Below are positions 1 through 64,000 of a stretch of DNA of 64,000 bases, piece after piece (position 1 is the first letter of the stretch; each line of letters starts with the position of its first letter). The stretch comes from Actinomycetes bacterium (GTDB taxonomy: Bacteria; Actinomycetota; Acidimicrobiia; Acidimicrobiales; Aldehydirespiratoraceae). The stretch covers positions 1 through 64,000 of the forward strand of contig JAJRXC010000039.1 of the NCBI GenBank assembly GCA_024276495.1. Direction: 5' to 3'. Under the pieces are notes generated by a model, which was not told the origin of the DNA, made no database searches, and saw only the letters and a program-made list of their open reading frames with translations. Both the position numbers and the translations under genes were made by a program.

Positions 1-951
1 CCGGTCCTGCTCGACGATGAGCTGGAGACGGTCGAGAGCAGCGACTTCGACGGCACGCTCGACGGCACGTTCACCGCCCACCCGAAACGACATCCGGGCA
101 CCGGCGAGCTCCACGCGGTCAACTACTCGTTCGCCTGGGATTTCGTGCGCTATGTGGTGGTCGGGGTCGACGGGCGGGTGCGTCGCCACGTCGACATCCC
201 GCTCGGGCACAGCCCGATGGTGCACGACATGGCCATCACGGAGTCCGCGGCGTTGATCCTCGACTTCCCCTGCCACTTCGATCTCGACGCCGCCATGACC
301 GGCGCGGGCCTGCCCTACCGCTGGCGCCCGGACGGACCGTCACGGGTCGGCGTGTTGCCCTTCGACGGCACCGCCGACGACATCCGGTGGTGCGAGGTCG
401 ACACCTGCTACGTCTTCCATCCTCTCAACGCGTTCGATCTCGGCGATGGCACGATCCAACTCGACGTCTGCCGGCACGACTCGGTGTTCAACACGGTGAC
501 GAACGGGCCCAACGAGGGGGCGCCCACCCTCGACCGCTGGATTCTCGACCCGTCGACGGGCACGACGAAGGAGACCCGTCTCGACGATCGCAATCAGGAG
601 TTCCCCCGGGTCGACGAGCGTCGGGTCGGGCAAGCGGCCCGCTACGGCTACACCGTCGGCTTCGTCGGCGGCGAAGGGCCGGCGTTCAAACACGATCTCG
701 AGACGGGCACCATCGAGACCCACCGCTTCGGCGACGGCCGCATCAGCCAGGAGATGGTGTTCGTGCCCCGCACGCCCGACGCCGAGGAGGACGACGGCTG
801 GTGCCTCAGCTATGTCCACGACGACACGACCGACACCGCCGATGTCGTGATCCTCAACGCCCGGGACTTCACCGGTGATCCCCAGGCCGTCATCCATCTC
901 CCGCAGCGGGTCCCGTTCGGCTTCCACGGCAACTGGGTCCCGTCGCACTGA
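1..951 (+). CDS. Carotenoid oxygenase family protein (5' partial)
   Basis: The frame is open from the first base to the TGA at 949-951, so the start lies outside the window; 316 residues remain of a family usually 450-500 long. Family members are cytosolic non-haem Fe(II) enzymes that cleave carotenoid, apocarotenoid or stilbene double bonds. Iron-ligand histidines sit in the expected settings: AHPKRHPGTGELHAV near residue 27, MVHDMAIT near 73, FHPLNAFD near 140, and the terminal FHGNW motif. The last histidine is present, so the C-terminus is complete. Substrate cannot be told from sequence. Confidence 0.9.
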   Translation, partial: PVLLDDELETVESSDFDGTLDGTFTAHPKRHPGTGELHAVNYSFAWDFVRYVVVGVDGRVRRHVDIPLGHSPMVHDMAITESAALILDFPCHFDLDAAMTGAGLPYRWRPDGPSRVGVLPFDGTADDIRWCEVDTCYVFHPLNAFDLGDGTIQLDVCRHDSVFNTVTNGPNEGAPTLDRWILDPSTGTTKETRLDDRNQEFPRVDERRVGQAARYGYTVGFVGGEGPAFKHDLETGTIETHRFGDGRISQEMVFVPRTPDAEEDDGWCLSYVHDDTTDTADVVILNARDFTGDPQAVIHLPQRVPFGFHGNWVPSH

Positions 952-1066
952 GCGGGGCGTCTACGCCCCGGCCGACGTCCGGGCGATTCTCGATGCCGGC
1001 CTGATCGCCCATGTCGGCAGCCCCCCGATCCCCGCGGCCTACACCGCCACCCCCCGGGTTCTCTGA
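952..1066 (+). pseudogene. N-terminal fragment resembling a pyridoxamine 5'-phosphate oxidase-like protein
   Basis: Directly after the carotenoid oxygenase stop, the same strand reads RGVYAPADVRAILDAG, LIAHVG and IPAAY before a stop at 1066. This resembles the N-terminus of small flavin-nucleotide-binding PPOX proteins (R-G-x-Y...aIlDeglvcHVGf...iPt.Y). Only about 36 codons remain, there is no start codon, and the continuation is lost where a strong hairpin begins. It is probably a relic; the similarity is recognised by eye only. Confidence 0.35.
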
Positions 1067-1110
1067 CCGCGCGGGACCGTCCGACGGTCCGCGGATGTCA
1101 CAGAACCCGG
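1054..1110. terminator. Strong two-part hairpin between convergent genes
   Basis: Outer arms 1054-1067 and 1097-1110 pair over 14 bases with one mismatch. An inner 7-bp perfect stem (GGACCGT 1074-1080 with ACGGTCC 1084-1090) has a 3-base loop. The stop codon of the leftward epoxide hydrolase (1098-1100) lies in the outer arm. No U-tract is seen on either side, as is usual in GC-rich actinobacteria. It is placed to end transcripts from both directions. Confidence 0.5.
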
Positions 1111-2234
1111 AAGGCGGCGCGGAGCTCGTCGACGAAGAGGGCGGGCTGCTCCCACGCCGCGAAGTGGCCGCCCTTGTCGAGCTCGTTCCAGTACACGATG
1201 TTCGCGTACCGCTGCTCGGCCCACCGACGCGAACAGCGGATGATCTCCTTCGGGTAGATGCTGCATCCGGTCGGCACCTCCACCGTGCCACTTCCGAAAT
1301 CGGCGAAGCTCTCCCAGTAGAGACGGGCCGACGAGGCCCCCGTCGCGGTGAACCAGTAGATCGAGATGTTGTCGAGGATCTGGTCTTTCGACAAGGCGCT
1401 CTCGGGATGGCCGTCGTTGTCGGTCCACGCCCACATCTTCTCGGCGATCCAGGCGCATTGGCCGGCGGCGGAGTCGACGAGGGCGTAGCCGAGCGTCTGG
1501 GGCCGGGTCGACTGCTGCTTGGAGTAGCCCGAGTCCCACTTGTCGTAGTGGCCGAGCGCCTCGAGCGCGTCGACCTCCTGGGGTGTCGGTTCGGCCAGCG
1601 ATTCGGGGGACGGGCCGGCCACGGGCATGTTGGTGTGGATCGCCCGCACGTTGCCCAGGTTCTGCATGCCGATGTAGGTGGTGACCGCACCGCCCCAGTC
1701 GCCTCCCTGGGCGACATAGCGGTCGTAGCCGAGACGGACCATCAGGGTGTTCCACGCCGTGGCGATCCACGCGACGCCCATCCCGGGCGTCGTCGGCTTG
1801 GCGCTCCACCCGTAGCCCGGGAGGGACGGAATCACGAGGTGGAACGCGTCCTCGGCGGCGCCGCCGTGCGCGGTCGGATTCGTGAGCGGTCCGATCACTC
1901 CCATGAACTCCGCGACCGATCCCGGCCACCCATGGGTGAGGATCATGGGCGTGGCGTCGGCGTGCGGCGAACGTATGTGCAAGAAGTGGATGTCGAGGCC
2001 GTCGATCTCGGTCACGAAGTTGCCGTGGGTGTTGAGAGCCGACTCGAACCGGCGCCAGTCGTAGCCGGTGGCCCAGTACTCGCACAGCTCCTGCGTGTAG
2101 GTCAGCGGGATGCCCTGGCTCCAGTCGTCGACCGGTTCGGCCTCGGGCCAACGGGTGCGGGCCAGTCGATCACGCAGATCGTCGAGGGCCGCGTCGGGGA
2201 CGTCGATGGTCAGGGGACGGATCTCTTCGCTCAT
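1098..2234 (-). CDS. Epoxide hydrolase, alpha/beta-hydrolase fold with N-terminal EHN domain
   Basis: The 378-residue protein begins with the lid/EHN segment typical of microsomal-type epoxide hydrolases (IRPLTIDVPDAALDDLRDRL) and continues into an alpha/beta-hydrolase core. HGWPGS near residue 100 supplies the oxyanion hole, GGDWGG near 178 holds the nucleophilic aspartate, and a late GGHFAAWE supplies the catalytic histidine. It would hydrolyse an epoxide to a vicinal diol in the cytosol. Length is normal for the family. It is a single gene, convergent with the carotenoid oxygenase and divergent from the DNA ligase. Substrate is unknown. Confidence 0.93.
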   Translation of the reverse strand: MSEEIRPLTIDVPDAALDDLRDRLARTRWPEAEPVDDWSQGIPLTYTQELCEYWATGYDWRRFESALNTHGNFVTEIDGLDIHFLHIRSPHADATPMILTHGWPGSVAEFMGVIGPLTNPTAHGGAAEDAFHLVIPSLPGYGWSAKPTTPGMGVAWIATAWNTLMVRLGYDRYVAQGGDWGGAVTTYIGMQNLGNVRAIHTNMPVAGPSPESLAEPTPQEVDALEALGHYDKWDSGYSKQQSTRPQTLGYALVDSAAGQCAWIAEKMWAWTDNDGHPESALSKDQILDNISIYWFTATGASSARLYWESFADFGSGTVEVPTGCSIYPKEIIRCSRRWAEQRYANIVYWNELDKGGHFAAWEQPALFVDELRAAFRVL

Positions 2235-2304
2235 TCCCGCATGCTCGCCGCCGCCGAGGTTCGGAGCAAACCGTCGGGTGATCCACGACCATTAGTCTCG
2301 CCGG

Positions 2305-3381
2305 ATGGACCTGCCGGTGATGCCTCCCCTGAAGCCGATGTTGGCCAAGGCGGTCGACGGGATCCCCGAGATCGGCGACCTGGCGTTCGAACCGAAATGG
2401 GACGGCTTCCGTTGCATCGTGTTTCGCGACGGGGACGAGCTCCATCTCGGTTCCCGCAACGAGAAGCGGCTCGACCGCTACTTCCCCGAACTGCTCGGCC
2501 CGTTGAAGGACTGTCTTCCGGATCGCTGCGTCGTCGACGGCGAGATCATCGTGACCATCGACGACCATCTCGGCTTCGACGCCCTCCAGCAGCGCATCCA
2601 TCCCGCCGAGTCACGGGTCGCCCGTCTGGCCGAGGAGACACCGGCCGAGCTCGTGGTGTTCGACGTGCTGGCGGTGAACGACGCCGACCTCACCGTCGAG
2701 CCGTTCCGCGACCGGCGACGGATCCTCGAGACGATCGGCGCCGCGTTCGTCGCGCCGGTCCGTCTCGCCCCGTCCACCCTCGATCGGGACGTCGCCCACG
2801 ACTGGTACGTCCGCTTCGAGGGAGCCGGACTCGACGGCCTGATCGCGAAACCCCGCGACGGCACCTACCAGCCCAACAAACGGACGCAGTACAAGGTCAA
2901 GCACACCCGCACCGCCGATGTCGTCGTCGCCGGCTACCGGCTCCACAAGGACGGCGACGGGGTCGGCTCGATGCTCGTCGGTCTCCACGACGAGCAGGGG
3001 CAGCTGCAACACATGGGGGTCGCGTCGAGCTTCAGGGCGAGCCTGCGGGCCGAGCTCGTCGAGACCCTCGCCCCCCACGTCGTCGAGGACCCGGCGGAGC
3101 ATCCGTGGTCGGCGTGGACCAACCCCGAGGCCCATGAGGGCGGGCTGATGCCGGGTGCCCCCAACCGTTGGAGCCAGGGGCGCGACGCAGCGACGTGGGT
3201 CCCGATGACCTGTGACCTGGTCGCCGAAGTGAAGTACGAGGCGATCCTCAACGGCCGCTTCCGGGGGACGACCCGATTCGTCCGCTGGCGTGCGGATCGC
3301 GACCCCTCGTCGTGCGACTACTCCCAGCTCGAAGTCGCAACCCCGGTCGGGATCAGCGAAGTCCTCGCCGCGAAGGGCTGA
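2305..3381 (+). CDS. ligC: ATP-dependent DNA ligase (LigC-type)
   Basis: A stand-alone ligase of 358 residues made of an adenylation domain plus OB-fold, with no attached polymerase or nuclease domain, as in mycobacterial LigC. Motif I is EPKWDGFR with the adenylated lysine at residue 31. VVDGEI, DGLIAKP and KVKHTRTADVVVAGYR follow as the later nucleotidyltransferase motifs. It seals nicks using ATP, probably in repair alongside the NAD-dependent LigA. The ATG at 2305 lies 70 bases from the divergent hydrolase start. No Ku or LigD neighbour is visible. Confidence 0.93.
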   Translation: MDLPVMPPLKPMLAKAVDGIPEIGDLAFEPKWDGFRCIVFRDGDELHLGSRNEKRLDRYFPELLGPLKDCLPDRCVVDGEIIVTIDDHLGFDALQQRIHPAESRVARLAEETPAELVVFDVLAVNDADLTVEPFRDRRRILETIGAAFVAPVRLAPSTLDRDVAHDWYVRFEGAGLDGLIAKPRDGTYQPNKRTQYKVKHTRTADVVVAGYRLHKDGDGVGSMLVGLHDEQGQLQHMGVASSFRASLRAELVETLAPHVVEDPAEHPWSAWTNPEAHEGGLMPGAPNRWSQGRDAATWVPMTCDLVAEVKYEAILNGRFRGTTRFVRWRADRDPSSCDYSQLEVATPVGISEVLAAKG

Positions 3382-3464
3382 TCACCCGGCCGAGTCCACC
3401 GCCGGCGCACCCTCTCGCCCTGCACGACTGTCACCGACGATCCACGGGCTGACACACTGGCGAC

Positions 3465-3962
3465 ATGACCGACGCTGCATCCGCCTCCCCCGCCACCGCC
3501 GACATCTGCGACGACCACGCCGCCGACGTCGCGGTGTTCGACAATGTCTTTCGTTCGCTGGGTGGCCGAGCCACAATGGCCGGCGCCGCCGTAACACTCA
3601 GGCTCTTCGAGGACAACTCCCTCGTGCGCGACACCCTGGGCGAGGACGGCACCGGCAAGGTGCTGGTGGTCGACGGCGGTGGGTCACGGCGCCGCGCCGT
3701 GGTCGGTGATCAGCTCGCGGCCATCGCGGCGGCCAACGGCTGGTCCGGCATCCTCGTCTACGGCGCGGTGCGCGACGCGGCGACCCTCGCGACGATCGAC
3801 CTCGCGATCCACGCCCTCGGCACCGATCCTCGTCGGACCGACAAGCACGGCCTCGGCGATCGGGATGTCGAGGTCGCCTTCGCAGGGGCCACCGTCCGAC
3901 CCGGCGACTGGGTCTGCGCCGACGCCGACGGCGTGCTCGTGGCCGACCGTCCGCTCGACTAA
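3465..3962 (+). CDS. RraA family protein / 4-hydroxy-4-methyl-2-oxoglutarate aldolase-like
   Basis: At 165 residues this matches the RraA family. It shows an N-terminal ADICDDHAADV segment, GxGxVLVVDGGGS(RRRAVVGDQLA) and the GxVRDxATL loop that forms the metal and substrate site in the aldolase members. The family includes the RNase E inhibitor RraA and HMG/CHA aldolases; in actinobacteria the aldolase role is as likely as the RNase role. Its 3' end overlaps the convergent HD-domain gene by 4 bases. Confidence 0.88.
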   Translation: MTDAASASPATADICDDHAADVAVFDNVFRSLGGRATMAGAAVTLRLFEDNSLVRDTLGEDGTGKVLVVDGGGSRRRAVVGDQLAAIAAANGWSGILVYGAVRDAATLATIDLAIHALGTDPRRTDKHGLGDRDVEVAFAGATVRPGDWVCADADGVLVADRPLD

Positions 3963-4594
3963 CCCGCCGGGCCGGGCTCGATCGTTCCCTCGATGACCGC
4001 CTCGTCGATGAGCGCCTCGGCGTAGTCCCAGATCCCGTCGAGACCGTCGACCATCCGTCCGTTGATCGCCTTCACCTCGTCGGCGGTGACCCCGCGGCGG
4101 GTCCAGCTCCGTCCGCCGATCGCGAGGTTGAGCAGGAACGGCTGGAGTCGATCGCAGGCGTAGGCGAACTTCGCCTCGGCGGTCTCGCGGGCCTCGTATT
4201 CCTCCCAGGCAGCTCTGAGCTCGGTCGCCTCGGGCTCCGGGAGCAGGCCGAAGATCCGATCGGCTGCCTCGACCTCCTCCGCCTCCTTTCTCGTGCGGGC
4301 CTCGTAGTCGTAGATGTCGACATCGCCAGCGTCGATCTCCACGATGTCGTGCACGAGCAGGATCTTCATGACCTGCGCGAGGTCGATGTCTCCCTTCGCG
4401 TGGGGCGCCATGACGATCGCGATCATGGCGAGGTGCCACGAGTGCTCCGCCGAGTTCTCCTTGCGGGATCCGTCGACCAGCAGGGTCTGACGCAACACGT
4501 TCTTCAACCGATCGATCTCGTAGATGAACTCGATGCGACGGCCGAGATCCTCGTCGATGGCCGCGGCCGCGGCGATCGCTTTGGCCTGATCCAT
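3959..4594 (-). CDS. HD-domain hydrolase (YfbR/HDDC2-like nucleotidase family)
   Basis: This 211-residue protein carries SAEHSWHLAMIAI (first HD histidine), LLVHDIVEIDAGD (the HD pair) and a later YACDRLQP aspartate, the divalent-metal constellation of HD-domain 5'-deoxynucleotidases. It probably dephosphorylates a nucleotide, though the exact substrate is not visible. It ends overlapping the RraA-like gene and starts only 18 bases downstream of the stop of the exonuclease gene, so the two leftward genes are likely co-transcribed. Confidence 0.85.
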   Translation of the reverse strand: MDQAKAIAAAAAIDEDLGRRIEFIYEIDRLKNVLRQTLLVDGSRKENSAEHSWHLAMIAIVMAPHAKGDIDLAQVMKILLVHDIVEIDAGDVDIYDYEARTRKEAEEVEAADRIFGLLPEPEATELRAAWEEYEARETAEAKFAYACDRLQPFLLNLAIGGRSWTRRGVTADEVKAINGRMVDGLDGIWDYAEALIDEAVIEGTIEPGPAG

Positions 4595-4612
4595 GTCAGC
4601 TACCTTCCGATG

Positions 4613-5488
4613 TCAACCGTCGTAGTTCCAGAACAGTTCGTGGGCCCGCGCCGCGACCCGCTCGGCGCCGAGATCGGCGCAGCGTTCGTCGAACCCGGCC
4701 CCGGGGCCCTTCCACACCATGTCGTCGACCGACTCGCTGACCGGCGCGTCGAGGTCCACGGTCGCGATCCGTCGGAACAACAACGCGTCGTCGAAGTTCT
4801 CCCGCAAGGTCGTCGCGAGCTTCGCCGCGCCGCGAACGTCGACGCCGTCCCAATCGGCGACGTCGGCCGGCACCGCTTCGATGTGGCCGTACCGTGAGAG
4901 GATCTTGGCCGCGGACTTCGCCCCCCAACCGGGGAGCCCGGGGAATCCATCGGCGGTGTCGCCGACGACGCCGAGATAGTCGGGGATCGATTCGGGCGGC
5001 ACACCGAACTTCGCGATGACCCCGGCCCGGTCATAGATGATTCCCCGTCGACGATCGAGCTGCACGACTCGGCCGTCGTCGGTGACACATTGCGACAGGT
5101 CCTTGTCGGGGGTGCAGATGATGACCTGCTCGACCCGGGGATCGGCTGCGGCCATCGCCGCGCCGGCGGCCATCCCGTCGTCGGCTTCGTGGACGACTTG
5201 TGGCCACACCACGAACCCGGCCAGCTCGAGCAGCTCTTCGACCTCGGGAAACTGGGCGAGCAGATCGGGTTCGACCCCGCTGCCATCCTTGTAGCCCTCG
5301 TAGAGCTCGTTGCGGAACGACTCGATGACTTGATCCGTCGCGATCCCGATGTGGGTGGCACCGTCGGCGACCAAATCGAGAATCGTGTTGAGCATTCCCC
5401 GTTGGGCGCCATGACGGAGATCCCGGTTCGACGGGGCGTAGTGGAACCGGAACAGCTCGTAGGTGCCGTCGACGAGATGGACCTTCAT
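4613..5488 (-). CDS. 5'-3' exonuclease / flap endonuclease domain protein
   Basis: A 291-residue stand-alone 5'-nuclease of the type fused to Pol I elsewhere. MKVHLVDGTYELFRFHYA at the start holds the first metal-binding aspartate. CTPDKDLSQCV and the helix-hairpin-helix-like GDTADGFPGLPGWGAKSAAKIL segment follow in normal order. It would remove RNA or DNA flaps or primers. I chose the ATG at 5486-5488 because homologues begin there; the open frame runs much further upstream only as a GC-rich shadow. It diverges from the helicase gene. Confidence 0.88.
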   Translation of the reverse strand: MKVHLVDGTYELFRFHYAPSNRDLRHGAQRGMLNTILDLVADGATHIGIATDQVIESFRNELYEGYKDGSGVEPDLLAQFPEVEELLELAGFVVWPQVVHEADDGMAAGAAMAAADPRVEQVIICTPDKDLSQCVTDDGRVVQLDRRRGIIYDRAGVIAKFGVPPESIPDYLGVVGDTADGFPGLPGWGAKSAAKILSRYGHIEAVPADVADWDGVDVRGAAKLATTLRENFDDALLFRRIATVDLDAPVSESVDDMVWKGPGAGFDERCADLGAERVAARAHELFWNYDG

Positions 5489-5536
5489 CGGTGGAGCCTC
5501 GCACAATCGCTGCAGCCACGCGGCATGATGCGAGCG

Positions 5537-7891
5537 ATGCTGCTGCCCCCGACCGAGCTTCCCGTCGAGGATGTGATCGACGACGTCCGATCCGCGCTCG
5601 CGGTCGCCGGCCACGCCGTGCTGCAGGCGGAGCCGGGGGCCGGCAAGACGACGGTCGTCCCGCTTCGACTGCTCGACGAATCGTGGTTGGGCGACGACAA
5701 GATCGTGCTGCTCGAGCCCCGCCGGGTCGCCGCCCGCGCCGCGGCGCGCCGGATGGCATCGATGCTCGGCGAGCAACCCGGCGAGACAGTGGGCTGGGTG
5801 ACCCGCGACGACCGCCGGGTCGGTCCGACCACCCGTGTCGAAGTCGTCACCGAAGGTGTGTTGACCGCCCGCCTCGTGAACGATCCCGCGCTCGACGGAA
5901 CCGGCCTCGTCGTCTTCGACGAGTTCCATGAACGCTCCCTTCCCGGCGACACCGGGCTCGCCCTCGCCTTGCACTCTCGGCTGCACCACGGGCTGCGGGC
6001 CCGAATTCTCGTGATGTCGGCCACGATCGACGGTGAGGCGGTCGCCACGCTGCTCGGCGGCGACGGTGAGGACGCCCCCGTCGTCACGTCGGCCGGACGG
6101 ACGTTTCCCATCGAGGTCAAGTGGCGTCCCCGCAAACGACGCGACCCGCTCGTTCCGGCCGTCGTCCGCGCGGTCGGCGAGGCCCTCCGTGGTCACGACG
6201 ACGTCCTGGTCTTTCTCCCCGGCGTCGGGGAGATCCGGGCGACGCAGCGGGGCCTCGAGACCGCGCTCGGTCCCGGCGGCCCGGCCGTGCTTCCCCTGCA
6301 CGGATCGCTTCCCTCGGCCGAGCAGGACGCCGCCCTCATCCGGCGGGCCGGGCGCCGCGTCGTGCTGGCCACCGATCTCGCCGAGACGAGCCTGACGGTG
6401 GAGGGCATCGGATCGGTCGTCGATTCGGGGCTGGTCCGGGTTCCCCGTCACGACTCCCGCACCGGCATGACCGCATTGCACACCGTCGACACGTCACGGG
6501 CCTCGGCCGAGCAACGCGCCGGCCGGGCCGGTCGTACCGGGCCGGGGGTCGCGATTCGGCTCTGGTCGAAGCTCGAGCACGGGGCCCGGGCGCCGTTCCT
6601 CCCTCCGTCGATCGTCGAGGTCGAGTTGTCGGATCTCGTCCTCGATCTGGCCCGGCGTGGCATCACCGATCCGGCCGAGGTGCCGTTCCTCGACCAGCCC
6701 CCGGCTCGGAGTTGGTCCGACGGCGTCGCGTTGTTGCGCCGACTCGGCGCCCTCGACGACGACGGCCATCCGACCGAACGTGGTCTGTCGATGGCGGGTG
6801 TGCCCGCCCATCCCCGCCTCGCCCGGATGATCGTCGACTCCCGCCATCCGTGGCTGAGCTGTCTGCTCGCCGCCCTCCTCGAGGATCGCGACGTGTTGCG
6901 GGGCCGGCCGGCGGAGCAACCGGTCGACATCGGAGTACGACTCGGTCTCGTTCTCGATCGTGATCGACACCACCCCGCGGCCGATGGGTGGACGATTCGT
7001 CGCGCCCGCGACCGCGCCCACGACCTCGCCCGACGGCGCGGCATCACCGAGACCGACGTCGACCCCGCCGACATGGGCGCGGTCCTGGCCCTGGGGTTCC
7101 CCGAGCGGGTCGGTCGGGCCAAGGCCGGGGTCCGGGGCCGATTCGACCTGGTCGACGGCCGGGCGGCGAAGCTCACCCGGTCCGATCCGCTGGCCGGCGC
7201 CCGCGGACTCGTTGCGGTCGATCTGGGGGGACGACCGAAGGATCCGACCATCAACCGGGCGGCCCGACTCGAAGCAACGATCGATCATCTCGTCTACGCC
7301 ACTGCGGACCTCGAGTCGACGGCGGCCGAGATCCGCGAGCGCTGGGGAGTCGAGCCGACCGACGGGGGTCGCCACGACGGCATGGGCTCACGCAACGTGC
7401 TGCTGTCACTCGGCGGCGGCACGTATCTGGAGGTGATCGGGCCCGACCGCGAGCAACCCGACCCGCCCGGCCCTCGGCCGTTCGGGATCGACGGGCTCGA
7501 CCAGCCGACTCTCGTCACCTGGGCCGCCGGTGTCCCCCTCCTCGACACCTGGATCTCGTGGGCCCGGGCCCGCGGCGTCGACCCAGGCGATCCGTTCGAG
7601 ATGCAACGGACGACGCCATCCGGCGAGGTGCTGCGATGGCGGCTCACCCTGCCCCCGGCCGACGGCGACGGCCTGCTTCCGTTCCTCATCGAATGGCCCG
7701 GGGTGACCCCGGCGGCCACCGCGGCCGGGGGATGTTCTCTCGTCGAGTTGACGCTTCGTCATCCGGATCCGGCCGTCGCCAGCCGGGTGCGTGAGCTCGC
7801 CGTGCCCGTCGACGTCGAGCGGGGCGACCGCACCTTGGCCGCCACGATCCTCACACCGCTCGGGATCGTCTCGCTCGGTTCGCGTCCCTGA
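5537..7891 (+). CDS. hrpB: HrpB-type ATP-dependent helicase fused to a C-terminal VOC/glyoxalase-like domain
   Basis: From the ATG at 5537 the protein has 784 residues (ATGs at 5525 and 5528 are alternatives). Residues 1 to about 575 are an HrpB-like DEAH helicase: Walker A GAGKTT 34-39, DEFH 128-131, SAT 161-163, QRAGRAGR motif VI, then the winged-helix/HA2 part through the INRAARL segment. The usual HrpB C-terminal domain is absent. From about residue 580 (base 7274) the frame continues without a break into IDHLVYATADLE, GGGTYLEVIGP and related VOC signatures, about 205 residues resembling the larger Glyoxalase_3-type domains. The helicase part should be an RNA or RNA-DNA helicase; the VOC part has no assigned substrate. 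Confidence 0.88.
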   Translation: MLLPPTELPVEDVIDDVRSALAVAGHAVLQAEPGAGKTTVVPLRLLDESWLGDDKIVLLEPRRVAARAAARRMASMLGEQPGETVGWVTRDDRRVGPTTRVEVVTEGVLTARLVNDPALDGTGLVVFDEFHERSLPGDTGLALALHSRLHHGLRARILVMSATIDGEAVATLLGGDGEDAPVVTSAGRTFPIEVKWRPRKRRDPLVPAVVRAVGEALRGHDDVLVFLPGVGEIRATQRGLETALGPGGPAVLPLHGSLPSAEQDAALIRRAGRRVVLATDLAETSLTVEGIGSVVDSGLVRVPRHDSRTGMTALHTVDTSRASAEQRAGRAGRTGPGVAIRLWSKLEHGARAPFLPPSIVEVELSDLVLDLARRGITDPAEVPFLDQPPARSWSDGVALLRRLGALDDDGHPTERGLSMAGVPAHPRLARMIVDSRHPWLSCLLAALLEDRDVLRGRPAEQPVDIGVRLGLVLDRDRHHPAADGWTIRRARDRAHDLARRRGITETDVDPADMGAVLALGFPERVGRAKAGVRGRFDLVDGRAAKLTRSDPLAGARGLVAVDLGGRPKDPTINRAARLEATIDHLVYATADLESTAAEIRERWGVEPTDGGRHDGMGSRNVLLSLGGGTYLEVIGPDREQPDPPGPRPFGIDGLDQPTLVTWAAGVPLLDTWISWARARGVDPGDPFEMQRTTPSGEVLRWRLTLPPADGDGLLPFLIEWPGVTPAATAAGGCSLVELTLRHPDPAVASRVRELAVPVDVERGDRTLAATILTPLGIVSLGSRP

Positions 7892-7898
7892 CCTCGGG

Positions 7899-8300
7899 CT
7901 ACTCCTGAACGAGCTCGATGAGCGTCCCGAGGCTGCCTTTGGGGTGGATGAACGCGACCGTCGTGCCCCGTGACCCCGGTCGGGGCTCTGTGTCGATCGG
8001 CGTGGCCCCGGCGGCGACCATCCGGGCCAACGCCGCCGCGCAGTCGTCGACCCGGTAGCCGACATGGTGCAGACCTTCGCCCCGCCGTTCGAGATGGCGG
8101 GCGATCGGCGAGTCGTCGCGGGTGGCCGCGGTGAGTTGGATGTAGCTGTCGGCGACCTTGATCAACGCTTCTTCGACACCATCGGACTCGACGATCTCGC
8201 GATGATGAACGACGGCTCCAAACGCCTCGGCGTAGTAGGCGATCGCGGCCTCGAGGTCTTCGACGGCGATGGCGATGTGGTCGATCTCGGTGAGAAGCAC
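7899..8300 (-). CDS. mce: Methylmalonyl-CoA epimerase
   Basis: A VOC-fold protein of 133 residues from the GTG at 8298-8300. IDHIAIAVEDLEAAIAYY opens the first beta-alpha-beta unit, GLHHVGYRV supplies a metal histidine, and a terminal GTLIELVQ the glutamate. It interconverts (2R)- and (2S)-methylmalonyl-CoA in propionate and odd-chain or branched-chain catabolism. A longer frame to 8381 exists but would run into the start of the divergent DivIVA-like gene, so the shorter start is preferred. Its stop is 7 bases from the helicase-VOC stop on the opposite strand. Confidence 0.9.
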   Translation of the reverse strand: MLLTEIDHIAIAVEDLEAAIAYYAEAFGAVVHHREIVESDGVEEALIKVADSYIQLTAATRDDSPIARHLERRGEGLHHVGYRVDDCAAALARMVAAGATPIDTEPRPGSRGTTVAFIHPKGSLGTLIELVQE

Positions 8301-8368
8301 GGGAGGAGCGTAGATCGTCACGAGTCGGGCCGACCACCGGGCGCGGTCGACTGTGGAATACTCGCGAG

Positions 8369-8995
8369 GTGGAACTGACACCGGAAGATCTCGAACGGGC
8401 AGAGTTCGACAGCACCGAATCCGGATTCGATCCCGACACGGTGCGGGAGTTGCTGCGCAAGGCCGCCGACCGGATTCGTACGCTCGAGCGCGAGGGCGTC
8501 AAGAACGTCTCGGAGTCGGTGAGCGCGTTGCTCGACCAGGCCGTGAAGTCGGGGGAAGAGCTCGTCACGGCCGCGACCAACGACGCCGACGCGGTGCGCG
8601 ACGCGGCCGATGCCGATGCGAAACGGATCACGAGCGACGCCGCGGCCGTCGCGGCCAAGACGATCGCCGAGGGAGAGAAGGCCGCCGCCGCGAAGGTCGA
8701 GGAGGCCGAGGAGAAGGTCGATGAGATCATTCGCTCGGCCGAGAAGGCTGCCCGTGAGCGTTCCGCCCAGGTCATCAACGAGGCCCAGCAGCGACTCGAT
8801 CGTCTTCTCGCCGCCGAGCGCGACGTCCACGACCGTCTGGAGGCCGCGTTGAACGACATCCAGGCGTCGGTCTCCCGGGTCGGGGTGAGTCAGGCGGCCG
8901 AGCTCGCGCTCACGGTGGAGGATCCGATCTCCGATCTCCCCTGGGCCGATGAAGCCGACGACGACCCGGCCGTCACCGACCGCAAATCAGCCTGA
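8369..8995 (+). CDS. DivIVA-like coiled-coil protein
   Basis: This GTG-start protein of 208 residues has a short N-terminal DivIVA-like patch (FDPDTVRELLRKAADRIRTLE). It is followed by a long alanine/glutamate/lysine-rich heptad region from about 60 to 165, predicted as a continuous coiled coil, and an acidic tail (WADEADDDP). Such proteins in Actinobacteria organise polar growth, septum placement or cell-wall enzymes at the membrane. No transmembrane segment is present. The exact role is not assignable. Confidence 0.7.
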   Translation: MELTPEDLERAEFDSTESGFDPDTVRELLRKAADRIRTLEREGVKNVSESVSALLDQAVKSGEELVTAATNDADAVRDAADADAKRITSDAAAVAAKTIAEGEKAAAAKVEEAEEKVDEIIRSAEKAARERSAQVINEAQQRLDRLLAAERDVHDRLEAALNDIQASVSRVGVSQAAELALTVEDPISDLPWADEADDDPAVTDRKSA

Positions 8996-9029
8996 TCGTC
9001 GGCCCGACCCCTCACTCCCCCCTCTCTGC

Positions 9030-9084
9030 CTGCTTTTCTGACGACTTGATCGCGCCAGACGCGATCAAGTCGTCAGAAAAGCAG
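9030..9084. repeat. Perfect 25-bp inverted repeat with 5-base loop
   Basis: Arms 9030-9054 and 9060-9084 are exact reverse complements and the loop is CCAGA. A C-rich tract precedes and a run of G follows, so pairing can continue outward after two mismatches. This stem is longer and more perfect than an ordinary terminator. It may end the DivIVA-like transcript or be a mobile palindromic repeat. No second copy was noticed in the window. Confidence 0.85.
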
Positions 9085-9145
9085 GGTGGGGGGGGTGGCA
9101 TCAGACGCGTGTCGGAGGTGACAAAAAGAAATCCTGAGATGGGGC

Positions 9146-9174
9146 TTGTCATCTGGATGTCAATATCGTAATGT
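9146..9174 (+). promoter_or_regulatory. Sigma70-like promoter in the gap before recR
   Basis: TTGTCA at 9146-9151 and TAATGT at 9169-9174 are separated by exactly 17 bases in an AT-rich island. The predicted start is near 9181, reading rightward toward the end of recR, where no protein gene begins. It could drive a short RNA ending at the 9235-9304 hairpin. Confidence 0.4.
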
Positions 9175-9234
9175 AACCGCAACACGAGATCAGGACTGGA
9201 TAGCAACCCATCCTCCCCCCGGATCTCGTGGAAT

Positions 9235-9304
9235 CGAGGCGTCGTCTCGGATCTGCCGGTCTATCCATACCGCCCGCGCCCGGCAGGCACGAGACGGCGC
9301 CTCG
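9235..9304. terminator. Hairpin beyond the recR stop
   Basis: Arms 9235-9249 and 9290-9304 pair over 15 bases with one mismatch. Inner arms CTGCCGG 9253-9259 and CCGGCAG 9280-9286 pair perfectly. It lies 19 bases beyond the recR stop reading leftward, suitable for ending the dnaX-ybaB-recR transcript. On the plus strand it is followed by ATCAGTTTT, so it could equally end a rightward RNA. Confidence 0.5.
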
Positions 9305-9322
9305 ATCAGTTTTCGCCGCCGG

Positions 9323-9946
9323 TCACGACTCGACCGGGGTGCCGGCGTCGAGGACCTGACGACCCTCAAGGGCTCGACCGAGGGTGAGCTCGTCGGCGTA
9401 TTCGAGATCTCCCCCGACCGGGAGGCCGCTGGCGATGCGGGTCACCCGCACTCCCATCGGCTTCAGGTACTTGACGAGCAGGGCCGCGGTCGCCTCGCCC
9501 TCGAGGTTCGGATTGGTCGCCACGATGACCTCCTCGATGTCCTCCTCGGCGACACGGGTCATCAACTCCTTCACCCGGAGCTGCTCCACCCCGACGCCGT
9601 CGATCGGGCTGAACGCCCCCTGCAACACGTGGTAGCGGCCACGAAACTCCTGGGTGCGTTCGACCGCGACGATGTCCTGGCTGTCCTCGACGACGCAGAG
9701 GAGACGTTCCTCCCGACGCGGGTCACGACAGACCGCGCACTCCTCGCCCCCCTCGGAGAGATTGAAACATCGCGTGCAAAACGACACCCGTTCCTTCGCT
9801 TCGACAATCGCCCGAGACAGTCGCAGCGCATCCTCGGCCGGCGCCTTGAGGAGGTGGAACGCCACCCGCTGGGCCGACTTCGGACCGATGCCGGGAAGCC
9901 GTCCGAGCTGATCGATCAGTTCCTGGACCGACGACGAATAGCTCAC
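9323..9946 (-). CDS. recR: Recombination mediator protein RecR
   Basis: At 207 residues the length is standard. It shows the N-terminal helix-hairpin-helix ([20 protein letters not shown]), the four-cysteine zinc motif ([20 protein letters not shown]) and a Toprim domain beginning [15 protein letters not shown]. RecR acts with RecO/RecF to load RecA on gapped DNA. It is the last gene of a dnaX-ybaB-recR operon and its ATG overlaps the ybaB stop by 4 bases, the conserved bacterial arrangement. Confidence 0.97.
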
Positions 9947-10299
9947 TGATCTCCGCCGCCGAGCAGCCCGCCCAGATCGACACCACCGAGATCGAGACCA
10001 CCCATCGACGCCTGTTGCCCGGCCTGGAGTTGGGCCGACGCGTCGCGCAACGCGGCGAGCAGCAGATCTTCGAGCAGTGCCGGATCGTCGGGATCGATCG
10101 CCTTGGGATCGATGGTGACCGAATGGAAGTCGAAGTGTCCGTCGCCCTCGACCTTCACGAGCCCTCCCCCCGACGCGCCTTCGACGATCTGCGACGCGGC
10201 GGCCTGCGCCTGCGCCATCATCTGCTGGGCCGACTCGAGGAGACCTCCGAGATCCGGCATCGCGGATCCGAGCGGGTTGTCGGCGGGGGTATCGGTCAT
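9943..10299 (-). CDS. ybaB: YbaB/EbfC family nucleoid-associated protein
   Basis: This 118-residue protein matches the YbaB fold: a helical [13 protein letters not shown] segment, [23 protein letters not shown], then an acidic-aliphatic helix. It is a small DNA-binding protein of the nucleoid. An unusual glycine/leucine-rich tail ([14 protein letters not shown]) is present. Both ends overlap neighbours by 4 bases (recR downstream, dnaX upstream), so translation is coupled. Confidence 0.93.
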
Positions 10300-12152
10300 T
10301 CCGGGGGCTCCTCGGGGGTGTGGACCTCTGCGCCGGGAAACGCTTCGGTCAGTCGTTCGATGATCTGTTCGGTGCGGGCAGGGGCGTCGACGAGGTCGTC
10401 GAGATCGATGTGCTCGGGTGGGAGCTCGTCCCGGGAGGGGTCGTCGGGCGGGGTCGGCTCGACGGGAGGCGCAACCCCCGCTGCCGGCGGCGGCGAACCC
10501 CCGAACTCGGCAACGAGCGCCTGCCACAGGCGCGCGAGGTCTTCGGTCGAACGCGAACCGCTCGCGGGACCGAGAAGTTCGTTGGCCCGGGCGACGACAA
10601 CGTCCTTGTCGATGGAGAGATGGGTGGCGGCGAGACCCACCACCTCGCGGGGCGACTCGGGACGCAGTGAGGCGAGGTCGGCCCCCGGCGAGGCGACCGG
10701 CTCCTCGGACTCTCGATCTCCGGCCGAGGTCGGCGCGACGATCGGGGGAGGCGGCGGTGACGGAGGGATCGCCGCATCGGGTTCGGTCACCGACTCGATC
10801 GGCGGGGCCGGACGACCGATCTTGTCGGCGAGCGCGGCGCGGGCCGCGGCAGCAGGACCCGTCGCACGAGACACCGCGGGCTCTTCGGGGGCCGGGGCCG
10901 CGATCGTCGGCGGTGCGGGCAGCGGATCGGACCCGGCCGGAACCGCGGCCTGGGTGGCCGGCTTCGATGGGGACGGTGCCGGAGAGACCTCGGGCTCGAC
11001 GGCGGCCGCGCCCACCGCCGGATTCGCATGTTCGCTCGACACCGAGACGCCGGCCATCCCGGCCTCGAGTTGGTCGAGGCGCTCGACGAGCGCGTCGATG
11101 GAGCGATCGGCGTCGGGCCGGCAGAGCCGGACCAGCGCGACCTCGAGGTCGACACGAGGATCCGGGGCTTGGCGCATCCCGACGAGCGCGGTCCCGAGGA
11201 CGTCGAGGGCACGGGTCATCATCGCGGGGGTCATGCGCGCGGCGATGTCGTCGGCGCGGACCTGCTCGGACGGCGTCATTCGCGGCGGCGCCGATCCCAT
11301 CGAGGTGAGGAAGGCGTCGCGCAGCCCGGCGAGGACCGCTTCGCCGATCGTGCGCGGGTCCCTGCCCCGGCCGAGGGCGTCGCCCACCGCGGCAAGGGCG
11401 ATCGCGGCGTCGCGGTCGGCCAACGAGGAGAGCAGCAGGTCGGTGGACTCGTCGATCTCGACGACACCACCCGCGGCGACCACCCGGTCGAGGGCGCTGA
11501 GGGTGTCGCGAACCGACCCACCTCCGATCGAGACGACATGGTCGACGGCGGCGGCGTCGACGTCGAGGCCGGCATCGTCGATGACCCAGCGGACGTGGGC
11601 AGCCATCTCCTCGGCGCCGAGAAGACCGAGCTCGAACACCTGACAGCGGCTGCGGATCGTCTCGACGACCTTGTGGGGCTCGGTGGTGGCAAGCACCCAG
11701 ATGACGTGATCGGGCGGCTCCTCGAGGGTCTTCAAAAGCGCGTTCTCCGCACCCCGGGTGAGCATGTGGACCTCGTCGAGGATGTACACCTTCATGTTCC
11801 CCGGAGTCCCGAGATTGACCTTGGCGAGCAGGTCGCGCATGTCATCGACACCGTTGTTCGACGCCGCATCGAGCTCATGGAGGTCGAACGAACGTCCTTC
11901 TTCGATCGACACGCAACTCTCACACGTACCGCAGGGTTCGGAATCGGCACCGAGGTCGGTGCAGTTGAGCGCCTTCGCGAGAACCCGGGCGGAAGTGGTC
12001 TTGCCAGTCCCCCGGGGTCCGTGGAACAGGTAGGCATGGCCGACCTCGTTCTTCGCGACCGCGTTCTTGAGCGCGCCGACGATGTGGGGCTGACCCCGGA
12101 TCTCGGAGAACTTCTGGGGGCGGTAGCGGCGGTAGAGCGACTGGTAGGCCAT
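10296..12152 (-). CDS. dnaX: DNA polymerase III subunit gamma/tau
   Basis: The 618-residue clamp-loader ATPase begins [21 protein letters not shown]. Walker A is [14 protein letters not shown], a four-cysteine zinc module lies in [17 protein letters not shown], and Walker B/SRC motifs follow ([19 protein letters not shown]). After about residue 370 comes a long proline/alanine-rich linker and a tau-like C-terminal part ([19 protein letters not shown]). It loads the beta clamp and couples the replisome. It is the first gene of the dnaX-ybaB-recR operon. No frameshift signal for a gamma form was identified. Confidence 0.97.
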
Positions 12153-12214
12153 TCCTCACCGATGCTACTTCCACCGCTCCGCGGCGCGAGCCGTCGAGTC
12201 GGATGACCACGACG

Positions 12215-12354
12215 AACGCCCGTTCCCGGGAGTGGCGGCCAGGTGATCTGCGGCACACGGGAGGGTCCGCTGAGAGCTGCTGCCTTCCGGCCCTGACTCG
12301 GTTCACGGGCTCCTGTTGCACAGGACCCGACCGCCACACCCCGGAACGGGCGTT
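12215..12354 (-). ncRNA. ffs: Small bacterial SRP RNA (4.5S-like)
   Basis: Read leftward, the sequence contains the conserved Ffh-binding domain: CAGGGCCGGAAGGCAGCAGC with the GGAA tetraloop, and the asymmetric-loop segments on either side. The ends pair as AACGCCCGTTCC (12215-12226) with GGAACGGGCGTT (12343-12354), giving the single long rod of the short SRP RNA, about 140 nt. It partners Ffh in co-translational membrane targeting. It lies just upstream of dnaX on the same strand. Confidence 0.93.
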
Positions 12355-12406
12355 GCAGGAAATACGGTACCCTTCGGAGCCGGAACCTGCACCGCGGGTT
12401 CCGCCG

Positions 12407-12494
12407 GGAGGGTTGCCAGAGCGGCCGAATGGGCACGCTTGGAAAGCGTGTGAGGTGCAAGCCTCCGTGGGTTCAAATCCCACACCCTCCGCCA
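12407..12494 (+). tRNA. tRNA-Ser (anticodon GGA)
   Basis: The acceptor GGAGGGT pairs with ACCCTCC. The anticodon loop TTGGAAA lies between CACGC and GCGTG, the long variable arm is typical of a class II serine tRNA, and the T-arm has GTTCAAATC. Discriminator is G and CCA is encoded (12492-12494). It reads UCC/UCU codons. Confidence 0.95.
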
Positions 12495-12497
12495 TCG

Positions 12498-12535
12498 AAC
12501 CGCCGCCTGCCGGCAAGCGCCGGCGGGCGGCGGTT
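12498..12535 (+). terminator. Terminator hairpin after tRNA-Ser(GGA)
   Basis: A 17-bp stem (12498-12514 with 12519-12535, one wobble) and a 4-base AAGC loop start three bases after the encoded CCA. It is very GC-rich and is followed by GCGGTTCCTCTTG rather than a clean U-tract. Confidence 0.7.
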
Positions 12536-12636
12536 GCGGTTCCTCTTGTCGCGAGCAGTCGATGGGGGTTTGGAGTGCTGCCTCCAGCTCGACGGCGGCG
12601 AGGAGACGGGGAACATCTCTCGATCCCGCGCCCGAC

Positions 12637-13296
12637 TCAGACGCTTCGCGTTGCGGCCGCGGCGAGACCGTCGAGGATGAGGTCGAGGCCGAACTCGAAC
12701 TCAGCGCCGAAGTCGTAACCGGGTCGCAGCACGTGCTCGACGGTCAGTTCCATGAGGTACGGATACTCGCCTTCGGGAAACGGTTCGATGATCGTCTCGG
12801 CAAGATCGGCCAGCTCCTGGCCGGCGGGCGCCGGCAGGTTGGCTTCCTGGAGTGCGAATCCGTAGACGTAGCTGTCGATGACGGCGTAGGCGTGGGCCGT
12901 CATGGCCACCGAGAAGCCACCTCGGCGCAGGCAGCCGAGTACGGCATCGTGATGACGGAGCGTCTCCGGGCCCGGCGCGGTCCGGGATTCCATCAGGGGG
13001 ACGGCCCACCGGTGGCGGGCGAGAACGTCGCGGGCCGAGAGGCAACGTCGCCGCATCGCGCGTGTCCAGTCGGTGCTCGCGTCGGGCATCTCGATCTCGC
13101 CGAAGACGAGGTCGACCATGCCGTCGAGAATGGCGTCCTTGTTTGGCACGTGGGTGTAGATCGTCATCGGCTTCACGTCGAGTTCCGCGGCCAGCTTGCG
13201 GATCGTGAAGGCTTCGATGCCGATCCTGTCGGCCAGGGCGACCGCGCCGACGAGCACCTTGTCGCGGGTGAGTCTCGTCGGGGGTGACTTCGTCAT
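12637..13296 (-). CDS. TetR family transcriptional regulator
   Basis: From the ATG at 13294-13296 the protein has 219 residues. The N-terminal HTH ([20 protein letters not shown], then [14 protein letters not shown]) is TetR-type, and the C-terminal ligand domain resembles TetR_C groups with [15 protein letters not shown]. An upstream TTG start at 13344 would use bases of the promoter and is rejected. It diverges from the oxidoreductase gene, and two palindromes lie between them, so it most likely represses that gene and possibly itself. The inducer is unknown. Confidence 0.9.
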
Positions 13297-13337
13297 GGAC
13301 TCTGAGGCTCCCATCTCGAGAGTTCCGAACCTTCCGG

Positions 13338-13366
13338 TTGTCAACCGTACTAAGTACCGCTATGGT
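13338..13366 (+). promoter_or_regulatory. Promoter of the MDR oxidoreductase
   Basis: TTGTCA at 13338-13343 and TATGGT at 13361-13366 are 17 bases apart, a good sigma70-type match. The predicted start is near 13373, leaving a leader of about 57 bases to the ATG at 13430. The first operator palindrome fills the spacer. Confidence 0.65.
13345..13359. promoter_or_regulatory. Operator 1 (CCGTACTAAGTACCG)
   Basis: This 15-mer is built on the palindrome GTACT-A-AGTAC. It sits between the -35 and -10 hexamers and shares the CCGTACxxAGTACxG pattern with a second site centred 32 bases downstream, about three helical turns away. It is the likely TetR-family repressor site. Confidence 0.7.
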
Positions 13367-13376
13367 TCGCACTTAC

Positions 13377-13391
13377 CCGTACATAGTACGG
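13377..13391. promoter_or_regulatory. Operator 2 (CCGTACATAGTACGG)
   Basis: The second copy of the palindrome lies just downstream of the predicted transcription start. Its arms CCGTAC and GTACGG are exact reverse complements around ATA. Together with operator 1 it would let two repressor dimers bind the same face of the helix. Confidence 0.7.
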
Positions 13392-13429
13392 ACCCGGGGT
13401 GACGCTGCCCCTTCGCCCAGGAGATCAAC

Positions 13430-14494
13430 ATGCCCCGAACCGCTGAACGACCCGAAGAATCGGCTGCACGAACTCACGGTGGGCAAATGAAGGCGATCGT
13501 CCAGCACGAGTACGGCACGGCCGACGTTCTCGCTCTCGACACCATCGACCGACCGCGGATCGATGCCGACGAAGTGCTGATCGAGGTCCACGCGGCCGGC
13601 GTCGACCGGGGCACCTGGCATCTCATGACCGGCCTGCCCTATCTCGTCCGCCTCGCCGGGTTCGGTGTCGTTCGACCGAAGAATCCAGTTCTCGGTCTCG
13701 ATGTCGCCGGTCGAGTGGTGGCCGTCGGGACCGATGTCACGCGATTCGAACCCGGCGACGAAGTGTTCGGAATCGCAAAAGGCTCCTACGCCGAGTACAC
13801 GGCCGCCGACCAGAACAAGCTCGCGAGGAAGCCGGCCGGGGCGAGCTTCGAACAGGTGGCCGTCGCCGCGGTGTCCGGAATCACCGCCTTGCAGGCACTG
13901 ACCGACGTCGGCCACGTCGAGGCCGGTCAGCGAGTGCTGATCGTCGGAGCGTCCGGGGGTGTCGGGACTTTCGCCGTCCAGTTGGCGAAGTCCCTCGGGT
14001 CCGTCGTGACCGGCGTGTGCGGGCCGACCATGGTCGACACCGTGCGCTCCATCGGCGCCGACCACGTGCTCGACTACACGACCGAAGACTTCGTGGACGA
14101 CGACCGCCGCTACGACCTCATCCTCGACATCGGCGGGCGGAACCGTGTGTCAAGACTGCGAAGTGTGCTGACCCCGAAGGGCACGCTCGTGATCGTCGGC
14201 GGTGAGGGTGGCAACAAATTGACCGGAGGCGTCGGCCGCCAAGTCCGGGCGATGCTGCTCTCGCCGTTCATCGGGCAGCGGCTCACGACGTTCATCAGTT
14301 CAGAGCACCACGAGAGCATCGAGCGCGTGGCCGGGTTCATCGAGTCCGGCGCGATCGTGCCCACGATCGGTCGCCGTTTCGCTCTCACCGACGTCCCGGC
14401 GGCCATGCGCCACCTCGAGATGTCGGAATCGAGCGGGAAATCCGTGGTCGTCGTGCGCGATGCCCGCGATGACCGCACCATGTCGGGCGACTGA
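13430..14494 (+). CDS. Zinc-independent MDR family NAD(P)H:quinone oxidoreductase / alcohol dehydrogenase-like
   Basis: A 354-residue medium-chain reductase. The GroES-like domain starts MKAIVQHEYGTADVL and the Rossmann domain carries VLIVGASGGVGTFAVQLAK. Zinc-ligand cysteines are missing, as in quinone-reductase-like members. The family start would be the ATG at 13487, but AGGAG at 13419-13423 sits six bases before the ATG at 13430, so the 19-residue N-terminal extension is probably translated. The divergent TetR gene and two operators indicate substrate-induced expression. Confidence 0.9.
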   Translation: MPRTAERPEESAARTHGGQMKAIVQHEYGTADVLALDTIDRPRIDADEVLIEVHAAGVDRGTWHLMTGLPYLVRLAGFGVVRPKNPVLGLDVAGRVVAVGTDVTRFEPGDEVFGIAKGSYAEYTAADQNKLARKPAGASFEQVAVAAVSGITALQALTDVGHVEAGQRVLIVGASGGVGTFAVQLAKSLGSVVTGVCGPTMVDTVRSIGADHVLDYTTEDFVDDDRRYDLILDIGGRNRVSRLRSVLTPKGTLVIVGGEGGNKLTGGVGRQVRAMLLSPFIGQRLTTFISSEHHESIERVAGFIESGAIVPTIGRRFALTDVPAAMRHLEMSESSGKSVVVVRDARDDRTMSGD

Positions 14495-14509
14495 GCGCTC
14501 GCCCGTCGT

Positions 14510-15076
14510 TCAGGCGTCCCGGGCGTCGCCGACCTCGACGACGAAGTCGAGGAAACCGGAACCCCACACCTCGAGCATCGTCCGTGTCTCCGAATCGGTC
14601 AGCACACCGTCGACGACCTTCCGCCAGATGCTGCCGATGCCGAGCGTTTCCGGGTGGAGCACCCCGCCCGCCCCCCGCACCGGAACCGGAAGGTGGTCAC
14701 GGACTCCGGCCATCTCGTGACCGCCGAGACCGGCCGCCACGATGCCGACCGGTTTGCCGGTGATGGGCCCCGCGAGAAACGGGCGTGACAACCAGTCGAC
14801 CGCGTTCTTCGTGACCGCCGGCATCGAGCCGTTGTATTCCGGCGTGAAGATGATCAGGGCGTCCGCCGTCGCGACCGCGTGCTTGAGCGCGCCCACCGAT
14901 TCCGGATCGCCGGCCGCTTCGATGTCCTCGTTGAACAGCGGGACGTCGGCCAGCACGGCTTCGGTGAGGTCGGCCCGATCAGCGAGAAGCTCTCGGGTCG
15001 CCTCGAACACCGCCCGGTTGAACGAAGCCGAGCGAAGGCTCCCCACGATCACCGCCACGCGCACACGGCTCGACAT
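14510..15076 (-). CDS. NADPH-dependent FMN reductase family protein
   Basis: The 188-residue flavodoxin-like protein begins RVRVAVIVGSLRSASFNRAV (the phosphate-binding GSLRxxSxN loop). It has FTPEYNGSMPAVTKNAVDWLSRP, the signature of the SsuE/chromate-reductase/azoreductase group. It would bind FMN and reduce flavin, quinone or chromate with NADPH. It converges on the MDR oxidoreductase with a 15-base gap, so a shared redox-stress role is possible but not shown. Confidence 0.9.
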   Translation of the reverse strand: MSSRVRVAVIVGSLRSASFNRAVFEATRELLADRADLTEAVLADVPLFNEDIEAAGDPESVGALKHAVATADALIIFTPEYNGSMPAVTKNAVDWLSRPFLAGPITGKPVGIVAAGLGGHEMAGVRDHLPVPVRGAGGVLHPETLGIGSIWRKVVDGVLTDSETRTMLEVWGSGFLDFVVEVGDARDA

Positions 15077-15171
15077 GATCTCGGTGAGCTCCTCTTGTTC
15101 GACCAGGACGGCGGGGTCACCTCGGCGGAGGCGACCCCCGAGGTGAACACCGTGGACGGTACCGTGACCCC

Positions 15172-15708
15172 ATGACTCGGGAGCGCCGGCTGGCCTACGC
15201 GGCAATCATCGTGGTGCTGGCAACCGCCATCGATCAGGCGACAAAGCAGTGGGCGCTGCGCAATCTCCGGGACGGCCGGACGATCGACATCCTCCCGAGT
15301 CTCGAGTTCGACCTCGCGTTCAACAGCGGATTCTCCTTCAGCACTGCGAGCGGTCGCGGCAACCTCGTCGGCTCACTGGTGATCCTGGTGTCCCTGTTCG
15401 TCCTCTGGCAGATCTGGCAGGAGACCCGGCCCACCCGATCGGCGCTCTACGCCGTCATTCTCGGTGGCGCGCTCGGCAACCTGGTCGATCGTGTGCTGCG
15501 GGCCGAAGAAGGGATCCTCTCGGGCGAAGTCGTCGATTTCATCGATGTCAGTTGGTATGCCGTGTTCAACATGGCCGACATGTTCGTCGTCACCGGAGTC
15601 GTCTTGTTCGTCGTCCACGAGATCTGGCTGCACCGACGAGAAGGGCTCGACACCGACACCGACGAGGCCGAGCCCGCCGACGCCGAGTCCGCCGGGCTCA
15701 CTGGCTGA
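15172..15708 (+). CDS. lspA: Lipoprotein signal peptidase (signal peptidase II)
   Basis: At 178 residues with four membrane segments, this carries both catalytic aspartates: NLVDR (D106) and FNMAD (D136). DQATKQWA lies after the first helix. It removes signal peptides from prolipoproteins after diacylglyceryl transfer, in the cytoplasmic membrane. A short acidic C-terminal tail (TDTDEAEPADAES) extends beyond the last helix. It is divergent from the FMN reductase gene. Confidence 0.95.
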   Translation: MTRERRLAYAAIIVVLATAIDQATKQWALRNLRDGRTIDILPSLEFDLAFNSGFSFSTASGRGNLVGSLVILVSLFVLWQIWQETRPTRSALYAVILGGALGNLVDRVLRAEEGILSGEVVDFIDVSWYAVFNMADMFVVTGVVLFVVHEIWLHRREGLDTDTDEAEPADAESAGLTG

Positions 15709-15771
15709 ACATCGGCCCGGTCCCGGATCCACCGCGGGAACCTTCCACTGTCGCCGGGCGTTCAGTGTTCG

Positions 15772-16494
15772 ATGGCTTTCACAACGAAGACCGACACGCC
15801 GGCCGCGCGGGTGGCGACACTCACCCATCGCCGAGGCTCGCGGTGGATGCACTGGATCAACTTCCCGCTACTGGTCATCATGATCTACAGCGGCCTGCGC
15901 ATCTATCGAGCCGAGCAGGTCTACGCGTTCGGCCTGTTCGGCTGGGAGTGGTTCAAGTTCTTCCCGGCCGGTTTCAACGACACGCTCGAGCTCAACCGTC
16001 GCCTGGCCCGAGGGCTGGCGTTTCATCTGAACTTCGCGTGGTTGTTCACGCTCAACGGGGCGGCCTACGCCATCTATCTCTGGCGCACGGGCGAGTGGCG
16101 CGGCCTGGTTCCGAGTCGCCGACACCTCGGGGACGTCGTCCTCGTCGTCCTCCACGATCTGCATCTTCGCAAGGAGGCGCCGCCGGCCCGGGGCACGTAC
16201 AACGAGGCCCAACGGTTGACCTACTCACTCGTCATCGGGTTGGGGGCGCTGGCCATCCTCTCGGGATTCGCGATCTTCAAGCCGACCCAGCTGGGCTGGT
16301 TGACGTGGGCGCTCGGCGGCTACACCTCCGCCCGGGTGATCCATTTCACGGTGACGGTCCTGTTCAGCCTTTTCTTCGTCGTCCACGTGCTCCAGGTGAT
16401 CCGGGCCGGGCCCCGCAAGTTCATGGGCATGATCAACGGCTACGAGCTCGCCCCCAAACCCGCCGGCGGCACCGCGGAGGCCGGCGATGGCTGA
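15772..16494 (+). CDS. Cytochrome b561-type membrane subunit
   Basis: A 240-residue four-helix membrane protein. Haem-ligand histidines occur in RWMHWINFPLL, FHLNFAWLF, RVIHFTVTVLF and FFVVHVLQVI, a cytochrome b561/thiosulfate-reductase-gamma layout. It should pass electrons between the quinone pool and a periplasm-side partner. The next gene, a molybdopterin oxidoreductase, overlaps by 8 bases, so the two form a complex-encoding operon. Confidence 0.88.
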   Translation: MAFTTKTDTPAARVATLTHRRGSRWMHWINFPLLVIMIYSGLRIYRAEQVYAFGLFGWEWFKFFPAGFNDTLELNRRLARGLAFHLNFAWLFTLNGAAYAIYLWRTGEWRGLVPSRRHLGDVVLVVLHDLHLRKEAPPARGTYNEAQRLTYSLVIGLGALAILSGFAIFKPTQLGWLTWALGGYTSARVIHFTVTVLFSLFFVVHVLQVIRAGPRKFMGMINGYELAPKPAGGTAEAGDG

Positions 16495-17236
16495 GGACGA
16501 AGAGCTGAGCGAGGACGACTATCGGCGGCGCAGCCGACGATCGCTGCTGGTCGGTGGGCTCGCGAGCTTCGCCGGCTATCGCGGGTGGCGCTGGATCCAG
16601 GATCAGCCCGCCGACGGCAACATCCCCCAGGTTCTGCGCGACGGCCACGAGCTCAACGAGGCGATCTGGTCGGCCCTGTTCGACGAGGACCGGCAGGCCC
16701 GGACGTTCTCGCGGGAGTCGGCCTCGATCCTGCGGGTCAACGGCCGCCACGGAATCCGCGAGGAGATCGACCTCGACGCCTGGCAACTCGAGGTCTACGG
16801 ACCGACCGGCGAACGGCTGGGCACCGACCGACTCGACGACATCGCCGCGTTGCCCCGGCACGAGATGACGATCGAACACAAATGCATCGAAGGGTGGGCG
16901 CAGATCACGAACTGGGGCGGGGCCCGGTTCCGCGACTTCATGGCGCGCTACGCCGACCGGCTTCCCGACGACATCTCCGACGTCTACCTCGAGACCCCCG
17001 ACGGCCAGTACTTCGTGAGCGTCGACATCGAGACGATGCGTCACGACCAGACGCTGCTCGCCTACGAGAACCTGGGCGAGCCGATCGACCAGCTCCACGG
17101 CGCCCCCCTCCGCCTGGCGACGCCGCTCAAGTACGGGATCAAGCAGATCAAACGCATCGGCCGGATCCACTTCCTCACGGAGAAGGGTGGCGACTACTGG
17201 GGTCAGCGGGGCTACGACTGGTACGCCGGGCTGTAG
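16487..17236 (+). CDS. Sulfite oxidase/MsrP-like molybdopterin oxidoreductase with Tat signal
   Basis: The 249-residue protein starts with a twin-arginine signal (RRRSRRSLLVGG, residues 13-24) and has the SUOX fold. The molybdenum cysteine is C133 in EHKCIEGWAQITNWGG, and a late KYGIKQIKRIGRI segment is typical of MsrP/YedY relatives. It acts outside the membrane, partnered by the cytochrome b encoded just upstream. Methionine-sulfoxide repair by MsrPQ is one analogy, but the b561-type partner differs from MsrQ, so the substrate is uncertain. Confidence 0.88.
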   Translation: MAEDEELSEDDYRRRSRRSLLVGGLASFAGYRGWRWIQDQPADGNIPQVLRDGHELNEAIWSALFDEDRQARTFSRESASILRVNGRHGIREEIDLDAWQLEVYGPTGERLGTDRLDDIAALPRHEMTIEHKCIEGWAQITNWGGARFRDFMARYADRLPDDISDVYLETPDGQYFVSVDIETMRHDQTLLAYENLGEPIDQLHGAPLRLATPLKYGIKQIKRIGRIHFLTEKGGDYWGQRGYDWYAGL

Positions 17237-17237
17237 C

Positions 17238-17693
17238 TCAGCCCACGTGGAGCGCGCGCAGCGCCTCGAGGAACAGAGCCGGGTCGGGCCGGAACCGATA
17301 GTTGTCGGTCTCGTGGGCGAACCGCACGATCCCGTCGGCGTCGAGCACGATCGCGGTCGGGAGGACCGTCTCGACCTCGGGGGCGATCCCGATCGGGGCT
17401 CCACCGGGGTGCCGGATGCCGAGAACACCGGCGGCCGCGTTGCCCTCGTCGACGAGAAACGTCATCGGCGCGTCGAAGCGGGCCGCCATCTTCACCGACT
17501 CGCTCGCCGGTTGGGGGCTGACGAGGACGACGCGCGCACCGAGTGCCTCGATGTCGCGGTAGCCCTCCGAGAGCTCCTTCACCTGCACGTTGCACAACGG
17601 GCACCAGGTGCCCCGGTAGAAGAGCAAGACGGTGGGAGCGCCGAGCCATGCCGTCGACACGACGGTCGCCCCGTCGAGGTCGGTGAACGACAA
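17238..17693 (-). CDS. Peroxiredoxin-like (AhpC/TSA) thioredoxin-fold protein
   Basis: This 151-residue protein has FYRGTWCPLCNVQVKEL. The WCPLC motif sits where AhpC/Bcp proteins carry their peroxidatic cysteine and thioredoxins their CxxC, and LPTAIVLDADG supplies the cis-proline region. It would reduce peroxides or disulfides. The only plausible start is a TTG at 17691-17693, six bases after the stop of the upstream membrane gene, so the two are co-transcribed. Confidence 0.85.
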   Translation of the reverse strand: MSFTDLDGATVVSTAWLGAPTVLLFYRGTWCPLCNVQVKELSEGYRDIEALGARVVLVSPQPASESVKMAARFDAPMTFLVDEGNAAAGVLGIRHPGGAPIGIAPEVETVLPTAIVLDADGIVRFAHETDNYRFRPDPALFLEALRALHVG

Positions 17694-17699
17694 CTCGGG

Positions 17700-18056
17700 T
17701 TACCGGGATCCGAGCGCCAGCGCCGCACTCTTGGTGCGGCCGTTCCTCGAGTACCAGACGGCGTAGGCGACGAGCAGTACGAGAGCGAGGAGCGCGACGA
17801 CGAACGCACCGACACCATCGGCAGCTGCCCAGACGACCCCGGCGAGCGAGACCGCGAGGGCCGGCGCGGCGTTGAGCCGACGGCTGCGTTTCATCGAGAT
17901 CATGGCGAACAACAGGAACTGGCCGGTCGCCGCGAGCACCACCCCCCACCAGCCGGCCACCGCACCGATGACGACGAACGCGATGTCGGCGAGCATCAAC
18001 GGGATGATGAACACCCGCTTGAGCTTCGCCTGCCAGTCGTTTTCCAAGCCCGCCAT
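17700..18056 (-). CDS. Small integral membrane protein, unknown function
   Basis: At 118 residues it has four predicted helices: FIIPLMLADIAFVVIGAVAG, WWGVVLAATGQFLLFAMIS, ALAVSLAGVVWAAA and FVVALLALVLLVAYAVWYS. Basic residues flank the first and third loops. No catalytic motif is seen. It precedes the peroxiredoxin-like gene by six bases, hinting at a membrane redox pair, as a guess. I do not recognise the family. Confidence 0.7.
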   Translation of the reverse strand: MAGLENDWQAKLKRVFIIPLMLADIAFVVIGAVAGWWGVVLAATGQFLLFAMISMKRSRRLNAAPALAVSLAGVVWAAADGVGAFVVALLALVLLVAYAVWYSRNGRTKSAALALGSR

Positions 18057-18410
18057 GGTGGCCTCCCTCAGCCGTCGGCCGGGAAGCCCGGCCCGATCCG
18101 ATCCGACGCCCCGGGGAACCCGTCGATGCGTTCGATCATGCCCGAGGCGTCCCGCGTCGTCACACCGGACCCGCCGCGACGGCGTGTCGCATGGTGGCCT
18201 CGGTCATGCGATCGGCGGGGAAACACCCGATGCGTCATCGCCAGGGGACGGGCTGATCGTGTTCGCCGACGACGTCGCCTTCGTCTCCCGACGGATCGAA
18301 CCGAAGCTGCGGCGCGACACCGCATACGTGTCGGCCGCCGACTTCGGCATGGCGCAACTCTGGCCCCGCAGCAGGGCCGTGACACCCCGGGCCACCGCTA
18401 CGCTCGCCGT
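18057..18410. other. Gap with no supported gene
   Basis: A 354-base region between the divergent membrane-protein and tadA genes. Frames on both strands stay open, as GC-rich sequence does. One plus-strand frame (about 18259-18414) reads FADDVAFVSRRIEPKLRRD, which is protein-like but lacks any recognised family or clear start. It should contain promoters for both flanking genes; none stood out. Confidence 0.6.
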
Positions 18411-18890
18411 GTGATCCCCGCCAAGTATCCGACCGACGACGCGCTGATGGGCACCGCGATCGAAGAGGCACGGTCGGCAACGGACCATGGCGACGTACCG
18501 GTCGCGGCGCTGGTGGTGGTCGACGGTCACATCGTGGCTCGCCGTCACAACGAGCGAGAAGCTGCCAACGATCCCACCGCTCACGCGGAGGTGCTCGCCC
18601 TGCGTGATGCCGCCGAGGCCACCGGATCGTGGCGGCTCGACGGGGCGACGGTCGTCGTCACCTTGGAGCCCTGCCCGATGTGCGCCGGCGCACTCCAACA
18701 GGCGCGGGTGGCACGGGTGGTGTTCGGGGCGACCGACATGAAAGCCGGCGCCTGCGGGTCGCTCTACAACCTCGGCTGCGACCCCCGCCTCAACCACGAG
18801 TTCGCTGTCACCCAGGGAGTGCGGGCCGAGGAATGTGCGGCCCTCCTCACCGACTTCTTCGCCGATCGACGGCAGAGCTCGTCGCCGTGA
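18411..18890 (+). CDS. tadA: tRNA-specific adenosine deaminase
   Basis: A 159-residue protein (GTG start at 18411; ATG at 18447 is an alternative). The deaminase signature is complete: HAE at 58-60 (zinc histidine and catalytic glutamate) and PCPMC with C88 and C91. The TadA-specific tail NHEFAVTQGVRAEECAALL is present. It converts A34 to inosine in tRNA-Arg(ACG) and is essential in most bacteria. Confidence 0.95.
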   Translation: MIPAKYPTDDALMGTAIEEARSATDHGDVPVAALVVVDGHIVARRHNEREAANDPTAHAEVLALRDAAEATGSWRLDGATVVVTLEPCPMCAGALQQARVARVVFGATDMKAGACGSLYNLGCDPRLNHEFAVTQGVRAEECAALLTDFFADRRQSSSP

Positions 18891-18912
18891 CCCCGGCGAC
18901 TACCGTCGGGCG

Positions 18913-19962
18913 ATGACCGACCGCACCCCCGACCTTCCGCCCGATGTCCGCGCCGACGAGGCCGAGATCCTCTGGACCGACGGAGGGCGGCCGTTCGTAC
19001 GCACACCCGACGAGCGGTTCGCCGACCTACCCGACTTCCCGTGGGCCCCGAACCACGCCGAGGTCGACGGGATGCGCATGCACTATGTCGAAGCCGGCGA
19101 CCCCGACGGTGAGGTCGTCTTGTGTCTGCACGGACAACCCACCTGGAGCTATCTCTACCGCAAGATGATTCCCGTCCTGGCCGACGCCGGTCTGCGGGTC
19201 ATCGCACCGGACCACATCGGCCTCGGCCGCTCCGACAAACCGGTGCAACTCGGCGACTTCTCGTTCCTCCAGCACGTCGCCTGGATGGAGGAGTTCCTCG
19301 ACGTCATGGGGCTTCGCTCCATCACCCCGATCGTGCAGGACTGGGGGTCGCTCATCGGGCTGCGCTGTGTGGGCAACGACCCCGACCGGTTCGCCCGGGT
19401 CGTCGTCGCCAACGGCAACCTTCCGGCCATCCCGGAAGGCGTGGAGCCCGTTGCGTTCCCGACGTCGCTCGAACCGGTCGACCTGCCCTTCCCGTTCGTG
19501 GTCGGTGACGACGACGGGCCCGGCGGGATGGCCGCATTCGAGAGATGGGTGCACTACGCGATGGTCGGCACCGGATTCATGCCGTCGGTGATGATGGCCC
19601 GCTCGGCCACCGTGACCGAGGCCGAGGCCGCGGCGTACGACGCCCCGTATCCGAGCCGGATCCACATGGCCGCGATCCGGACGTTCCCGTCGCTGATCAA
19701 CACCATCGGTCATGCCCCGACCAATGAGGCCGCCCGGGCCGCGCTCGACGCGTTTCCCCGACCCGTGCTCGGAATGTTCGGGCTGAAGGACGCGATCTTC
19801 GGCGGCCCCGACACCCGCGACGCCACCCGTGTCCGAATCGCCGGGGCTGCCGGTCAGCCCCATCACGACTATCCCGACGCCGGGCATTTCATCCGGGAGG
19901 ACGAGGGGCCCGATCTCGCCCGCCGCATCGCCGACTGGATCGGGGCGACGCCGCCGGGCTGA
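18913..19962 (+). CDS. Haloalkane dehalogenase-like alpha/beta hydrolase
   Basis: The 349-residue protein has HGQPTWSYLYRK (73-84, oxyanion region) and VQDWGSLIGL with nucleophile D143 followed by the halide-binding W144. A likely catalytic acid is in GLKDAIFGG and the histidine in PDAGHFIRED. The pattern fits subfamily HLD-I. It would release halide from haloalkanes and yield alcohols; activity on natural substrates is unknown. It follows tadA by 22 bases. Confidence 0.88.
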   Translation: MTDRTPDLPPDVRADEAEILWTDGGRPFVRTPDERFADLPDFPWAPNHAEVDGMRMHYVEAGDPDGEVVLCLHGQPTWSYLYRKMIPVLADAGLRVIAPDHIGLGRSDKPVQLGDFSFLQHVAWMEEFLDVMGLRSITPIVQDWGSLIGLRCVGNDPDRFARVVVANGNLPAIPEGVEPVAFPTSLEPVDLPFPFVVGDDDGPGGMAAFERWVHYAMVGTGFMPSVMMARSATVTEAEAAAYDAPYPSRIHMAAIRTFPSLINTIGHAPTNEAARAALDAFPRPVLGMFGLKDAIFGGPDTRDATRVRIAGAAGQPHHDYPDAGHFIREDEGPDLARRIADWIGATPPG

Positions 19963-20025
19963 GCCGAACGGCACAAACTCGCCATCGCCATCTCATGTCG
20001 ACGCGAAAACCACCGACACTGAAAC

Positions 20026-20835
20026 ATGGCCTCGACGCAGCTCGGTCTCACGGCGGCGGAACTCGCTTCCCTCGCCGCGGCCTGCGGTGAAGACGTCGAT
20101 GAACTCGGCGGTGAGCTCGCTCGACGGCCCTGGGCGATCCACGATCTGTTGTCCGATCCCGAACTCGTGGAATCGGTCCTCGAATCGGAGTCGATCGCGG
20201 ACGTGCCGTCGCCATTCGTGCTCTTCGCGGTGCTCACCCGCCTGGCCGCCGACGATCTGCTGACCAGTTCCTACGTCAACGACTGGATCGGCCCTCACTC
20301 CCGACTTCCCGTGTTCGACATCGAACCGGTCCAGGAGTTCGTGGCCGCGCCCGGAAGAGTGCTGTTCGTCGCCCGCCTTCTCGCCTCGATGGTCGACCCC
20401 TCCGCGGCACCCGTGCCGGCGAGCGGGTGCGATCCCTGGGATCTCGTCGACTGGCTCGACGCGGTGGGCGACGAGGAACGGGTCCAGGTGCTGCGGCGGG
20501 TCGGCGATCTGGCGCTCTACATCGCCGGCGTGCACGCTGATGCGATCGGCAACGGCGTGCTGTCCCAGGACAAGGCGGAACGGGTCGGCGTCGCGCTCGG
20601 CATGAGTGCCGATGAGATCCTCGAGCTCAGCGACCCGGGATCACCGACGCCCGGGCTCGATGCCCTCGAGCTCGTCGGGGCCCGCTCCTACCAGGTCGCC
20701 CGGCGCGACACGGCGTCGGTGCCGCCGATCGTCAGCGACATCGCCGAACGCATCCACACGGCCCGACGGTTTCTCAACCACCTCGCCGACGCCTACCTCA
20801 CCCCGATCGAACCCGAGTGGCCGTTCGCGGCCTGA
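20026..20835 (+). CDS. Conserved hypothetical protein, helical
   Basis: A soluble, mostly alpha-helical protein of 269 residues with no signal peptide or membrane helix. Notable segments are the N-terminal LGLTAAELASLAAACGEDVDELGGELARR (given here as a region, 6-34) and the conserved-looking LPVFDIEPVQEF, DPWDLVDWLDAVGDEE and RRFLNHLADAYLTP. I do not recognise the family. Codon use is like its neighbours, so it is likely a real resident gene. It lies 63 bases after the dehalogenase. Confidence 0.65.
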   Translation: MASTQLGLTAAELASLAAACGEDVDELGGELARRPWAIHDLLSDPELVESVLESESIADVPSPFVLFAVLTRLAADDLLTSSYVNDWIGPHSRLPVFDIEPVQEFVAAPGRVLFVARLLASMVDPSAAPVPASGCDPWDLVDWLDAVGDEERVQVLRRVGDLALYIAGVHADAIGNGVLSQDKAERVGVALGMSADEILELSDPGSPTPGLDALELVGARSYQVARRDTASVPPIVSDIAERIHTARRFLNHLADAYLTPIEPEWPFAA

Positions 20836-20981
20836 GCGGAGTTCGTGTGGCGGTCGACGACAGCCACCGGGAGCTCACCTCCTGACGAGGTCGGATAGGG
20901 CGACGCGCACGCTCGTGGCCGGGCGGCCCGGGCCGGTCTACGATCGACAAACACCCTCGCCGCCCCCCAGGTTTGCCCGTC

Positions 20982-21401
20982 ATGAGGTCAATGATCGCAC
21001 CGTTGCTCGTCGCCGAGGGTTGGAGCGCTGCGAACCATCTCGACCCGCTGACCGTCGCCGTCGGCGTGCTGTCATCGGTGTCGAACGGCGACGATCCGTA
21101 CATGGAAAGCGCCGCGGTTCGGTTCCCCGGACCGGCCCATCCCATGATGGTGATGCGAATGGGAGTCGACGCGGCGCCGGGCAGCACGCTCGGACAGATC
21201 TTCTTTCTGACCGAGGACGACCCGAATTGGAGCGAGGACAAGTCGGTCACGTTCCCGATCACGATCGACGGTGAGACCCGTGACTACGAGGTCGACTTGT
21301 CGACGGCGCCAGGTTGGGACGCGATCATCACCCGAGTTCGGATCGATCCTGGGGCGGTGGCCGACGCCACCATCGAGATCGATTCGATCGGATTCCGGTA
21401 G
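20982..21401 (+). CDS. Hypothetical protein with beta-rich C-terminal domain
   Basis: A 139-residue frame from the ATG at 20982 (TTG at 20973 is possible). The second half, ending in WDAIITRVRIDPGA and IEIDSIGFR, resembles the all-beta C-terminal modules often appended to glycosyltransferase or sugar-related proteins. The protein is short and may be the tail of a once longer gene. No signal peptide is clear. Confidence 0.5.
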   Translation: MRSMIAPLLVAEGWSAANHLDPLTVAVGVLSSVSNGDDPYMESAAVRFPGPAHPMMVMRMGVDAAPGSTLGQIFFLTEDDPNWSEDKSVTFPITIDGETRDYEVDLSTAPGWDAIITRVRIDPGAVADATIEIDSIGFR

Positions 21402-21504
21402 CGGCACGACGCGTCGCACCGCCGAGCAACTCTGCCCGTCGCTCTCTAATCCGATCGCAGCAATCGAGTGTCGTGATCAACGCCACGGCGCTACCCTCAT
21501 TGCC

Positions 21505-21595
21505 GGAAGGTTGCCAGAGCGGACGAATGGGGCGGCCTCGAAAGCCGTTGTGGCGCTTCGCGTCACCATGGGTTCGAATCCCATACCTTCCGCCA
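21505..21595 (+). tRNA. tRNA-Ser (anticodon CGA)
   Basis: The acceptor GGAAGGT pairs with ACCTTCC. The anticodon stem CGGC/GCCG encloses CTCGAAA, the long variable arm is present, and the T-arm is GGTTCGAATC. CCA is encoded at 21593-21595. Its 3' end is the apparent integration target of the islet that follows. Confidence 0.94.
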
Positions 21596-21601
21596 CGTTG
21601 T
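21590..21601 (+). repeat. Direct repeat copy 1 (CCGCCACGTTGT) at the tRNA-Ser 3' end
   Basis: The 12-mer covers the last acceptor bases, the discriminator and CCA of tRNA-Ser(CGA), plus ACGTTGT or similar following bases. Identical copies are at 24099-24110 and 25004-25015. The position in a tRNA 3' end is classic for an attachment site. Confidence 0.75.
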
Positions 21602-21622
21602 CGGATCGACAACATGACCGGA

Positions 21623-21652
21623 CACCCCGGGCCGTAAGAACGGTCCGGGGTG
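21623..21652 (+). terminator. Terminator hairpin after tRNA-Ser(CGA)
   Basis: CACCCCGGGCCGT (21623-21635) pairs with ACGGTCCGGGGTG (21640-21652) with one wobble and a 4-base loop. A diverged relative of the same hairpin occurs after repeat copy 2 near 24125-24150. Confidence 0.7.
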
Positions 21653-21696
21653 CCGGCTCTCGGGGCCGGTGCGTGACCGGCTGATGCCCACCTTCC

Positions 21697-22002
21697 TCAA
21701 CGACCACGGTCGAGCTCTACCCCGACGAGTTCCACGACACCCTCTGTCGTCTCGATCCCATGAACAACGAACGCGCGCACAAGGGCACTGCTCCCGATGA
21801 ACATTCGTGCGCTCGCGATTCCCTCGACCGCTTCCGGAAGCTCATCGAAGCCAGACGCGAACCGTTCGACGACTGCTGGGAGGTCGATGACGAGGAAGTC
21901 GGTTGCCGACGGCTCACCGGTCTGTCCCCGCACCGAGCCGAGTTGGGCGTCGAGTTCTTCGAAGAAGGCTTCGGTGACCCTGACCTCTCGGCGCGAGATC
22001 AC
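21697..22002 (-). CDS. Putative toxin of a type II-like toxin-antitoxin pair
   Basis: A 101-residue protein (GTG start) with a compact alpha/beta pattern: REVRVTEAFFEELDAQLG, then SATDFLVIDLPAVVERFA, then a strand-rich end FVVHGIETTEGVVELVGVEL. It resembles small actinobacterial proteins of RelE/ParE-like size found beside short helical partners. The start overlaps the stop of the upstream small gene as GTGA. Location in a tRNA-flanked islet supports a toxin-antitoxin reading. No catalytic residue can be named. Confidence 0.5.
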   Translation of the reverse strand: MISRREVRVTEAFFEELDAQLGSVRGQTGEPSATDFLVIDLPAVVERFASGFDELPEAVEGIASARMFIGSSALVRAFVVHGIETTEGVVELVGVELDRGR

Positions 22003-22187
22003 GAGGGATCGACGTTGAGTAGCCCTCGCTCTTCGAGGATGCGCTTGCTTTTCGCCTGGACACGGGACCGGAACACGGGATCGAGCCCATCCAGGGACCG
22101 CAGCTCATTCTCGCGAACGACGCGAGCGCGGTCGTTCGGGCTCATCGCCTCCATCTCGGAGGCCGGAATCACCCGTTCAGCAGACAC
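21999..22187 (-). CDS. Putative antitoxin partner
   Basis: A 62-residue helical, charged protein (GTG at 22185-22187), with MEAMSPNDRARVVRENELRS and FRSRVQAKSKRILEERG. This looks like the short antitoxins that pair with the neighbouring family. TATTGT on the same strand ends seven bases before the GTG, so the mRNA may be leaderless. A longer frame to 22301 exists but has a less likely N-terminus. Confidence 0.5.
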   Translation of the reverse strand: MSAERVIPASEMEAMSPNDRARVVRENELRSLDGLDPVFRSRVQAKSKRILEERGLLNVDPS

Positions 22188-22406
22188 ACCCGGACAATAC
22201 CAGGAGGAAGTGACACCCAAGACGGAGCTGATTCGAACCCGATCAGATGCGCGACACGGGCGGGCGACATGGCTCGACGTCGCGAGTTCGTCCGGCGTCA
22301 CGCTGGCGGGCAGCCCGCAAGGTCGACCAGTCCCGCTAGTAGCTCAGGCGATGGTTCTGGGGTGAGCGTAAGTTTTCCGAGATCGCAGTCGCTGCTCCGA
22401 CGCGTC

Positions 22407-23642
22407 TCAGCCGATGAACCGAGGAGCCCTCGCCCGCACGACTGCAGCGAGGTCGCCCCGGGAATCGATGATGCCACGCTCGACCGCGTCGAGAAGCGAT
22501 GCAGCCGTCCGCGCCGCGGCTTCCTGTGCACGCGTAGGATCGTGTCGCCATCGGCGGGCTTCACGGGCGATGCTGGACGAGTCGACCGCCGAAAGCGTCA
22601 CGGTCCCACCAATCGACATGGCCGCGTCGGAGACAAGTGCGTTCCACAAGACGGTGGGCACGGTGTCGTAGAGCGGCGCGAGCCGAATCGAACCGTGTGG
22701 CTCGTGGAGAAAAGCCAGGTTCTTGCCGTGAGCGTCGGCGTTCCCGATGATCGCCGTGAACGCTGCGATGGAGGCCAGCTTGTCGAGTTCGGTGGGCACG
22801 TCGCGGGCGTGAAGGTCGATCAGATCGGCCACTTGTTCGAACTCGGGCCCACCGCCCCCCTGTCGGAGCTCATACTTCGTCGACGGTGGTAGCCCGAGGG
22901 CTTGGCACATGTCCTCTTGGTGGACCCTCGCAACGTGGCCGTTCTCGCCGGGAATCCTGTCGAAACGCGACACGATGAGGCACTCGACACCAGCGACGGT
23001 CGTGAGCCGCGTCGCGATGTCGGTGAGCCCCGTGTGGCGGGCGAGAGCGAGCGCGGCCGCTTCAGCGGCGACGACGCCGGTGTGAACGCGATGATCGAGC
23101 TTAAGGATGTGCGTCGAGGGAGCGCCCGCGACTGGTCGGCCCCAGCGGCCTCCGCCGAGGTCGACGAGAAGCATCTTGTCCTGCAGCCCGGCCAACGAGA
23201 GCTCCGAGTCGTCGTGAATGCCGAGGGGTCTTTCAGGTAGAGCGGTCACCTCGGCTACAAGGTCGTCGTCAGACAGCGCGATGACACGACTACCTACGGT
23301 CGGAGGCGGCTCGTCGTCGGCCATGACAACCAACGCCCCGGCAACGTCGCGGCCATAGCGCGCCAGAAGACCGAACGTGTCCGACACGATGACCTCGGCT
23401 CGGGCTGCGAGCTCGGAACGATGAGGAGCCTCGGGCAGCACACCGTCGAAGAAGGAGGTCGCGTCGACACGCTTGGGCTGCACGGGCAACGAGCACGAGA
23501 GCAACGGGACGTTTCGGTCGTAGCGATCGAGTACGGCCGGGAGATACCGCAGATCGACGCCTCGTTGCGCGCGGTCGGTCAGTTCGGCGATCGGTTGAGC
23601 GTGCATCCAGACGACGAGCCGGTCCGGACGGTCAGACCTCAC
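22407..23642 (-). CDS. hipA: HipA family serine/threonine kinase toxin
   Basis: From the GTG at 23640-23642 the protein has 411 residues. HipA landmarks are in order: the Gly-rich/Ser loop SLAGLQDK (149-156, autophosphorylation region), THILKLD (177-183), the catalytic loop NADAHGKNL (301-309) and PLYD (323-326). HipA kinases phosphorylate glutamyl-tRNA synthetase or related targets and cause dormancy when unbound by HipB. The start overlaps hipB by 11 bases. It lies in the tRNA-Ser islet. Confidence 0.92.
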   Translation of the reverse strand: MRSDRPDRLVVWMHAQPIAELTDRAQRGVDLRYLPAVLDRYDRNVPLLSCSLPVQPKRVDATSFFDGVLPEAPHRSELAARAEVIVSDTFGLLARYGRDVAGALVVMADDEPPPTVGSRVIALSDDDLVAEVTALPERPLGIHDDSELSLAGLQDKMLLVDLGGGRWGRPVAGAPSTHILKLDHRVHTGVVAAEAAALALARHTGLTDIATRLTTVAGVECLIVSRFDRIPGENGHVARVHQEDMCQALGLPPSTKYELRQGGGGPEFEQVADLIDLHARDVPTELDKLASIAAFTAIIGNADAHGKNLAFLHEPHGSIRLAPLYDTVPTVLWNALVSDAAMSIGGTVTLSAVDSSSIAREARRWRHDPTRAQEAAARTAASLLDAVERGIIDSRGDLAAVVRARAPRFIG

Positions 23643-23907
23643 GGGCGCTCCCGTTGGGACGATCGCCCTCCGACTCCGCATCAGACGCACCGTCCCACTC
23701 GATGGTCAGCCGTGCGCCGAGCCGCCGGAGAATCCGCAGTTGATGCTCGAGCAGCGACACCGTTCGACCCGACTCGATCTTCGAGACGTACGCGTCTTCT
23801 ATTCCGGCGAGCAGCCCGACCTCCTGCTGCGTGAGGCCGGCTTCGGCGCGTACCTGTGCGATGGCACGACCGAGGTCTGCACCGCGGCGAACCTGAAACT
23901 TCTGCAC
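23632..23907 (-). CDS. hipB: HipB-type XRE antitoxin
   Basis: The 91-residue protein (GTG at 23905-23907; GTG 23937 or TTG 23964 are alternatives) carries a classic XRE helix-turn-helix: LGRAIAQVRAEAGLTQQEVG and LAGIEDAYVSKIESGR. A C-terminal tail follows (RLTIEWDGAS). It should bind and neutralise HipA and repress the operon. TATTGTCC/GGACAATA arms upstream are a candidate operator. Confidence 0.9.
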   Translation of the reverse strand: MQKFQVRRGADLGRAIAQVRAEAGLTQQEVGLLAGIEDAYVSKIESGRTVSLLEHQLRILRRLGARLTIEWDGASDAESEGDRPNGSAREV

Positions 23908-23927
23908 GACGGCTCCCGGATAGACAC

Positions 23928-23966
23928 TATTGTCCACCGTATCTCGTTTCTTGCTATCGGACAATA
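23928..23966. promoter_or_regulatory. Inverted repeat upstream of hipB
   Basis: TATTGTCC (23928-23935) and GGACAATA (23959-23966) are perfect inverted arms 23 bases apart, centred about 40 bases upstream of the hipB start chosen here. The right arm lies within CGGACAATACC, which recurs just upstream of the antitoxin gene at 22187. Confidence 0.5.
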
Positions 23967-24098
23967 CCGTCTACTTTGCCCGGTCGGTGACCGTTGACCA
24001 ATATCGGCTAGATCCCCGCCCGTCCAGGCAGCACTGGCGAGCCGGCCCGCCGAACCGTCACCGGGGCCCGAAGGGGTTCGAACGTTGTCGCATCAGGA

Positions 24099-24160
24099 CC
24101 GCCACGTTGTGAGACCCGCAACAGGACCGGGTGTCCCGGGCCGTGATGACGGTCCCGGTG
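24099..24160 (+). repeat. Direct repeat copy 2 with terminator-like extension
   Basis: CCGCCACGTTGT (24099-24110) is identical to the tRNA-Ser 3' end. The following 40-50 bases also resemble the sequence after the tRNA, including a CCCGGGCCGT...ACGGTCCCGG hairpin. Upstream, GGGGTTCGAAC recalls the tRNA T-arm. This looks like an attachment-site duplication. Confidence 0.65.
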
Positions 24161-24206
24161 CGCCATTCGAGTTTCATGCGACAGGCCTCCAGAGGACACC
24201 AATGTG

Positions 24207-24224
24207 GTATGCGAGTACTCATAC
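24207..24224. promoter_or_regulatory. Palindrome upstream of the RHH antitoxin
   Basis: GTATG-CGAGTACT-CATAC has outer inverted arms around an AGTACT palindrome and ends 19 bases before the ATG of the ribbon-helix-helix protein. Such antitoxins usually autoregulate through this kind of site. Confidence 0.45.
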
Positions 24225-24242
24225 TCCAGTTGCCATCGAAGT

Positions 24243-24545
24243 ATGACCTCGAAGAAGCAGCGCCTCACTGTGACAGTTGATCCGGAGCTGATCCAGGCAG
24301 GCCAACGCGCAGTGAGAGCCGGAGACGCCGATTCCGTCAGCGGCTGGGTCAGCGAGGCCCTCGAAGAAAAAGTCCGACGGGACCACAAGCTCTCCCTTCT
24401 CGCCGCCGCGATCAAGGACTTCGAGAGGGAGTTCGGTGAGATCACCGCCGATGAGATCGCATCCCAGCAGCGCGCCGATCGAGCAGGCGCCACCGTTGTT
24501 CGTGGCAAGCGACAATCCGCGACCCGAACAGAGAGAACCGCGTGA
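24243..24545 (+). CDS. Ribbon-helix-helix antitoxin (VapB-like)
   Basis: This 100-residue protein begins with MTSKKQRLTVTVDPELIQAG and GDADSVSGWVSEALEEKVRRD, the strand-helix-helix of RHH DNA-binding antitoxins. A helical C-terminal part (DFEREFGEITADEIASQQ) probably wraps the toxin. Its stop overlaps the next gene's GTG (GTGA). It forms a toxin-antitoxin pair with the PIN protein. Confidence 0.85.
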   Translation: MTSKKQRLTVTVDPELIQAGQRAVRAGDADSVSGWVSEALEEKVRRDHKLSLLAAAIKDFEREFGEITADEIASQQRADRAGATVVRGKRQSATRTERTA

Positions 24546-24919
24546 GCCTCGTACTCGACAGCGGAGCACGGATTTCTCTCGAGCGAAACGAGCGTGCGAT
24601 GTGGATCCGCCTCAAGGCCGCCCAGGTGGCCGGGAACCTCCCACGTACCCATGGCGGAGTACTCGCGCAGGTGTGGCGGGGCGGCCCCCGCCAGGCCCGA
24701 CTGTCCCAGGCGCTCGCAGCAATCGAGGTCCACGCCCCGGACGAGGACCTGGGTCGAGCTACCGGGCAGCTCCTCGCTGTGTCGGGGCTTTCCGATGTGA
24801 TCGGTGCTGCGGTCGTGCTGCTCGCTGAGGACAGCGACGAGATCGTGACCGTCGACCTCCGAGACCTCGAACAGCTCGCCGCTGCATCCCATCGACACGT
24901 GGAACTCATCCACCCCTGA
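24542..24919 (+). CDS. PIN-domain toxin (VapC-like)
   Basis: The 125-residue protein begins SLVLDSGARISLERNERAMW, with the first PIN acidic residue at D6, and continues through LPRTHGGVLAQVWRGG, LSDVIGAAVVLLA and DEIVTVDLRDLEQLA. That spacing fits a PIN ribonuclease. VapC toxins cut tRNA or rRNA when freed from VapB. The GTG start overlaps the antitoxin stop. The pair occupies the segment between repeat copies 2 and 3. Confidence 0.85.
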   Translation: MSLVLDSGARISLERNERAMWIRLKAAQVAGNLPRTHGGVLAQVWRGGPRQARLSQALAAIEVHAPDEDLGRATGQLLAVSGLSDVIGAAVVLLAEDSDEIVTVDLRDLEQLAAASHRHVELIHP

Positions 24920-25003
24920 CCCCCACCTGCTCCGTTCGACCACCCCAAAGGCGCTCGAGCCACACAAGAACGGGCGCCCTCGGGATTGCACGTCGTGTCG
25001 GAA

Positions 25004-25015
25004 CCGCCACGTTGT
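25004..25015 (+). repeat. Direct repeat copy 3 (CCGCCACGTTGT)
   Basis: The third exact copy of the tRNA-Ser 3'-end 12-mer, preceded by GGAA (compare GGA before copy 2). It bounds the right side of the VapBC-like segment. Confidence 0.65.
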
Positions 25016-25028
25016 CTGCCCACCGGTG

Positions 25029-25135
25029 TCAAGTCTTCGACGAATCGCCTTCCATGATCGCGGTGACCGCCTTGCGTCCAATCCCGGATACCTCAGCGAG
25101 CTGCCGCAGCGACGCTCCGGCACGGTGGGCGACCC
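25029..25135 (-). pseudogene. Helix-turn-helix fragment
   Basis: Read leftward, the frame gives AHRAGASLRQLAEVSGIGRK and AVTAIMEGDSSKT, then TGA at 25029-25031. This is a convincing HTH of the resolvase or small-regulator kind, but no start codon is in frame before the upstream gene's stop. It is probably the leftover end of a regulator or recombinase from the islet. Confidence 0.4.
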
Positions 25136-25179
25136 TGGGTTGGTCGCCGCAGATAGAAGGTGGGCCACGGAATGGCTGA

Positions 25180-25686
25180 CTACCGCTCGTTGCCCCGTTT
25201 GCGCCGAAGCCGTCCGGTCATGAGGCGCCGCACGTTCACCAGGGCGATCCCGCCGAGCACCGGCACGATCGCGAAACTCCCGAGCACCATGAGCCCGAAG
25301 CCGATGTTCGCTCCGTGCACCGCCGCCGTGGCAATGCGGTACCCGAAACCGAGGTACGCGGCGACCGCCGCGCAGGGGGCGAGCACTCCGAGCCACTCTC
25401 GACGGATGCGACCAGCGCTGAGGCTGTCGAGGAGCACCGCCAACCCGCCGAGAACGGCGACGAGCGACACGAGTCCGATCGCGAGTGTCTGCGACCCGGA
25501 GAGATTCGGGGGCCGAACCGCGTAGTCTGCGTACTGACGTCGATCAGCGGGTATCTCGTCGGGGATCGAACCCGCGACCCACCAGGTCAACGGAGTGACC
25601 GCGACCACGCCGACGCCGACCACGATCCTTTCGAGCGCACCCGGTTTCGCCACGACTCCCCGATCTCCGACCCGCCTGCGTTGCAC
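25180..25686 (-). CDS. Four-helix membrane protein, unknown
   Basis: A 168-residue protein (GTG start) with predicted helices at IVVGVGVVAVTPLTWWVAG, TLAIGLVSLVAVLGGLAVLL, LAPCAAVAAYLGFGYRIATA and GLMVLGSFAIVPVLGGIALV, plus a very basic C-terminus (RRLMTGRLRRKRGNER). No motif is recognised. It lies just outside the repeat-bounded islet. Confidence 0.65.
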   Translation of the reverse strand: MQRRRVGDRGVVAKPGALERIVVGVGVVAVTPLTWWVAGSIPDEIPADRRQYADYAVRPPNLSGSQTLAIGLVSLVAVLGGLAVLLDSLSAGRIRREWLGVLAPCAAVAAYLGFGYRIATAAVHGANIGFGLMVLGSFAIVPVLGGIALVNVRRLMTGRLRRKRGNER

Positions 25687-25735
25687 ATGTTGTCATCCCG
25701 GATGGCTGACATCGATCGAGCCGGAAGACGGGGTC

Positions 25736-26464
25736 GTGGCCTGGGAGGTCGCTGTGACCGCCTGCCGGCTCGAAGTCGAAAACCATGCCGGGTCGGCGCC
25801 CGTGGACGACCATGATGTCGTCGTGGTCACCAAGAGCCGGCTCCGGGTTGCCGTCGACGCAGCGTTCGCCGAAACCGGAGATGGGCTGGCCCAGTGGCCC
25901 GACCCCCATCTGGACCGATCACCGCGCAACGAGGAGTACTCGCGGCTGACCAACCCCGGGAAATGGCGGATCATCGGCGCCCGCGCCGACGCCTGGCTCA
26001 TCGCGATCGCCGATCTCGGTCTGGCCGAGGTCGAACGAGGCGCCCCAGTCCGGTGGCGGCGGGAGCCGGGACCGATGATCACCGGCACCGACCTCATCGT
26101 GCCGTTCGCGAAGGGTGCGCTCACACTGGTTGTCGCTCGCAGCCAACTCGCCACCATCGCCGACGCGGGAATCCTGCTGGGCGTCGGTGATCCGGTCGGC
26201 TGCGTGACGTGGGTACCCGGCTGCGGATGCGACGCCTGCGACAGCGGTTCACAAAACGAGCTCGATGAGCTCGATGCCCACATCCTCGGTGTCGTGTCGG
26301 GCGCGTTCCGTCGGCTGTCCGCCGGCAACCGGGAGATCACCGTGATCGGCGAAGGCGGATGGAGTGCTTCCAACCTGTCCGGCCGAGACGAGGTCGACAC
26401 GATCCTCGACGATCCGAAGGGTTGGGACGAGATCAGTGGCGCCTCGTGGCTGAATCGGCCCTAA
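25736..26464 (+). CDS. DUF6226-like protein
   Basis: From a GTG at 25736 the frame gives 242 residues; the true start is uncertain. The body has WPDPHLDRSPRNEEYSRLTN, KWRIIGARADAW and a distinctive CGCDACDSGSQNELDELDAH. I associate this pattern with the DUF6226 family of Actinobacteria; function is unknown. The cysteine pattern CGCDAC could bind metal. It converges with the frameshifted gene at 26496. Confidence 0.65.
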   Translation: MAWEVAVTACRLEVENHAGSAPVDDHDVVVVTKSRLRVAVDAAFAETGDGLAQWPDPHLDRSPRNEEYSRLTNPGKWRIIGARADAWLIAIADLGLAEVERGAPVRWRREPGPMITGTDLIVPFAKGALTLVVARSQLATIADAGILLGVGDPVGCVTWVPGCGCDACDSGSQNELDELDAHILGVVSGAFRRLSAGNREITVIGEGGWSASNLSGRDEVDTILDDPKGWDEISGASWLNRP

Positions 26465-26495
26465 GATCCCACGGGCCGACCCGGACCAACGCATG

Positions 26496-26847
26496 TCAGC
26501 GTTCGTGGCGCGCCTTGAGCTTCTCGAGCTCCCGAGCCATCGAGTCGAGGCCGTCGGCCAGTCGGCGTCGCTTTGACCGGGAAAGCGGGCCAGGGTGTAC
26601 AGCACATCGGCTCCGCCGGCGTTGGGGATGACCCGCACCGGGAGCGGCGGGCCGTAGGGGGCATCCAGGGGGCCATGTAGACGTCGATGCGGCCGGAATC
26701 GACATCGGCGTCGATCCGCATCCGGGCCTTGCCGCCGATTCGTGGCACGGTCACCTCCACCTCACCCTCGCCGATCGGTGTGGCGGCGCCCGAGAAGAAC
26801 TCGGTCGCCCATTCGGGCTGCATGGCCGGGTCGGCGAGGTCCGACAC
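26496..26847 (-). pseudogene. Small protein gene split by two single-base deletions
   Basis: Three leftward frames join into one sensible 117-residue protein: SDLADPAMQPEWATEFFSG to RIDVYMAP, then VRVIPNAGGADVLYTLARFP to SDADW, then ADGLDSMARELEKLKARHER. The first break is at a run of five G (26668-26672 on the plus strand) where six would keep the frame; the second is near 26558 at GGCC. Adding two bases gives exactly 118 codons. It is either a recent pseudogene or sequence error. Function is unknown. Confidence 0.7.
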
Positions 26848-26883
26848 GACCTCGGCGAACCGTTTCCGTCACAAGGGTTGTCA

Positions 26884-27268
26884 TGACTTCGACCAGGCGC
26901 TGCTCGCCGCCCTGGGCGACCGGCTGAGCGTGAACCTCACCTCGGCACAGCCGCTGCTGTTCGCCGAGCTACCACTGAAGGGCGCCCGCCAATCCGAGCT
27001 GGCTCGCGCCCTCGGAGTCAGCCGGCAGGCGATCAACGAACTGGTCGGAGCACTCCAGAGACTGGGCCTCGTCGAGGTCGTCCCGGATCCGGAGAGCGGC
27101 AGATCCAAGCTGATTCGCCCCACCGAACGAGGTCGCGACAGCATCCGTGTCGCAAGGAACGTGTTCGCCGAACTGGAAACGGAACTACGCCACCGGATCG
27201 GCAGCCGCACCGTCGATCAACTCCGCAACGGCCTCGATGCCGAGTGGGGAACCCCACGCCAGCCGTAG
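26884..27268 (+). CDS. MarR family regulator with a disrupted start
   Basis: The reading frame from 26882 gives FDQALLAALGDRL, a winged helix (RQSELARALGVSRQAINELV, LGLVEVVPDPESGRSKLIRP) and a dimerisation helix, about 128 residues. No suitable start is in this frame: the ATG at 26884 is one frame off, and a single missing base right after it would restore ATG-x-FDQALL. The next in-frame ATG (26822) overlaps the divergent gene. It may share the deletion pattern of its neighbours. Confidence 0.65.
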
Positions 27269-27312
27269 CCGGCGACCCTCGCTGCCCGTACGGGCGCACC
27301 CGGGTAGGCCCG

Positions 27313-27686
27313 TCAGGAGCCGGTCTCGGCGCGGGTCATGATCTCCCACAGGTGCGGGTCGGGGCCTCCGACGAAGTAGACGCCACGTCCCCCCGACGGC
27401 GGTTGATCTCGCCGTCGTCCGCGGAGAGCGGTCCACTCCCGAACGACGCGGCCGACGTCGTGATCCGGGCGAGGATCCCGTCGAACTCGTCTTCACCGAC
27501 GAGGAAGGCGTAGTGCTCGCTCGACACGTCGGCGTGTGTCTCGAAGTCGAGGGTGAGCGAGTCGTTGACCCTGACAGCTGCGAAGTGGCCTTTGTGCTCC
27601 GGCTCGAGGTCGAAGATCCGGCCGAAGAACGCGGCGCCGGCGCGATTGTCGTTCGATGGGACGATGACGTGGTCGAGGATGATCAT
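27313..27686 (-). pseudogene. VOC family protein with a one-base deletion
   Basis: From the ATG at 27684-27686 the frame gives IILDHVIVPSNDNRAGAAFF, FDLEPEHKGHFAAVRV and LDFETHADVSSEHYAFLV, a glyoxalase/dioxygenase-type fold. After INRRRG it goes out of frame. One extra base in the run of six C at 27389-27394 would restore RGVYFVGGPDPHLWEIMTR and a stop at 27313, the normal VOC ending (124 residues). The family role, small-molecule binding or resistance, is undefined. Confidence 0.75.
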
Positions 27687-27733
27687 TGCCCGCAGCCTCC
27701 GAGGCAAGATTTGACAACAGCAGTCTTGCAGAA

Positions 27734-28249
27734 TTATCGCACAGGCGCGACGTCGGTGACCGAGAGCCGTCCGGAGATGTCGGCGCAGCGCGCACACACC
27801 GACGCCGGCACCAGCCCGAGCCGCATCATCCAGGCGAACGCGACGCACCCGAGACAGATGCCGACGAAGGCCTCGAGCGACGCGGCGATCAGCACGAGGG
27901 CGACGAGCGCCGTTGCGATGCCGGTCGCCCCGAATCCGAAGTGGGCGATCGCGGCTCCCACCGACAGCGTCGCGCCGATGCCCTGGGCGAACCGCTTCGG
28001 CGGGCCCGGTACGAGTCGGGGTCGCACGGCCAGGCGCGGGGTGACGACTCGGGTGACGAACTGGCCCAGTGGGCTCAGCGTCGGGCCGGTCGTCACCCGG
28101 GCGACGAAGCCGAACGCGAGTGGGGCGATGACCCAGGGTTGTCGGGCGGCGACGATCACGAGGGACATGGCCACCACACCGCCGGCCACCAACCGGGCCG
28201 ACACCTCGTTGACGGGGTCCGGGAACTCGAAGAGCGTCGATCTTGACAT
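27734..28249 (-). CDS. DUF4395 family membrane protein
   Basis: At 171 residues this shows the DUF4395 pattern: FPDPVNEVSARLVAGGV at the start, PRLVPGPPKRFAQGIGA in the middle and EAFVGICLGCVAFAWMMRLG with a CxxC-like pair near the end. Four helices are predicted. DUF4395 proteins often accompany thioredoxin or sulfur-transfer genes; none is adjacent here. A palindrome lies 9 bases upstream of the start. Confidence 0.85.
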   Translation of the reverse strand: MSRSTLFEFPDPVNEVSARLVAGGVVAMSLVIVAARQPWVIAPLAFGFVARVTTGPTLSPLGQFVTRVVTPRLAVRPRLVPGPPKRFAQGIGATLSVGAAIAHFGFGATGIATALVALVLIAASLEAFVGICLGCVAFAWMMRLGLVPASVCARCADISGRLSVTDVAPVR

Positions 28250-28257
28250 GACGAGAT

Positions 28258-28271
28258 ATTATCCCGATAAT
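28258..28271. promoter_or_regulatory. Palindrome ATTATC-CC-GATAAT upstream of DUF4395
   Basis: Perfect 6-base arms around CC, in an AT-rich patch. On the minus strand GATAAT sits where a -10 box could be, with the ATG 9 bases on, so the site could be both promoter and operator. Confidence 0.45.
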
Positions 28272-28291
28272 TCCGATCAGACTACTCGGCT

Positions 28292-28399
28292 TTATATGTC
28301 ATCCGCCGCCAGAACCAAGACGGGGATCTCCCGCTCCGTGCTCGCCACGTGGGCGGACATGCCCGGAAGGGTCACGGCGAGACGCTCGAGCAGCGCCAT
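28292..28399 (-). pseudogene. C-terminal fragment resembling a deazaflavin-dependent nitroreductase
   Basis: A 35-codon leftward frame reads LLERLAVTLPGMSAHV and TEREIPVLVL before TAA. This recalls the terminal W-x-x-L...P...Yq..T.R.IPVvvL segment of F420-dependent nitroreductases (DDN family). A TGA immediately precedes the ATG and nothing upstream continues the match. Likely a relic; the similarity is by eye only. Confidence 0.3.
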
Positions 28400-28439
28400 T
28401 CATTCGTTGCAGCCGACGGACCCCGGTCGCAACAATGGC

Positions 28440-29123
28440 TCAGCGAGCGAGCAACGCCTCGAGATCAGTGAGGTCCCGTATCTCATGATCGGCTTCGCCC
28501 CGAAACCCGGGGTCGGCCCCGTCACGATTGACGTAGACCGACGTGGCGCCGACACGGTTGGCCCCCACGACGTCGTCCCAGTCGTCACCCACGTGGACGA
28601 GACAGCCGGGTTCCACGCCGAGGCCGGCGGCGACCATCTCGAACGCCCGCGGGTCGGGCTTTTCGAATCCGTGGTCGGGCCCGAGGACGACGACATCGAA
28701 CACGCCGGGAAGGCCACATCGTTCCGGGTAAGTGTTGCCGTTGCTCAACAAGCCGATCCGGTGGGTCCGCTTCACGCGAACAAGCACGTCGCGGACCTCG
28801 GGAAAGAGACGGATCTGATCGAACCGGACGTCGAGGAAGATCTCGAGCAGCTCATCGGCGGCGGCATCGGCTCGTGCATGGCCCGCCTGATCGAGCACCA
28901 ATCGGAAGGACTGCCGCCGCACCTCCTCGAGACGATGAGGACGTCCCCGGAATCCCTCGACGACCTCCGCGCGGGCGTCGATCAACGCGGCGACGTCGAG
29001 CGAGCCGGCCGCGACGTCGCCTCGCTCGACCATCACCGCGATCGTCGCCTCCAGAGCCCGCTCCTGGACCCCCCGGAAATCCCAGAGCGTCTGATCGGCA
29101 TCGAAGCTGAGCGCGCTCAACAT
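28440..29123 (-). CDS. HAD superfamily hydrolase
   Basis: A 227-residue HAD phosphatase: MLSALSFDADQTLWDF (motif I), LLSNGN (motif II), EKPDPRAF (motif III lysine) and HVGDDWDDVVGANRVGAT (motif IV). A helical cap is inserted after motif I. It would dephosphorylate a small metabolite or act as a dehalogenase; the substrate is not evident. Its start overlaps the stop of the lipoprotein gene. Confidence 0.9.
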   Translation of the reverse strand: MLSALSFDADQTLWDFRGVQERALEATIAVMVERGDVAAGSLDVAALIDARAEVVEGFRGRPHRLEEVRRQSFRLVLDQAGHARADAAADELLEIFLDVRFDQIRLFPEVRDVLVRVKRTHRIGLLSNGNTYPERCGLPGVFDVVVLGPDHGFEKPDPRAFEMVAAGLGVEPGCLVHVGDDWDDVVGANRVGATSVYVNRDGADPGFRGEADHEIRDLTDLEALLAR

Positions 29124-29704
29124 CGGGCGAGCGACTCCCGGCTCACAGCGACATGGAGACCGGCGTGACCGGCGTATTCGATCACCGTCTCGAACGACGC
29201 CGTCTGGGTCAGCGTCGCCCAGCCGACGATGCGCATCGGGTGTGAGGGGAGCGAGGGGAAGGTGTTGTTGTCCGGCGCCCACTCGTCGATCGCGGCGGCC
29301 AGCACCGACCAGCGGCCGACGGGATCATCCCAGTCGCCACCCAGCACGTCCCGGCGCACACACTCGGCGGTACCGAACGTGTCGAGCACGATTCCCGGCG
29401 GCGTGCCCGACGGGCCGGGAAGGAACCCCTCGGCGACCGCTCCCGCGACCTCGCCATCGCCGTCCCGGTCGCCGTAGCCGAGCCCACCGGGCCCCACGAC
29501 CAGGTTGGCCGCGGCCTCGGCGTGGCCTCGCGCTTCCTCCAAGGTCGACGACGCCGCCCACGCGTCGACCTCCGCGGCGATCTGCTCCAACCGATCGACC
29601 GCGATGCCCCCGGGTGCGCCCCACGGCTCCTGCGTGGTGGCCGAATCGTCGCCACCTCCGCACGCCGACGCGAGCAGCGCGAGGACCAGCACGACATGTC
29701 GCAT
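29117..29704 (-). CDS. Predicted lipoprotein, unknown function
   Basis: At 195 residues it has a lipoprotein signal (RHVVLVLALLASAC, lipobox LASAC) followed by a GGGDDSATT linker. The mature part has YGDRDGDGEVAG, a possible calcium-binding loop, and cysteines in AECVRRDVLGG. No family is recognised. The last codons overlap the HAD gene by 7 bases, so they are co-transcribed. Confidence 0.75.
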   Translation of the reverse strand: MRHVVLVLALLASACGGGDDSATTQEPWGAPGGIAVDRLEQIAAEVDAWAASSTLEEARGHAEAAANLVVGPGGLGYGDRDGDGEVAGAVAEGFLPGPSGTPPGIVLDTFGTAECVRRDVLGGDWDDPVGRWSVLAAAIDEWAPDNNTFPSLPSHPMRIVGWATLTQTASFETVIEYAGHAGLHVAVSRESLARC

Positions 29705-29761
29705 CCTCCGAGTATGGCCGACGGCGTCACGATGTCGGACCCGACGGCGGCCCGTGATCCG

Positions 29762-29974
29762 TCAGTCGTCGTCAGCGAAGTTCGCCATGTCGAGGCCGGC
29801 GCGAGACGACCGGCCCCGACCCGACAGCACCACCGCGCGAACCGTCGGATCCTCGGCGATCGAGCGGGCTGCGTCTCCCAAGGCCTCCATCAACTCACCG
29901 TTGAGCGCATCCTGGCGATCAGGGCGGGCCGGCCGCACATGGGCGATGTTGTCGTCGATCGTCAGCTCGAGCAC
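29762..29974 (-). pseudogene. N-terminal fragment of an enoyl-CoA hydratase/crotonase
   Basis: A 70-residue frame (GTG at 29972-29974) reads MLELTIDDNIAHVRPARPDR, LNGELMEALGDAARSIAEDP and VRAVVLSGRGRSSRAGLDMAN, then stops. Crotonases run to about 260 residues and need the second oxyanion strand and C-terminal helices, all absent here. GRSSRAG replaces the usual GRSFCAG. This is a truncated pseudogene. Confidence 0.75.
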
Positions 29975-30012
29975 GGGGCGATCCTACGGTTTCCGGCCCG
30001 GTCGCCGGGTCG

Positions 30013-30894
30013 TCAACGCTCGCCGCTCCTGACCAGGTTCGGGTCGATCTCCCGCATGACGCCCTCCTGAGCCACCGACGCGAGATGCACGCCACTGCGG
30101 TCGTAGACCGCGCCGAGCGCAAACCCACGGGCGCCGGCCGCGCTCGGGCTGTGTTGGTGGTACAGCAGCCAGTCGTCGACCCGGACCGGTCGATGGAACC
30201 AGACCGCGTGGTCGAGGCTGGCCAGCATCACGCCCGGCGACCCCGCGCGACGGTGCGGGCGGTGCATGTTGTCGACGAAGGCGATGTCGGAGGCGTAGGT
30301 CAGCAGCTGGGCGTGGACATCGGGATCATCGGGCACATCGCCGTTGGCCCGCAGCCACACCGGGTTGGGTTCCGTGCTCGGCTCCGAGGAGAACATGCCG
30401 TGGGGCAGCGCCGAACGGATGTCGATCGCCCGCTCCTGCAGCATCCAGTCGCGTCGCTCCTCGGGGATGTCGTCGATGACCGCCCGCGCCCGCTCCTCCC
30501 AGGTCGGCAGCTCCTCAGGCCCGGGCACATCGGGCATCTGCGCCTGATGATCGAAGCCCGCCTCGACCCGATGGAACGAGATCGAGGTGTTGAAGATCGC
30601 CTTGCCGTCCTGGAGGGCGACGACTCGGCGCGTGGTGAACGAGGCGCCGTCGCGGATGCGGTCGACGGTGTAGACCACCGGGACCGACGGGTTGCCGCCC
30701 CGCAGGAAGTAGCCGTGCAACGAGTGGACCGGGTATCCGTCGACGGTGCGCTGGGCGGCCGCCAACGCCTGGGCGGCGACTTGGCCACCGAACAACCGGG
30801 CCCAGTCGGATGCCTCGTTCGATCCCCGGAAGATGTCGGCATCGATCCGTTCGAGGTCGAGTACATCGAGCAGTTGGTCGAGCGCGGTCCCCAT
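30013..30894 (-). CDS. tesB: Acyl-CoA thioesterase II (TesB family)
   Basis: A double-hotdog protein of 293 residues from the ATG at 30892-30894 (GTG at 30903 is possible). FRGSNEASDWARLFGGQVAAQAL and SLHGYFLRGGNPSVPVVYTV mark the first hotdog; LASLDHAVWFHRPVRVDDWLLYH marks the second with the catalytic aspartate. It hydrolyses medium- to long-chain acyl-CoA in the cytosol. It sits upstream of the crotonase fragment on the same strand, perhaps once a fatty-acid operon. Confidence 0.93.
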   Translation of the reverse strand: MGTALDQLLDVLDLERIDADIFRGSNEASDWARLFGGQVAAQALAAAQRTVDGYPVHSLHGYFLRGGNPSVPVVYTVDRIRDGASFTTRRVVALQDGKAIFNTSISFHRVEAGFDHQAQMPDVPGPEELPTWEERARAVIDDIPEERRDWMLQERAIDIRSALPHGMFSSEPSTEPNPVWLRANGDVPDDPDVHAQLLTYASDIAFVDNMHRPHRRAGSPGVMLASLDHAVWFHRPVRVDDWLLYHQHSPSAAGARGFALGAVYDRSGVHLASVAQEGVMREIDPNLVRSGER

Positions 30895-30975
30895 CGCGGG
30901 CACGGTATCGCCGTGGGGCCCGGCCCGAACCGAAACCCCGCCCCATGGCCGTCACCGCGGGCGTAGAGTCCCGAG

Positions 30976-31206
30976 ATGCCCAGTTCCGAGACGTTGCTCC
31001 TGTTCTCCGGCGCCGCCCTGACCGCCCTGGGCACGACGTTCGTCGTGCTGGGCCTCGTCACCGACGGTCTCTACGCGCTGGCCGCGGGATGGATCGGCGG
31101 ACGGCTGCGCCGATCCCCGACCCTGACGCACCGCTCGGAGACCGCGGCCGGAGTCACCTATCTCGGACTCGGCCTCACGACCGCCTTGTCCGGCAACCCC
31201 CGCTGA
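30976..31206 (+). pseudogene. LysE-like transporter C-terminal fragment or small membrane protein
   Basis: A 76-residue frame has two membrane segments: ALTALGTTFVVLGLVTDGLYALAAG and TAAGVTYLGLGLTTALSG. The order (V-x-D-G-L-Y-A-L-x-A-G ... G-x-x-Y-L-G-L-G) is that of the last third of LysE/RhtB exporters, which are about 205 residues. Only 72 bases separate it from the divergent tesB, so the first two-thirds is gone. A functional small protein cannot be excluded. Confidence 0.55.
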
Positions 31207-31209
31207 CCC

Positions 31210-31590
31210 ATGAGCCGTACACCCCTGACCAGCAGCCAGGCCACCGCCATCGGGCCCTACAGCCACGGCATCGACACCGGGTCGCTGATCCTGTGCTCCG
31301 GACAGACCCCTCTCGACCCCGCCACCGGCGAGCTTCGACGCGGCGGCGTCGGCGCCCAGACCCACCAGTGTCTCGACAACCTCTTCGCGGTGCTCGACGA
31401 CGCCGGACTCGGCCCCGACGATGTCGTGAAGGTCAACGTGTATCTCACCGATATGGCCGATTTCGCCGCGATGAACGAAGCCTACGCCAGCCGGTTCGAG
31501 CCGCCGTTTCCGGCCCGGACCACCATCGCCGTTGCCGGGTTGCCCCTCGATGCCACCATCGAGATCGAGCTCGTCGCTCGACGTCGCTGA
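31210..31590 (+). CDS. ridA: RidA family deaminase
   Basis: At 126 residues this is a standard RidA: AIGPYSHGIDTGSLILCSGQ, LDNLFAVLDDAGLGPDDVVKVNVYLTDM (spread over 55-83), and the terminal substrate motif PARTTIAVAGLPLDATIEIELVA, containing the arginine that holds the carboxylate. It hydrolyses reactive enamine/imine intermediates from PLP enzymes. It follows the LysE-like fragment by three bases. Confidence 0.93.
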   Translation: MSRTPLTSSQATAIGPYSHGIDTGSLILCSGQTPLDPATGELRRGGVGAQTHQCLDNLFAVLDDAGLGPDDVVKVNVYLTDMADFAAMNEAYASRFEPPFPARTTIAVAGLPLDATIEIELVARRR

Positions 31591-31624
31591 CCTCGCGCGA
31601 CACCTCCCGATGCCGCGCCCCCGC

Positions 31625-32086
31625 TCATCGGGCCCTCGTCGGTTCGACCAGGGGCCGCCGGAGAGAGTCGACGATCAGGAAGGCAACCGCCACTCCGGCC
31701 GCGTAGTGGACGAAGTCGTCCCACCGAAAGCCCCGCCCGAGGAATAGCGCGGCCACCTCGTTGCCTCGCAGGCGGACCAGCCAGTCGGGCTGCCACAGCT
31801 GCGACAACTCCACCGCGACCGAGAAGCCCAGGCCGGTGGCACAGAGCCGGAACGACGACCACACCGGCCGGACCAGGGCGAGCGCGAGCACGACAGCGGT
31901 GGACCACAACACGTCGCCGGTGTGTTCGATGACGAACCCGGGCAGGGAGTGCACCCGACGCGACGCCAGGCCGGCGACGAGCACCGCACCGAGCACCGCC
32001 GCGCACCGGCGGCCGGGGATCACGTCTGCGACCCGTCCCGGCCGGGGGCCCGGGCCCGCGAACCGGCCATCGGAAACGTCGGACAC
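31625..32086 (-). CDS. DUF2809 family membrane protein
   Basis: A 153-residue protein from the GTG at 32084-32086. It has about four helices and the hallmark ending NEVAALFLGRGFRWDDFVHYAAGVAVAFL, with FSVAVELSQLWQPDWL before it. These are VanZ/DUF2809-like features. It begins four bases after the stop of the MBL-fold gene and is the last gene of that leftward operon. Function is unknown. Confidence 0.8.
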   Translation of the reverse strand: MSDVSDGRFAGPGPRPGRVADVIPGRRCAAVLGAVLVAGLASRRVHSLPGFVIEHTGDVLWSTAVVLALALVRPVWSSFRLCATGLGFSVAVELSQLWQPDWLVRLRGNEVAALFLGRGFRWDDFVHYAAGVAVAFLIVDSLRRPLVEPTRAR

Positions 32087-32090
32087 GATC

Positions 32091-33815
32091 TCAGCCCCTG
32101 AACCCGGGATGGTCGAAGCACGCGACGACCCGATCGATCCGATCCCGGTCACCGCCGGCCACCACTGTCCCCTCGTCGATGGCCGCGTCGATCGAGAGAC
32201 GGCCGGAACAGACCGTCGCCCACGTCTCGAGGCCGAGCGCGAGCTCCAACTCCGCGCCGTCGCCGCGGGTCGGGACCGCGACGTGGTTGCGAACGTGAAG
32301 GCCGGCGGTGGCGCCATCGGAGAATCGCCACCGCAGCTCGTCGTCGACGCCGGTGGCCGCGGCCGGGTCGAGCAGCACCCGCAGGGCGTGGACCGTGATC
32401 GCCGGGTCGGCCCCGAGCACGGCCGCCCGGCCGAAGACGTGCACCCGCATCCGGTCGAGGTCGAGGGTCCCTTCGATCTCGAGGGCCCGGGTCAGGCACC
32501 AGTTGCGGATGTTGGCTGCGGAGGAACGTCGACCGATCTCCCGGAGCGCCTCGGCCAGCAGGGAACGATCGTCGTCGCTGGAGAGGTTCTCGCCCTCGGC
32601 GTCGGTGCGACGGACCAGCCACGACCCCATCTCGACCGCCCACCGCAGGTCGTTGTCGTCGATCGCGTCGCGCACCGCGGCCCGCACCGTCTCGGCGCCA
32701 CCGAAACCCTCGACCAGCCGACCGGCCCGGTCGCCGGGCGGCAACGGGAAGAGGTCGGCTTCGTCGCCGTCGAACCAGCCGACGAGGCCGGCGTGGATCT
32801 GTCGCACGTGATGCTCCGCAACACCGTAGAGCTGACGGGTCAACCGACCGGTGTCGTACATCGCGGGAAGCTGAACGAACTCGCCGAGCTCCGCGCTTCG
32901 CAGATCCTTGTTGATGCCCCGCACGGTCTGGTCCCACATGAACTGGATCGAGTCACGATCGAGGGTGACCTCGCGGATGATGTCGGCCCGCCCGCTGAAC
33001 GGTGGACCATGGGTGCAGACCATGTGCTCGGGTTCGAGCCCGAGGATGTGATCGAGCCCCTCCAGCACGATCCGGGGATCTCGATACGGTTCCCCGCGGA
33101 TGGCGAAGACGTTGAACAGCGCCGGCCACGCGAGGTTGTGCACACAGGTCTCCAGTTCGGGAAACCAGATCGTCAGCGAGTCGTCGGCGTCGGACGGGGC
33201 CGGGGTCATCTCCACCCGCAACCCGGCCAGCTCGACGGTCGTCGCCGTGTCGAGCGTGTGCGTCGGCACGACGAAACCGAAGTCGTGGGGGGCGTGGTCG
33301 TCTCGGCGGAAGCTCTGCCCGAGGCCGACGTTGATCAAACCGTCGGGCCCCTCCTTCGGAAGGAACAGGCCGAACTGGTGCACCGCACCGCGAGTGGCCG
33401 ATGCGCTGAGCTCGACACCGGTGCGTTGCCGATTCGCGACGATTCGGGAATGACCCCACACCGGCACCGACTCGCCGGCCCCGGCAACCGCGGTGGTCCC
33501 TCCGACATAGTGCGAATGGGTGTAGATCACCGCCACGATGGGCGCGTCGGTCGCCGCGCCGATCGCGTCGATCGACCAGGCCATCTCCTGGATCGACTCG
33601 CCCGTGTCGATCGCGATCAGCCCCTCGGGGCCTTCGACGAACACCTGGTTGGAGAGCCCGTTGCCGACGACGCACCACACCCCGTCGCGTACCCGGTGCA
33701 CGGCTCGTTCGAACCGGGCCGTGTGCTCGACCGTGTCGCGGTGACCGAGTTGGCCGGCGGCGGCGGTCACGACGACCGAGGGGTCGTCGGAGAAGCTGGC
33801 CGGGATCCGGTTCAT
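32091..33815 (-). CDS. Alkylsulfatase-like metallo-beta-lactamase fold protein
   Basis: The 574-residue protein has an N-terminal MBL domain (VGNGLSNQVFVEGPEGLIAIDTG, VVAVIYTHSHYVGGT), a central helical dimerisation part (LRWAVEMGSWLVR, YDTGRLTRQLYGVAEHH) and a C-terminal SCP2-like sterol-binding domain. That is the SdsA1/BDS1 layout for alkyl sulfate hydrolysis. The expected HxHxDH motif is reduced to H100-S-H102-YVGG, so zinc binding may differ. It is co-directional with the SMP-30 gene 13 bases upstream. Confidence 0.85.
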   Translation of the reverse strand: MNRIPASFSDDPSVVVTAAAGQLGHRDTVEHTARFERAVHRVRDGVWCVVGNGLSNQVFVEGPEGLIAIDTGESIQEMAWSIDAIGAATDAPIVAVIYTHSHYVGGTTAVAGAGESVPVWGHSRIVANRQRTGVELSASATRGAVHQFGLFLPKEGPDGLINVGLGQSFRRDDHAPHDFGFVVPTHTLDTATTVELAGLRVEMTPAPSDADDSLTIWFPELETCVHNLAWPALFNVFAIRGEPYRDPRIVLEGLDHILGLEPEHMVCTHGPPFSGRADIIREVTLDRDSIQFMWDQTVRGINKDLRSAELGEFVQLPAMYDTGRLTRQLYGVAEHHVRQIHAGLVGWFDGDEADLFPLPPGDRAGRLVEGFGGAETVRAAVRDAIDDNDLRWAVEMGSWLVRRTDAEGENLSSDDDRSLLAEALREIGRRSSAANIRNWCLTRALEIEGTLDLDRMRVHVFGRAAVLGADPAITVHALRVLLDPAAATGVDDELRWRFSDGATAGLHVRNHVAVPTRGDGAELELALGLETWATVCSGRLSIDAAIDEGTVVAGGDRDRIDRVVACFDHPGFRG

Positions 33816-33827
33816 GGCGGCCCCTTC

Positions 33828-34748
33828 TCAGCGGTGATGGGCGAGCTCGAGACCGGGCCGCGGCCAGTCGATCGCGACGAGCACGCCGGTACCGGACAGC
33901 GTGCAGTAGGCGAGCGGCTCGGCACCGGCGAAACAGATGTTGGTGACGAGCAGGTCGGGCAGGGGAAGATGGTCGAACTGCTCACCGTCGGGGGAGATCG
34001 AGGTGATGCCACCGTTGCCGAGGGTGCCGACACACACCCAGCCGTCGCCGTCGACGGCCAGGGAGTCGAACAGGGTCTGACCGGCGGCACCGTGGAGGAG
34101 CTCACCACCGCCCGCGCCGATCGGGTTCGAGGCCTCGACCTCACCGGGCGCCGTCACGTTCCACGCCCACACCCGGCCGGTGTGGGTCTCCGCCGCGTAC
34201 AGACGGGATCCGTCGGGTGAGAGACCGATGCCGTTCGGCGCGTCGAGAGGATGCACGACTTCGACGCACGAGGATCCATCGGCGCTCGCGTAGTGGAGCC
34301 CGGTACGGTCGCTCGTTCGGTCGAGCCGCACACCGTGGTCGGTGAACCAGAACCCGCCGTGCCCGTCGAAGACGAGATCGTTGGGCGCGCGCAGGGGACC
34401 GCTGCTGCTCTCGGTGTACAGCGTCTCGAACACGCCGGTGTCGGAGTCGACCCGCTGGATCGACCCTCCGGTCCACTCCGGCGGCACCGGACCGGGGATG
34501 GTCATCCCCATGACCTCGTCGAAGCGGAAGCAACCCCCGTTGTTGGTGATGTACACCGCCCCGTCGGGGCCGATCGCGGCACCGTTGGGGCCGCCACCGA
34601 GATCGGCGACGACTGCCACCGTGCCGTCGGGGTTCACCCGGCTCAACGTTCCCCGGGCGATCTCGACGAGCAGCACGCTCCCGTCGTCGAGGGCGATCGG
34701 GCCCTCGGGAAACTGCAGGCCGGTTGCGATGGTTCGGATCTCCGTCAT
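33828..34748 (-). CDS. SMP-30/gluconolactonase family protein
   Basis: A 306-residue six-bladed propeller from the ATG at 34746-34748. LQFPEGPIALDDGSVLLVEI provides the metal glutamate, RAPNDLVFDGHGGFWFTD the asparagine and substrate residues, and APNGIGLSPDG a repeated blade. It would hydrolyse a sugar lactone or similar ester using Ca2+/Zn2+. It forms an operon with the MBL and DUF2809 genes and is divergent from hisE. Confidence 0.9.
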   Translation of the reverse strand: MTEIRTIATGLQFPEGPIALDDGSVLLVEIARGTLSRVNPDGTVAVVADLGGGPNGAAIGPDGAVYITNNGGCFRFDEVMGMTIPGPVPPEWTGGSIQRVDSDTGVFETLYTESSSGPLRAPNDLVFDGHGGFWFTDHGVRLDRTSDRTGLHYASADGSSCVEVVHPLDAPNGIGLSPDGSRLYAAETHTGRVWAWNVTAPGEVEASNPIGAGGGELLHGAAGQTLFDSLAVDGDGWVCVGTLGNGGITSISPDGEQFDHLPLPDLLVTNICFAGAEPLAYCTLSGTGVLVAIDWPRPGLELAHHR

Positions 34749-34785
34749 GGAGCGCACCCTAAGTCGTGCCCAGCCCTAGCGTGTA

Positions 34786-35067
34786 GTGGTGATTCTCGAC
34801 GAACTCGAAGAAGTGCTCCGATCGCGGCGGACCGCGAGCCCGGAGGAGTCCTACACGGCCCGACTGCTCGCCGATCCGGAGCTTATCCAACGCAAGATCA
34901 TGGAGGAGGCGTTCGAGGTCTGCCTCGAGTTGGCCCGTGACCCCAACGACCCCACCCTCTCCGCGCAGGAAGCCGCCGACCTCCTCTATCACCTCCTCGT
35001 CGGCCTGGTCTCGGCCGACGTGGCGCTTCGCGACGTGCTCGCGGTGTTGGAAGCACGTCGATCATGA
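34786..35067 (+). CDS. hisE: Phosphoribosyl-ATP diphosphatase
   Basis: A 93-residue all-helical MazG-type protein: SYTARLLADPELIQRKIMEE, AFEVCLELA and QEAADLLYHLLVGL give the EExxE/ExxD metal motif. It hydrolyses PR-ATP to PR-AMP, the second step of histidine synthesis. GTG at 34786 or 34789. Its stop overlaps hisG by 4 bases. Confidence 0.95.
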   Translation: MVILDELEEVLRSRRTASPEESYTARLLADPELIQRKIMEEAFEVCLELARDPNDPTLSAQEAADLLYHLLVGLVSADVALRDVLAVLEARRS

Positions 35068-35909
35068 GTGCCCGGGTGGCAGTCCCTTCCAAGGGTCGAC
35101 TCCGAGATTCGGTCTTCGACCTGCTTCGCCATGCCGGCTACAACCTCCGCGGCCTGGGCTCGGAGAACGCGGCGGTCGTGGTCGAGGACATCGAGTTCAT
35201 CGAGATGCGGCCCCGCGATGCCGCGGCCTGGCTCCGGGCCGGTCGGCTCGACGCCGCGTTCATCTCCACCGACACGGCCCTCGAGAACGAGATCGAGGAC
35301 TGGCCCGCGATCACCCTCGGCTTCTCCCGATCCGATCTCGTGCTGGCCTGCCGCACCGATGCGCCCCACACCGGCGCGAAGGACCTGGCCGGCAAGACCG
35401 TGGCAACCCATCTTCCGAACTGGACCCGGCGCTGGTTCGACGAGAAGAACGTGAGCATCGACGTCGTCGCGATGGGAGGCTCGCTCGAAGGAATCTGCGC
35501 CCGTGGCCTCGCCGATGCCATCGTCGACTTGCGTGAGACCGGCAACAGCCTCGCCCGAAACTCACTCCACGCGATCGAGCAGGGTCCCGCCTGTGAGGCA
35601 ATCTTCGCCCGCCGACCGCTCGAGACCAATCGTGAGGTGGACGACCTGCTCCTGCGGATGGAAGCGGCGCGCACCGCCACCACTCGGCAGTACCTGGTGC
35701 TGCACATCTCACCGGACAAGGTCACCGACCTCGGCACGATCTTCCCCGGCCTCGAGGCCCCGACCATCGTGCCCCTCTCGGGTCGCACCGATCTCGTCGC
35801 GGTACATCTCGTCGTCCGGCGCGAGAACCTCTGGGCCCGGCTCGGCGATCTCCGGGCGCTCGGCGCAACCGGAATCGTCGCCCTGCCGACCGACGCGATC
35901 CTCGAGTAG
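35064..35909 (+). CDS. hisG: ATP phosphoribosyltransferase (long form)
   Basis: At 281 residues this is the long, HisZ-independent form with a C-terminal ACT-like regulatory domain. It starts RVAVPSKGRLRDSVFDLLRHAG, has MGGSLEGICARGLADAIVDL binding PRPP and a C-terminal LHISPDKVTDLGTIFPGLEAP. It catalyses the committed step of histidine synthesis and is feedback-inhibited by histidine in this form. hisE-hisG form an operon here without other his genes. Confidence 0.95.
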   Translation: MSARVAVPSKGRLRDSVFDLLRHAGYNLRGLGSENAAVVVEDIEFIEMRPRDAAAWLRAGRLDAAFISTDTALENEIEDWPAITLGFSRSDLVLACRTDAPHTGAKDLAGKTVATHLPNWTRRWFDEKNVSIDVVAMGGSLEGICARGLADAIVDLRETGNSLARNSLHAIEQGPACEAIFARRPLETNREVDDLLLRMEAARTATTRQYLVLHISPDKVTDLGTIFPGLEAPTIVPLSGRTDLVAVHLVVRRENLWARLGDLRALGATGIVALPTDAILE

Positions 35910-36139
35910 CGGGACCTCAGGACAACGTCGGCGCTCGACGCCCGGGAGCCGGTACTGATAGAACTTCTCCCGGCGGATTGCCACGCCGAACCTTCGCTCC
36001 GGTTTCCACGCGACCGGCGTCGGAAGGCAAAGGGAGTCTCGAGTTCTCGGCAGGAGTTCGACTCAACCGATCATGTGTCCGCGCCGCGGCACGCGTGGGG
36101 TGCCAACCGGTGCGTCAGGGACACGGGAAAGCGATCGAG

Positions 36140-36799
36140 ATGACCCGGCAGAAGTCGTTCAAGCTCCGGATTCGTGAGCGGATGAAGAAAACCGACGAGC
36201 GCTACTCGGTGGCCCGGGCAGCCCTCCTCGCACGAGCGAACCGGTCACACCGACGGGCCTGGGCCTCCGACCCGGAGACGAGCGACGGCGCGGTGCGCCG
36301 CGCCACCGGCCGAGCCTGGGACGATTGGTGTGACCTCATCGACGCATGGCCCGGCCACGACCGCGGCCACACCGCGATCGCCGCGCATCTGCGCGCCGAG
36401 CACGGCCTCAGCGGTTGGTGGTCACAGACCGTCGCCGGCGGGTACGAGCGAATCACCGGGCGACGGTTGCCCTACGAACGCCCCGACGGAACGTTCACCG
36501 CCGGCAAGTCCCGTACCGTCGCCGTCGACGAGGACGAACTTCGCCGACTGCTCGTCGACGAGGCCCACCACGCCGATCTGTTCCCTGGTCACACCACCAC
36601 TCGGGCGTCGCGGCCCGGATCACGGGCGATCCGCATCCGGATCGGGCCCGGTACGGCCGTGATCTCGCTCACGACGAAGTCAGCCGGCCGCGTGAAGGTC
36701 GCCATCGAACACACCGGGCTCCCGACCTTCGCCGCGGTCGAGGAGTGGCGGTTCTACTGGAGCGAGTGGCTCGAAGCGGTCGATAACAGCCGGGTTTGA
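36140..36799 (+). CDS. DUF4287-like protein
   Basis: A 219-residue basic protein from the ATG at 36140. The N-terminus KSFKLRIRERMKKTDERYSV is a recurring helical module. RRATGRAWDDWCDLIDAWPG, IAAHLRAEHGLSGWWSQTVAGGYER match the DUF4287 pattern. The C-terminus (WRFYWSEWLEAV) resembles the end of SRPBCC-associated proteins. It is perhaps a nucleic-acid or stress protein; the role is not known. A 230-base gap precedes it with nothing clear. Confidence 0.7.
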   Translation: MTRQKSFKLRIRERMKKTDERYSVARAALLARANRSHRRAWASDPETSDGAVRRATGRAWDDWCDLIDAWPGHDRGHTAIAAHLRAEHGLSGWWSQTVAGGYERITGRRLPYERPDGTFTAGKSRTVAVDEDELRRLLVDEAHHADLFPGHTTTRASRPGSRAIRIRIGPGTAVISLTTKSAGRVKVAIEHTGLPTFAAVEEWRFYWSEWLEAVDNSRV

Positions 36800-36828
36800 G
36801 CCGCGCCCCGGCTCGCGCGGGCGCCGGC

Positions 36829-37284
36829 CTATTCGACCGCGGCGGCGAGGCCGGCGAGCGTCGCTTCCATGCCGGCCCGGTTGTGGGCAGTCCGATCGGC
36901 GACTCCGGAGATCTCCGCGGCCGCTTCGATCGCGGCGGCGGGCCGCAGATCGACCCACGACTCGGTGACGCGGCAACCGGTGTCGGTCGCCTCGATGTCG
37001 TAGCTCCATTTGGCGAAGACGAAATCACCGAAGAGCGCATCGAACGCGAACCGCTCGCCGGGATCACATGCGGTGATCCTTCCCTGCGTCGTCCACTCCT
37101 TGTCGCCGTTGCGGTTGTGGCCGGTGAACATCACCCCGACCGCCGGGCCGGTCGCGCCGTCGTCCCACTCGCAGGTGTGACATTCGGGCGACCACTCACC
37201 CATGCGGGTGACGTCGGAGATGGCCGCGAACACGGCGGCCGGCGCGGCGGCGATGTCGCGGGAGACTTCCACGGTTGCGTTCAT
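36829..37284 (-). CDS. SRPBCC family protein
   Basis: A 151-residue helix-grip protein: VSRDIAAAPAAVFAAISDV, RMGEWSPECHTCEWD and WSYDIEATDTGCRVTESWVDL give the Bet v1/START-like pattern of the polyketide-cyclase group. Such proteins bind hydrophobic ligands; no enzyme activity is predicted with confidence. It converges on the DUF4287 gene and is divergent from the PPOX gene. Confidence 0.85.
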   Translation of the reverse strand: MNATVEVSRDIAAAPAAVFAAISDVTRMGEWSPECHTCEWDDGATGPAVGVMFTGHNRNGDKEWTTQGRITACDPGERFAFDALFGDFVFAKWSYDIEATDTGCRVTESWVDLRPAAAIEAAAEISGVADRTAHNRAGMEATLAGLAAAVE

Positions 37285-37355
37285 CGCCGCACGGTAGTGC
37301 GAATCGGCGTCGGGTCGAGATGTCGGCGGATGCGGCGCGGCTCTACGCTCGCGCC

Positions 37356-37844
37356 ATGCCGGGGCTCTCCATCCGCGAACTGCACGACTTTCTCGACGAA
37401 CCGGGGCATCTGCTCCGGCTCGGCACGGTCGACCCCGAAGGCCTGCCCCGGGTGGTGCCGATCTGGTTCCTTTTCGACGACGGGAAGCTGTGGTTCACGC
37501 CGCGAGCCAAGTCGGCGTGGCTGAACGATCTACGGGCAAGCCCTGCGGTGTGTTGCACGATCGACGAGACGACCGGCGCGATGCGCAAGCTGGTGGCCCG
37601 GGGTCGGGCCGTTCTCGAACACGACCTCGGCGACGACGACCTCTGGCGCGACCGCTACCGCACGATCGCCTGTCGGTACACCCCACCCGAGTTCGCCGAC
37701 GCGTACCTGCGCGACACCATCGACGAGCCCCGAGCGCTCTACTCGTTGACGCTCGCCGACGCGGCGGTCGCGACCTGGCGGATGCCGGTGCGCCCGGGCG
37801 AGAACCCGCTCGCCGTCTGGGCGTCGCACTACTACCACCGCTGA
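37356..37844 (+). CDS. Pyridoxamine 5'-phosphate oxidase-family flavoprotein
   Basis: A split-barrel protein of 162 residues: IRELHDFLDEPGHLLRLGTV, LPRVVPIWFLFDDGKLWFTP and WLNDLRASPAVCCTIDE fit the PPOX/F420-dependent oxidoreductase group. Actinobacterial members bind F420 or FMN. The ATG at 37356 is chosen for its position just before the conserved helix; ATG 37320 would add 12 residues. It converges on the PLP decarboxylase gene, 5 bases apart. Confidence 0.87.
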   Translation: MPGLSIRELHDFLDEPGHLLRLGTVDPEGLPRVVPIWFLFDDGKLWFTPRAKSAWLNDLRASPAVCCTIDETTGAMRKLVARGRAVLEHDLGDDDLWRDRYRTIACRYTPPEFADAYLRDTIDEPRALYSLTLADAAVATWRMPVRPGENPLAVWASHYYHR

Positions 37845-37848
37845 GCCA

Positions 37849-39003
37849 TCACCGCGGATCGCGTCGGTCGAGACACGACGACCAGCATCGGATGATCGCG
37901 TCGATCGCGGCTTCGGCGTCGGCCTCCGTCGCCGACGTGTCGGACACGCTGATGCGCATCGCGACACGACCCTTCCAGGTCGTCCCTCCAACCCAGCAGG
38001 TGCCGTCTCGTTGCACTTCCGCGATCACCTCGGTCGTGGTCTCGTCATCGCCGAACGTGACGAGGACCTGGTTGAGCACGACCGGCGCGAGGATGACGGC
38101 GCCGGACGAGTCGAGGCGGTCGGCCATGGTCGCGGCGAGTCGGCATGATCCCGCGATCATCTCCGCGATGCCGGCCCGCCCCTTTGTGGCGATCACCGCC
38201 CAGGTCTCGATCGCCCGGGCCCGTTGCGACATCTGCAGACCGAGGTGCATCGACGCCCGCCCGGCGTCGTCGGGTAGATAGGCCGCGTCGATGGCCATCG
38301 CCCGGCGGAGATCCTCGCCTCGGGCACAGATCGCGATCGCCGAGTCGTAGGCGACGTTGAGCTCCACCCGGACCCGGCCGCACTCGTCGGTCGGCACCCA
38401 CACGGTGTCGGCCCGTCCGAGCCCCGCGGCCCGAAGCGCCTTCTGGACGGCGACGTGGATCTCCTCCGAGGCGACGACGTGCAGCGGCGGCGCGCCGACG
38501 AGGCCGTCGGCATCGACGTCCCAGCCGGCTCGGGCCAGCAGCGCATCACGTGCCGCGAGCACACAGGTGAGGTTCGCCACGGCCGCGCCACCACAGAAGC
38601 CGCCGAGCGACAACGGGGGCAGGCCGAGCAGTTCGACGATCCAGCGAGACGTGATGTCGTCGATTCGGGCGGCAACGGGCGACATCACCGGCAACGCGAT
38701 GTTCTGGTCCCAGGTCGACACGAGGATCGACGCGGCCAGGGCCTCCGGTTCGGTTCCGCCCGTCACGAACCCGAAGTACCGCCCGGCCGTGTTTCGCACC
38801 GTTGCCGGTGAGCCGATCCGATCCAGCTGGTCGAGCACTCGCGCCGGCTCGGTGGGTCGGTCGGGAAGGACGGTGGTGAACTCGTCGAGCGCGGCGATCG
38901 CGGCCTCGTCGGGAAACACCGGCCCGGGCGTTCGCAGGTAGGCCCGAGCCCGGGCGGCCGCGTCGGCCACGAGCGCAGACTTCGTCGTCGGGTCATGGCT
39001 CAT
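37849..39003 (-). pseudogene. Group II PLP-dependent decarboxylase lacking the PLP-lysine region
   Basis: The 384-residue frame is clearly an aromatic-amino-acid/tyrosine decarboxylase relative: AGRYFGFVTGGTEPEALAAS, WIVELLGLPPLSLGGFCGGA and LHVVASEEIHVAVQKAL precede residue 212. It then jumps from CGRVRVE straight to LNVAYDSAIA. In relatives, about 85 residues lie here, including the HVDGAFGLWA segment and the DAHKW lysine that binds PLP. The remainder is in frame to the end. An in-frame deletion has removed the catalytic core, so the product should be inactive as a decarboxylase. It overlaps the GNAT gene by 11 bases. Confidence 0.8.
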
Positions 39004-39484
39004 CGTTCGACGACTCCTTGTCCAGGCTCATGACCATCACGAGGGCCGCGTCGTCGGGGCCCCACTCGGTTTGCGACTCGTAGAGGGGGTCGAACCCGAC
39101 CGAGCGATAGAACCGGCGGGTCGACTCGTAGTCCTCGTCGAACGTGGACGGTCCACGGGTCTTCACGTGCAGCCAGCGGGCGCCGGCGTGCCGGGCGTGG
39201 TCGATCGCCGCGGTGACCAGGCGCCGACCGATGCCGAGACGGTGGAGATCGCGGCGCACCGCCATCACGTCGATCTCCATCGAGCCCGGGTCGTGGGCGC
39301 GAAGGCCGACGAAGCCGGCGATCTGCCGATTCCCGTCGACCACCGCGAACGCGGGGGCCGACCGCAGCCCGTCGAGGTATGCCGCGTTGGTTTCGGGCCG
39401 GCCGAACCACTCGGGCAAGCCGGCGAGAACCCGCGCACACCCGGCGATGTCATCGGGCTGCAGCGGCCGCAGGGTGAAGGTCAT
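38993..39484 (-). CDS. GNAT family N-acetyltransferase
   Basis: At 163 residues: FTLRPLQPDDIAGCARVLAG begins the fold, IDVMAVRRDLHRLGIGRRLV gives the acetyl-CoA-binding R-x-x-G-x-G loop, and RRFYRSVGFDPLYESQTEWG the C-terminal Y. Substrate is unknown. It is the first gene of a two-gene leftward unit with the decarboxylase remnant. Confidence 0.9.
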   Translation of the reverse strand: MTFTLRPLQPDDIAGCARVLAGLPEWFGRPETNAAYLDGLRSAPAFAVVDGNRQIAGFVGLRAHDPGSMEIDVMAVRRDLHRLGIGRRLVTAAIDHARHAGARWLHVKTRGPSTFDEDYESTRRFYRSVGFDPLYESQTEWGPDDAALVMVMSLDKESSNDEP

Positions 39485-39550
39485 GCGGGCAGCATCGCAG
39501 ACCCCGATGCTCGGCGCCCCGCAGTTCCATCGGCTGCTACGTTCGCCGAC

Positions 39551-40171
39551 ATGGCCGCCACCCCTGCCGCCAAGAAGCGCGGGACCTCCAAGAGCTCGGA
39601 GGCCGTGCGCACCCGACTGCTCGACGCGGCGATGACCGAATTCGCCGAACACGGCTTCGAAGGTGCGTCGACCCGGGCGATCGCTCGACGGGCCGGTGCC
39701 GACCAGCCCCAGATCAACTACCACTTCGACTCGAAAGAGGCGCTCTGATATGCGGTGATGGATCGCCTGATGACGGAGGTCGACTCGTTCGTCTCACCGC
39801 TGCGGCCCGGACCGAAGGAGTCGGTCGAGGATCTCCGGAGGGGGCTCGTGCGCTTTGCCGCCGCCCGGCCCGAGCTCAACCGGATCATGATCAAGGAGGC
39901 CTCGGCACCGAGCGACCGTCTCTCATGGCTGGTCGACACCCACATCCGGCGCCGCTACGAGGCCTTCACCGCGGTTTGGCTCCGGATGCGGGACGCGGGT
40001 CACGGCCGGGCCGTCCCGGTCGAGCTCGTCTACCATCTCGCCATCGGCGCCGCGTCACTGCTCCATGCGAACGCACCCGAGGTCGACGCGCTCACCGGAG
40101 TCCGCGCCTCCGACCCGGAGACGGTCGAGGCCCACGCCGACGCGATGATCGAGATGTTCGTCGGTGGTTGA
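39551..40171 (+). pseudogene. TetR family regulator interrupted by an in-frame TGA
   Basis: The reading frame gives a full TetR protein: VRTRLLDAAMTEFAEHGFEG, ASTRAIARRAGADQPQINYH and FDSKEAL, then TGA at 39746-39748, then in the same frame YAVMDRLMTEVDSFV and a normal ligand domain to 40171. TetR proteins usually have Trp after the EAL of the HTH end, so TGG to TGA is the simplest cause. The second half alone (ATG 39755) would lack the DNA-binding helix. It diverges from the GNAT gene. Confidence 0.8.
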
Positions 40172-40172
40172 G

Positions 40173-40976
40173 TCAGCGCCCGTCGGGCCGGTCCATCGCG
40201 GCGACGATCCGGTCGGGAACGGACCGGTCCACGGCGACCACCAGCCCCCCGTCGGTGAGTGATGGACGGTACCGGCGACCGTTGAGCGTGAGGGCCCGGC
40301 CACCGACCTCTTCGACGAGCAACGCGCCGGCGGCATGGTCCCAGGGTCGAACCCGGCCGTAGACGCTGAAGTCGATTCGGCCTTCGATCAACGCCGGATA
40401 GTCGACGGCGGCACTCTGCGTCGATTCGATCAGGGTGGCCGGGGCGACCGCCGATCTGAGCGCCGTCGCGGTTCGCTCGTCCATGAACCGGTCGAGGACC
40501 TGGCCCCGGGTTGTACGGCCTCGCCGGGTGGCAGCCAGGGGCCGACCGTCACGTCGGACCCCTGCACCGCGCGCGACCGTGTAGATCGCCTGGTCCCGGC
40601 GCGACCAGATCCACGCGAGTCGTGTCTCTCGCTCGACGACCAACGCGATCATCGTTCCGAAGTCGAGCGTTCCGGCCGCGTAGTTGCCGGTCCCGTCGAT
40701 CGGATCGACCAACCACACCGGATGTGGGCGTTCCAGCACGTCGAGGAGCCGGGGGTGTTCCTTGGCCTCTTCTTCACCGACGACGACCGCCATGGGGTGA
40801 GGTGACCGCAGGCCGGTTCGCAAGCGGCGCTCCGCTTCGAGATCGACCGACGTCACGGGTTCGTCCTGGTCGGCCAGGAGCGCGACGCCGGCCTGGGCCG
40901 GTGTTATGAGGTCGTCGGCGACCTCCCGGATCAGGGCGGCCACCCCGTTCTGGAGGTTCTCCGAGTCGTCGATCAC
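40173..40976 (-). CDS. Inositol monophosphatase family protein
   Basis: A 267-residue Li-sensitive-type phosphatase: VVGEEEA, WLVDPIDGTGNYAAG and the late RPWDHAAGALLVEEVGG supply the metal-binding acids of motifs A, B and C. It would dephosphorylate inositol-1-phosphate, histidinol-phosphate, PAP or a similar substrate. Histidinol phosphatase of this family is a real possibility in Actinobacteria given hisEG nearby, but not shown. Its start overlaps the MarR stop by 4 bases. Confidence 0.92.
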   Translation of the reverse strand: MIDDSENLQNGVAALIREVADDLITPAQAGVALLADQDEPVTSVDLEAERRLRTGLRSPHPMAVVVGEEEAKEHPRLLDVLERPHPVWLVDPIDGTGNYAAGTLDFGTMIALVVERETRLAWIWSRRDQAIYTVARGAGVRRDGRPLAATRRGRTTRGQVLDRFMDERTATALRSAVAPATLIESTQSAAVDYPALIEGRIDFSVYGRVRPWDHAAGALLVEEVGGRALTLNGRRYRPSLTDGGLVVAVDRSVPDRIVAAMDRPDGR

Positions 40977-41401
40977 GTGAGGGTGGCGAGCGCGCTGACG
41001 AGCGTGTCGCGGGTGTCGTCGGGCAGTCGCCCGACGATCGATTCCGCTATGTCGTCGACGATCCCCGAGGCGTCGGCGACGAGCTCCTCACCCGCTGCGG
41101 TCAGCAGCGCCAAGGTGAGCCGGGCGTCACGAGGCGAGCGCTGGGATTCCACATACCCCAACTTCTGGAGGGGGATCAGGGCCCGGGTCACTCCCGATGC
41201 CGAGAGATGGACCCGCTCGGCGAGGTCGACCCGGCTGGCCCGGCCCTGCGGCGAATCCGCGATCGCTCGCAGAAGTCGGTACTCGGCGAAGCTGATTCCC
41301 TTGAGCGAACCGAGCCCGCTTTCGAGTCGGTTCAGAAGGCGAGCCCAGCTGTCGGCGATCGACAAGACGAGGTCCTGATCAGCGCTGGTGTCGAGTTCCA
41401 T
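40973..41401 (-). CDS. MarR family transcriptional regulator
   Basis: At 142 residues: ISFAEYRLLRAIADSPQGRA, RVDLAERVHLSASGVTRALI and LGYVESQRSPRDARLTLALL give the winged helix with the beta-hairpin wing. It is co-transcribed with the inositol-phosphatase-like gene and divergent from a Tat-exported protein; either may be its target. The ligand is unknown. Confidence 0.9.
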   Translation of the reverse strand: MELDTSADQDLVLSIADSWARLLNRLESGLGSLKGISFAEYRLLRAIADSPQGRASRVDLAERVHLSASGVTRALIPLQKLGYVESQRSPRDARLTLALLTAAGEELVADASGIVDDIAESIVGRLPDDTRDTLVSALATLT

Positions 41402-41533
41402 CCCGTGACGCTACCCCATTTACCTGCGCACTCATGGATAGTTCATGTATCTCTGGGGACGTCTTCGAGATTCCGAGAAAGAATCCTGCCGGCATCGCTC
41501 ACTTCCGGCCCGAATCCGCCGAATTCAGTGGGG

Positions 41534-42220
41534 ATGCCTCAGAAGCAATCCCCCGCGACGCGACCGATGAGTCGCCGCTCGATGCTCACGGCCGGCGCAG
41601 TGGCGTCGGCCGGGATCTGGGTCGCGCCCACCATTCTCTCGCTCGACCCCGCGTCGGCCGCCATCGGCAGCTGCCCCGCCCCGCCTCGCCGCGTCGACTT
41701 CTCCCGCTTCGCCGGCGCGAACCTGCCATCCACGTTTCTCTCCGACGACGGCACCGTCACCATCAACTTCTCACAGGTCAACCCGGACGGGGTGCAGGAC
41801 CCGAACTGGGACGGGGTCGTCTTCAACGGCACCCTCAACGGCCTCGACAACCCGGTCATCAACGGGATGGAGGACGCCGTGTTCGGCGACTATGTCGAGT
41901 TCCGGTTCGACTTCTCCATCCCGGTCTGCCCGAGCTTCTACCTCGTCGACGTCGACCGCGGCGGGTGGGAGGACACGGTGCGGGTCACCGGACGAGACAG
42001 CGGTGGCAACCGCATCGACCCCGCGAACATGATCCTCGGCGGCACCCAGGTGCAGGTCGACTCCCGCACGGTCCGGGGAACGACATCGACGACCTCCCCG
42101 AACGGCAACGTCCAGGTGCAGTTCGGCGACTACATCACCCGCCTGGAGGTTCGTCACTCCGACGTGACCAACCTCGCCAACTTCCAGTGGATCGGCGTCC
42201 ACGACTTCCACTGGTGCTGA
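41534..42220 (+). CDS. Tat-exported protein of unknown function
   Basis: From the ATG at 41534 this 228-residue protein has a twin-arginine signal (MSRRSMLTAGAVASAGIWVA) and a likely cut after PASAA. The mature part is beta-rich with repeated aromatic/aspartate patterns (VDFSRFAGANLP, DYVEFRFDFSIPVCPSFYLV, YITRLEVRHSDV) and cysteines near each end (IGSCPAPP, HWC). It may be an extracellular sugar-binding or structural domain. I do not recognise the family. Confidence 0.75.
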   Translation: MPQKQSPATRPMSRRSMLTAGAVASAGIWVAPTILSLDPASAAIGSCPAPPRRVDFSRFAGANLPSTFLSDDGTVTINFSQVNPDGVQDPNWDGVVFNGTLNGLDNPVINGMEDAVFGDYVEFRFDFSIPVCPSFYLVDVDRGGWEDTVRVTGRDSGGNRIDPANMILGGTQVQVDSRTVRGTTSTTSPNGNVQVQFGDYITRLEVRHSDVTNLANFQWIGVHDFHWC

Positions 42221-42226
42221 GTGGGA

Positions 42227-42709
42227 TCAGCGACTGATCCCACCTCCGACCAGAGCGGCGAGCAACTCGACATCGGATCCCGACTCGCGCAGGTCGAGCT
42301 GCATCCGGGCGATCCACGCCGCCGACGGGGCCGCGCCGACCATGACGACGACGGTGGGTACGAACCCGGCGACGTACACCAGTGGATTCGCGCTGGCGAC
42401 GAACCCGATGAAGCCCACCAGCGCCGCGAGCTCACCGAGACCGACCCGGACCAGCACCCACCGCTGGGCCGACTCGCTCGCCGACTTCGCCGTCGTCCCC
42501 GACACCGATGGAGCGAGCCGGACCGCGAGCAGCTGACCACCGAACGCCACGACGACCACGACCGCCGCCGCAACCCGGCCATCGAGACTTCCCGTGCGCG
42601 CGTCGGAGAGATGAAGGACGAGGACCGGAACCCACAGGATCGTCATCACCGCGGCCAGCGTGACCCACAGCTGGCGCAAGAGGAGCAGTCCGTTCGCGGA
42701 CTTCAACAT
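42227..42709 (-). CDS. Membrane protein, unknown function
   Basis: A 160-residue protein with four predicted helices (LWVTLAAVMTILWVPVLVLH, VAAAVVVVVAFGGQLLAV, GELAALVGFIGFVASANPLV and YVAGFVPTVVVMVGAAPSAA). AAGGGGG eight bases before the ATG at 42707-42709 supports that start. The tail (RMQLDLRESGSDVELLAALV) is soluble. It converges with the Tat protein gene. Confidence 0.7.
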   Translation of the reverse strand: MLKSANGLLLLRQLWVTLAAVMTILWVPVLVLHLSDARTGSLDGRVAAAVVVVVAFGGQLLAVRLAPSVSGTTAKSASESAQRWVLVRVGLGELAALVGFIGFVASANPLVYVAGFVPTVVVMVGAAPSAAWIARMQLDLRESGSDVELLAALVGGGISR

Positions 42710-42789
42710 CGTTCGGGCCCCCTTGGTGGGGATCATCATGAACAAGAGCCCACCCGCTGCCCGCCGCCAACCTGGATCCCGGACCGCGC

Positions 42790-43365
42790 TCACGCGAGAA
42801 CGACCCCCGCGGCGGACAGCTCGGCGAGCGCGGCCTCGGTGGTGTCGGGCGCCACGCCCGCACAGTGCTCGAGCAACACCGTCGTCGGGAAGCCGGCCGC
42901 CACGGCGTCGAGCGCGGTGGCCCGCACACAATGATCGGTCGCCAACCCCACCACCTCGACCGCCGCGACCCCACGACGCCGCAACCACTCGGCGAGCCGC
43001 ACCGTCTCATCGCCAGACGCGCCCCCGTCGAAGCCGGTGTAGCTCGCGGAACGGCGGCCCTTCAGGAACACCTCGTCGACCAGGATCGCGAGATCCGGAT
43101 GGAACTCGGCGCCGGGGGTGTCGGCGACGCAGTGCACCGGCCACGTCTCGACGAAGTCGGGACCGACCGCGGGATCGGCGAAATGAGGACCCGGGTCGAC
43201 GTGCCAGTCCTTCGTGGCGACGACGACGTCGTAGCGCCCGCCGGCCCGGTCGGTGCCGGCCAGCGCGGTGATCGAACGGGCGACCGCCGAACCGCCCTCG
43301 ACCGCCAACGAGCCGCCTTCGCAGAAGTCGTTTTGCACATCGACGACGATCAGGGCTGTGGTCAT
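42790..43365 (-). CDS. pncA: Nicotinamidase
   Basis: At 191 residues this isochorismatase-fold hydrolase has the complete triad setting: ALIVVDVQNDFCEGG (D9), VFLKGRR (lysine) and GLATDHCVRATALDA (nucleophilic cysteine). KDWHVDPGPHF carries metal ligands. It converts nicotinamide to nicotinate for NAD salvage and would activate pyrazinamide. The ATG overlaps the pncB stop by 4 bases. Confidence 0.95.
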   Translation of the reverse strand: MTTALIVVDVQNDFCEGGSLAVEGGSAVARSITALAGTDRAGGRYDVVVATKDWHVDPGPHFADPAVGPDFVETWPVHCVADTPGAEFHPDLAILVDEVFLKGRRSASYTGFDGGASGDETVRLAEWLRRRGVAAVEVVGLATDHCVRATALDAVAAGFPTTVLLEHCAGVAPDTTEAALAELSAAGVVLA

Positions 43366-44732
43366 GCGGAGCTTCCTCCCTCGTGATTCGCAACCGCCGC
43401 GGACAATGGTTCCTCCACGCCCTCCCAGACCGTGGGGATCGCCGGCGTGGTCGCGGGCCAGGGGGTCCGGTCCTCGGGACGGAGGTGACTCCGACGCTCG
43501 AAACAGCGGGCCCTCGCCTCGCCCGGATCGGTGAGATCGGCGACCGTCTCCCCATCGAGTACCAGGGGGACCTGAGGGGAGATCGAGTCGTCGGGGAGCT
43601 CGACCGGAAGCACCGACAGCACCTCGGCTTCGTAGCGGCCGTCGAGGTCGACCCGACGATGGACGTCCTTGCGGCCGCCGATCGTGTTCTTCCCCGGCGA
43701 CAACTTGCCGACGGCACGAAGCGGCGCATCCGGACCGTCGACGTCGGCGACGGCCACGAGCTTGTAGACCATCTGGGCCGTCGGATGACCGGACCCGGTG
43801 ACCAGGCTCGTCCCGACCAGATACGCGTCGATCGGTGCGCCGGCCGCTTCGAGCGCCGCGACGCGGAACTCGTCGAGGTCGCTCGACACGACGATTCGAC
43901 AATCGGTCGCGCCGAGGCTGTCGAGAAGCGTTCGGGCCGCGCGACTCGCTTCCAGCAGCTCACCGGAATCGATTCGCACGCCACCGATGTCGGGCCCGAC
44001 GACGTCGACGGCGCGCCGGATGCCCTCCAACACGTCGAAGGTGTCGACCAGATAGGTGCTCTTGACGCCGAGCGCGTCGCGCTGGGCCGCGAACGCCTCT
44101 TTCTCGGATCCGTGGGCCAACACGAACGCATGGGCCGTGGTGCCTCCGGTGGGGATGCCGTGACGGCGCCCGGCCTCGAGATTCGAGGTCGTGTCGAATC
44201 CGCCCACATGCGAGGCTCTGGCCGCCGCGACCGCCGACTCCGGGTCGGTACGGCGCGACCCGCCCTCGATCAGCAGTCGACCACCGGCCGCGTCGGCCAT
44301 TCGGGCCGCCGCGGATGCGACCGCGCAGTCGTGGTTGAGGACGGACAACAAGACGGTTTCCAAGACGACGCATTCCGCGAAGGAACCGGTGACGGTGAGC
44401 ACCGGACTGTACGGAAAGAAGAGCTCGCCTTCCGCGTAGCCCGTGATGTCGCCCCCGAAACGAAACGTCCGAAGCCAGTCCGTCATCGGGCCTTCGACGA
44501 CGACGCCGTTGTCGACGAGATGGGCGACCGTCGAATCGTCGAAACGAAACCGCTCGACCACTTCGAGCACCCGATCGATCCCCGCGACCACGCCGTAGGC
44601 CCGGCCGACCGGAAGCCGGCGGGCGAACACCTCGAAGACGGACCGTCGATCGGCGGCTCCCGACTGCAACGCAGACGCGACCATCGTCAACTCGTAGTGG
44701 TCCGTGAACAGGGCGCTCGTTGGCCGTTCCAT
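43362..44732 (-). CDS. pncB: Nicotinate phosphoribosyltransferase
   Basis: A 456-residue type II PRTase beginning ERPTSALFTDHYELTMVASA. GGSRRTDPESAVAAARASHV, GIPTGGTTAHAFVLAHGSE (active-site histidine region) and VRIDSGEL are conserved. It makes nicotinate mononucleotide from nicotinate and PRPP. With pncA it forms a two-gene NAD salvage operon. It is divergent from the ABC exporter. Confidence 0.95.
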   Translation of the reverse strand: MERPTSALFTDHYELTMVASALQSGAADRRSVFEVFARRLPVGRAYGVVAGIDRVLEVVERFRFDDSTVAHLVDNGVVVEGPMTDWLRTFRFGGDITGYAEGELFFPYSPVLTVTGSFAECVVLETVLLSVLNHDCAVASAAARMADAAGGRLLIEGGSRRTDPESAVAAARASHVGGFDTTSNLEAGRRHGIPTGGTTAHAFVLAHGSEKEAFAAQRDALGVKSTYLVDTFDVLEGIRRAVDVVGPDIGGVRIDSGELLEASRAARTLLDSLGATDCRIVVSSDLDEFRVAALEAAGAPIDAYLVGTSLVTGSGHPTAQMVYKLVAVADVDGPDAPLRAVGKLSPGKNTIGGRKDVHRRVDLDGRYEAEVLSVLPVELPDDSISPQVPLVLDGETVADLTDPGEARARCFERRSHLRPEDRTPWPATTPAIPTVWEGVEEPLSAAVANHEGGSSA

Positions 44733-44817
44733 CCGGGTCGACGCTATCGGCCGGTCGATCCGGCGGGCGGGTTCCGGCTCGACTCGTTTGTCGGACACCG
44801 ACCGTAGGCTCGCGGCC

Positions 44818-46683
44818 ATGTCCGCGCCGAGCCCGTTCCAGATCATGCACTCCATGTCGGCCGACCGATCGGGCATCGACGGGAAGTCGATCAACAAGGC
44901 GACCCGGCGACGGGTCCTCGCCTTCGCCCGGCCCTACCGGACCCACATCACCTTGTTCCTTGCGACCATCGTCGTCTCGACGTTCCTCGGCCTGCTCCCC
45001 CCGCTGCTCATCCGCAAGGTGTTCGACGTCGCCATCGCCGACGGCAACGGCAGCTACCTCAACGTGTTGTTCCTCGTCATGGTCCTCGCCGCGGTCGGCG
45101 AGGCCGTTCTCTCACTCGTGGAGCGCTGGTTGTCGTCTCGGATCGGCGAGGGCCTCATCTTCGACCTCCGGGTCAAGCTGTTCGACCACGTGCAACGCAT
45201 GCCGCTCGCGTTCTTCACCCGAACCCAGACCGGCACGCTGATCAGCCGGCTCAACAACGACGTCATCGGTGCGCAACGGGCATTCACCGGCACGCTCGGC
45301 ACCGTCGTCGGCAACATCATCACCCTCGGCGGCACCCTCATCGCGATGTTGCTGCTCGAGTGGCGGCTGACGTTGTTGGCCATCGTCATCCTCCCGGTGT
45401 TCGTCATGCCGGCCCGCCGGGTCGGGGCCAACCTCCAAGACATCGCCCGCGAGGGGATGAACGTCAACGCCTCCATGAACAACACGATGACGGAGCGCTT
45501 CAACGTGGCCGGCGCGCTGCTCGTGAAGCTCTTCGGTCGTCACGACGCCGAGGCCGCCGACTTCTCCGAACGGGCCGGCCGGGTTCGCGACATCGGTGTC
45601 CGCTCCGCGATGTACAGCCGGGTGTTCCTCGTGGCGTTGACCCTCGTGGGCGCCATCGGCACGGCGATCGTCTACTGGCTCGGCGGTCATCTCGTCATCG
45701 ACGACGACATCACCCCCGGCACCCTCGTCGCGCTCGGCCTCTACACGGTGCGGATCTACCTCCCGCTGACCAGCCTCTCCAACGCCCGGGTCGACATCAT
45801 GACGGCCTTCGTCTCCTTCGAGCGCGTGTTCGAGGTGCTCGACGCACCCAACGCCATCACCGACACACCGGACGCGGTCGAGCTCACCGAACCCCACGGC
45901 GCGGTGCGGTTCGATCATGTGCGCTTCCGCTATCCCGATCCGCCGACCGGCACTCCGGACTCGCTCGGCGGCGACGAGAGCACCGCATCGGTCGACGACG
46001 TCCTTCGCGACATCGACCTGACGATCGAGCCCGGACACATGGTCGCGATCGTCGGCCCGTCGGGGGCCGGCAAGACCACCCTCACCTCCCTCGTCCCCCG
46101 GCTCTACGACGTGACCGAGGGCGCGATCCTCATCGACGGCCACGACGTCCGGGGTCTGACGCAGAACTCGCTCCGCCGGGCGATCGGCGTCGTCAGCCAG
46201 GATCCGCATCTGTTCCACGACACGGTGATCGCGAACCTGCGCTATGGCCGCCCCGAGGCGACCGACGAGGAGATCGAGTCGGCGTGCCGGGCCGCCCGGA
46301 TCCACCACGTGATCGAAGCGTTGCCCGAGGGCTACACGACGATCGTCGGGGAGCGGGGCTACCGCCTGTCGGGCGGCGAGAAGCAACGCCTCGCGATCGC
46401 CCGGATGCTGCTCAAGAACCCCGCCATCGTCGTGCTCGACGAGGCCACCAGCCATCTCGACTCCGAGAACGAGGCGCAGGTCCAAGAAGCGCTGGCGCAC
46501 GCGCTCGAAGGCCGGACGTCGTTGGTGATCGCCCACCGGTTGTCGACGATCACCGACGCCGACGTGATCGTCGTCATCGACGACGGGCGGGTGGTCGAGA
46601 CCGGCACCCACGACGAGCTGCGCCACTCCGGCGGTCTCTACGAGGAGCTCTACGAGACCCTGGTCCGCGCCGAACACACCTGA
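44818..46683 (+). CDS. ABC transporter, fused permease and ATP-binding protein
   Basis: A 621-residue half-transporter of the multidrug/lipid exporter type. Six membrane helices span about 40-330 (HITLFLATIVVSTFLGLLPP, IITLGGTLIAMLLLEWRLTL and others). The ATPase has Walker A VGPSGAGKTT, Q-loop VVSQDPHLF, signature LSGGEKQRL, Walker B IVVLDEATS and switch AHRLST. It should work as a homodimer pumping drugs, lipids or peptides outward. It is a single gene with no accessory partner. Confidence 0.93.
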   Translation: MSAPSPFQIMHSMSADRSGIDGKSINKATRRRVLAFARPYRTHITLFLATIVVSTFLGLLPPLLIRKVFDVAIADGNGSYLNVLFLVMVLAAVGEAVLSLVERWLSSRIGEGLIFDLRVKLFDHVQRMPLAFFTRTQTGTLISRLNNDVIGAQRAFTGTLGTVVGNIITLGGTLIAMLLLEWRLTLLAIVILPVFVMPARRVGANLQDIAREGMNVNASMNNTMTERFNVAGALLVKLFGRHDAEAADFSERAGRVRDIGVRSAMYSRVFLVALTLVGAIGTAIVYWLGGHLVIDDDITPGTLVALGLYTVRIYLPLTSLSNARVDIMTAFVSFERVFEVLDAPNAITDTPDAVELTEPHGAVRFDHVRFRYPDPPTGTPDSLGGDESTASVDDVLRDIDLTIEPGHMVAIVGPSGAGKTTLTSLVPRLYDVTEGAILIDGHDVRGLTQNSLRRAIGVVSQDPHLFHDTVIANLRYGRPEATDEEIESACRAARIHHVIEALPEGYTTIVGERGYRLSGGEKQRLAIARMLLKNPAIVVLDEATSHLDSENEAQVQEALAHALEGRTSLVIAHRLSTITDADVIVVIDDGRVVETGTHDELRHSGGLYEELYETLVRAEHT

Positions 46684-46734
46684 CCTCTCACCCCCAATCC
46701 CGATCGCCGGGGCCGGTCCGCGTAGCGTGGTCCT

Positions 46735-47952
46735 GTGCGTAGCGCGAACGAGACCTCGCCCGTCGATCAACAGACTGTCCTGATCCGGGTCAGTGGTCCG
46801 GATCATCCCGGTGTGACCGCCGGTCTCATGGCGGTGCTGACCGAGGCCGGCGCCGATGTCCACGACATCGAACAGATCGTGATCCGGGGTCGACTCACGC
46901 TGGGCATCGCGGTCGAGGTCCCCGAGGGTCGGGATCTGTTGAAAGAGGTGCTGTTGTTCGGTTGGGACCAGGGCATGGAGGTCGATTTCGACCTCGTCTC
47001 GTCGACCCCGACCGTCTCGTCACGCGGCCAGGTCGTCACCTTGCTCGGCCCGCGCCTGACCCCCGCCGAGATCGGTGTGGCGACCACCGCGATCGCGGAA
47101 GCCGGCGCCAACATCGACCGGATCATTCGCCTCTCCCGCTACCCGGTCATGTCCTACGAGCTGCTGGTGCGCGACGGCGATGAGCAGAAGTTGCGGGCCG
47201 GTCTCCTGCGGGCCGCGGCGGCCAATCCCGGGCTCGACATCGCCATCCAACGCGAGGGGCTCGGCCGCCGCGCCAAGCGGCTCGTGGTCCTCGATGTCGA
47301 CTCCACGCTCATCCAGGACGAGGTCATCGAGCTGCTCGCGGCCGAAGCCGGCTGTCTCCCCGAAGTGCGGCGTCTGACCCATGATGCGATGGCGGGATCC
47401 ATCGAGTTCGAATCGTCGCTGCGAACCCGGGTCCGGCTGCTTCGGGGGCTCGACGAAGCCGCGATCGAACGGGCCTGGACGAAGCTCCGCTACACCCCCG
47501 GCGCCCGGACGTTCGTCCGCACGCTGCGGCGGCTCGGCTACACGGTGGCGATCGTGTCGGGAGGGTTCACCGTGTTCACCGATCGGCTCCGCGACGACCT
47601 CGGGGTCCGTCACGCCCACGCCAACGAACTCGAGATCGTCGACGGCTCCGTGACCGGGGAGATCGTCGGTGGTGTGGTCGACCGGGAACGCAAGGCCACG
47701 TTGTTGACCGAGATCGCCGCGCAGGAGGGGGTGCCGCTCTCCCAGACGGTGGCGGTCGGCGACGGCGCCAACGATCTCGACATGTTGACCGCCGCCGGGC
47801 TCGGAATCGCGTTCAACGCCAAACCGATCGTCGAGGAGGCAGCCGATGCGTCGCTGACGGTTCCGTACCTCGACGCGATCCTGTTCGTCCTCGGCATCCG
47901 TCGAGAAGATGTCGAGGCGGCCGACCGCGAGGGCGACGACGTCTCGACCTGA
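46735..47952 (+). CDS. serB: Phosphoserine phosphatase with N-terminal ACT domains
   Basis: At 405 residues, with two ACT-like repeats (QTVLIRVSGPDHPGVTAGLM, DVHDIEQIVIRGRLTLGIAV) before a HAD domain: VVLDVDSTLIQDEVIELLA (motif I), SGGFTVFTDRL (II) and VAVGDGANDLDMLTAAGLGI (IV). It completes serine synthesis by releasing phosphate from O-phosphoserine; the ACT part is the site of serine regulation in mycobacterial SerB2. GTG start. Confidence 0.95.
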   Translation: MRSANETSPVDQQTVLIRVSGPDHPGVTAGLMAVLTEAGADVHDIEQIVIRGRLTLGIAVEVPEGRDLLKEVLLFGWDQGMEVDFDLVSSTPTVSSRGQVVTLLGPRLTPAEIGVATTAIAEAGANIDRIIRLSRYPVMSYELLVRDGDEQKLRAGLLRAAAANPGLDIAIQREGLGRRAKRLVVLDVDSTLIQDEVIELLAAEAGCLPEVRRLTHDAMAGSIEFESSLRTRVRLLRGLDEAAIERAWTKLRYTPGARTFVRTLRRLGYTVAIVSGGFTVFTDRLRDDLGVRHAHANELEIVDGSVTGEIVGGVVDRERKATLLTEIAAQEGVPLSQTVAVGDGANDLDMLTAAGLGIAFNAKPIVEEAADASLTVPYLDAILFVLGIRREDVEAADREGDDVST

Positions 47953-48000
47953 CCGGTCCGGCCGGCCCCACCGTCGGCGCCGGGCACTACGGTGCGAGCC

Positions 48001-49332
48001 GTGAACGACCAGACGCTCACCGTCAGCGAGCTCGGCACGCTCGTGCGTGCCGCGCTCGAGCAGGCGATGCCCCACGGCGTCTGGGTCGAAGGCGAGATCA
48101 GGGGGCTCACCCGCTCACGAAACGGCCACGTCTACTTCGACCTGATCGAACCGACCGACCCGCCCGGCGCCACCCCGGCCGCGACCGTGCCGGTCGTGTT
48201 GTTCCGGGAGAGCCGCGACCGCGTCAACCGGCTGCTGAAACGCCACGGCGACCCCATCCGCATGAACGACGGAGTCCGCATCCGCATCCAGGGCATGGTC
48301 GACTTCTACCCGCCCCAAGGGCGCATCCAGCTGCGGATGTCGGCCATCGACCCGACCTACACGCTCGGCCGGTTGGCCGCCGAACGCGACGCGGTGATGG
48401 CCATGCTCGCCGAGACCGGCCTGCTTCGGGCCAACGCCGATCAGCGGCTCCCGCCGGTTCCGCTGAGAGTCGGCGTGGTCACTTCGATCGGGAGCGCGGC
48501 CCACGCCGACATCACCACCGTGTTCGATCGGTCCGGACTGGCCTTCACCCTGGTCGAGGTCGACACCGCGGTCCAAGGAACCGGCGCCGAACGAGGTGTC
48601 GCCGCCGCGCTGCGGGCGGCGACCGAGGCGGGGGTCGATGTCGTGATAGTGGCCCGCGGCGGCGGGTCGAAGACCGACCTGGCAACGTTCGACCACGAGA
48701 TCGTGGCGCGGGCGATCGCCACGGCCACGACGCCGGTCATCACCGGGATCGGCCACGACATCGATCGCAGCGTCGCCGACGAGGTCGCCCACACGGCGAC
48801 GACCACGCCGACCGCCGCGGCCCAAACGGTCGTCGACCGGGTCAACGCGTGGCTCGGCCGACTGGCCGAACACGAGCACGCGGTGATCACCGGGGGCCGC
48901 CGCGCCATCGCGAGGGCCGAACATCGGGTGGCCCTCGTTCGCCGGGGGATCGTCGGCGCCGCGCTCTCGGCGGTCGACCGCGCCGATCGCCGCGTCGGTC
49001 ACGACACCGCCCGCTTGGCCCGTTCGGCCCGCCGGGCCGACGCCCGTTCCCGCGCCCAGCTCGATCTGGCCGTCGCCCGCATCGACGTCGCCTGCCGCCA
49101 TGCGCTGCGGCGGGCGAGCGATCGCATCGAGGTGGTGGAGGCGAAGGTGCGCGCGCTCGACCCCGCGGTGGCTCTCGCCCGAGGCTGGTCCATCACCCGC
49201 ACCGACGACGGCCGCCTCGTGCGCTCGCTCACGGATCTTCGCATCGGCGCGGCCATCACCACCCGAATCGCCGACGGCACCGCCACCAGTACGATCACCG
49301 GCATCGAGGCAAACGAGGAGCAGCCACCATGA
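48001..49332 (+). CDS. xseA: Exodeoxyribonuclease VII large subunit
   Basis: A 443-residue protein (GTG 48001; GTG 47992 possible). The N-terminal OB-fold is LTVSELGTLVRAALEQAMPH and VWVEGEIRGLTRSRNGHVYF. The catalytic domain has VGVVTSIGSAAHADITTVFD, VVIVARGGGSKTDL and VITGIGHDIDRSVADEVA, and a long coiled region precedes a C-terminal LARGWSITRTDDGRLVRS. It degrades single-stranded DNA with XseB. Its stop overlaps xseB by 4 bases. Confidence 0.96.
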   Translation: MNDQTLTVSELGTLVRAALEQAMPHGVWVEGEIRGLTRSRNGHVYFDLIEPTDPPGATPAATVPVVLFRESRDRVNRLLKRHGDPIRMNDGVRIRIQGMVDFYPPQGRIQLRMSAIDPTYTLGRLAAERDAVMAMLAETGLLRANADQRLPPVPLRVGVVTSIGSAAHADITTVFDRSGLAFTLVEVDTAVQGTGAERGVAAALRAATEAGVDVVIVARGGGSKTDLATFDHEIVARAIATATTPVITGIGHDIDRSVADEVAHTATTTPTAAAQTVVDRVNAWLGRLAEHEHAVITGGRRAIARAEHRVALVRRGIVGAALSAVDRADRRVGHDTARLARSARRADARSRAQLDLAVARIDVACRHALRRASDRIEVVEAKVRALDPAVALARGWSITRTDDGRLVRSLTDLRIGAAITTRIADGTATSTITGIEANEEQPP

Positions 49333-49595
49333 GCGACGCAGAGATCGGCTACGCCGACGCGATGGCCGAGCTCGAATCGATTCTCGACGACCTCGAGGAC
49401 GACGATCTCGATGTCGACGTGTTGGCATCACGGGTCGAGCGGGCCTCGACCCTCATCACCTTGTGCCGGGACCGCATCGGCGCCGCCCGGGTACAGGTCG
49501 AGAAGGTCGTGGCATCGCTCGACACCGACCGACCCGACTCGCCGACCCCCGGCGACGGGGACGGGGACGCCGGGTTGGACCCGGACGACGAATGA
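49329..49595 (+). CDS. xseB: Exodeoxyribonuclease VII small subunit
   Basis: An 88-residue helical subunit: GYADAMAELESILDDLEDDD, VDVLASRVERASTLITLCRD and IGAARVQVEKVV. The acidic tail (DGDGDAGLDPDDE) is long. It regulates XseA filament assembly. ATGA overlaps join it to xseA upstream and the prenyl synthase downstream. Confidence 0.93.
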   Translation: MSDAEIGYADAMAELESILDDLEDDDLDVDVLASRVERASTLITLCRDRIGAARVQVEKVVASLDTDRPDSPTPGDGDGDAGLDPDDE

Positions 49596-50638
49596 CCGAC
49601 GCGCCGCGCCAGCTCACCGAGGTCGCACGGCGGGTCGAGGCTGCGCTGCACGACGTGTTCGCCTCGGAGCGCGCGACCTGGCGTGAGCTCGACCCGGTCC
49701 TCGATGTGCCCCTTCGCGACCTCGAGGAGTTCGTGGCCGGCGGCGGGAAACGGATTCGTCCCGGCTACTGCCATTGGGGGTGGGTGACCGGGGGCGGCGA
49801 TCCCGACGGTGACGGTGCCCTGATGGGCGGCTGCGCGCTCGAGCTTCTCCACGCGTTCGCGCTCGTCCACGACGACGTGATGGACGGCTCCCCGACGCGG
49901 CGCGGCTCGGCCACCGTGTGGGCCCGCTTCATCGAACGGCACCACACCGGCGGGTGGCAGGGCGAGGACCGGCGCTTCGGGGAAGCGGCCGCGATTCTCG
50001 TCGGCGACATCGCGATGGTCATGGCCGACCGCTGCATCGGCGACGCGACGCCGGAGGTTCGCCGCGTCTGGGACGCCCTGCGCACCGAGCTCAACATGGG
50101 GCAGTACCTCGATGTTCTCGGCACCGCGAAGAGCTTCGTGACCGCCGAGGGGGCCCGCACCATCATGCGCAACAAGACCGCCGGCTACACGATCGTTCGG
50201 CCCCTGCAACTCGGCGCGGCGTTGGCGGGCCGGGTCGATCTCGCCGACGCGCTGGCCGCCCACGGCATGCCGTTGGGGATCGCCTTTCAGCTCCGCGACG
50301 ACATGCTCGGCGCCTTCGGCGACCCGGACCAGACCGGCAAACCGGTCGGCGACGACCTGCGGGAGGGAAAGCCCACGCTGCTGCTCGCCCGGGCCCGCGA
50401 ATCGGCAACACCCGCGCAGCGAGCCGTGCTGGAAACGGTCGGGAGCGAGATGACCCCGGAGAACGTCGCCGCGATCCAGCAGGTGATGATCGACACGGGG
50501 GCGGTGGCGGCGTCGGCGCGCGAGTCCGAGCGACTGCTCGACGAGGCGGTCGAGGCGATCGCCGCGCTTCCCGACCTCCACGGCAGCCGCGCCGCGTTGC
50601 GGGCCCTGGCCGAGTTCGTGGTCGAACGCGACATCTGA
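49592..50638 (+). CDS. Polyprenyl (geranylgeranyl-type) diphosphate synthase
   Basis: A 348-residue trans-prenyltransferase. GGGKRIRPGYCHWG, the first aspartate-rich motif VHDDVMDGSPTRRG and the second AFQLRDDMLGAFGDPDQTGKPVG bind the allylic and homoallylic diphosphates. Product length is set by residues before DDVMD (LELLHAFALVH), which suggests C15-C20 or longer chains. It provides quinone, carotenoid or cell-wall lipid precursors. It is the third gene of the xseA-xseB operon. Confidence 0.93.
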   Translation: MTDAPRQLTEVARRVEAALHDVFASERATWRELDPVLDVPLRDLEEFVAGGGKRIRPGYCHWGWVTGGGDPDGDGALMGGCALELLHAFALVHDDVMDGSPTRRGSATVWARFIERHHTGGWQGEDRRFGEAAAILVGDIAMVMADRCIGDATPEVRRVWDALRTELNMGQYLDVLGTAKSFVTAEGARTIMRNKTAGYTIVRPLQLGAALAGRVDLADALAAHGMPLGIAFQLRDDMLGAFGDPDQTGKPVGDDLREGKPTLLLARARESATPAQRAVLETVGSEMTPENVAAIQQVMIDTGAVAASARESERLLDEAVEAIAALPDLHGSRAALRALAEFVVERDI

Positions 50639-50675
50639 CGCCATCACCGTCGGCGACGCCCCGTAACCTGACCCG

Positions 50676-52256
50676 GTGCCCGATCCGATCTCCGAGGCTG
50701 CCCGGCGACGTACCTTCGCCATCATCTCTCACCCCGACGCGGGCAAGACCACGCTCACCGAGAAGTTCCTGCTCTACGGCGGTGCGCTGACGACCGGGGC
50801 CGGGTCGGTGAAGGCCAAGGGCGACCGCCGTTCCGCCACGTCCGACTGGATGGAGCTCGAACAGCAGCGGGGCATCTCGATCACGTCGACGGTTCTCCAG
50901 TTCCCCTACCGCGACCGGGTGCTGAACCTGCTCGACACACCCGGTCACCGCGATTTCTCCGAGGACACGTATCGCGTCCTGGCCGCCACCGACGCCGCGA
51001 TCATGGTGCTCGACGGCTCGAAGGGCATCGAGGCGCAGACCCGCAAGCTGTTCGAGGTGTGTCGCGATCGGGAGATCCCGATCGTGACGTTCATCAACAA
51101 GTGGGATCGGCCCAGCCTCGACCCGTTGGCGCTGCTCGACGAGATCGAGGACCAGCTCGTGCTCGAGCCGGTACCGATCTCGTGGCCGGTCGGCGACGGT
51201 GAGCGATTCCGGGGGGTGATCGATCGTCACAACAACGAGTTCGTGCGGTTCACCCGCACCGCGCGCGGCGCGACCGAAGCGCCCGAGGAGATCGTCGACC
51301 CGGGCCGGGCCGCCGACGAAGAGGGCGACCTCTGGATCGAGGCGCAAGAGGGCGTGGAGCTGCTCGACACGGTCGGTCGCGAGTTCGATCAGGCCCGTTT
51401 CGAGGCCGGCGAGCTCTCGCCGGTGTTCTTCGGCTCCGCGTTGACCAACTTCGGTGTCCGCCTGATCCTCGACGCGATGGTGGACCTCGTGCCATCGCCG
51501 CGTCCCCGTGCCGACCGCGCCGGCGCGGCCCGACCGCTCGACGCGCCGTTCTCCGGTCTCGTCTTCAAGGTGCAGGCCAACACCGACCGGTTCCACCGCG
51601 ATCGGGTGGCCTTCATGCGGGTCTGCTCGGGCAAGTTCGAGCGGGGAATGGTGGTGACCCACGGCCCGACCGGCAAGCCGTTCGCCACGAAGTACGCCCA
51701 GTCGGTGAGCGGCCGAGACCGGGAAACCGTCGAGGAGGCGTGGCCCGGCGACGTCGTCGGGCTCGTGAACGCCAACGAGTTCCGGGTCGGCGACGCGGTG
51801 TGGGTCGACGAGCCGGTGGTCTGGCCGGAGATGCCGGCGTTCGCGCCGGCCCACTTCCGGGTGGCTCGCACGACCGACACGTCACGAACCAAGCAGTTCC
51901 GCAGCGGGATCAACCAGCTCGACGAGGAAGGGGTCGTGCAGGTGCTGCGCGAACCCGACGTGGGCGACCAGGCGCCGATTCTCGCCGCGGTCGGGCCGCT
52001 CCAGTTCGAGGTGGCCCAGCATCGGCTGGAGAACGAGTTCGGCGCACCGGTCGAGCTCAACGTGTGCACCTGGACCACCGCGCGGGGCACCGATGCCGAG
52101 TCGGCCGAGAAGCTCCGGGGCATGAGCGGCGTCACCGTGGCGGCCCGGTCCGATGGGGAACTGCTGGCCCTCTTCGAGAGCCCCTACTGGCTGCAACGGC
52201 TCGAGGTCGACCAGCCCGAACTGCGGCTCGACAAGATGATCGCGGAGGGAACATGA
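50676..52256 (+). CDS. prfC: Peptide chain release factor 3
   Basis: At 526 residues this is a translational GTPase of the RF3 group. G1 is ISHPDAGKTTLTEKFLLYGG, switch/G2 lies in QQRGISITSTVLQFPY, G3 is DTPGHRDFSEDTYR and G4 FINKWDRP. EF-Tu-like domain II and the RF3-specific C-terminal domain follow. It recycles RF1/RF2 from post-termination ribosomes. GTG start. A small exported-protein gene overlaps its stop. Confidence 0.96.
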   Translation: MPDPISEAARRRTFAIISHPDAGKTTLTEKFLLYGGALTTGAGSVKAKGDRRSATSDWMELEQQRGISITSTVLQFPYRDRVLNLLDTPGHRDFSEDTYRVLAATDAAIMVLDGSKGIEAQTRKLFEVCRDREIPIVTFINKWDRPSLDPLALLDEIEDQLVLEPVPISWPVGDGERFRGVIDRHNNEFVRFTRTARGATEAPEEIVDPGRAADEEGDLWIEAQEGVELLDTVGREFDQARFEAGELSPVFFGSALTNFGVRLILDAMVDLVPSPRPRADRAGAARPLDAPFSGLVFKVQANTDRFHRDRVAFMRVCSGKFERGMVVTHGPTGKPFATKYAQSVSGRDRETVEEAWPGDVVGLVNANEFRVGDAVWVDEPVVWPEMPAFAPAHFRVARTTDTSRTKQFRSGINQLDEEGVVQVLREPDVGDQAPILAAVGPLQFEVAQHRLENEFGAPVELNVCTWTTARGTDAESAEKLRGMSGVTVAARSDGELLALFESPYWLQRLEVDQPELRLDKMIAEGT

Positions 52257-52468
52257 GGTCGATGCTCGCCCGTCTTGGTGCGACTGCCGTCGTGCTGTGC
52301 ACTGTGGTCGTGCTCATCGCCGCTGATCCGGCGATGGCGACCGGGGACGAGACGATTCCGCCGGATCCCCAGAGTGGTGGAATCGTCGTGGTCGTCGGCT
52401 TCATCCTCGTCGGGAGCGCGGCTGTCTTGGTCGCCGCCCGACTCGCACGAAAGAGCAGGGAAGAATGA
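52253..52468 (+). CDS. Small exported membrane protein
   Basis: A 71-residue protein with an N-terminal signal (RLGATAVVLCTVVVLIAA, likely cut after AMA), a short extracytoplasmic GDETIPPDPQSGG, one membrane helix (IVVVVGFILVGSAAVLVAAR) and a basic end (LARKSREE). The ATG overlaps the prfC stop and its stop overlaps the next gene. The pair of small envelope proteins may form a complex. Confidence 0.7.
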   Translation: MRSMLARLGATAVVLCTVVVLIAADPAMATGDETIPPDPQSGGIVVVVGFILVGSAAVLVAARLARKSREE

Positions 52469-53085
52469 GCATGCCCAACCGGACCGGCTTCCTCGTCGTC
52501 GCCACCCTCGTGGCGTCGGCGATCCTCTCCGCCGCCCCGGCTGGCGCGTGCAGCGTCGACGACATCGACGACGAGACCGCCTTTGAGATCGCCGACGCCG
52601 TGTTCCTGGCGAGTGTCGATGCGATCTACCCGGCCCGAAGTGGGGGCAGCGCCAATCCCGAGGTGGTGATCCTGCGGGTGTCCGACGTGTACAAGGGCAA
52701 CGTGGACGAGCTGCAGGGGGTCGTCACACCGGCCGAGAGCTCGAGCTGCGGCGTCGACTTCGTCCCCGGCGAGGTGTATGTCGTGTTCGCCGGCGGGTTC
52801 GACCTGCTCGATTCCGATCCCGGTTTCTACGAGGTCAACCTCGCCAACGGCACCCGCTCGCTGCGCGAAGGCGACCTCATGGTCGACGCAACCTCCCGCC
52901 TGCCCGACGCCGCGGGCCCACCGAGCATCGAGGCGATCAACGACCAACTGGGCACGACCCGTGATTCGCTGGTGCCCGAAACCGTGATCCTGGTCGGCGT
53001 GCTCACCTTCGTCCTCGGCATCGCCAGTGCCTTCTCGTGGCGCGACCGCCGCCGAAAGGCGGCAACCGCGGAAAGCCCGAGATGA
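52465..53085 (+). CDS. Exported, membrane-anchored protein with NTR/TIMP-like domain
   Basis: A 206-residue protein: signal peptide ending APAGA, then CSVDDIDDETAFEIADAVFL, VVILRVSDVYKGNVDELQGV and SSSCGVDFVPGEVYVVFAGG. This recalls the netrin-like/TIMP pattern (cysteine at the mature N-terminus, VxxVYKG, CG...GxxYVVFA). A C-terminal helix (VILVGVLTFVLGIASAFSW) anchors it. Bacterial members are surface proteins of unknown role. Overlaps join it to the genes on both sides. Confidence 0.75.
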   Translation: MSMPNRTGFLVVATLVASAILSAAPAGACSVDDIDDETAFEIADAVFLASVDAIYPARSGGSANPEVVILRVSDVYKGNVDELQGVVTPAESSSCGVDFVPGEVYVVFAGGFDLLDSDPGFYEVNLANGTRSLREGDLMVDATSRLPDAAGPPSIEAINDQLGTTRDSLVPETVILVGVLTFVLGIASAFSWRDRRRKAATAESPR

Positions 53086-53927
53086 AGGATCTCGCCGGCC
53101 GCACCGCGGTCGTGACCGGGGCGGCGAGCGGCATCGGCCTGGCGCTGAGCGAACGTTTCGTCGCGGCCGGCATGTCGGTGGTGATGGCCGACATCGAAGA
53201 GGAGGTGCTCGCCCGGGAGGCGATGCGACTCGAATCCGACGGCGCCGCCGTCCTCGGGGTGTTGACCGACGTTCGCGATCCGGCCGCGGTCGAAGCCCTG
53301 CGGGATCAGGCCCTGTCGGTCCACGGGTCGGTGCACGTGCTGTGCAACAACGCGGGAGTCGGCCCGGCCGGGCCCATGGCGGAGACGACCGCCGCCGACT
53401 GGCGATGGACCGTCGACGTCAACATCCTCGGCGTGGCCCACGGCGTCATCGCGTTCACACAACTCTTCCTCGACCAGCGCGAGGGGCACATCGTCAACAC
53501 CGCCAGTGAGGCCGGACTCGTCACCAACCCGGCTCTCGGCATGTACTGCGCGACGAAGCACGCCGTCGTCGGCATGACCGAGGCGTTGTGGCGCGAAGTT
53601 CATCCCCAGGGCGTCGGCGTGAGCGTGCTGTGCCCAAATCTGGTCGACACGAAGATCTTCGAGAGCGAACGCAATCGGACCGACGGCGTGGAGATGTCGC
53701 CCGGCGCGGCGGCGACGATGGCCCCACTGCGGGAGATCATCGGGGTCATGGGAATCCCGGCGGCGTCGGTGGCCGAGCGGGTGCACGATGCCATCGTCGG
53801 TGACCGGTTCTGGGTTCTCACCCACGACATGACCCTGCCCGCCGCGGGTTGCCGATTCGAGGATCTCTCCGCAGGCCGCAACCCATCCGATCCGTACGCC
53901 GGCGGCGTCGACCGACCCACGAACTGA
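53082..53927 (+). CDS. Short-chain dehydrogenase/reductase
   Basis: A 281-residue classical SDR: TAVVTGAASGIGLALSERFV (cofactor loop), VLCNNAGVGPAGP and the catalytic YCATKHAVVGM with S at NTASEAG. It would use NAD(P)(H) on a ketone, alcohol or epoxide substrate. Its ATG overlaps the preceding stop by 4 bases, making it the last gene of the prfC-linked run. It lies before the P450 cluster. Confidence 0.92.
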   Translation: MKDLAGRTAVVTGAASGIGLALSERFVAAGMSVVMADIEEEVLAREAMRLESDGAAVLGVLTDVRDPAAVEALRDQALSVHGSVHVLCNNAGVGPAGPMAETTAADWRWTVDVNILGVAHGVIAFTQLFLDQREGHIVNTASEAGLVTNPALGMYCATKHAVVGMTEALWREVHPQGVGVSVLCPNLVDTKIFESERNRTDGVEMSPGAAATMAPLREIIGVMGIPAASVAERVHDAIVGDRFWVLTHDMTLPAAGCRFEDLSAGRNPSDPYAGGVDRPTN

Positions 53928-53970
53928 GCGTCATCGGTCAGCAATGGTGGACGGCGGCCGATGAGGGCTC

Positions 53971-53988
53971 TATACACTTACGCCGTAA
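53971..53988 (+). promoter_or_regulatory. -10-like box and TTACG-C-CGTAA operator before the P450
   Basis: TATACA at 53971-53976 is followed by the perfect palindrome TTACGCCGTAA (53978-53988), which would cover the transcription start, 25 bases before the P450 ATG. No good -35 is seen. It is a likely repressor site; no regulator gene is adjacent. Confidence 0.5.
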
Positions 53989-54012
53989 ACGTCCTCGCGC
54001 CCGGAGCCACCC

Positions 54013-55218
54013 ATGCCTGATGTCCCCCGCCCCCCTGTCAAGGACTGGGCGACCGACTTCGACCACACCCATCCGGACTACGCGGCCAACGCACCCGCGA
54101 TCCTCGCCGAGCTCCGCGAGACATGCCCGGTCGCCCACACCGACCGGTTCGGCGGCGCCTGGCTGCCGACCCGCCACGACGACGTCGCCCGTATCGCCAA
54201 GGACCACGAGCACTTCAGTTCCCAGGGGATCATCATCACCGATTGGCGCCCGGAGGAGCCGGCGCCGATGGGCTACGCCCCACCGATCACCTCCGACCCT
54301 CCGTTTCACGCGATCGCCCGACGGTTCCTGCTCGAGTTCTTCTCGCCCAAGGCGATCGACGGGTGGGAGGAGACCGCCCGCACCACCTGCCGCGAGCTCA
54401 TCGCGCAGATCAAGGAGTCCGGCGAGGAAGTCGTCGACGTCGCGACGGCCTACGCCCAGCACATCCCGGTGCGGGTGATCGCCGACATGCTCGATCTGCC
54501 CCGCGAGGACGGCGACAAGTTCCGGGTCTTCATCCACCGGATCCTCGAGGAGCCGGGCCAGAACACCGTCGACGACTGGGGCGAAACCCTCGACTTCTAC
54601 CTGCAGGAGAAGATCGCCGAACGTCGCGAGAACCTGGGCGACGACTTGATGAGCTATCTCATCAAGGCCGACATCGAAGGCATGGCCCTGCTCGACGAAC
54701 ACGTCCGCGGCACGATCGCGCTGCTGATCATCGCCGGCATCGACACCACCTGGTCGGCCCTCGGTTCGAGCCTGTGGCATCTCGCCCAGAACCCCGACCA
54801 TCGGCGGCGCTGGACCGAGGACCCGGCCGTGCAACCGTTCGCGATCGAGGAGTTCTTGCGCTTCTACGCACCGGTGACAATGGCCCGGCTCGTCGCGAAG
54901 GACGTCGAGATCGGCGGCTGTCCCATGCACGTCGGCGACTGGACGCTGCTGTCGTTCCCCGCCGCGAATCGCGATCCCGACGCGTTCGAACGAGCCGACG
55001 AGTTCATCATCGACCGCCAACGCAATCGTCATTCGGCCTTCGGGCTCGGCATCCACCGTTGCATCGGTTCGAACCTGGCCCGGATGGAGCTGCGGGTCGC
55101 GCTCGAGGAGTGGATGGCGGCGTTCCCCGATTTCGAGCTCGCCGACCCCGACGCGGTGACCTGGTCCACCGGTCAGGTTCGCGGGCCTCGCCGCATGCCG
55201 TTCCGCCTCCCTCACTGA
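54013..55218 (+). CDS. Cytochrome P450
   Basis: A 401-residue soluble bacterial P450. The I-helix is LLIIAGIDTTWSALGSSLWHLA, the K-helix E-x-x-R is in AIEEFLRFYAP, and the haem loop FGLGIHRCIGSNLARME carries the proximal C350. It would hydroxylate a lipophilic substrate. A ferredoxin gene follows 24 bases on and is the probable electron donor; no ferredoxin reductase is nearby. Confidence 0.95.
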   Translation: MPDVPRPPVKDWATDFDHTHPDYAANAPAILAELRETCPVAHTDRFGGAWLPTRHDDVARIAKDHEHFSSQGIIITDWRPEEPAPMGYAPPITSDPPFHAIARRFLLEFFSPKAIDGWEETARTTCRELIAQIKESGEEVVDVATAYAQHIPVRVIADMLDLPREDGDKFRVFIHRILEEPGQNTVDDWGETLDFYLQEKIAERRENLGDDLMSYLIKADIEGMALLDEHVRGTIALLIIAGIDTTWSALGSSLWHLAQNPDHRRRWTEDPAVQPFAIEEFLRFYAPVTMARLVAKDVEIGGCPMHVGDWTLLSFPAANRDPDAFERADEFIIDRQRNRHSAFGLGIHRCIGSNLARMELRVALEEWMAAFPDFELADPDAVTWSTGQVRGPRRMPFRLPH

Positions 55219-55242
55219 CCCCCATCGAATAGAGTTCCCACC

Positions 55243-55440
55243 GTGAAGATCAAGTACGACCGCGACGCCTGCCAAGGCCACAACCGCTGCTACATGCTCG
55301 CCCCCGAGCTGTTCGACACCGACGACGAGGGATACGCCATCCTTCTCGTCGACGGTGAGATCCCGTCCGAACTCGAGGAAAAGGCCCGCCTCGCGGCCGA
55401 CAATTGCCCCGAGTTCGCGATCGAGGTCATCGACGACTGA
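55243..55440 (+). CDS. [3Fe-4S]-type ferredoxin
   Basis: At 65 residues this is the short actinobacterial P450-partner ferredoxin. Cluster cysteines are C10 and C16 (CQGHNRC) and C55 (NCPE). The histidine between the first two and the loss of the second cysteine favour a 3Fe-4S cluster. It transfers electrons to the P450 upstream. Confidence 0.93.
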   Translation: MKIKYDRDACQGHNRCYMLAPELFDTDDEGYAILLVDGEIPSELEEKARLAADNCPEFAIEVIDD

Positions 55441-55458
55441 TCGCGTACGCTCCCGGGC

Positions 55459-56496
55459 GTGCGTATCCACAAGTTCACCACCACAGAGGCGTTTGTCGCG
55501 ATCGATCTCGCCGACGCCGAAGCGTCGTCGGGTCCCGTCCGCTGGGCTCGCAAGGTGCTCCAGGGCGGCGCGAAGGACCTGGCCCGGTCCCAGACCTACA
55601 CGTTCGCCGCGCTCGGCATGAAGCGGGGCGGGGCCTCCGCGGGGATCAGCGCCGACAGCTCCGAGCGCGACAGCGCCCTCGCCGCGTTCGTGGCCGAGGT
55701 CGCTGCGATGGTGGCCGACGGCACGTATCTCCCCGATGCCGCGAAGGGTGTCACCGAGTCCGATCTCTCACCGCTTCGTGACGCCGACGAGCGAGACACG
55801 GCCCGGCTGGCCGGCGCAGCGCCGACGTTCGTCGATCGCTGTGAAGGGCTGAGCGCGGCGGTGGTCGCCCATCACACCGCCGCCGGACTCGACGGGAGGT
55901 CGGTGGCCATCGAGGGGTTCGGCGTCAACGGCGCGTCGCTGGCCGCCGCCGCCATCGATCGCGGCGCGACGGTCGCCGCGATCTCGACCACGGCCGGCAC
56001 CGTTCGTTCGGCCGCCGGGTTCGAAGCCGACGCCTTGCACGACGCCTGGTCCGCCACGGGCCCCGCCATGGTCGAGAGTCTCGGCGAGGTCACCGACCCA
56101 TCGGAGATCTTCGGTTCGGGAGCCGATGTGTTCTTCGTCGGTTCGAAGATGGGTGTCGTCAACCATGAGGTGGCGAACCGGATGGAGGACGCCTCGGTCG
56201 TCGTCGCGTCCGGGAGACTTCCGCTGACGGCCCGGGCTCTGGCCGTGCTGCGCCGGGCCGGCGTCGCGGCGCCCGCCGACTTCATCTCCCTCGCCGGGTC
56301 GACGCTGGCGCTGTGGGGCGATGCCAACCGCAGCGAGGCCGAGATCCTGGCCGGGATCAACGAGGACATCGGTGACATGACGGCCGAGTTCCGGGCGCAC
56401 GACGACGGCCCGTTCCTGGCCGCGTGTTTCGAGGCCGAGTCGTTCCTTCGGAGCTGGCAGGAGCGGCTGCCCTTCGGTCGACCCCTCGCTCCCTGA
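55459..56496 (+). CDS. Glu/Leu/Phe/Val dehydrogenase-like protein
   Basis: A 345-residue protein (GTG start). TYTFAALGMKRGGASAGISA matches the substrate-binding segment of the amino-acid dehydrogenase family, and VAIEGFGVNGASLAAAAIDRG is the NAD-binding loop. The catalytic lysine of GxGGxK(G) is the K in LGMKRGGAS or has moved, so activity is uncertain. It sits between the ferredoxin and the PhyH gene, which is an unusual setting for such an enzyme. Confidence 0.75.
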   Translation: MRIHKFTTTEAFVAIDLADAEASSGPVRWARKVLQGGAKDLARSQTYTFAALGMKRGGASAGISADSSERDSALAAFVAEVAAMVADGTYLPDAAKGVTESDLSPLRDADERDTARLAGAAPTFVDRCEGLSAAVVAHHTAAGLDGRSVAIEGFGVNGASLAAAAIDRGATVAAISTTAGTVRSAAGFEADALHDAWSATGPAMVESLGEVTDPSEIFGSGADVFFVGSKMGVVNHEVANRMEDASVVVASGRLPLTARALAVLRRAGVAAPADFISLAGSTLALWGDANRSEAEILAGINEDIGDMTAEFRAHDDGPFLAACFEAESFLRSWQERLPFGRPLAP

Positions 56497-56505
56497 GATC
56501 GATCC

Positions 56506-57321
56506 GTGACGCTGCCCCGCCTCGACCGCTCGTTCCCGCTCGCGGCGGAGACGATCGACTACTTCGCCGAACACGGGCACTGCTGCGTACGAGGGCTGGC
56601 CGATGCCGCGGAGTGCGCCGCGTACCTCCCGGAGATCCAGGCCGGCGTCGATCGTTGGCATCCGACCCCGGCGCCCCTGGCCGACCGCGACACCTACGGG
56701 AAGGCCTTTCTTCAGGCCGTGGCGCTGCGCAAGATCCGCGAGTCGATCGCCGGCTTCACCGACGCGCCCCGGTTCGCGGAGGTCGCGGCCCGACTTCTCG
56801 GCGTCGACGGGGTCCGGCTCTACCACGACCAGGCCCTCTTCAAGGAGGCCGGTGGCGGCCGTACCCCTTGGCACCAGGACCAGGCCTACTGGCCGCTCGA
56901 CACGCCCGACACGATCACGATGTGGATGCCGCTGCTCGACGTCCATCCCGATGTCGGGTCGATGATCTTCGTCGACGGATCGCACCGTGACGGCGACGTC
57001 GAGGCCGGCGAGATCTCCAATGCGAGCGACGACGCCATCACCGCGTCGATCACCGAGCGAGACCGCGCCCTCACGACCCATGGTCCGCTGCGGGCCGGCG
57101 ACGCGACGTTTCATCGCGGCTGGACAAGCCATTCGGCCGGCCCCAACCCGACCGATCGGGTTCGACCCGTGATGACGATCATCTGGTTCGCCGACGGCGC
57201 CCGGGTGACCGAACCAACCGGCCCACAGCAACGTTTCGACCTCGAGGCCTGGCTCGGAGGCCGCAACCCGGGCGAGATCGCCGACAGCTCCGAGAATCCG
57301 CTGCTATGGCCCGTGGGGTGA
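56506..57321 (+). CDS. Phytanoyl-CoA dioxygenase family protein
   Basis: A 271-residue Fe(II)/2-oxoglutarate oxygenase (GTG start). The facial triad is WHQDQAYW (H, D) and a late FHRGWTSHSAGPNP (H), with the 2OG-binding R in DRVRPVMTII. It hydroxylates an unactivated carbon in a lipid, CoA ester or secondary metabolite. Ten bases separate it from the dehydrogenase-like gene, so it is part of the P450 operon. Confidence 0.92.
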   Translation: MTLPRLDRSFPLAAETIDYFAEHGHCCVRGLADAAECAAYLPEIQAGVDRWHPTPAPLADRDTYGKAFLQAVALRKIRESIAGFTDAPRFAEVAARLLGVDGVRLYHDQALFKEAGGGRTPWHQDQAYWPLDTPDTITMWMPLLDVHPDVGSMIFVDGSHRDGDVEAGEISNASDDAITASITERDRALTTHGPLRAGDATFHRGWTSHSAGPNPTDRVRPVMTIIWFADGARVTEPTGPQQRFDLEAWLGGRNPGEIADSSENPLLWPVG

Positions 57322-57343
57322 ACACGCGTCGCGGCGATGGCCC

Positions 57344-58690
57344 CTAGGCCGGGCCGGGGAAGTGGAAGCTGCTGTCGTTGTCCCAGGCCGCGGTCAGGGC
57401 GGGGTCGGCGGCCGATGTCGGGTTGGTCGGAATCTCGAGGCCGTCGTAGGACGACAGCTCGGCCCGGCCGACGACCATCCAGTGGACCTCGTCGGGGCCG
57501 TCGGCGAGACGGATCGTGCGCTGGCTCGTGTACATGCCGGCCAGCGGCGTCCACTGGGAGACGCCGGTCGCCCCGTGCATCTGGATCGCCTGGTCGATGA
57601 TCTTGCAGACCCGCTCCGGAACCATCGCCTTGATCGCGCTGATCCACACTCGGGCCTCCGCGTTGCCCAGCGTGTCCATCGCCTTCGCGGCTCGCAGCAC
57701 CATCATGCGCATCGCTTCGATCTCGGCCCGGGCCCGGGCGATGATCTCGAGGTTGCCGCCGAGCCGGGCGATCGGTCGACCGAACGCCTCACGGGTCATC
57801 CCTCGACGAACCATCATGTCGAGGGCCTTCTCGGCCGCCCCGATCCCCCGCATGCAGTGGTGGATACGGCCGGGTCCGAGCCGCAACTGGCTGATCTCGA
57901 ATCCCCGACCCTCGCCCCACAACATGTTGGACGCCGGCACCCGTACGTCGGTGAGGCGAAGATGCATGTGGCCGTGCGGCGCGTCGTCCTGGCCGAACAC
58001 ATGCATCGGACCGAGAATCTCGAGACCCGGTGTGTCCATGGGAACGAGGATCTGCGACTGGCGTCGATGCGGCGGACCGTCGGGGTTCGTCTGACACATC
58101 AGGATCATGATCTTGCAGCGGGGGTCGCCGGCCCCGGAGATGTAGTACTTCTCGCCGTTGATCACGTACTCGTCGCCGTCACGCACCGCCTGGGTTCGCA
58201 CGTTCTTGGCATCGGAGCTCGGCACACCGGGTTCGGTCATGCCGAAACACGACCGGATCTCGCCGTTGAGCAGCGGTTCGAGCCACTGCTTCTTTTGCTC
58301 GGGAGTGCCGACGCGCTCGATCACCTCCATGTTGCCCGTGTCGGGCGCCGAGCAGTTGAGCGATTCCGAGCCGAGCGGATACTTGCCGAGCTCGACGGCG
58401 AGATAGGCGTAGTCGAGGTTGGAGAGGCCCTGGCCGGTGTCGGGCAGGAAGAAGTTCCACAGACCCGCGGCCTTGGCCTTGTCCTTGGCTCCTTCGAGCA
58501 GTTCGAGCTGACGATCGGTGTAGCTCCACCGGTCGGCCCGCCCTTCGCCGGCCCGGAAGAACTCGACCTGCATGGGTTCGACGACGGTCTCGAGGAACTC
58601 GACGACCTGGTTGAAAAACGGGCGGCTCGCCTCCGACATGCGGAGGTCGAAGTCGTCCATCGAGTTGACCTTCAGTGCGCGTGAGTCCAT
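57344..58690 (-). CDS. Acyl-CoA dehydrogenase
   Basis: A 448-residue flavoprotein: FGMTEPGVPSSDAKNVRTQA (FAD/substrate loop), GARTSNMLWGEGRGFEI-like helix, REAFGRPIARLGGNLEII and the C-terminal IHQ-type IQMHGATGVSQWTPLAGMY. It oxidises an acyl-CoA at the alpha-beta position. It converges on the PhyH gene. An ETF partner is not present nearby. Confidence 0.92.
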   Translation of the reverse strand: MDSRALKVNSMDDFDLRMSEASRPFFNQVVEFLETVVEPMQVEFFRAGEGRADRWSYTDRQLELLEGAKDKAKAAGLWNFFLPDTGQGLSNLDYAYLAVELGKYPLGSESLNCSAPDTGNMEVIERVGTPEQKKQWLEPLLNGEIRSCFGMTEPGVPSSDAKNVRTQAVRDGDEYVINGEKYYISGAGDPRCKIMILMCQTNPDGPPHRRQSQILVPMDTPGLEILGPMHVFGQDDAPHGHMHLRLTDVRVPASNMLWGEGRGFEISQLRLGPGRIHHCMRGIGAAEKALDMMVRRGMTREAFGRPIARLGGNLEIIARARAEIEAMRMMVLRAAKAMDTLGNAEARVWISAIKAMVPERVCKIIDQAIQMHGATGVSQWTPLAGMYTSQRTIRLADGPDEVHWMVVGRAELSSYDGLEIPTNPTSAADPALTAAWDNDSSFHFPGPA

Positions 58691-58747
58691 GGCCCGATCC
58701 TGTCACCAACCAGTGGCAACGACCATTTCGGGCCGGTGCCGAACCCG

Positions 58748-59161
58748 CTACTTGCCGGAGCCGATGATCGAGCCCGTCATCTTCTCCGGGCCGTCGAAGA
58801 CGAAGCCGTAGCAGATGACCTCACGGTCGCCGTCGTCCCAACTGTCGTTGGTCGGGGTGATCGCGGCGAGCCCGTAGATCGACGTCGCGTAGGGCTCCCC
58901 GATCGCGTCCTCGAAGCGGTTGAAGCATCCTTCGGTCATCGTCTCGGCCGAGGGCAGCACCGCCTCGGTCACGTTGTACACCGCGAACACCTCATTGTCG
59001 TGGGGCTCCGCACAGTCCTTCATCGGCACGTCGCTGATCAACTCGTCGGTGATCGTGTCGAAACACTGGCCGACTTCGAGCTCGAAGACGTTGCCCTGGC
59101 TGCACGCGGCCGCGAACAAGCCCATCGCGACGACGATCAGGACGCTTCGGGTGAACTTCAT
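58748..59161 (-). CDS. Lipoprotein with septum-formation-type domain
   Basis: A 137-residue protein: lipoprotein signal (FTRSVLIVVAMGLFAAAC), then FELEVGQCFDTITDELISDV, MKDCAEPHDNEVFAVYNVTE and EGCFNRFEDAIG, the cysteine-rich repeat of the actinobacterial Septum_form domain. Such proteins are surface-exposed; the link to septation is by family name only. Confidence 0.85.
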   Translation of the reverse strand: MKFTRSVLIVVAMGLFAAACSQGNVFELEVGQCFDTITDELISDVPMKDCAEPHDNEVFAVYNVTEAVLPSAETMTEGCFNRFEDAIGEPYATSIYGLAAITPTNDSWDDGDREVICYGFVFDGPEKMTGSIIGSGK

Positions 59162-59310
59162 GGGGGATCTTCCTGCAGTCGGAGGGCGGCGGCGAGCCGT
59201 CGACATCGCTCCGTCGCGACGCCCCTCCGAACAAGATTCGGCCATGGGCCTGCAGAATTGATGGATCCCCGCCGGTCACCCCGATCCGCGGCGCTACGCT
59301 CGACCCCCAC

Positions 59311-59387
59311 GGGGCTGTAGCTCAGTTGGCTAGAGCACCTGCTTTGCAAGCAGGGGGTCGGGGGTTCGATTCCCCCCAGCTCCACCA
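59311..59387 (+). tRNA. tRNA-Ala (anticodon TGC)
   Basis: The acceptor GGGGCTG pairs with CAGCTCC. The anticodon arm CCTGC-TTTGCAA-GCAGG, the D-arm AGCTCAGTTGG and the T-arm GGTTCGATTC are all standard. CCA is encoded. It lies directly before an integrase gene and is the likely attachment site of the element that begins here. Confidence 0.96.
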
Positions 59388-59455
59388 CATATCCCCAGGT
59401 CAGAGGGCCTGATCTTCTTTCGGTAACCTCAGATCCCGCCCGCCGTGCCCCCAAC

Positions 59456-60625
59456 GTGCCCCAAGCGATTCGGTCCAGTACCATCTACGGGGTGGGCAAA
59501 CGCAGACCTTTCGGCAAGATTCGGCGTCTGCCGTCGGGGAGGTATCAGGCCTCGTACCTGAACGGCGACACCGGTCGGCGGGTCACCGCGCCGCGAACGT
59601 TCACCGCCAAAGCCGACGCGAACGCATGGCTGGCGACTGTGCAGGCCGATCTCGCGCGAGGTGATCGTCTGGATGAGATCGGCGCCCGGACGCATCTCGC
59701 GACATACGCGACCAACTGGCTGGCGGGCAAGGCCGGCCTTCGACTCCGCACCGTCGAGTTATACCAATACCTGCTTCGCTGCCACATCCTCCCAGTGCTG
59801 GGCGAGCGACCAGTCGGTTCGATCACTGCACCCGAGGTTCGGGCGTGGCACGCCGCGCTGGTCCGTACCGACCTGTCCCAGTCGACGGTCGCCAAGGCCT
59901 ACCGGCTGCTCCGTCAGATCATGGAAGCCGCCGTGGACGACCGCCTCCGCCGCCAGAATCCCTGTCGGATCAAGGGCGCTGCGGTCGAGCGCGGTCCCGA
60001 GCGCAAGATCCCGTCGCTCGAGCAAGTACAGGCGCTTGCCGATGCGATCGCACCAACGTACCGTGCCATGGTCCTGCTCGCCGCCTATGGCGGTCTTCGT
60101 CGTGGCGAGTGCCTCGGTCTCGCCCGCCGCCACGTCGATCTCGCCGCTACCCCACCAACGGTCACCGTCGAGCGCGCGCTTGTCTACACCCAGGCCGGCG
60201 ACATGGTCCTCCAGCAACCCAAGACCGACGCCGGCTACCGCACGCTCGCCGTGCCGCCCACGCTGGCCACCCGTCTCGCCGAGCACCTCGCCGACTTCGT
60301 CGGGCCCGGCGACGATGACCTGCTGTTCGTCGATCCGCCGACGGGAACGAGCCCGACCAAGGATCGCTTCCGGTGGGAGTGGAATCTCGCCCGCCGCACG
60401 GCCGGCGCCGACTGCACGTTCCACGACCTCCGCCACGTAGCTGGAACCCTCAACGCGATCGCCGGAGCAACGACCCGAGAGGCCATGGCTCGACTCGGCC
60501 ATGCGTCCCCGGTCGCCGCGCTTCGCTACCAACACGCCGTCGAACAACGCGATGCCGAGATCGCCCTCGCGTTGGAGCGCCTACTGCCGGACGACAATGC
60601 GACCACAGCATTGGAGACAGACTGA
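59456..60625 (+). CDS. int: Tyrosine recombinase (integrase)
   Basis: A 389-residue integrase: N-terminal arm domain with KRRPFGKIRRLPSGRYQASY, core-binding domain 80-170, and catalytic domain with R215 (YGGLRRGEC), H323-x-x-R326 (FHDLRH), H349 (LGHASPVAALRYQHA) and nucleophile Y358. It starts (GTG) 69 bases after tRNA-Ala, the typical layout of an element integrated at a tRNA. The far attachment site was not found in the window. Confidence 0.95.
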   Translation: MPQAIRSSTIYGVGKRRPFGKIRRLPSGRYQASYLNGDTGRRVTAPRTFTAKADANAWLATVQADLARGDRLDEIGARTHLATYATNWLAGKAGLRLRTVELYQYLLRCHILPVLGERPVGSITAPEVRAWHAALVRTDLSQSTVAKAYRLLRQIMEAAVDDRLRRQNPCRIKGAAVERGPERKIPSLEQVQALADAIAPTYRAMVLLAAYGGLRRGECLGLARRHVDLAATPPTVTVERALVYTQAGDMVLQQPKTDAGYRTLAVPPTLATRLAEHLADFVGPGDDDLLFVDPPTGTSPTKDRFRWEWNLARRTAGADCTFHDLRHVAGTLNAIAGATTREAMARLGHASPVAALRYQHAVEQRDAEIALALERLLPDDNATTALETD

Positions 60626-60805
60626 GGAGTGACGATCGGGTTCGGAGTTCGCGAAAGCCCATATCGGCGGGTGTCGATTCGTGTCAGAAAGTGCCGTTGA
60701 CCTGGTGTTATGCCTGGTCAGCGTGTTGGGCTGTCCCTGTGGATAACACCCTGTTTCAGACCGTCCGTTAGAAGATCCGTTAGAAGTCGTGCCTAGAAAG
60801 CCCTT

Positions 60806-60822
60806 TTGTTTGTTGCAAACAA
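60806..60822. promoter_or_regulatory. Inverted repeat TTGTTTG-TTG-CAAACAA upstream of the AbiE-like genes
   Basis: Perfect 7-base arms in an AT-rich patch 73 bases before the first ATG. Nearby are two tandem TCCGTTAGAAG and two tandem TTCCGGA repeats. AbiEi-type proteins repress their own promoter by binding inverted repeats, so this is a good operator candidate. Confidence 0.5.
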
Positions 60823-60894
60823 GTCGATAGTCTGAACAAGTACCTCAGAAGCGTTCCGGACCCTTCCGGACTTGCCTCGATCGGCGACTTGTTC

Positions 60895-61962
60895 ATGGCA
60901 CGCAAACCCGTCTCTCAAGCAACACGACGTCTGTTCGCCGCGACCGTAGAGTCGCTCGCCTCGCTCGCGCCACCGGATTGGCAGGTCGAGGTTGCTGGGC
61001 GCTCTGACGACGGCGGCGTCATCCGGGTGATCTCATCCGACGACGTCTCAGGCGAGCTGACCGTGCTTGTCCGCAGAGATCTCACACCCCGCGATGTCGT
61101 CGCCCTTCCCGAGCCGGAGGTCGACACGATCATCGCCGGCGAATGGCTGAGCCCCCGCAGTCGCGAACTTCTCGAAGACATCGGATACGGCTACGTCGAC
61201 CAGACCGGCAACGTCAGCGCCGTAGTGAAACGGCCCGGGATTGTCTTCCGCACTGAAGGAGCACAGCGAGACCCGTCGCCCCCATCCGCGCCACGGCTGA
61301 ACATTCGCGGCCCGCGGGCCTGGGCTCTGCTGCGCACGCTCGCCGAAGTCCAACCCCCCTACGGCGTGAGCGACCTCGCCAACGCCATCGACGCTGATGC
61401 TGGCTACGTCTCCCGGCTACTCAGTGCGCTGACCGATGAGCTGCTGATCAGCCGAGTGCCTCGTGGACCGGTCGAACATGTCGAATGGGAATCGCTGCTC
61501 GGCCAGATCACCGCCGACTACTCGTTGCTCGATTCCAACGAGACGACCAACTGGATCGCATCCGCCGGGCCCGAACAGTTCCTCGACGACCTCGCAGGGG
61601 GCAAGTCGAAGAGCTGGGCCGTCACCGGTTCGTTCGCTGCCTCGCCTTTGGTGTCGGTCGCAGCCCCCGAGATCGCTGTCGTCTACGCCGACGACCCTGA
61701 ACGGATCGCCACGGCAACGCGCCTGCGGCCAGTCCGAAATGGAGGAAACGTTGTCATAGCCCTGCCTTACGATCAGATTGTGTTCGAACGCGCGTGGACC
61801 AAAGACAACGCCATCTACGTCTCCCCCGCGCAAGCCGCAATCGACTGCCTCACCGGCCCCGGGCGAATGCCCGCCGAAGGTGACGCCCTCCTCGACTGGA
61901 TGCGCCGCAAAGCGCCGCGCTGGCAAGCAACCTCCCTCACAGCGCAGCCGGCCCTGCCATGA
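60895..61962 (+). CDS. AbiEi-like antitoxin/regulator with winged helix
   Basis: A 355-residue protein (ATG 60895). The middle has a winged-helix segment (RAWALLRTLAEVQPPYGVSD, LANAIDADAGYVSRLLSALT). It is followed by a C-terminal region (ETTNWIASAGPEQFLDDLAG, VTGSFAASPLVSVAAPEIAV) seen in AbiEi-type and related proteins. Its stop overlaps the NTase-like gene by 4 bases. In AbiE systems the first protein represses the operon and counteracts the second. The AbiEi identity is by architecture, not firm homology. Confidence 0.65.
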   Translation: MARKPVSQATRRLFAATVESLASLAPPDWQVEVAGRSDDGGVIRVISSDDVSGELTVLVRRDLTPRDVVALPEPEVDTIIAGEWLSPRSRELLEDIGYGYVDQTGNVSAVVKRPGIVFRTEGAQRDPSPPSAPRLNIRGPRAWALLRTLAEVQPPYGVSDLANAIDADAGYVSRLLSALTDELLISRVPRGPVEHVEWESLLGQITADYSLLDSNETTNWIASAGPEQFLDDLAGGKSKSWAVTGSFAASPLVSVAAPEIAVVYADDPERIATATRLRPVRNGGNVVIALPYDQIVFERAWTKDNAIYVSPAQAAIDCLTGPGRMPAEGDALLDWMRRKAPRWQATSLTAQPALP

Positions 61963-62807
61963 CCGACAACGGCGGTCCCCGGATCGAGTATGTGGAAGCC
62001 CGGCGGGTGCTCCTCGATGCGCTCACCGCCCTACAGCCCCACATCGACGCGGTTGTGCTGATCGGCGCCCAGGCGGTGTACCTGCGCACCGAGGGCAGGC
62101 TGCCGACGTACCAGCCCTTCACCACCGACGCTGACCTCGTCATCAACCCTGACCAACTTGCCGACAGTCCCCTCCTCGGTGACGCCATGACCGCGGCCGG
62201 ATTCGAGCTCCCCGGCGAGCCCGGAATCTGGCAGCAACGATTCGAACGCCCCGGCTTCGATGGCGACGTCACCGTGCCCGTCGATCTCATCGTCCCCGCC
62301 CAACTCGTACCCAAGGCCGGGCGACGTGGCGCTCGACTCCCCCGCGGCCACGGCAAAACGGCGGCCCGCAAGAGCGACGGTGTCGAAGGCGCCGTTGTCG
62401 ACTTCGACCCATTCGAGATCACATCGCTCGAAGACGGTGACGACCGCCGAATCGTCGTCAACGTCGCCGGCCCCGCTGCGCTACTGGTCGCCAAGACCCA
62501 CAAGCTCGGAGAACGACTCAAGACTCCCGAACGTCTCATCGCCAAGGATGCCGGCGACGTCTACCGCCTCTTCGACGCAACGGCAGTCACCGACATGGCC
62601 CAGACGACGAAGCTGCTACTCGACGATGACCGCTCCGCAGAAACGACTCGACGAGCGCTCGACTACGTGCGCGAGCTGTTCGCCACACCGCGAAGCCCAG
62701 GAATCGAACTCGCCACCCAGGCCCTCGCCGGTGTCGTCGACGAGACCGCGGTCTCAACTGTGATGACCGGCTACACCCGCGATCTGATGGAAGAAATCAG
62801 CGGGTAG
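61959..62807 (+). CDS. AbiEii-like nucleotidyltransferase
   Basis: A 282-residue protein: VVLIGAQAVYLRTEG (31-45) then TTDADLVI (55-62) give the G-x-x ... D-x-D nucleotidyltransferase core. VTVPVDLIVPAQLVP supplies the third acidic strand and a C-terminal helical part follows. This fits the AbiEii/DUF1814 group, whose members modify tRNA or inhibit growth during phage attack. It is paired with the AbiEi-like gene on the integrative element. Confidence 0.7.
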   Translation: MTDNGGPRIEYVEARRVLLDALTALQPHIDAVVLIGAQAVYLRTEGRLPTYQPFTTDADLVINPDQLADSPLLGDAMTAAGFELPGEPGIWQQRFERPGFDGDVTVPVDLIVPAQLVPKAGRRGARLPRGHGKTAARKSDGVEGAVVDFDPFEITSLEDGDDRRIVVNVAGPAALLVAKTHKLGERLKTPERLIAKDAGDVYRLFDATAVTDMAQTTKLLLDDDRSAETTRRALDYVRELFATPRSPGIELATQALAGVVDETAVSTVMTGYTRDLMEEISG

Positions 62808-62966
62808 CGGCAGCCGGGCGGCTGGGCTCAGTCGACAGAACAGGCTGTGTTTCAGTGCAGGTGAAACAGGCCCGATTGTGAAACAGCGATCAGCTGCCTC
62901 GATGACCCGGCGGTCGTCGAACGCCTCGTCCGGTTGGCAGGCTCGACTCGGGTGATGCCGGGCGCT

Positions 62967-63098
62967 CTACGAGTTCCGCTCGCGGTACGTAGCGATCTCC
63001 TGAAGCGCACGCCTCTTTGCTGCATCGATGCGATGAGCGCGTCCAGGATCACGCCGAGCCTTGTCTCGGAGCTTGCTGAAGCTCTTGGTGCTCGGCAT
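62967..63098 (-). CDS. Short protein resembling the N-terminus of an XRE antitoxin
   Basis: A 43-residue frame from the ATG at 63096-63098 (ATG 63182 would give 71): MPSTKSFSKLRDKARRDPGR and AHRIDAAKRRALQEIATYRE. It matches the leader seen before the HTH of XRE-family antitoxins (HigA-like) but stops before any HTH. It may be a truncated antitoxin or a small partner of the upstream gene. Confidence 0.4.
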   Translation of the reverse strand: MPSTKSFSKLRDKARRDPGRAHRIDAAKRRALQEIATYRERNS

Positions 63099-63194
63099 CA
63101 GGTCAGTCTCTTCTCTCGCAAGGTCATCGTCGATCGGTGTGTTCTTGTCGCGGTCCCATGCCGGGTGAAACCTCGGGCCCATCGCACCGGTCGC

Positions 63195-64000
63195 TCATGC
63201 GGCAGATCGGCTCGCCACGGTTCGCGAGATCCAGGCCAAGTGGTTGTCCACGGGCTTGATGTCGAGCGGCTCCATGTTGGCCGTCTCGAGGGCGCCGTTG
63301 ATGGTTGAGATGGTGGAGCGTTGTGCTCGGAGACGTTCGTAAACGGAAGTCAAGCGCATGCTGTGTGGCAGCGAGTCGACAAGTTGAGCGTCTTGCACAC
63401 GAGCCCACAGCGAGTGCTCTCGGGCCCGCTCGATGAGATGGTCGCTACGGAAGCGGTGACATGGCATTCGGCAGCCCTGGAGTTCCGCCGCGGCGGCCGG
63501 GACAGCGAGAAGGCGCTCGACCTCCGTCGCTGCCAAGGAGCGGCCGAGCTGACTGAAGTACATCCGCGAACGCCGTCCCCCTCCTTGCGATGCGTCGTCG
63601 TCAGCACGCTTCGACGTGCGACGTGCCCTGGAGCGATCAAAGGTCTCACCTGTCGCTAGTCCGGCATCTGCTGCATCGATGCCCAACGCCCTCATGATGG
63701 GGGTGACAGCGCCGGCGTGACCGGCGATGACCTTGAATCCGAGCGCCGCAGCATGCTGGTAGATACCGGTGATGGCCTCGAGTTTGGACGGACCGACTCG
63801 GATCGGGGTGACCGGGGAGAGCTGGACGTAAACAGCAGAGATGAAGTGCGGAAGCTCATTGAGCAGCCGCGCGACCTGATCAAGGCCCCTCGTGTGCCCG
63901 CCAACGAACGCGACTAGCGGACGGGGCTCGATGTCGTTCATCGCGCCCGCCTCGGAGAGAGTGACCTCGTATGCCGAACGAAGATCCTCGCTCGCATGGT
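63195..64000 (-). CDS. Hypothetical protein, 5' partial, on the integrated element
   Basis: An ATG exists at 63939-63941 (248 residues), but the frame stays open to the window edge and the upstream codons look protein-like, so the real start may be outside. Segments include LVAFVGGHTRGLDQVARLLN, GFKVIAGHAGAVTPIMRALG and RMYFSQLGRSLAATEVERLL. No family is recognised. The alternating strand-helix pattern in the first half suggests a TIM-barrel-like or Rossmann-like fold. Confidence 0.5.
   Translation of the reverse strand, partial: HASEDLRSAYEVTLSEAGAMNDIEPRPLVAFVGGHTRGLDQVARLLNELPHFISAVYVQLSPVTPIRVGPSKLEAITGIYQHAAALGFKVIAGHAGAVTPIMRALGIDAADAGLATGETFDRSRARRTSKRADDDASQGGGRRSRMYFSQLGRSLAATEVERLLAVPAAAAELQGCRMPCHRFRSDHLIERAREHSLWARVQDAQLVDSLPHSMRLTSVYERLRAQRSTISTINGALETANMEPLDIKPVDNHLAWISRTVASRSAA

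Follow-up and report, generated by a model that had tools for sequence, protein, structure and literature searches.

The window, a stretch of 64,000 nucleotides from the genome (G000) of an environmental actinobacterium (class Acidimicrobiia, family Aldehydirespiratoraceae), carries a tRNA-Ser(CGA) gene (21505..21595, plus strand; ARAGORN, Rfam) that is followed in order by a toxin-antitoxin (TA)-like pair, hipBA, an RHH/PIN-like pair and host sequence, with the first junction decayed. The region adjoining the tRNA appears to hold mobile TA cassettes of very small size, probably three and no fewer than two, that have no enzyme of their own.

The first pair is encoded on the minus strand. The putative toxin (21697..22002; 101 aa) belongs to no named family, having no match in Pfam, NCBIfam, PADLOC or PDB sequences, and has homologues in 27 of 149 genomes. 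The putative antitoxin (21999..22187; ~62 aa, or 100 aa from an upstream start) shares 4 nt with the start of the toxin gene and lies next to it in at least nine of 20 loci examined. The pair is co-conserved, though by sequence it has no known structure or family in these same four collections. The hipA-family toxin gene (22407..23690, minus; PF07804, E 2.5e-42; PF13657, E 1.6e-13) and hipB-family antitoxin gene (23632..23964, minus; HTH families, and TIGR03070 at E 1.1e-9, below its cut-off) match Pfam and NCBIfam models, which agrees with the hipBA call of the initial annotation for its first segment. The RHH/PIN pair of that annotation is supported by sequence motifs, namely for the RHH-like antitoxin gene (24234..24545, plus; also NF041551 at E 2.9e-5, below its cut-off) and, by motif alone, for the PIN-like toxin gene (24542..24919, plus), but neither gene has a Pfam match and the toxin has no PDB sequence match. 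Taken as two-gene operons of known families, hipBA is a type II TA system, the RHH/PIN-like pair would be one by motif alone, and the unnamed pair falls in none of the families searched.

The ORFs tested match no integrase family, in agreement with what had been stated for the islet, and the nearest tyrosine recombinase lies at 60.0 kb. The large serine integrase (LSI) family PF07508 has no match anywhere in G000, nor in several other cassette-bearing genomes. An LSI resident in the window's genome was therefore rejected, and the locus is not an LSI-borne element encoding its own enzyme. The cassettes lack integrase and transfer genes, as CIMEs (the cis-mobilizable elements of the accretion model) do.

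The 12-mer CCGCCACGTTGT occurs exactly at 21590, 24099 and 25004, each time on the plus strand, as first reported. It is not common elsewhere: the 4.33-Mb genome has six copies, and the three outside this locus are on other contigs, have no adjoining tRNA or hairpin, and look like chance matches. Two extra copies on one strand within 3.4 kb are unexpected at the genome background (~1e-6, our estimate), and a chance origin of the repeat was rejected on its genome-wide rarity and the hairpin copy 3' of copy 2. The repeat had been described as the tRNA 3' end. This holds for CCGCCA, the last six bases of the tRNA, which ends at 21595 (ARAGORN), but CGTTGT is the start of the following sequence, so the unit is a composite. 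Copies 1 and 2 have their downstream side in common (59 nt, 76%, E 1.3e-5); what follows copy 2 is indeed a diverged duplicate of the terminator hairpins downstream of the tRNA, and is their sole significant second match in the genome. Copies 2 and 3 have a weak upstream resemblance, and copy 3 otherwise shares nothing but the 12-mer.

The tRNA contains a putative B half-site, with the T-loop octamer GGTTCGAA at 21571-21578 and a proposed exchange dinucleotide CC at 21590-21591, the octamer starting 19 nt before CC as read from the sequence. Cassette 1a (21592..22253, plus; ~0.66 kb) carries the unnamed pair. Its left end (21592..21656, plus) begins with GCCACGTTGT and has a hairpin at 21597-21613 and a terminator-like hairpin at 21618-21656; it is common to G026, from another genus (95% over 677 bp, against 65-75% for core blocks), and occurs in diverged form at copy 2 and in G014. 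The homologous element in G026 has the same extent, with the tRNA on one flank and a well preserved right end on the other. In the window the 1a right end (22230..22253, plus; GATTCGAACCCGATCAGATGCGCG) is decayed, G026 having GGTTCGAACGCTGTCGCATCGGGA at this position. Of the two segments originally drawn, the second corresponds to a cassette bounded by copies 2 and 3, but the first is probably two, since G026 homology stops at 22238. Cassette 1b (22254..24098, plus; ~1.85 kb), with hipBA, occupies the interval from that decayed right end to the one at copy 2, and its left boundary would directly follow the former. Its own right end (24075..24100, plus) is a P-type half-site, GGTTCGAACGTTGTCGCATCAGGA then CC, with the octamer starting 24 nt before CC. 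The cassette of G014 carries an identical 24-mer at its right end, and the exact 19-mer core is found in just four records among 84,980 genomes, including G014 and G026. Cassette 2 (24101..25003, plus; ~0.9 kb) carries the RHH/PIN-like pair. Its left end (24101..24163, plus), with GCCACGTTGT, a hairpin at 24106-24122 and a terminator-like hairpin, is the 59-nt match to copy 1. Its degenerate right end (24980..25005, plus; TCGGGATTGCACGTCGTGTCGGAA then CC), the outermost junction, includes the exact 12-mer at 25004 and, by reading, retains the GTC and GGA/CC surroundings and has lost the T-loop motif. Copy 3 and the 1a/1b boundary are both decayed, which counts against the stacked-cassette reading.

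In related genomes the same tRNA is either empty or followed by other cassettes of 0.7-1.2 kb. Members of the same genus, G003 and G004 among them, have a plain terminator after it. The cargo is a VapBC-like pair in G014, the TA-like pair of cassette 1a in G026, YceI and MarR-like genes in G015, and one small ORF in G002. Empty sites and differing cargo in relatives are what the initial annotation had expected of mobile modules, and this turnover contradicts a syntenic locus without variation. G014 and G026 have the flank outward of the right end in common (84%, 1,325 bp) and differ in cargo, and a clean 50-bp repeat marks either end of the 1.2-kb cassette of G015. Stacked cassettes, a tandem accretion at one site as in CIMEs, are present in other genomes too, and G444 has tandem ~107-bp units that are 98-100% identical. 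Symmetric transposon ends were rejected, as inverted repeats are clear in G236 alone and most left ends lack them. A tyrosine recombinase inside the cassettes was likewise rejected, the only find being a remnant among partial tRNA-Ser copies on contig C149 of G444.

Cassette right ends terminate in GGTTCGAA-N16-CC, which equals the T-loop half-site of the tRNA lengthened by 5 bp. In ~181 kb downstream of this tRNA at 20 related loci there are nine GGTTCGAA octamers, three of them exactly 24 nt before CCGC. By reading, G014 and G026 have the octamer 24 nt before a mutated CCGC, against 19 in the tRNA, and the G002 half-site (GGTTCGAA-AGACA-TCCCATCGCTT-CC) is close to that of the tRNA (GGTTCGAA-TCCCATACCTT-CC) plus 5 bp. 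An order-wide scan gave pattern matches, many but not all of them real right ends, in 23 of 397 genomes; the reversed control pattern had none among those tabulated. Because the pattern scans fixed the spacing at 24 nt, independent support for it comes from the homology cases (G000, G014 and G026) and an open-spacing scan. A 5-bp shift between attP and attB has been published for LSIs (PMC3783163), and the same geometry is seen here, the outer motif being 5 bp farther from the centre in the attP-like site (24 versus 19 nt). The exact right-end patterns have no true match in IMG/VR, and a phage carrier (L260, the one hit) was rejected as a coding region with no tRNA and no recognised integrase. 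Scored with a matrix built from LSI P' halves, the cassette left ends are at about the level of random sequence, so a canonical P' half was rejected for them. The cassettes thus lack paired P and P' half-sites around the exchange point, except in G318, where the P' belongs to an LSI remnant. Compared with the flanking functional att sites of CIMEs, the right ends appear att-like and the left ends have no canonical half-site.

Across the order, LSI genes (PF07508, CcrB-like) lie at tRNA 3' ends, antisense to the tRNA, at most of the loci inspected, where the half-site CCA-N10-12-TTCGAAC is conserved. The tRNA-targeting LSIs are nearest to CcrB, XisF and CcrC in NCBIfam, below family cut-offs. 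The LSI element at tRNA-Val in G243, with both ends mapped, has spacings of 24 versus 19 that match those of the cassettes; the right ends of most LSI elements were not located within the contig stretches examined. In G318 the last cassette's right end abuts an LSI half-site (GGTTCGAA-N16-CC-N15-TTCGAAC) followed by an LSI C-terminus fragment, and a similar LSI remnant is present at tRNA-Ser(TGA) of this genome. In G021 an LSI-type half-site lies after tRNA-Ser(CGA), with no convincing LSI recognised in its vicinity.

With a probability of about 0.6, the locus consists of at least two, probably three, integrase-less cassettes stacked at the tRNA-Ser(CGA) 3' end and moved by an LSI in trans. 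Each cassette would start right after the tRNA CCGC with a hairpin/terminator able to replace the tRNA's own, continue with a small gene unit (TA-type here), and be closed by the tRNA half-site (GGTTCGAA ... CC) with 5 bp inserted. A tRNA-targeting, CcrB-related LSI provided by a different element would recombine the DNA at the dinucleotide CC, such that tRNA-half.X + P-half.Y gives tRNA-half.Y + P-half.X. Stacking and cargo turnover bear out the earlier proposal of passenger modules, but no LSI was found in the genome and the left ends have no canonical LSI half-site, so we infer the enzyme, its action in trans and a circular intermediate. Given the near-random left ends, the circular site P.X would not be a canonical attP. 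Unless a directionality factor is present, recombination is confined to the attP x attB pairing (PMC3783163), a rule that counts against the LSI reading.

The cassettes may instead be scars of successive full LSI elements (ICE/IME) that lost the integrase and left end at the tRNA, cargo remaining next to the right junctions, with homologous recombination between repeated terminators swapping and amplifying the pieces. The G318 LSI remnants that adjoin cassette ends, the orphan half-site in G021 and the amplification-like tandem units of G444 fit this history. It appears unlikely nonetheless, given that the G026 and window copies have left end and cargo in common and the G026 right end is intact, that the G015 cassette has clean repeats at both ends, and that G014 and G026 have the same flanks around different cargo.

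Movement of the modules by a tyrosine recombinase in trans, either an ICE integrase or, as with dif modules, the Xer enzymes of the host, would also be of a known kind, since XerCD moves recombinase-less TA modules, and such enzymes are present in all eight genomes searched (one match only in G278, which has cassette ends). Tyrosine recombinases usually use an overlap of 6-8 bp, whereas ~4 nt are shared at the exchange point here. The +5 spacing fits serine integrases, and the G318 junction joins a cassette half-site to an LSI half-site, which together make this enzyme class improbable. Chance repeats in a vertically inherited TA cluster are hardly credible: the 12-mer is short and copy 3 has almost no further similarity, but the 12-mer is rare genome-wide, and the 95% identity of cassette 1a between genera, the cargo swap between G014 and G026 and the right-end motifs in many other genomes already contradict it.

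The trans-acting LSI reading has its closest parallel in the ssrA islands of Dehalococcoides, in which a CcrB-related serine recombinase acts at an RNA gene 3' end, with boundary direct repeats, tandem accretion, some members without an integration module, and, at attL, an integrase gene that contains the RNA-gene repeat (PMC3146451). All of these have counterparts here, but those islands target tmRNA and are much larger, whereas the present cassettes use tRNA-Ser (once tRNA-Val), are mostly 0.7-1.9 kb, reach an extreme in ~107-bp units without cargo, and are dominated by TA or single-function genes. CIMEs are alike in att-like flanking sites, lack of integrase and stacking at one site, but the left junction here is a terminator with no recognisable element half-site. 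Staphylococcal SCC elements use Ccr serine recombinases and include composite arrays and ccr-less members; the tRNA-targeting LSIs resemble theirs at the sub-cut-off level given above, but SCC elements target a protein gene and are far larger. The dif modules of Acinetobacter plasmids are likewise recombinase-less, often TA, and served by an enzyme in trans, but use XerCD sites of other sequence on plasmids with no tRNA target; inspection of the ends found here gave no dif-like dyad. Integron gene cassettes are also small, promiscuous and arrayed, with TA genes common, but no attC-type site or layout was recognised at the present cassettes, whose gene orientation is mixed, and integron-like sites were rejected.

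A bolder and more doubtful extension is that the Acidimicrobiia may possess a tRNA-anchored cassette system with one half-site (P) per cassette, in which integration and excision would be the same reaction (B.X with P.Y), possibly without a directionality factor, and a serine integrase in trans would support integron-like array growth and shuffling. Judged by sequence, one end of the cassettes carries half of the docking site of an LSI family whose large integrases place elements in the tRNA genes of related bacteria. Such cassettes can be sought by a simple signature, the tRNA half-site shifted by 5 bp, which also makes the use of one-half-site substrates by a serine integrase testable, a matter that bears on integrase directionality. 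In our judgement few recombinase-less mobile units so far described would be smaller than these cassettes, which show how single TA units may be shuffled between genera without a transposase of their own.

The 12-mer CCGCCACGTTGT recurs exactly at 21590, 24099 and 25004 in the window (copies 1 to 3), as the initial annotation had stated. Its description as the tRNA 3' end holds for CCGCCA only, since tRNA-Ser(CGA) (21505-21595) ends at 21595 and the remaining bases lie outside the tRNA. The downstream sides of copies 1 and 2 are homologous (76% over 59 nt), bearing out the diverged copy of the tRNA downstream sequence proposed after copy 2. The 12-mer is not common elsewhere in the genome; the three further copies are scattered on other contigs, with no adjoining tRNA or hairpin.

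Delimited from its right end (the outer terminus, a T-loop-type octamer, 16 nt and CC), cassette 2, with an RHH/PIN-like pair, spans 24101-25003, and cassette 1b, with hipBA as its cargo, ends at 24098. The initial annotation placed hipBA and an unnamed toxin-antitoxin (TA)-like pair in one segment; both are present, but they probably occupy two cassettes. Cassette 1a, probably 21592-22253, appears to be a separate unit because homology to G026, a genome of another genus, breaks off at 22238, within what is left of a decayed right end (22230-22253). We infer the boundary between 1a and 1b. The unnamed pair (21697-22187 (-)) has no family in Pfam, NCBIfam or PADLOC. Of 149 genomes, 27 encode homologues of its putative toxin, frequently several copies each, and the partner gene adjoins the putative toxin gene in at least 9 of 20 loci.

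That these modules are mobile and stacked at the tRNA is well supported. Sequence 3' of tRNA-Ser(CGA) is freely variable across 20 related loci, and the anticipated empty sites and different cargo both occur. Within the window's genus, G003 and G004 have a plain terminator after the tRNA and G002 has a 0.7-kb cassette. The G014 element measures 1.07 kb, encodes a VapBC-like pair and terminates in the window's own 24-mer, and G015 carries a YceI and MarR-like cassette flanked on both sides by an exact 50-bp repeat comprising the tRNA end and terminator (gene names in both are read from translations, not from family searches). G026 has a 677-bp stretch with 95% identity to window 21563-22238, and its element terminates in GGTTCGAACGCTGTCGCATCGGGACCCCCA; core blocks of G026 and the window are 65-75% identical. 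G014 and G026 share the flank outward from the right end (84%, 1,325 bp) but differ in cargo.

In every well preserved right end, 24 nt separate the start of the octamer GGTTCGAA from CC, versus 19 nt in the tRNA. The difference is plainest in G002, where the right end is GGTTCGAA-AGACA-TCCCATCGCTT-CC and the tRNA GGTTCGAA-TCCCATACCTT-CC. When octamers were counted across 181 kb with the spacing left open, three of nine lay 24 nt before CCGC and each other spacing occurred once; two additional octamers at 24 nt, in G014 and G026, have a mutated CCGC. In the sites bound by large serine integrases (LSIs), the outer motif of attP is displaced outward by 5 bp relative to that of attB (PMC3783163).

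Genes with PF07508 are found in 8 of 18 genomes examined, the window's own not being among them; most adjoin the 3' end of a tRNA gene and run antisense to it. Relatives of one such LSI, used as the single query, occur in 41 of 397 genomes. Among the 30 loci that this search gave, most have a neighbouring tRNA, where TTCGAAC is conserved as an inverted motif following CCA. The LSIs have resolvase, recombinase and zinc ribbon domains, and their closest NCBIfam models (CcrB, XisF and CcrC) all score below cut-off. At loci L189 and L192-L201 the LSI reading frames run antisense into or up to the adjoining tRNA gene, so the C-terminal tail can be tRNA-encoded. The sole LSI element mapped at both ends, at tRNA-Val in G243, has the same 24 versus 19 nt. 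In G318 the right end of the last cassette continues directly into an LSI half-site (GGTTCGAA-N16-CC-N15-TTCGAAC), indicating that cassettes and LSI elements share one spot. An LSI C-terminal fragment, recognized by a custom LSI profile and not by Pfam, adjoins this junction. G021 has an LSI-type half-site immediately 3' of tRNA-Ser(CGA), probably the remnant of an LSI element, with no convincing LSI in the first ~1950 nt beyond the tRNA. A weak match to the tyrosine recombinase family PF00589 (40.7 bits, 60020-60547) follows tRNA-Ala(TGC) in the window (region 59311-60547), and no stretch of at least 12 nt from the 3' end of this tRNA recurs elsewhere in the window.

The cassettes are somewhat more probably moved by an LSI than not (about 0.6). 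This assignment is tempered by their left ends, terminator-like hairpin starts that do not fit the LSI half-site matrix, and by published rules on LSI sites, under which a cassette site with one P-type half-site should not recombine unaided with a tRNA half-site joined to other sequence. Either the enzyme would tolerate this pairing, or a helper would enable it, or the cassettes would be scars reshaped by homologous recombination.

Right ends also occur in further families of the order, in pattern scans allowing mismatches of which some low-scoring matches are due to chance. Several genomes have cassette arrays (G236, G263, G318 and G407); that of G236 has PIN/RHH-like units starting after a partial tRNA-Ser, and that of G407 an ABC transporter and a PIN/RHH-like unit. 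G263 and G161 have a 1,134-bp cassette in common (92.7%), which stops at the right end in G263; its left ends differ. In G126 one cassette-type unit follows tRNA-Val, and its right end closes in CCAC, as does that tRNA. Tandem repeats that carry no cargo follow tRNA-Ser(GGA) in G444 (units of about 107 bp) and G278 (about 103 bp). Four ~107-bp units lie directly 3' of the tRNA on G444:C92 (L097 6520-6945, locus reversed), each consisting of two hairpins and a right end, mostly with 98-100% identity. On another contig, G444:C149 (L098), the 3' half of tRNA-Ser is repeated several times in partial form. Most of these copies precede a hairpin unit, and tyrosine recombinase remnants lie between the copies.

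Window 25015-42800, between the cassettes and a conserved block from near 42.8 kb, has only patchy matches in related genomes; the variable zone 3' of tRNA-Ser(CGA) may therefore extend beyond the cassette islet. The literature searched has no earlier description of such cassettes, which does not disprove that one exists. The nearest described system is the ssrA islands of Dehalococcoides, which accrete in tandem and have a CcrB-like integrase; members lacking the integrase have been interpreted there as cis-mobilizable elements (PMC3146451). Compared with these, the cassettes are new in their very small size, tRNA-Ser as target, TA cargo, and the combination of a terminator at the left end with only one, shifted half-site.
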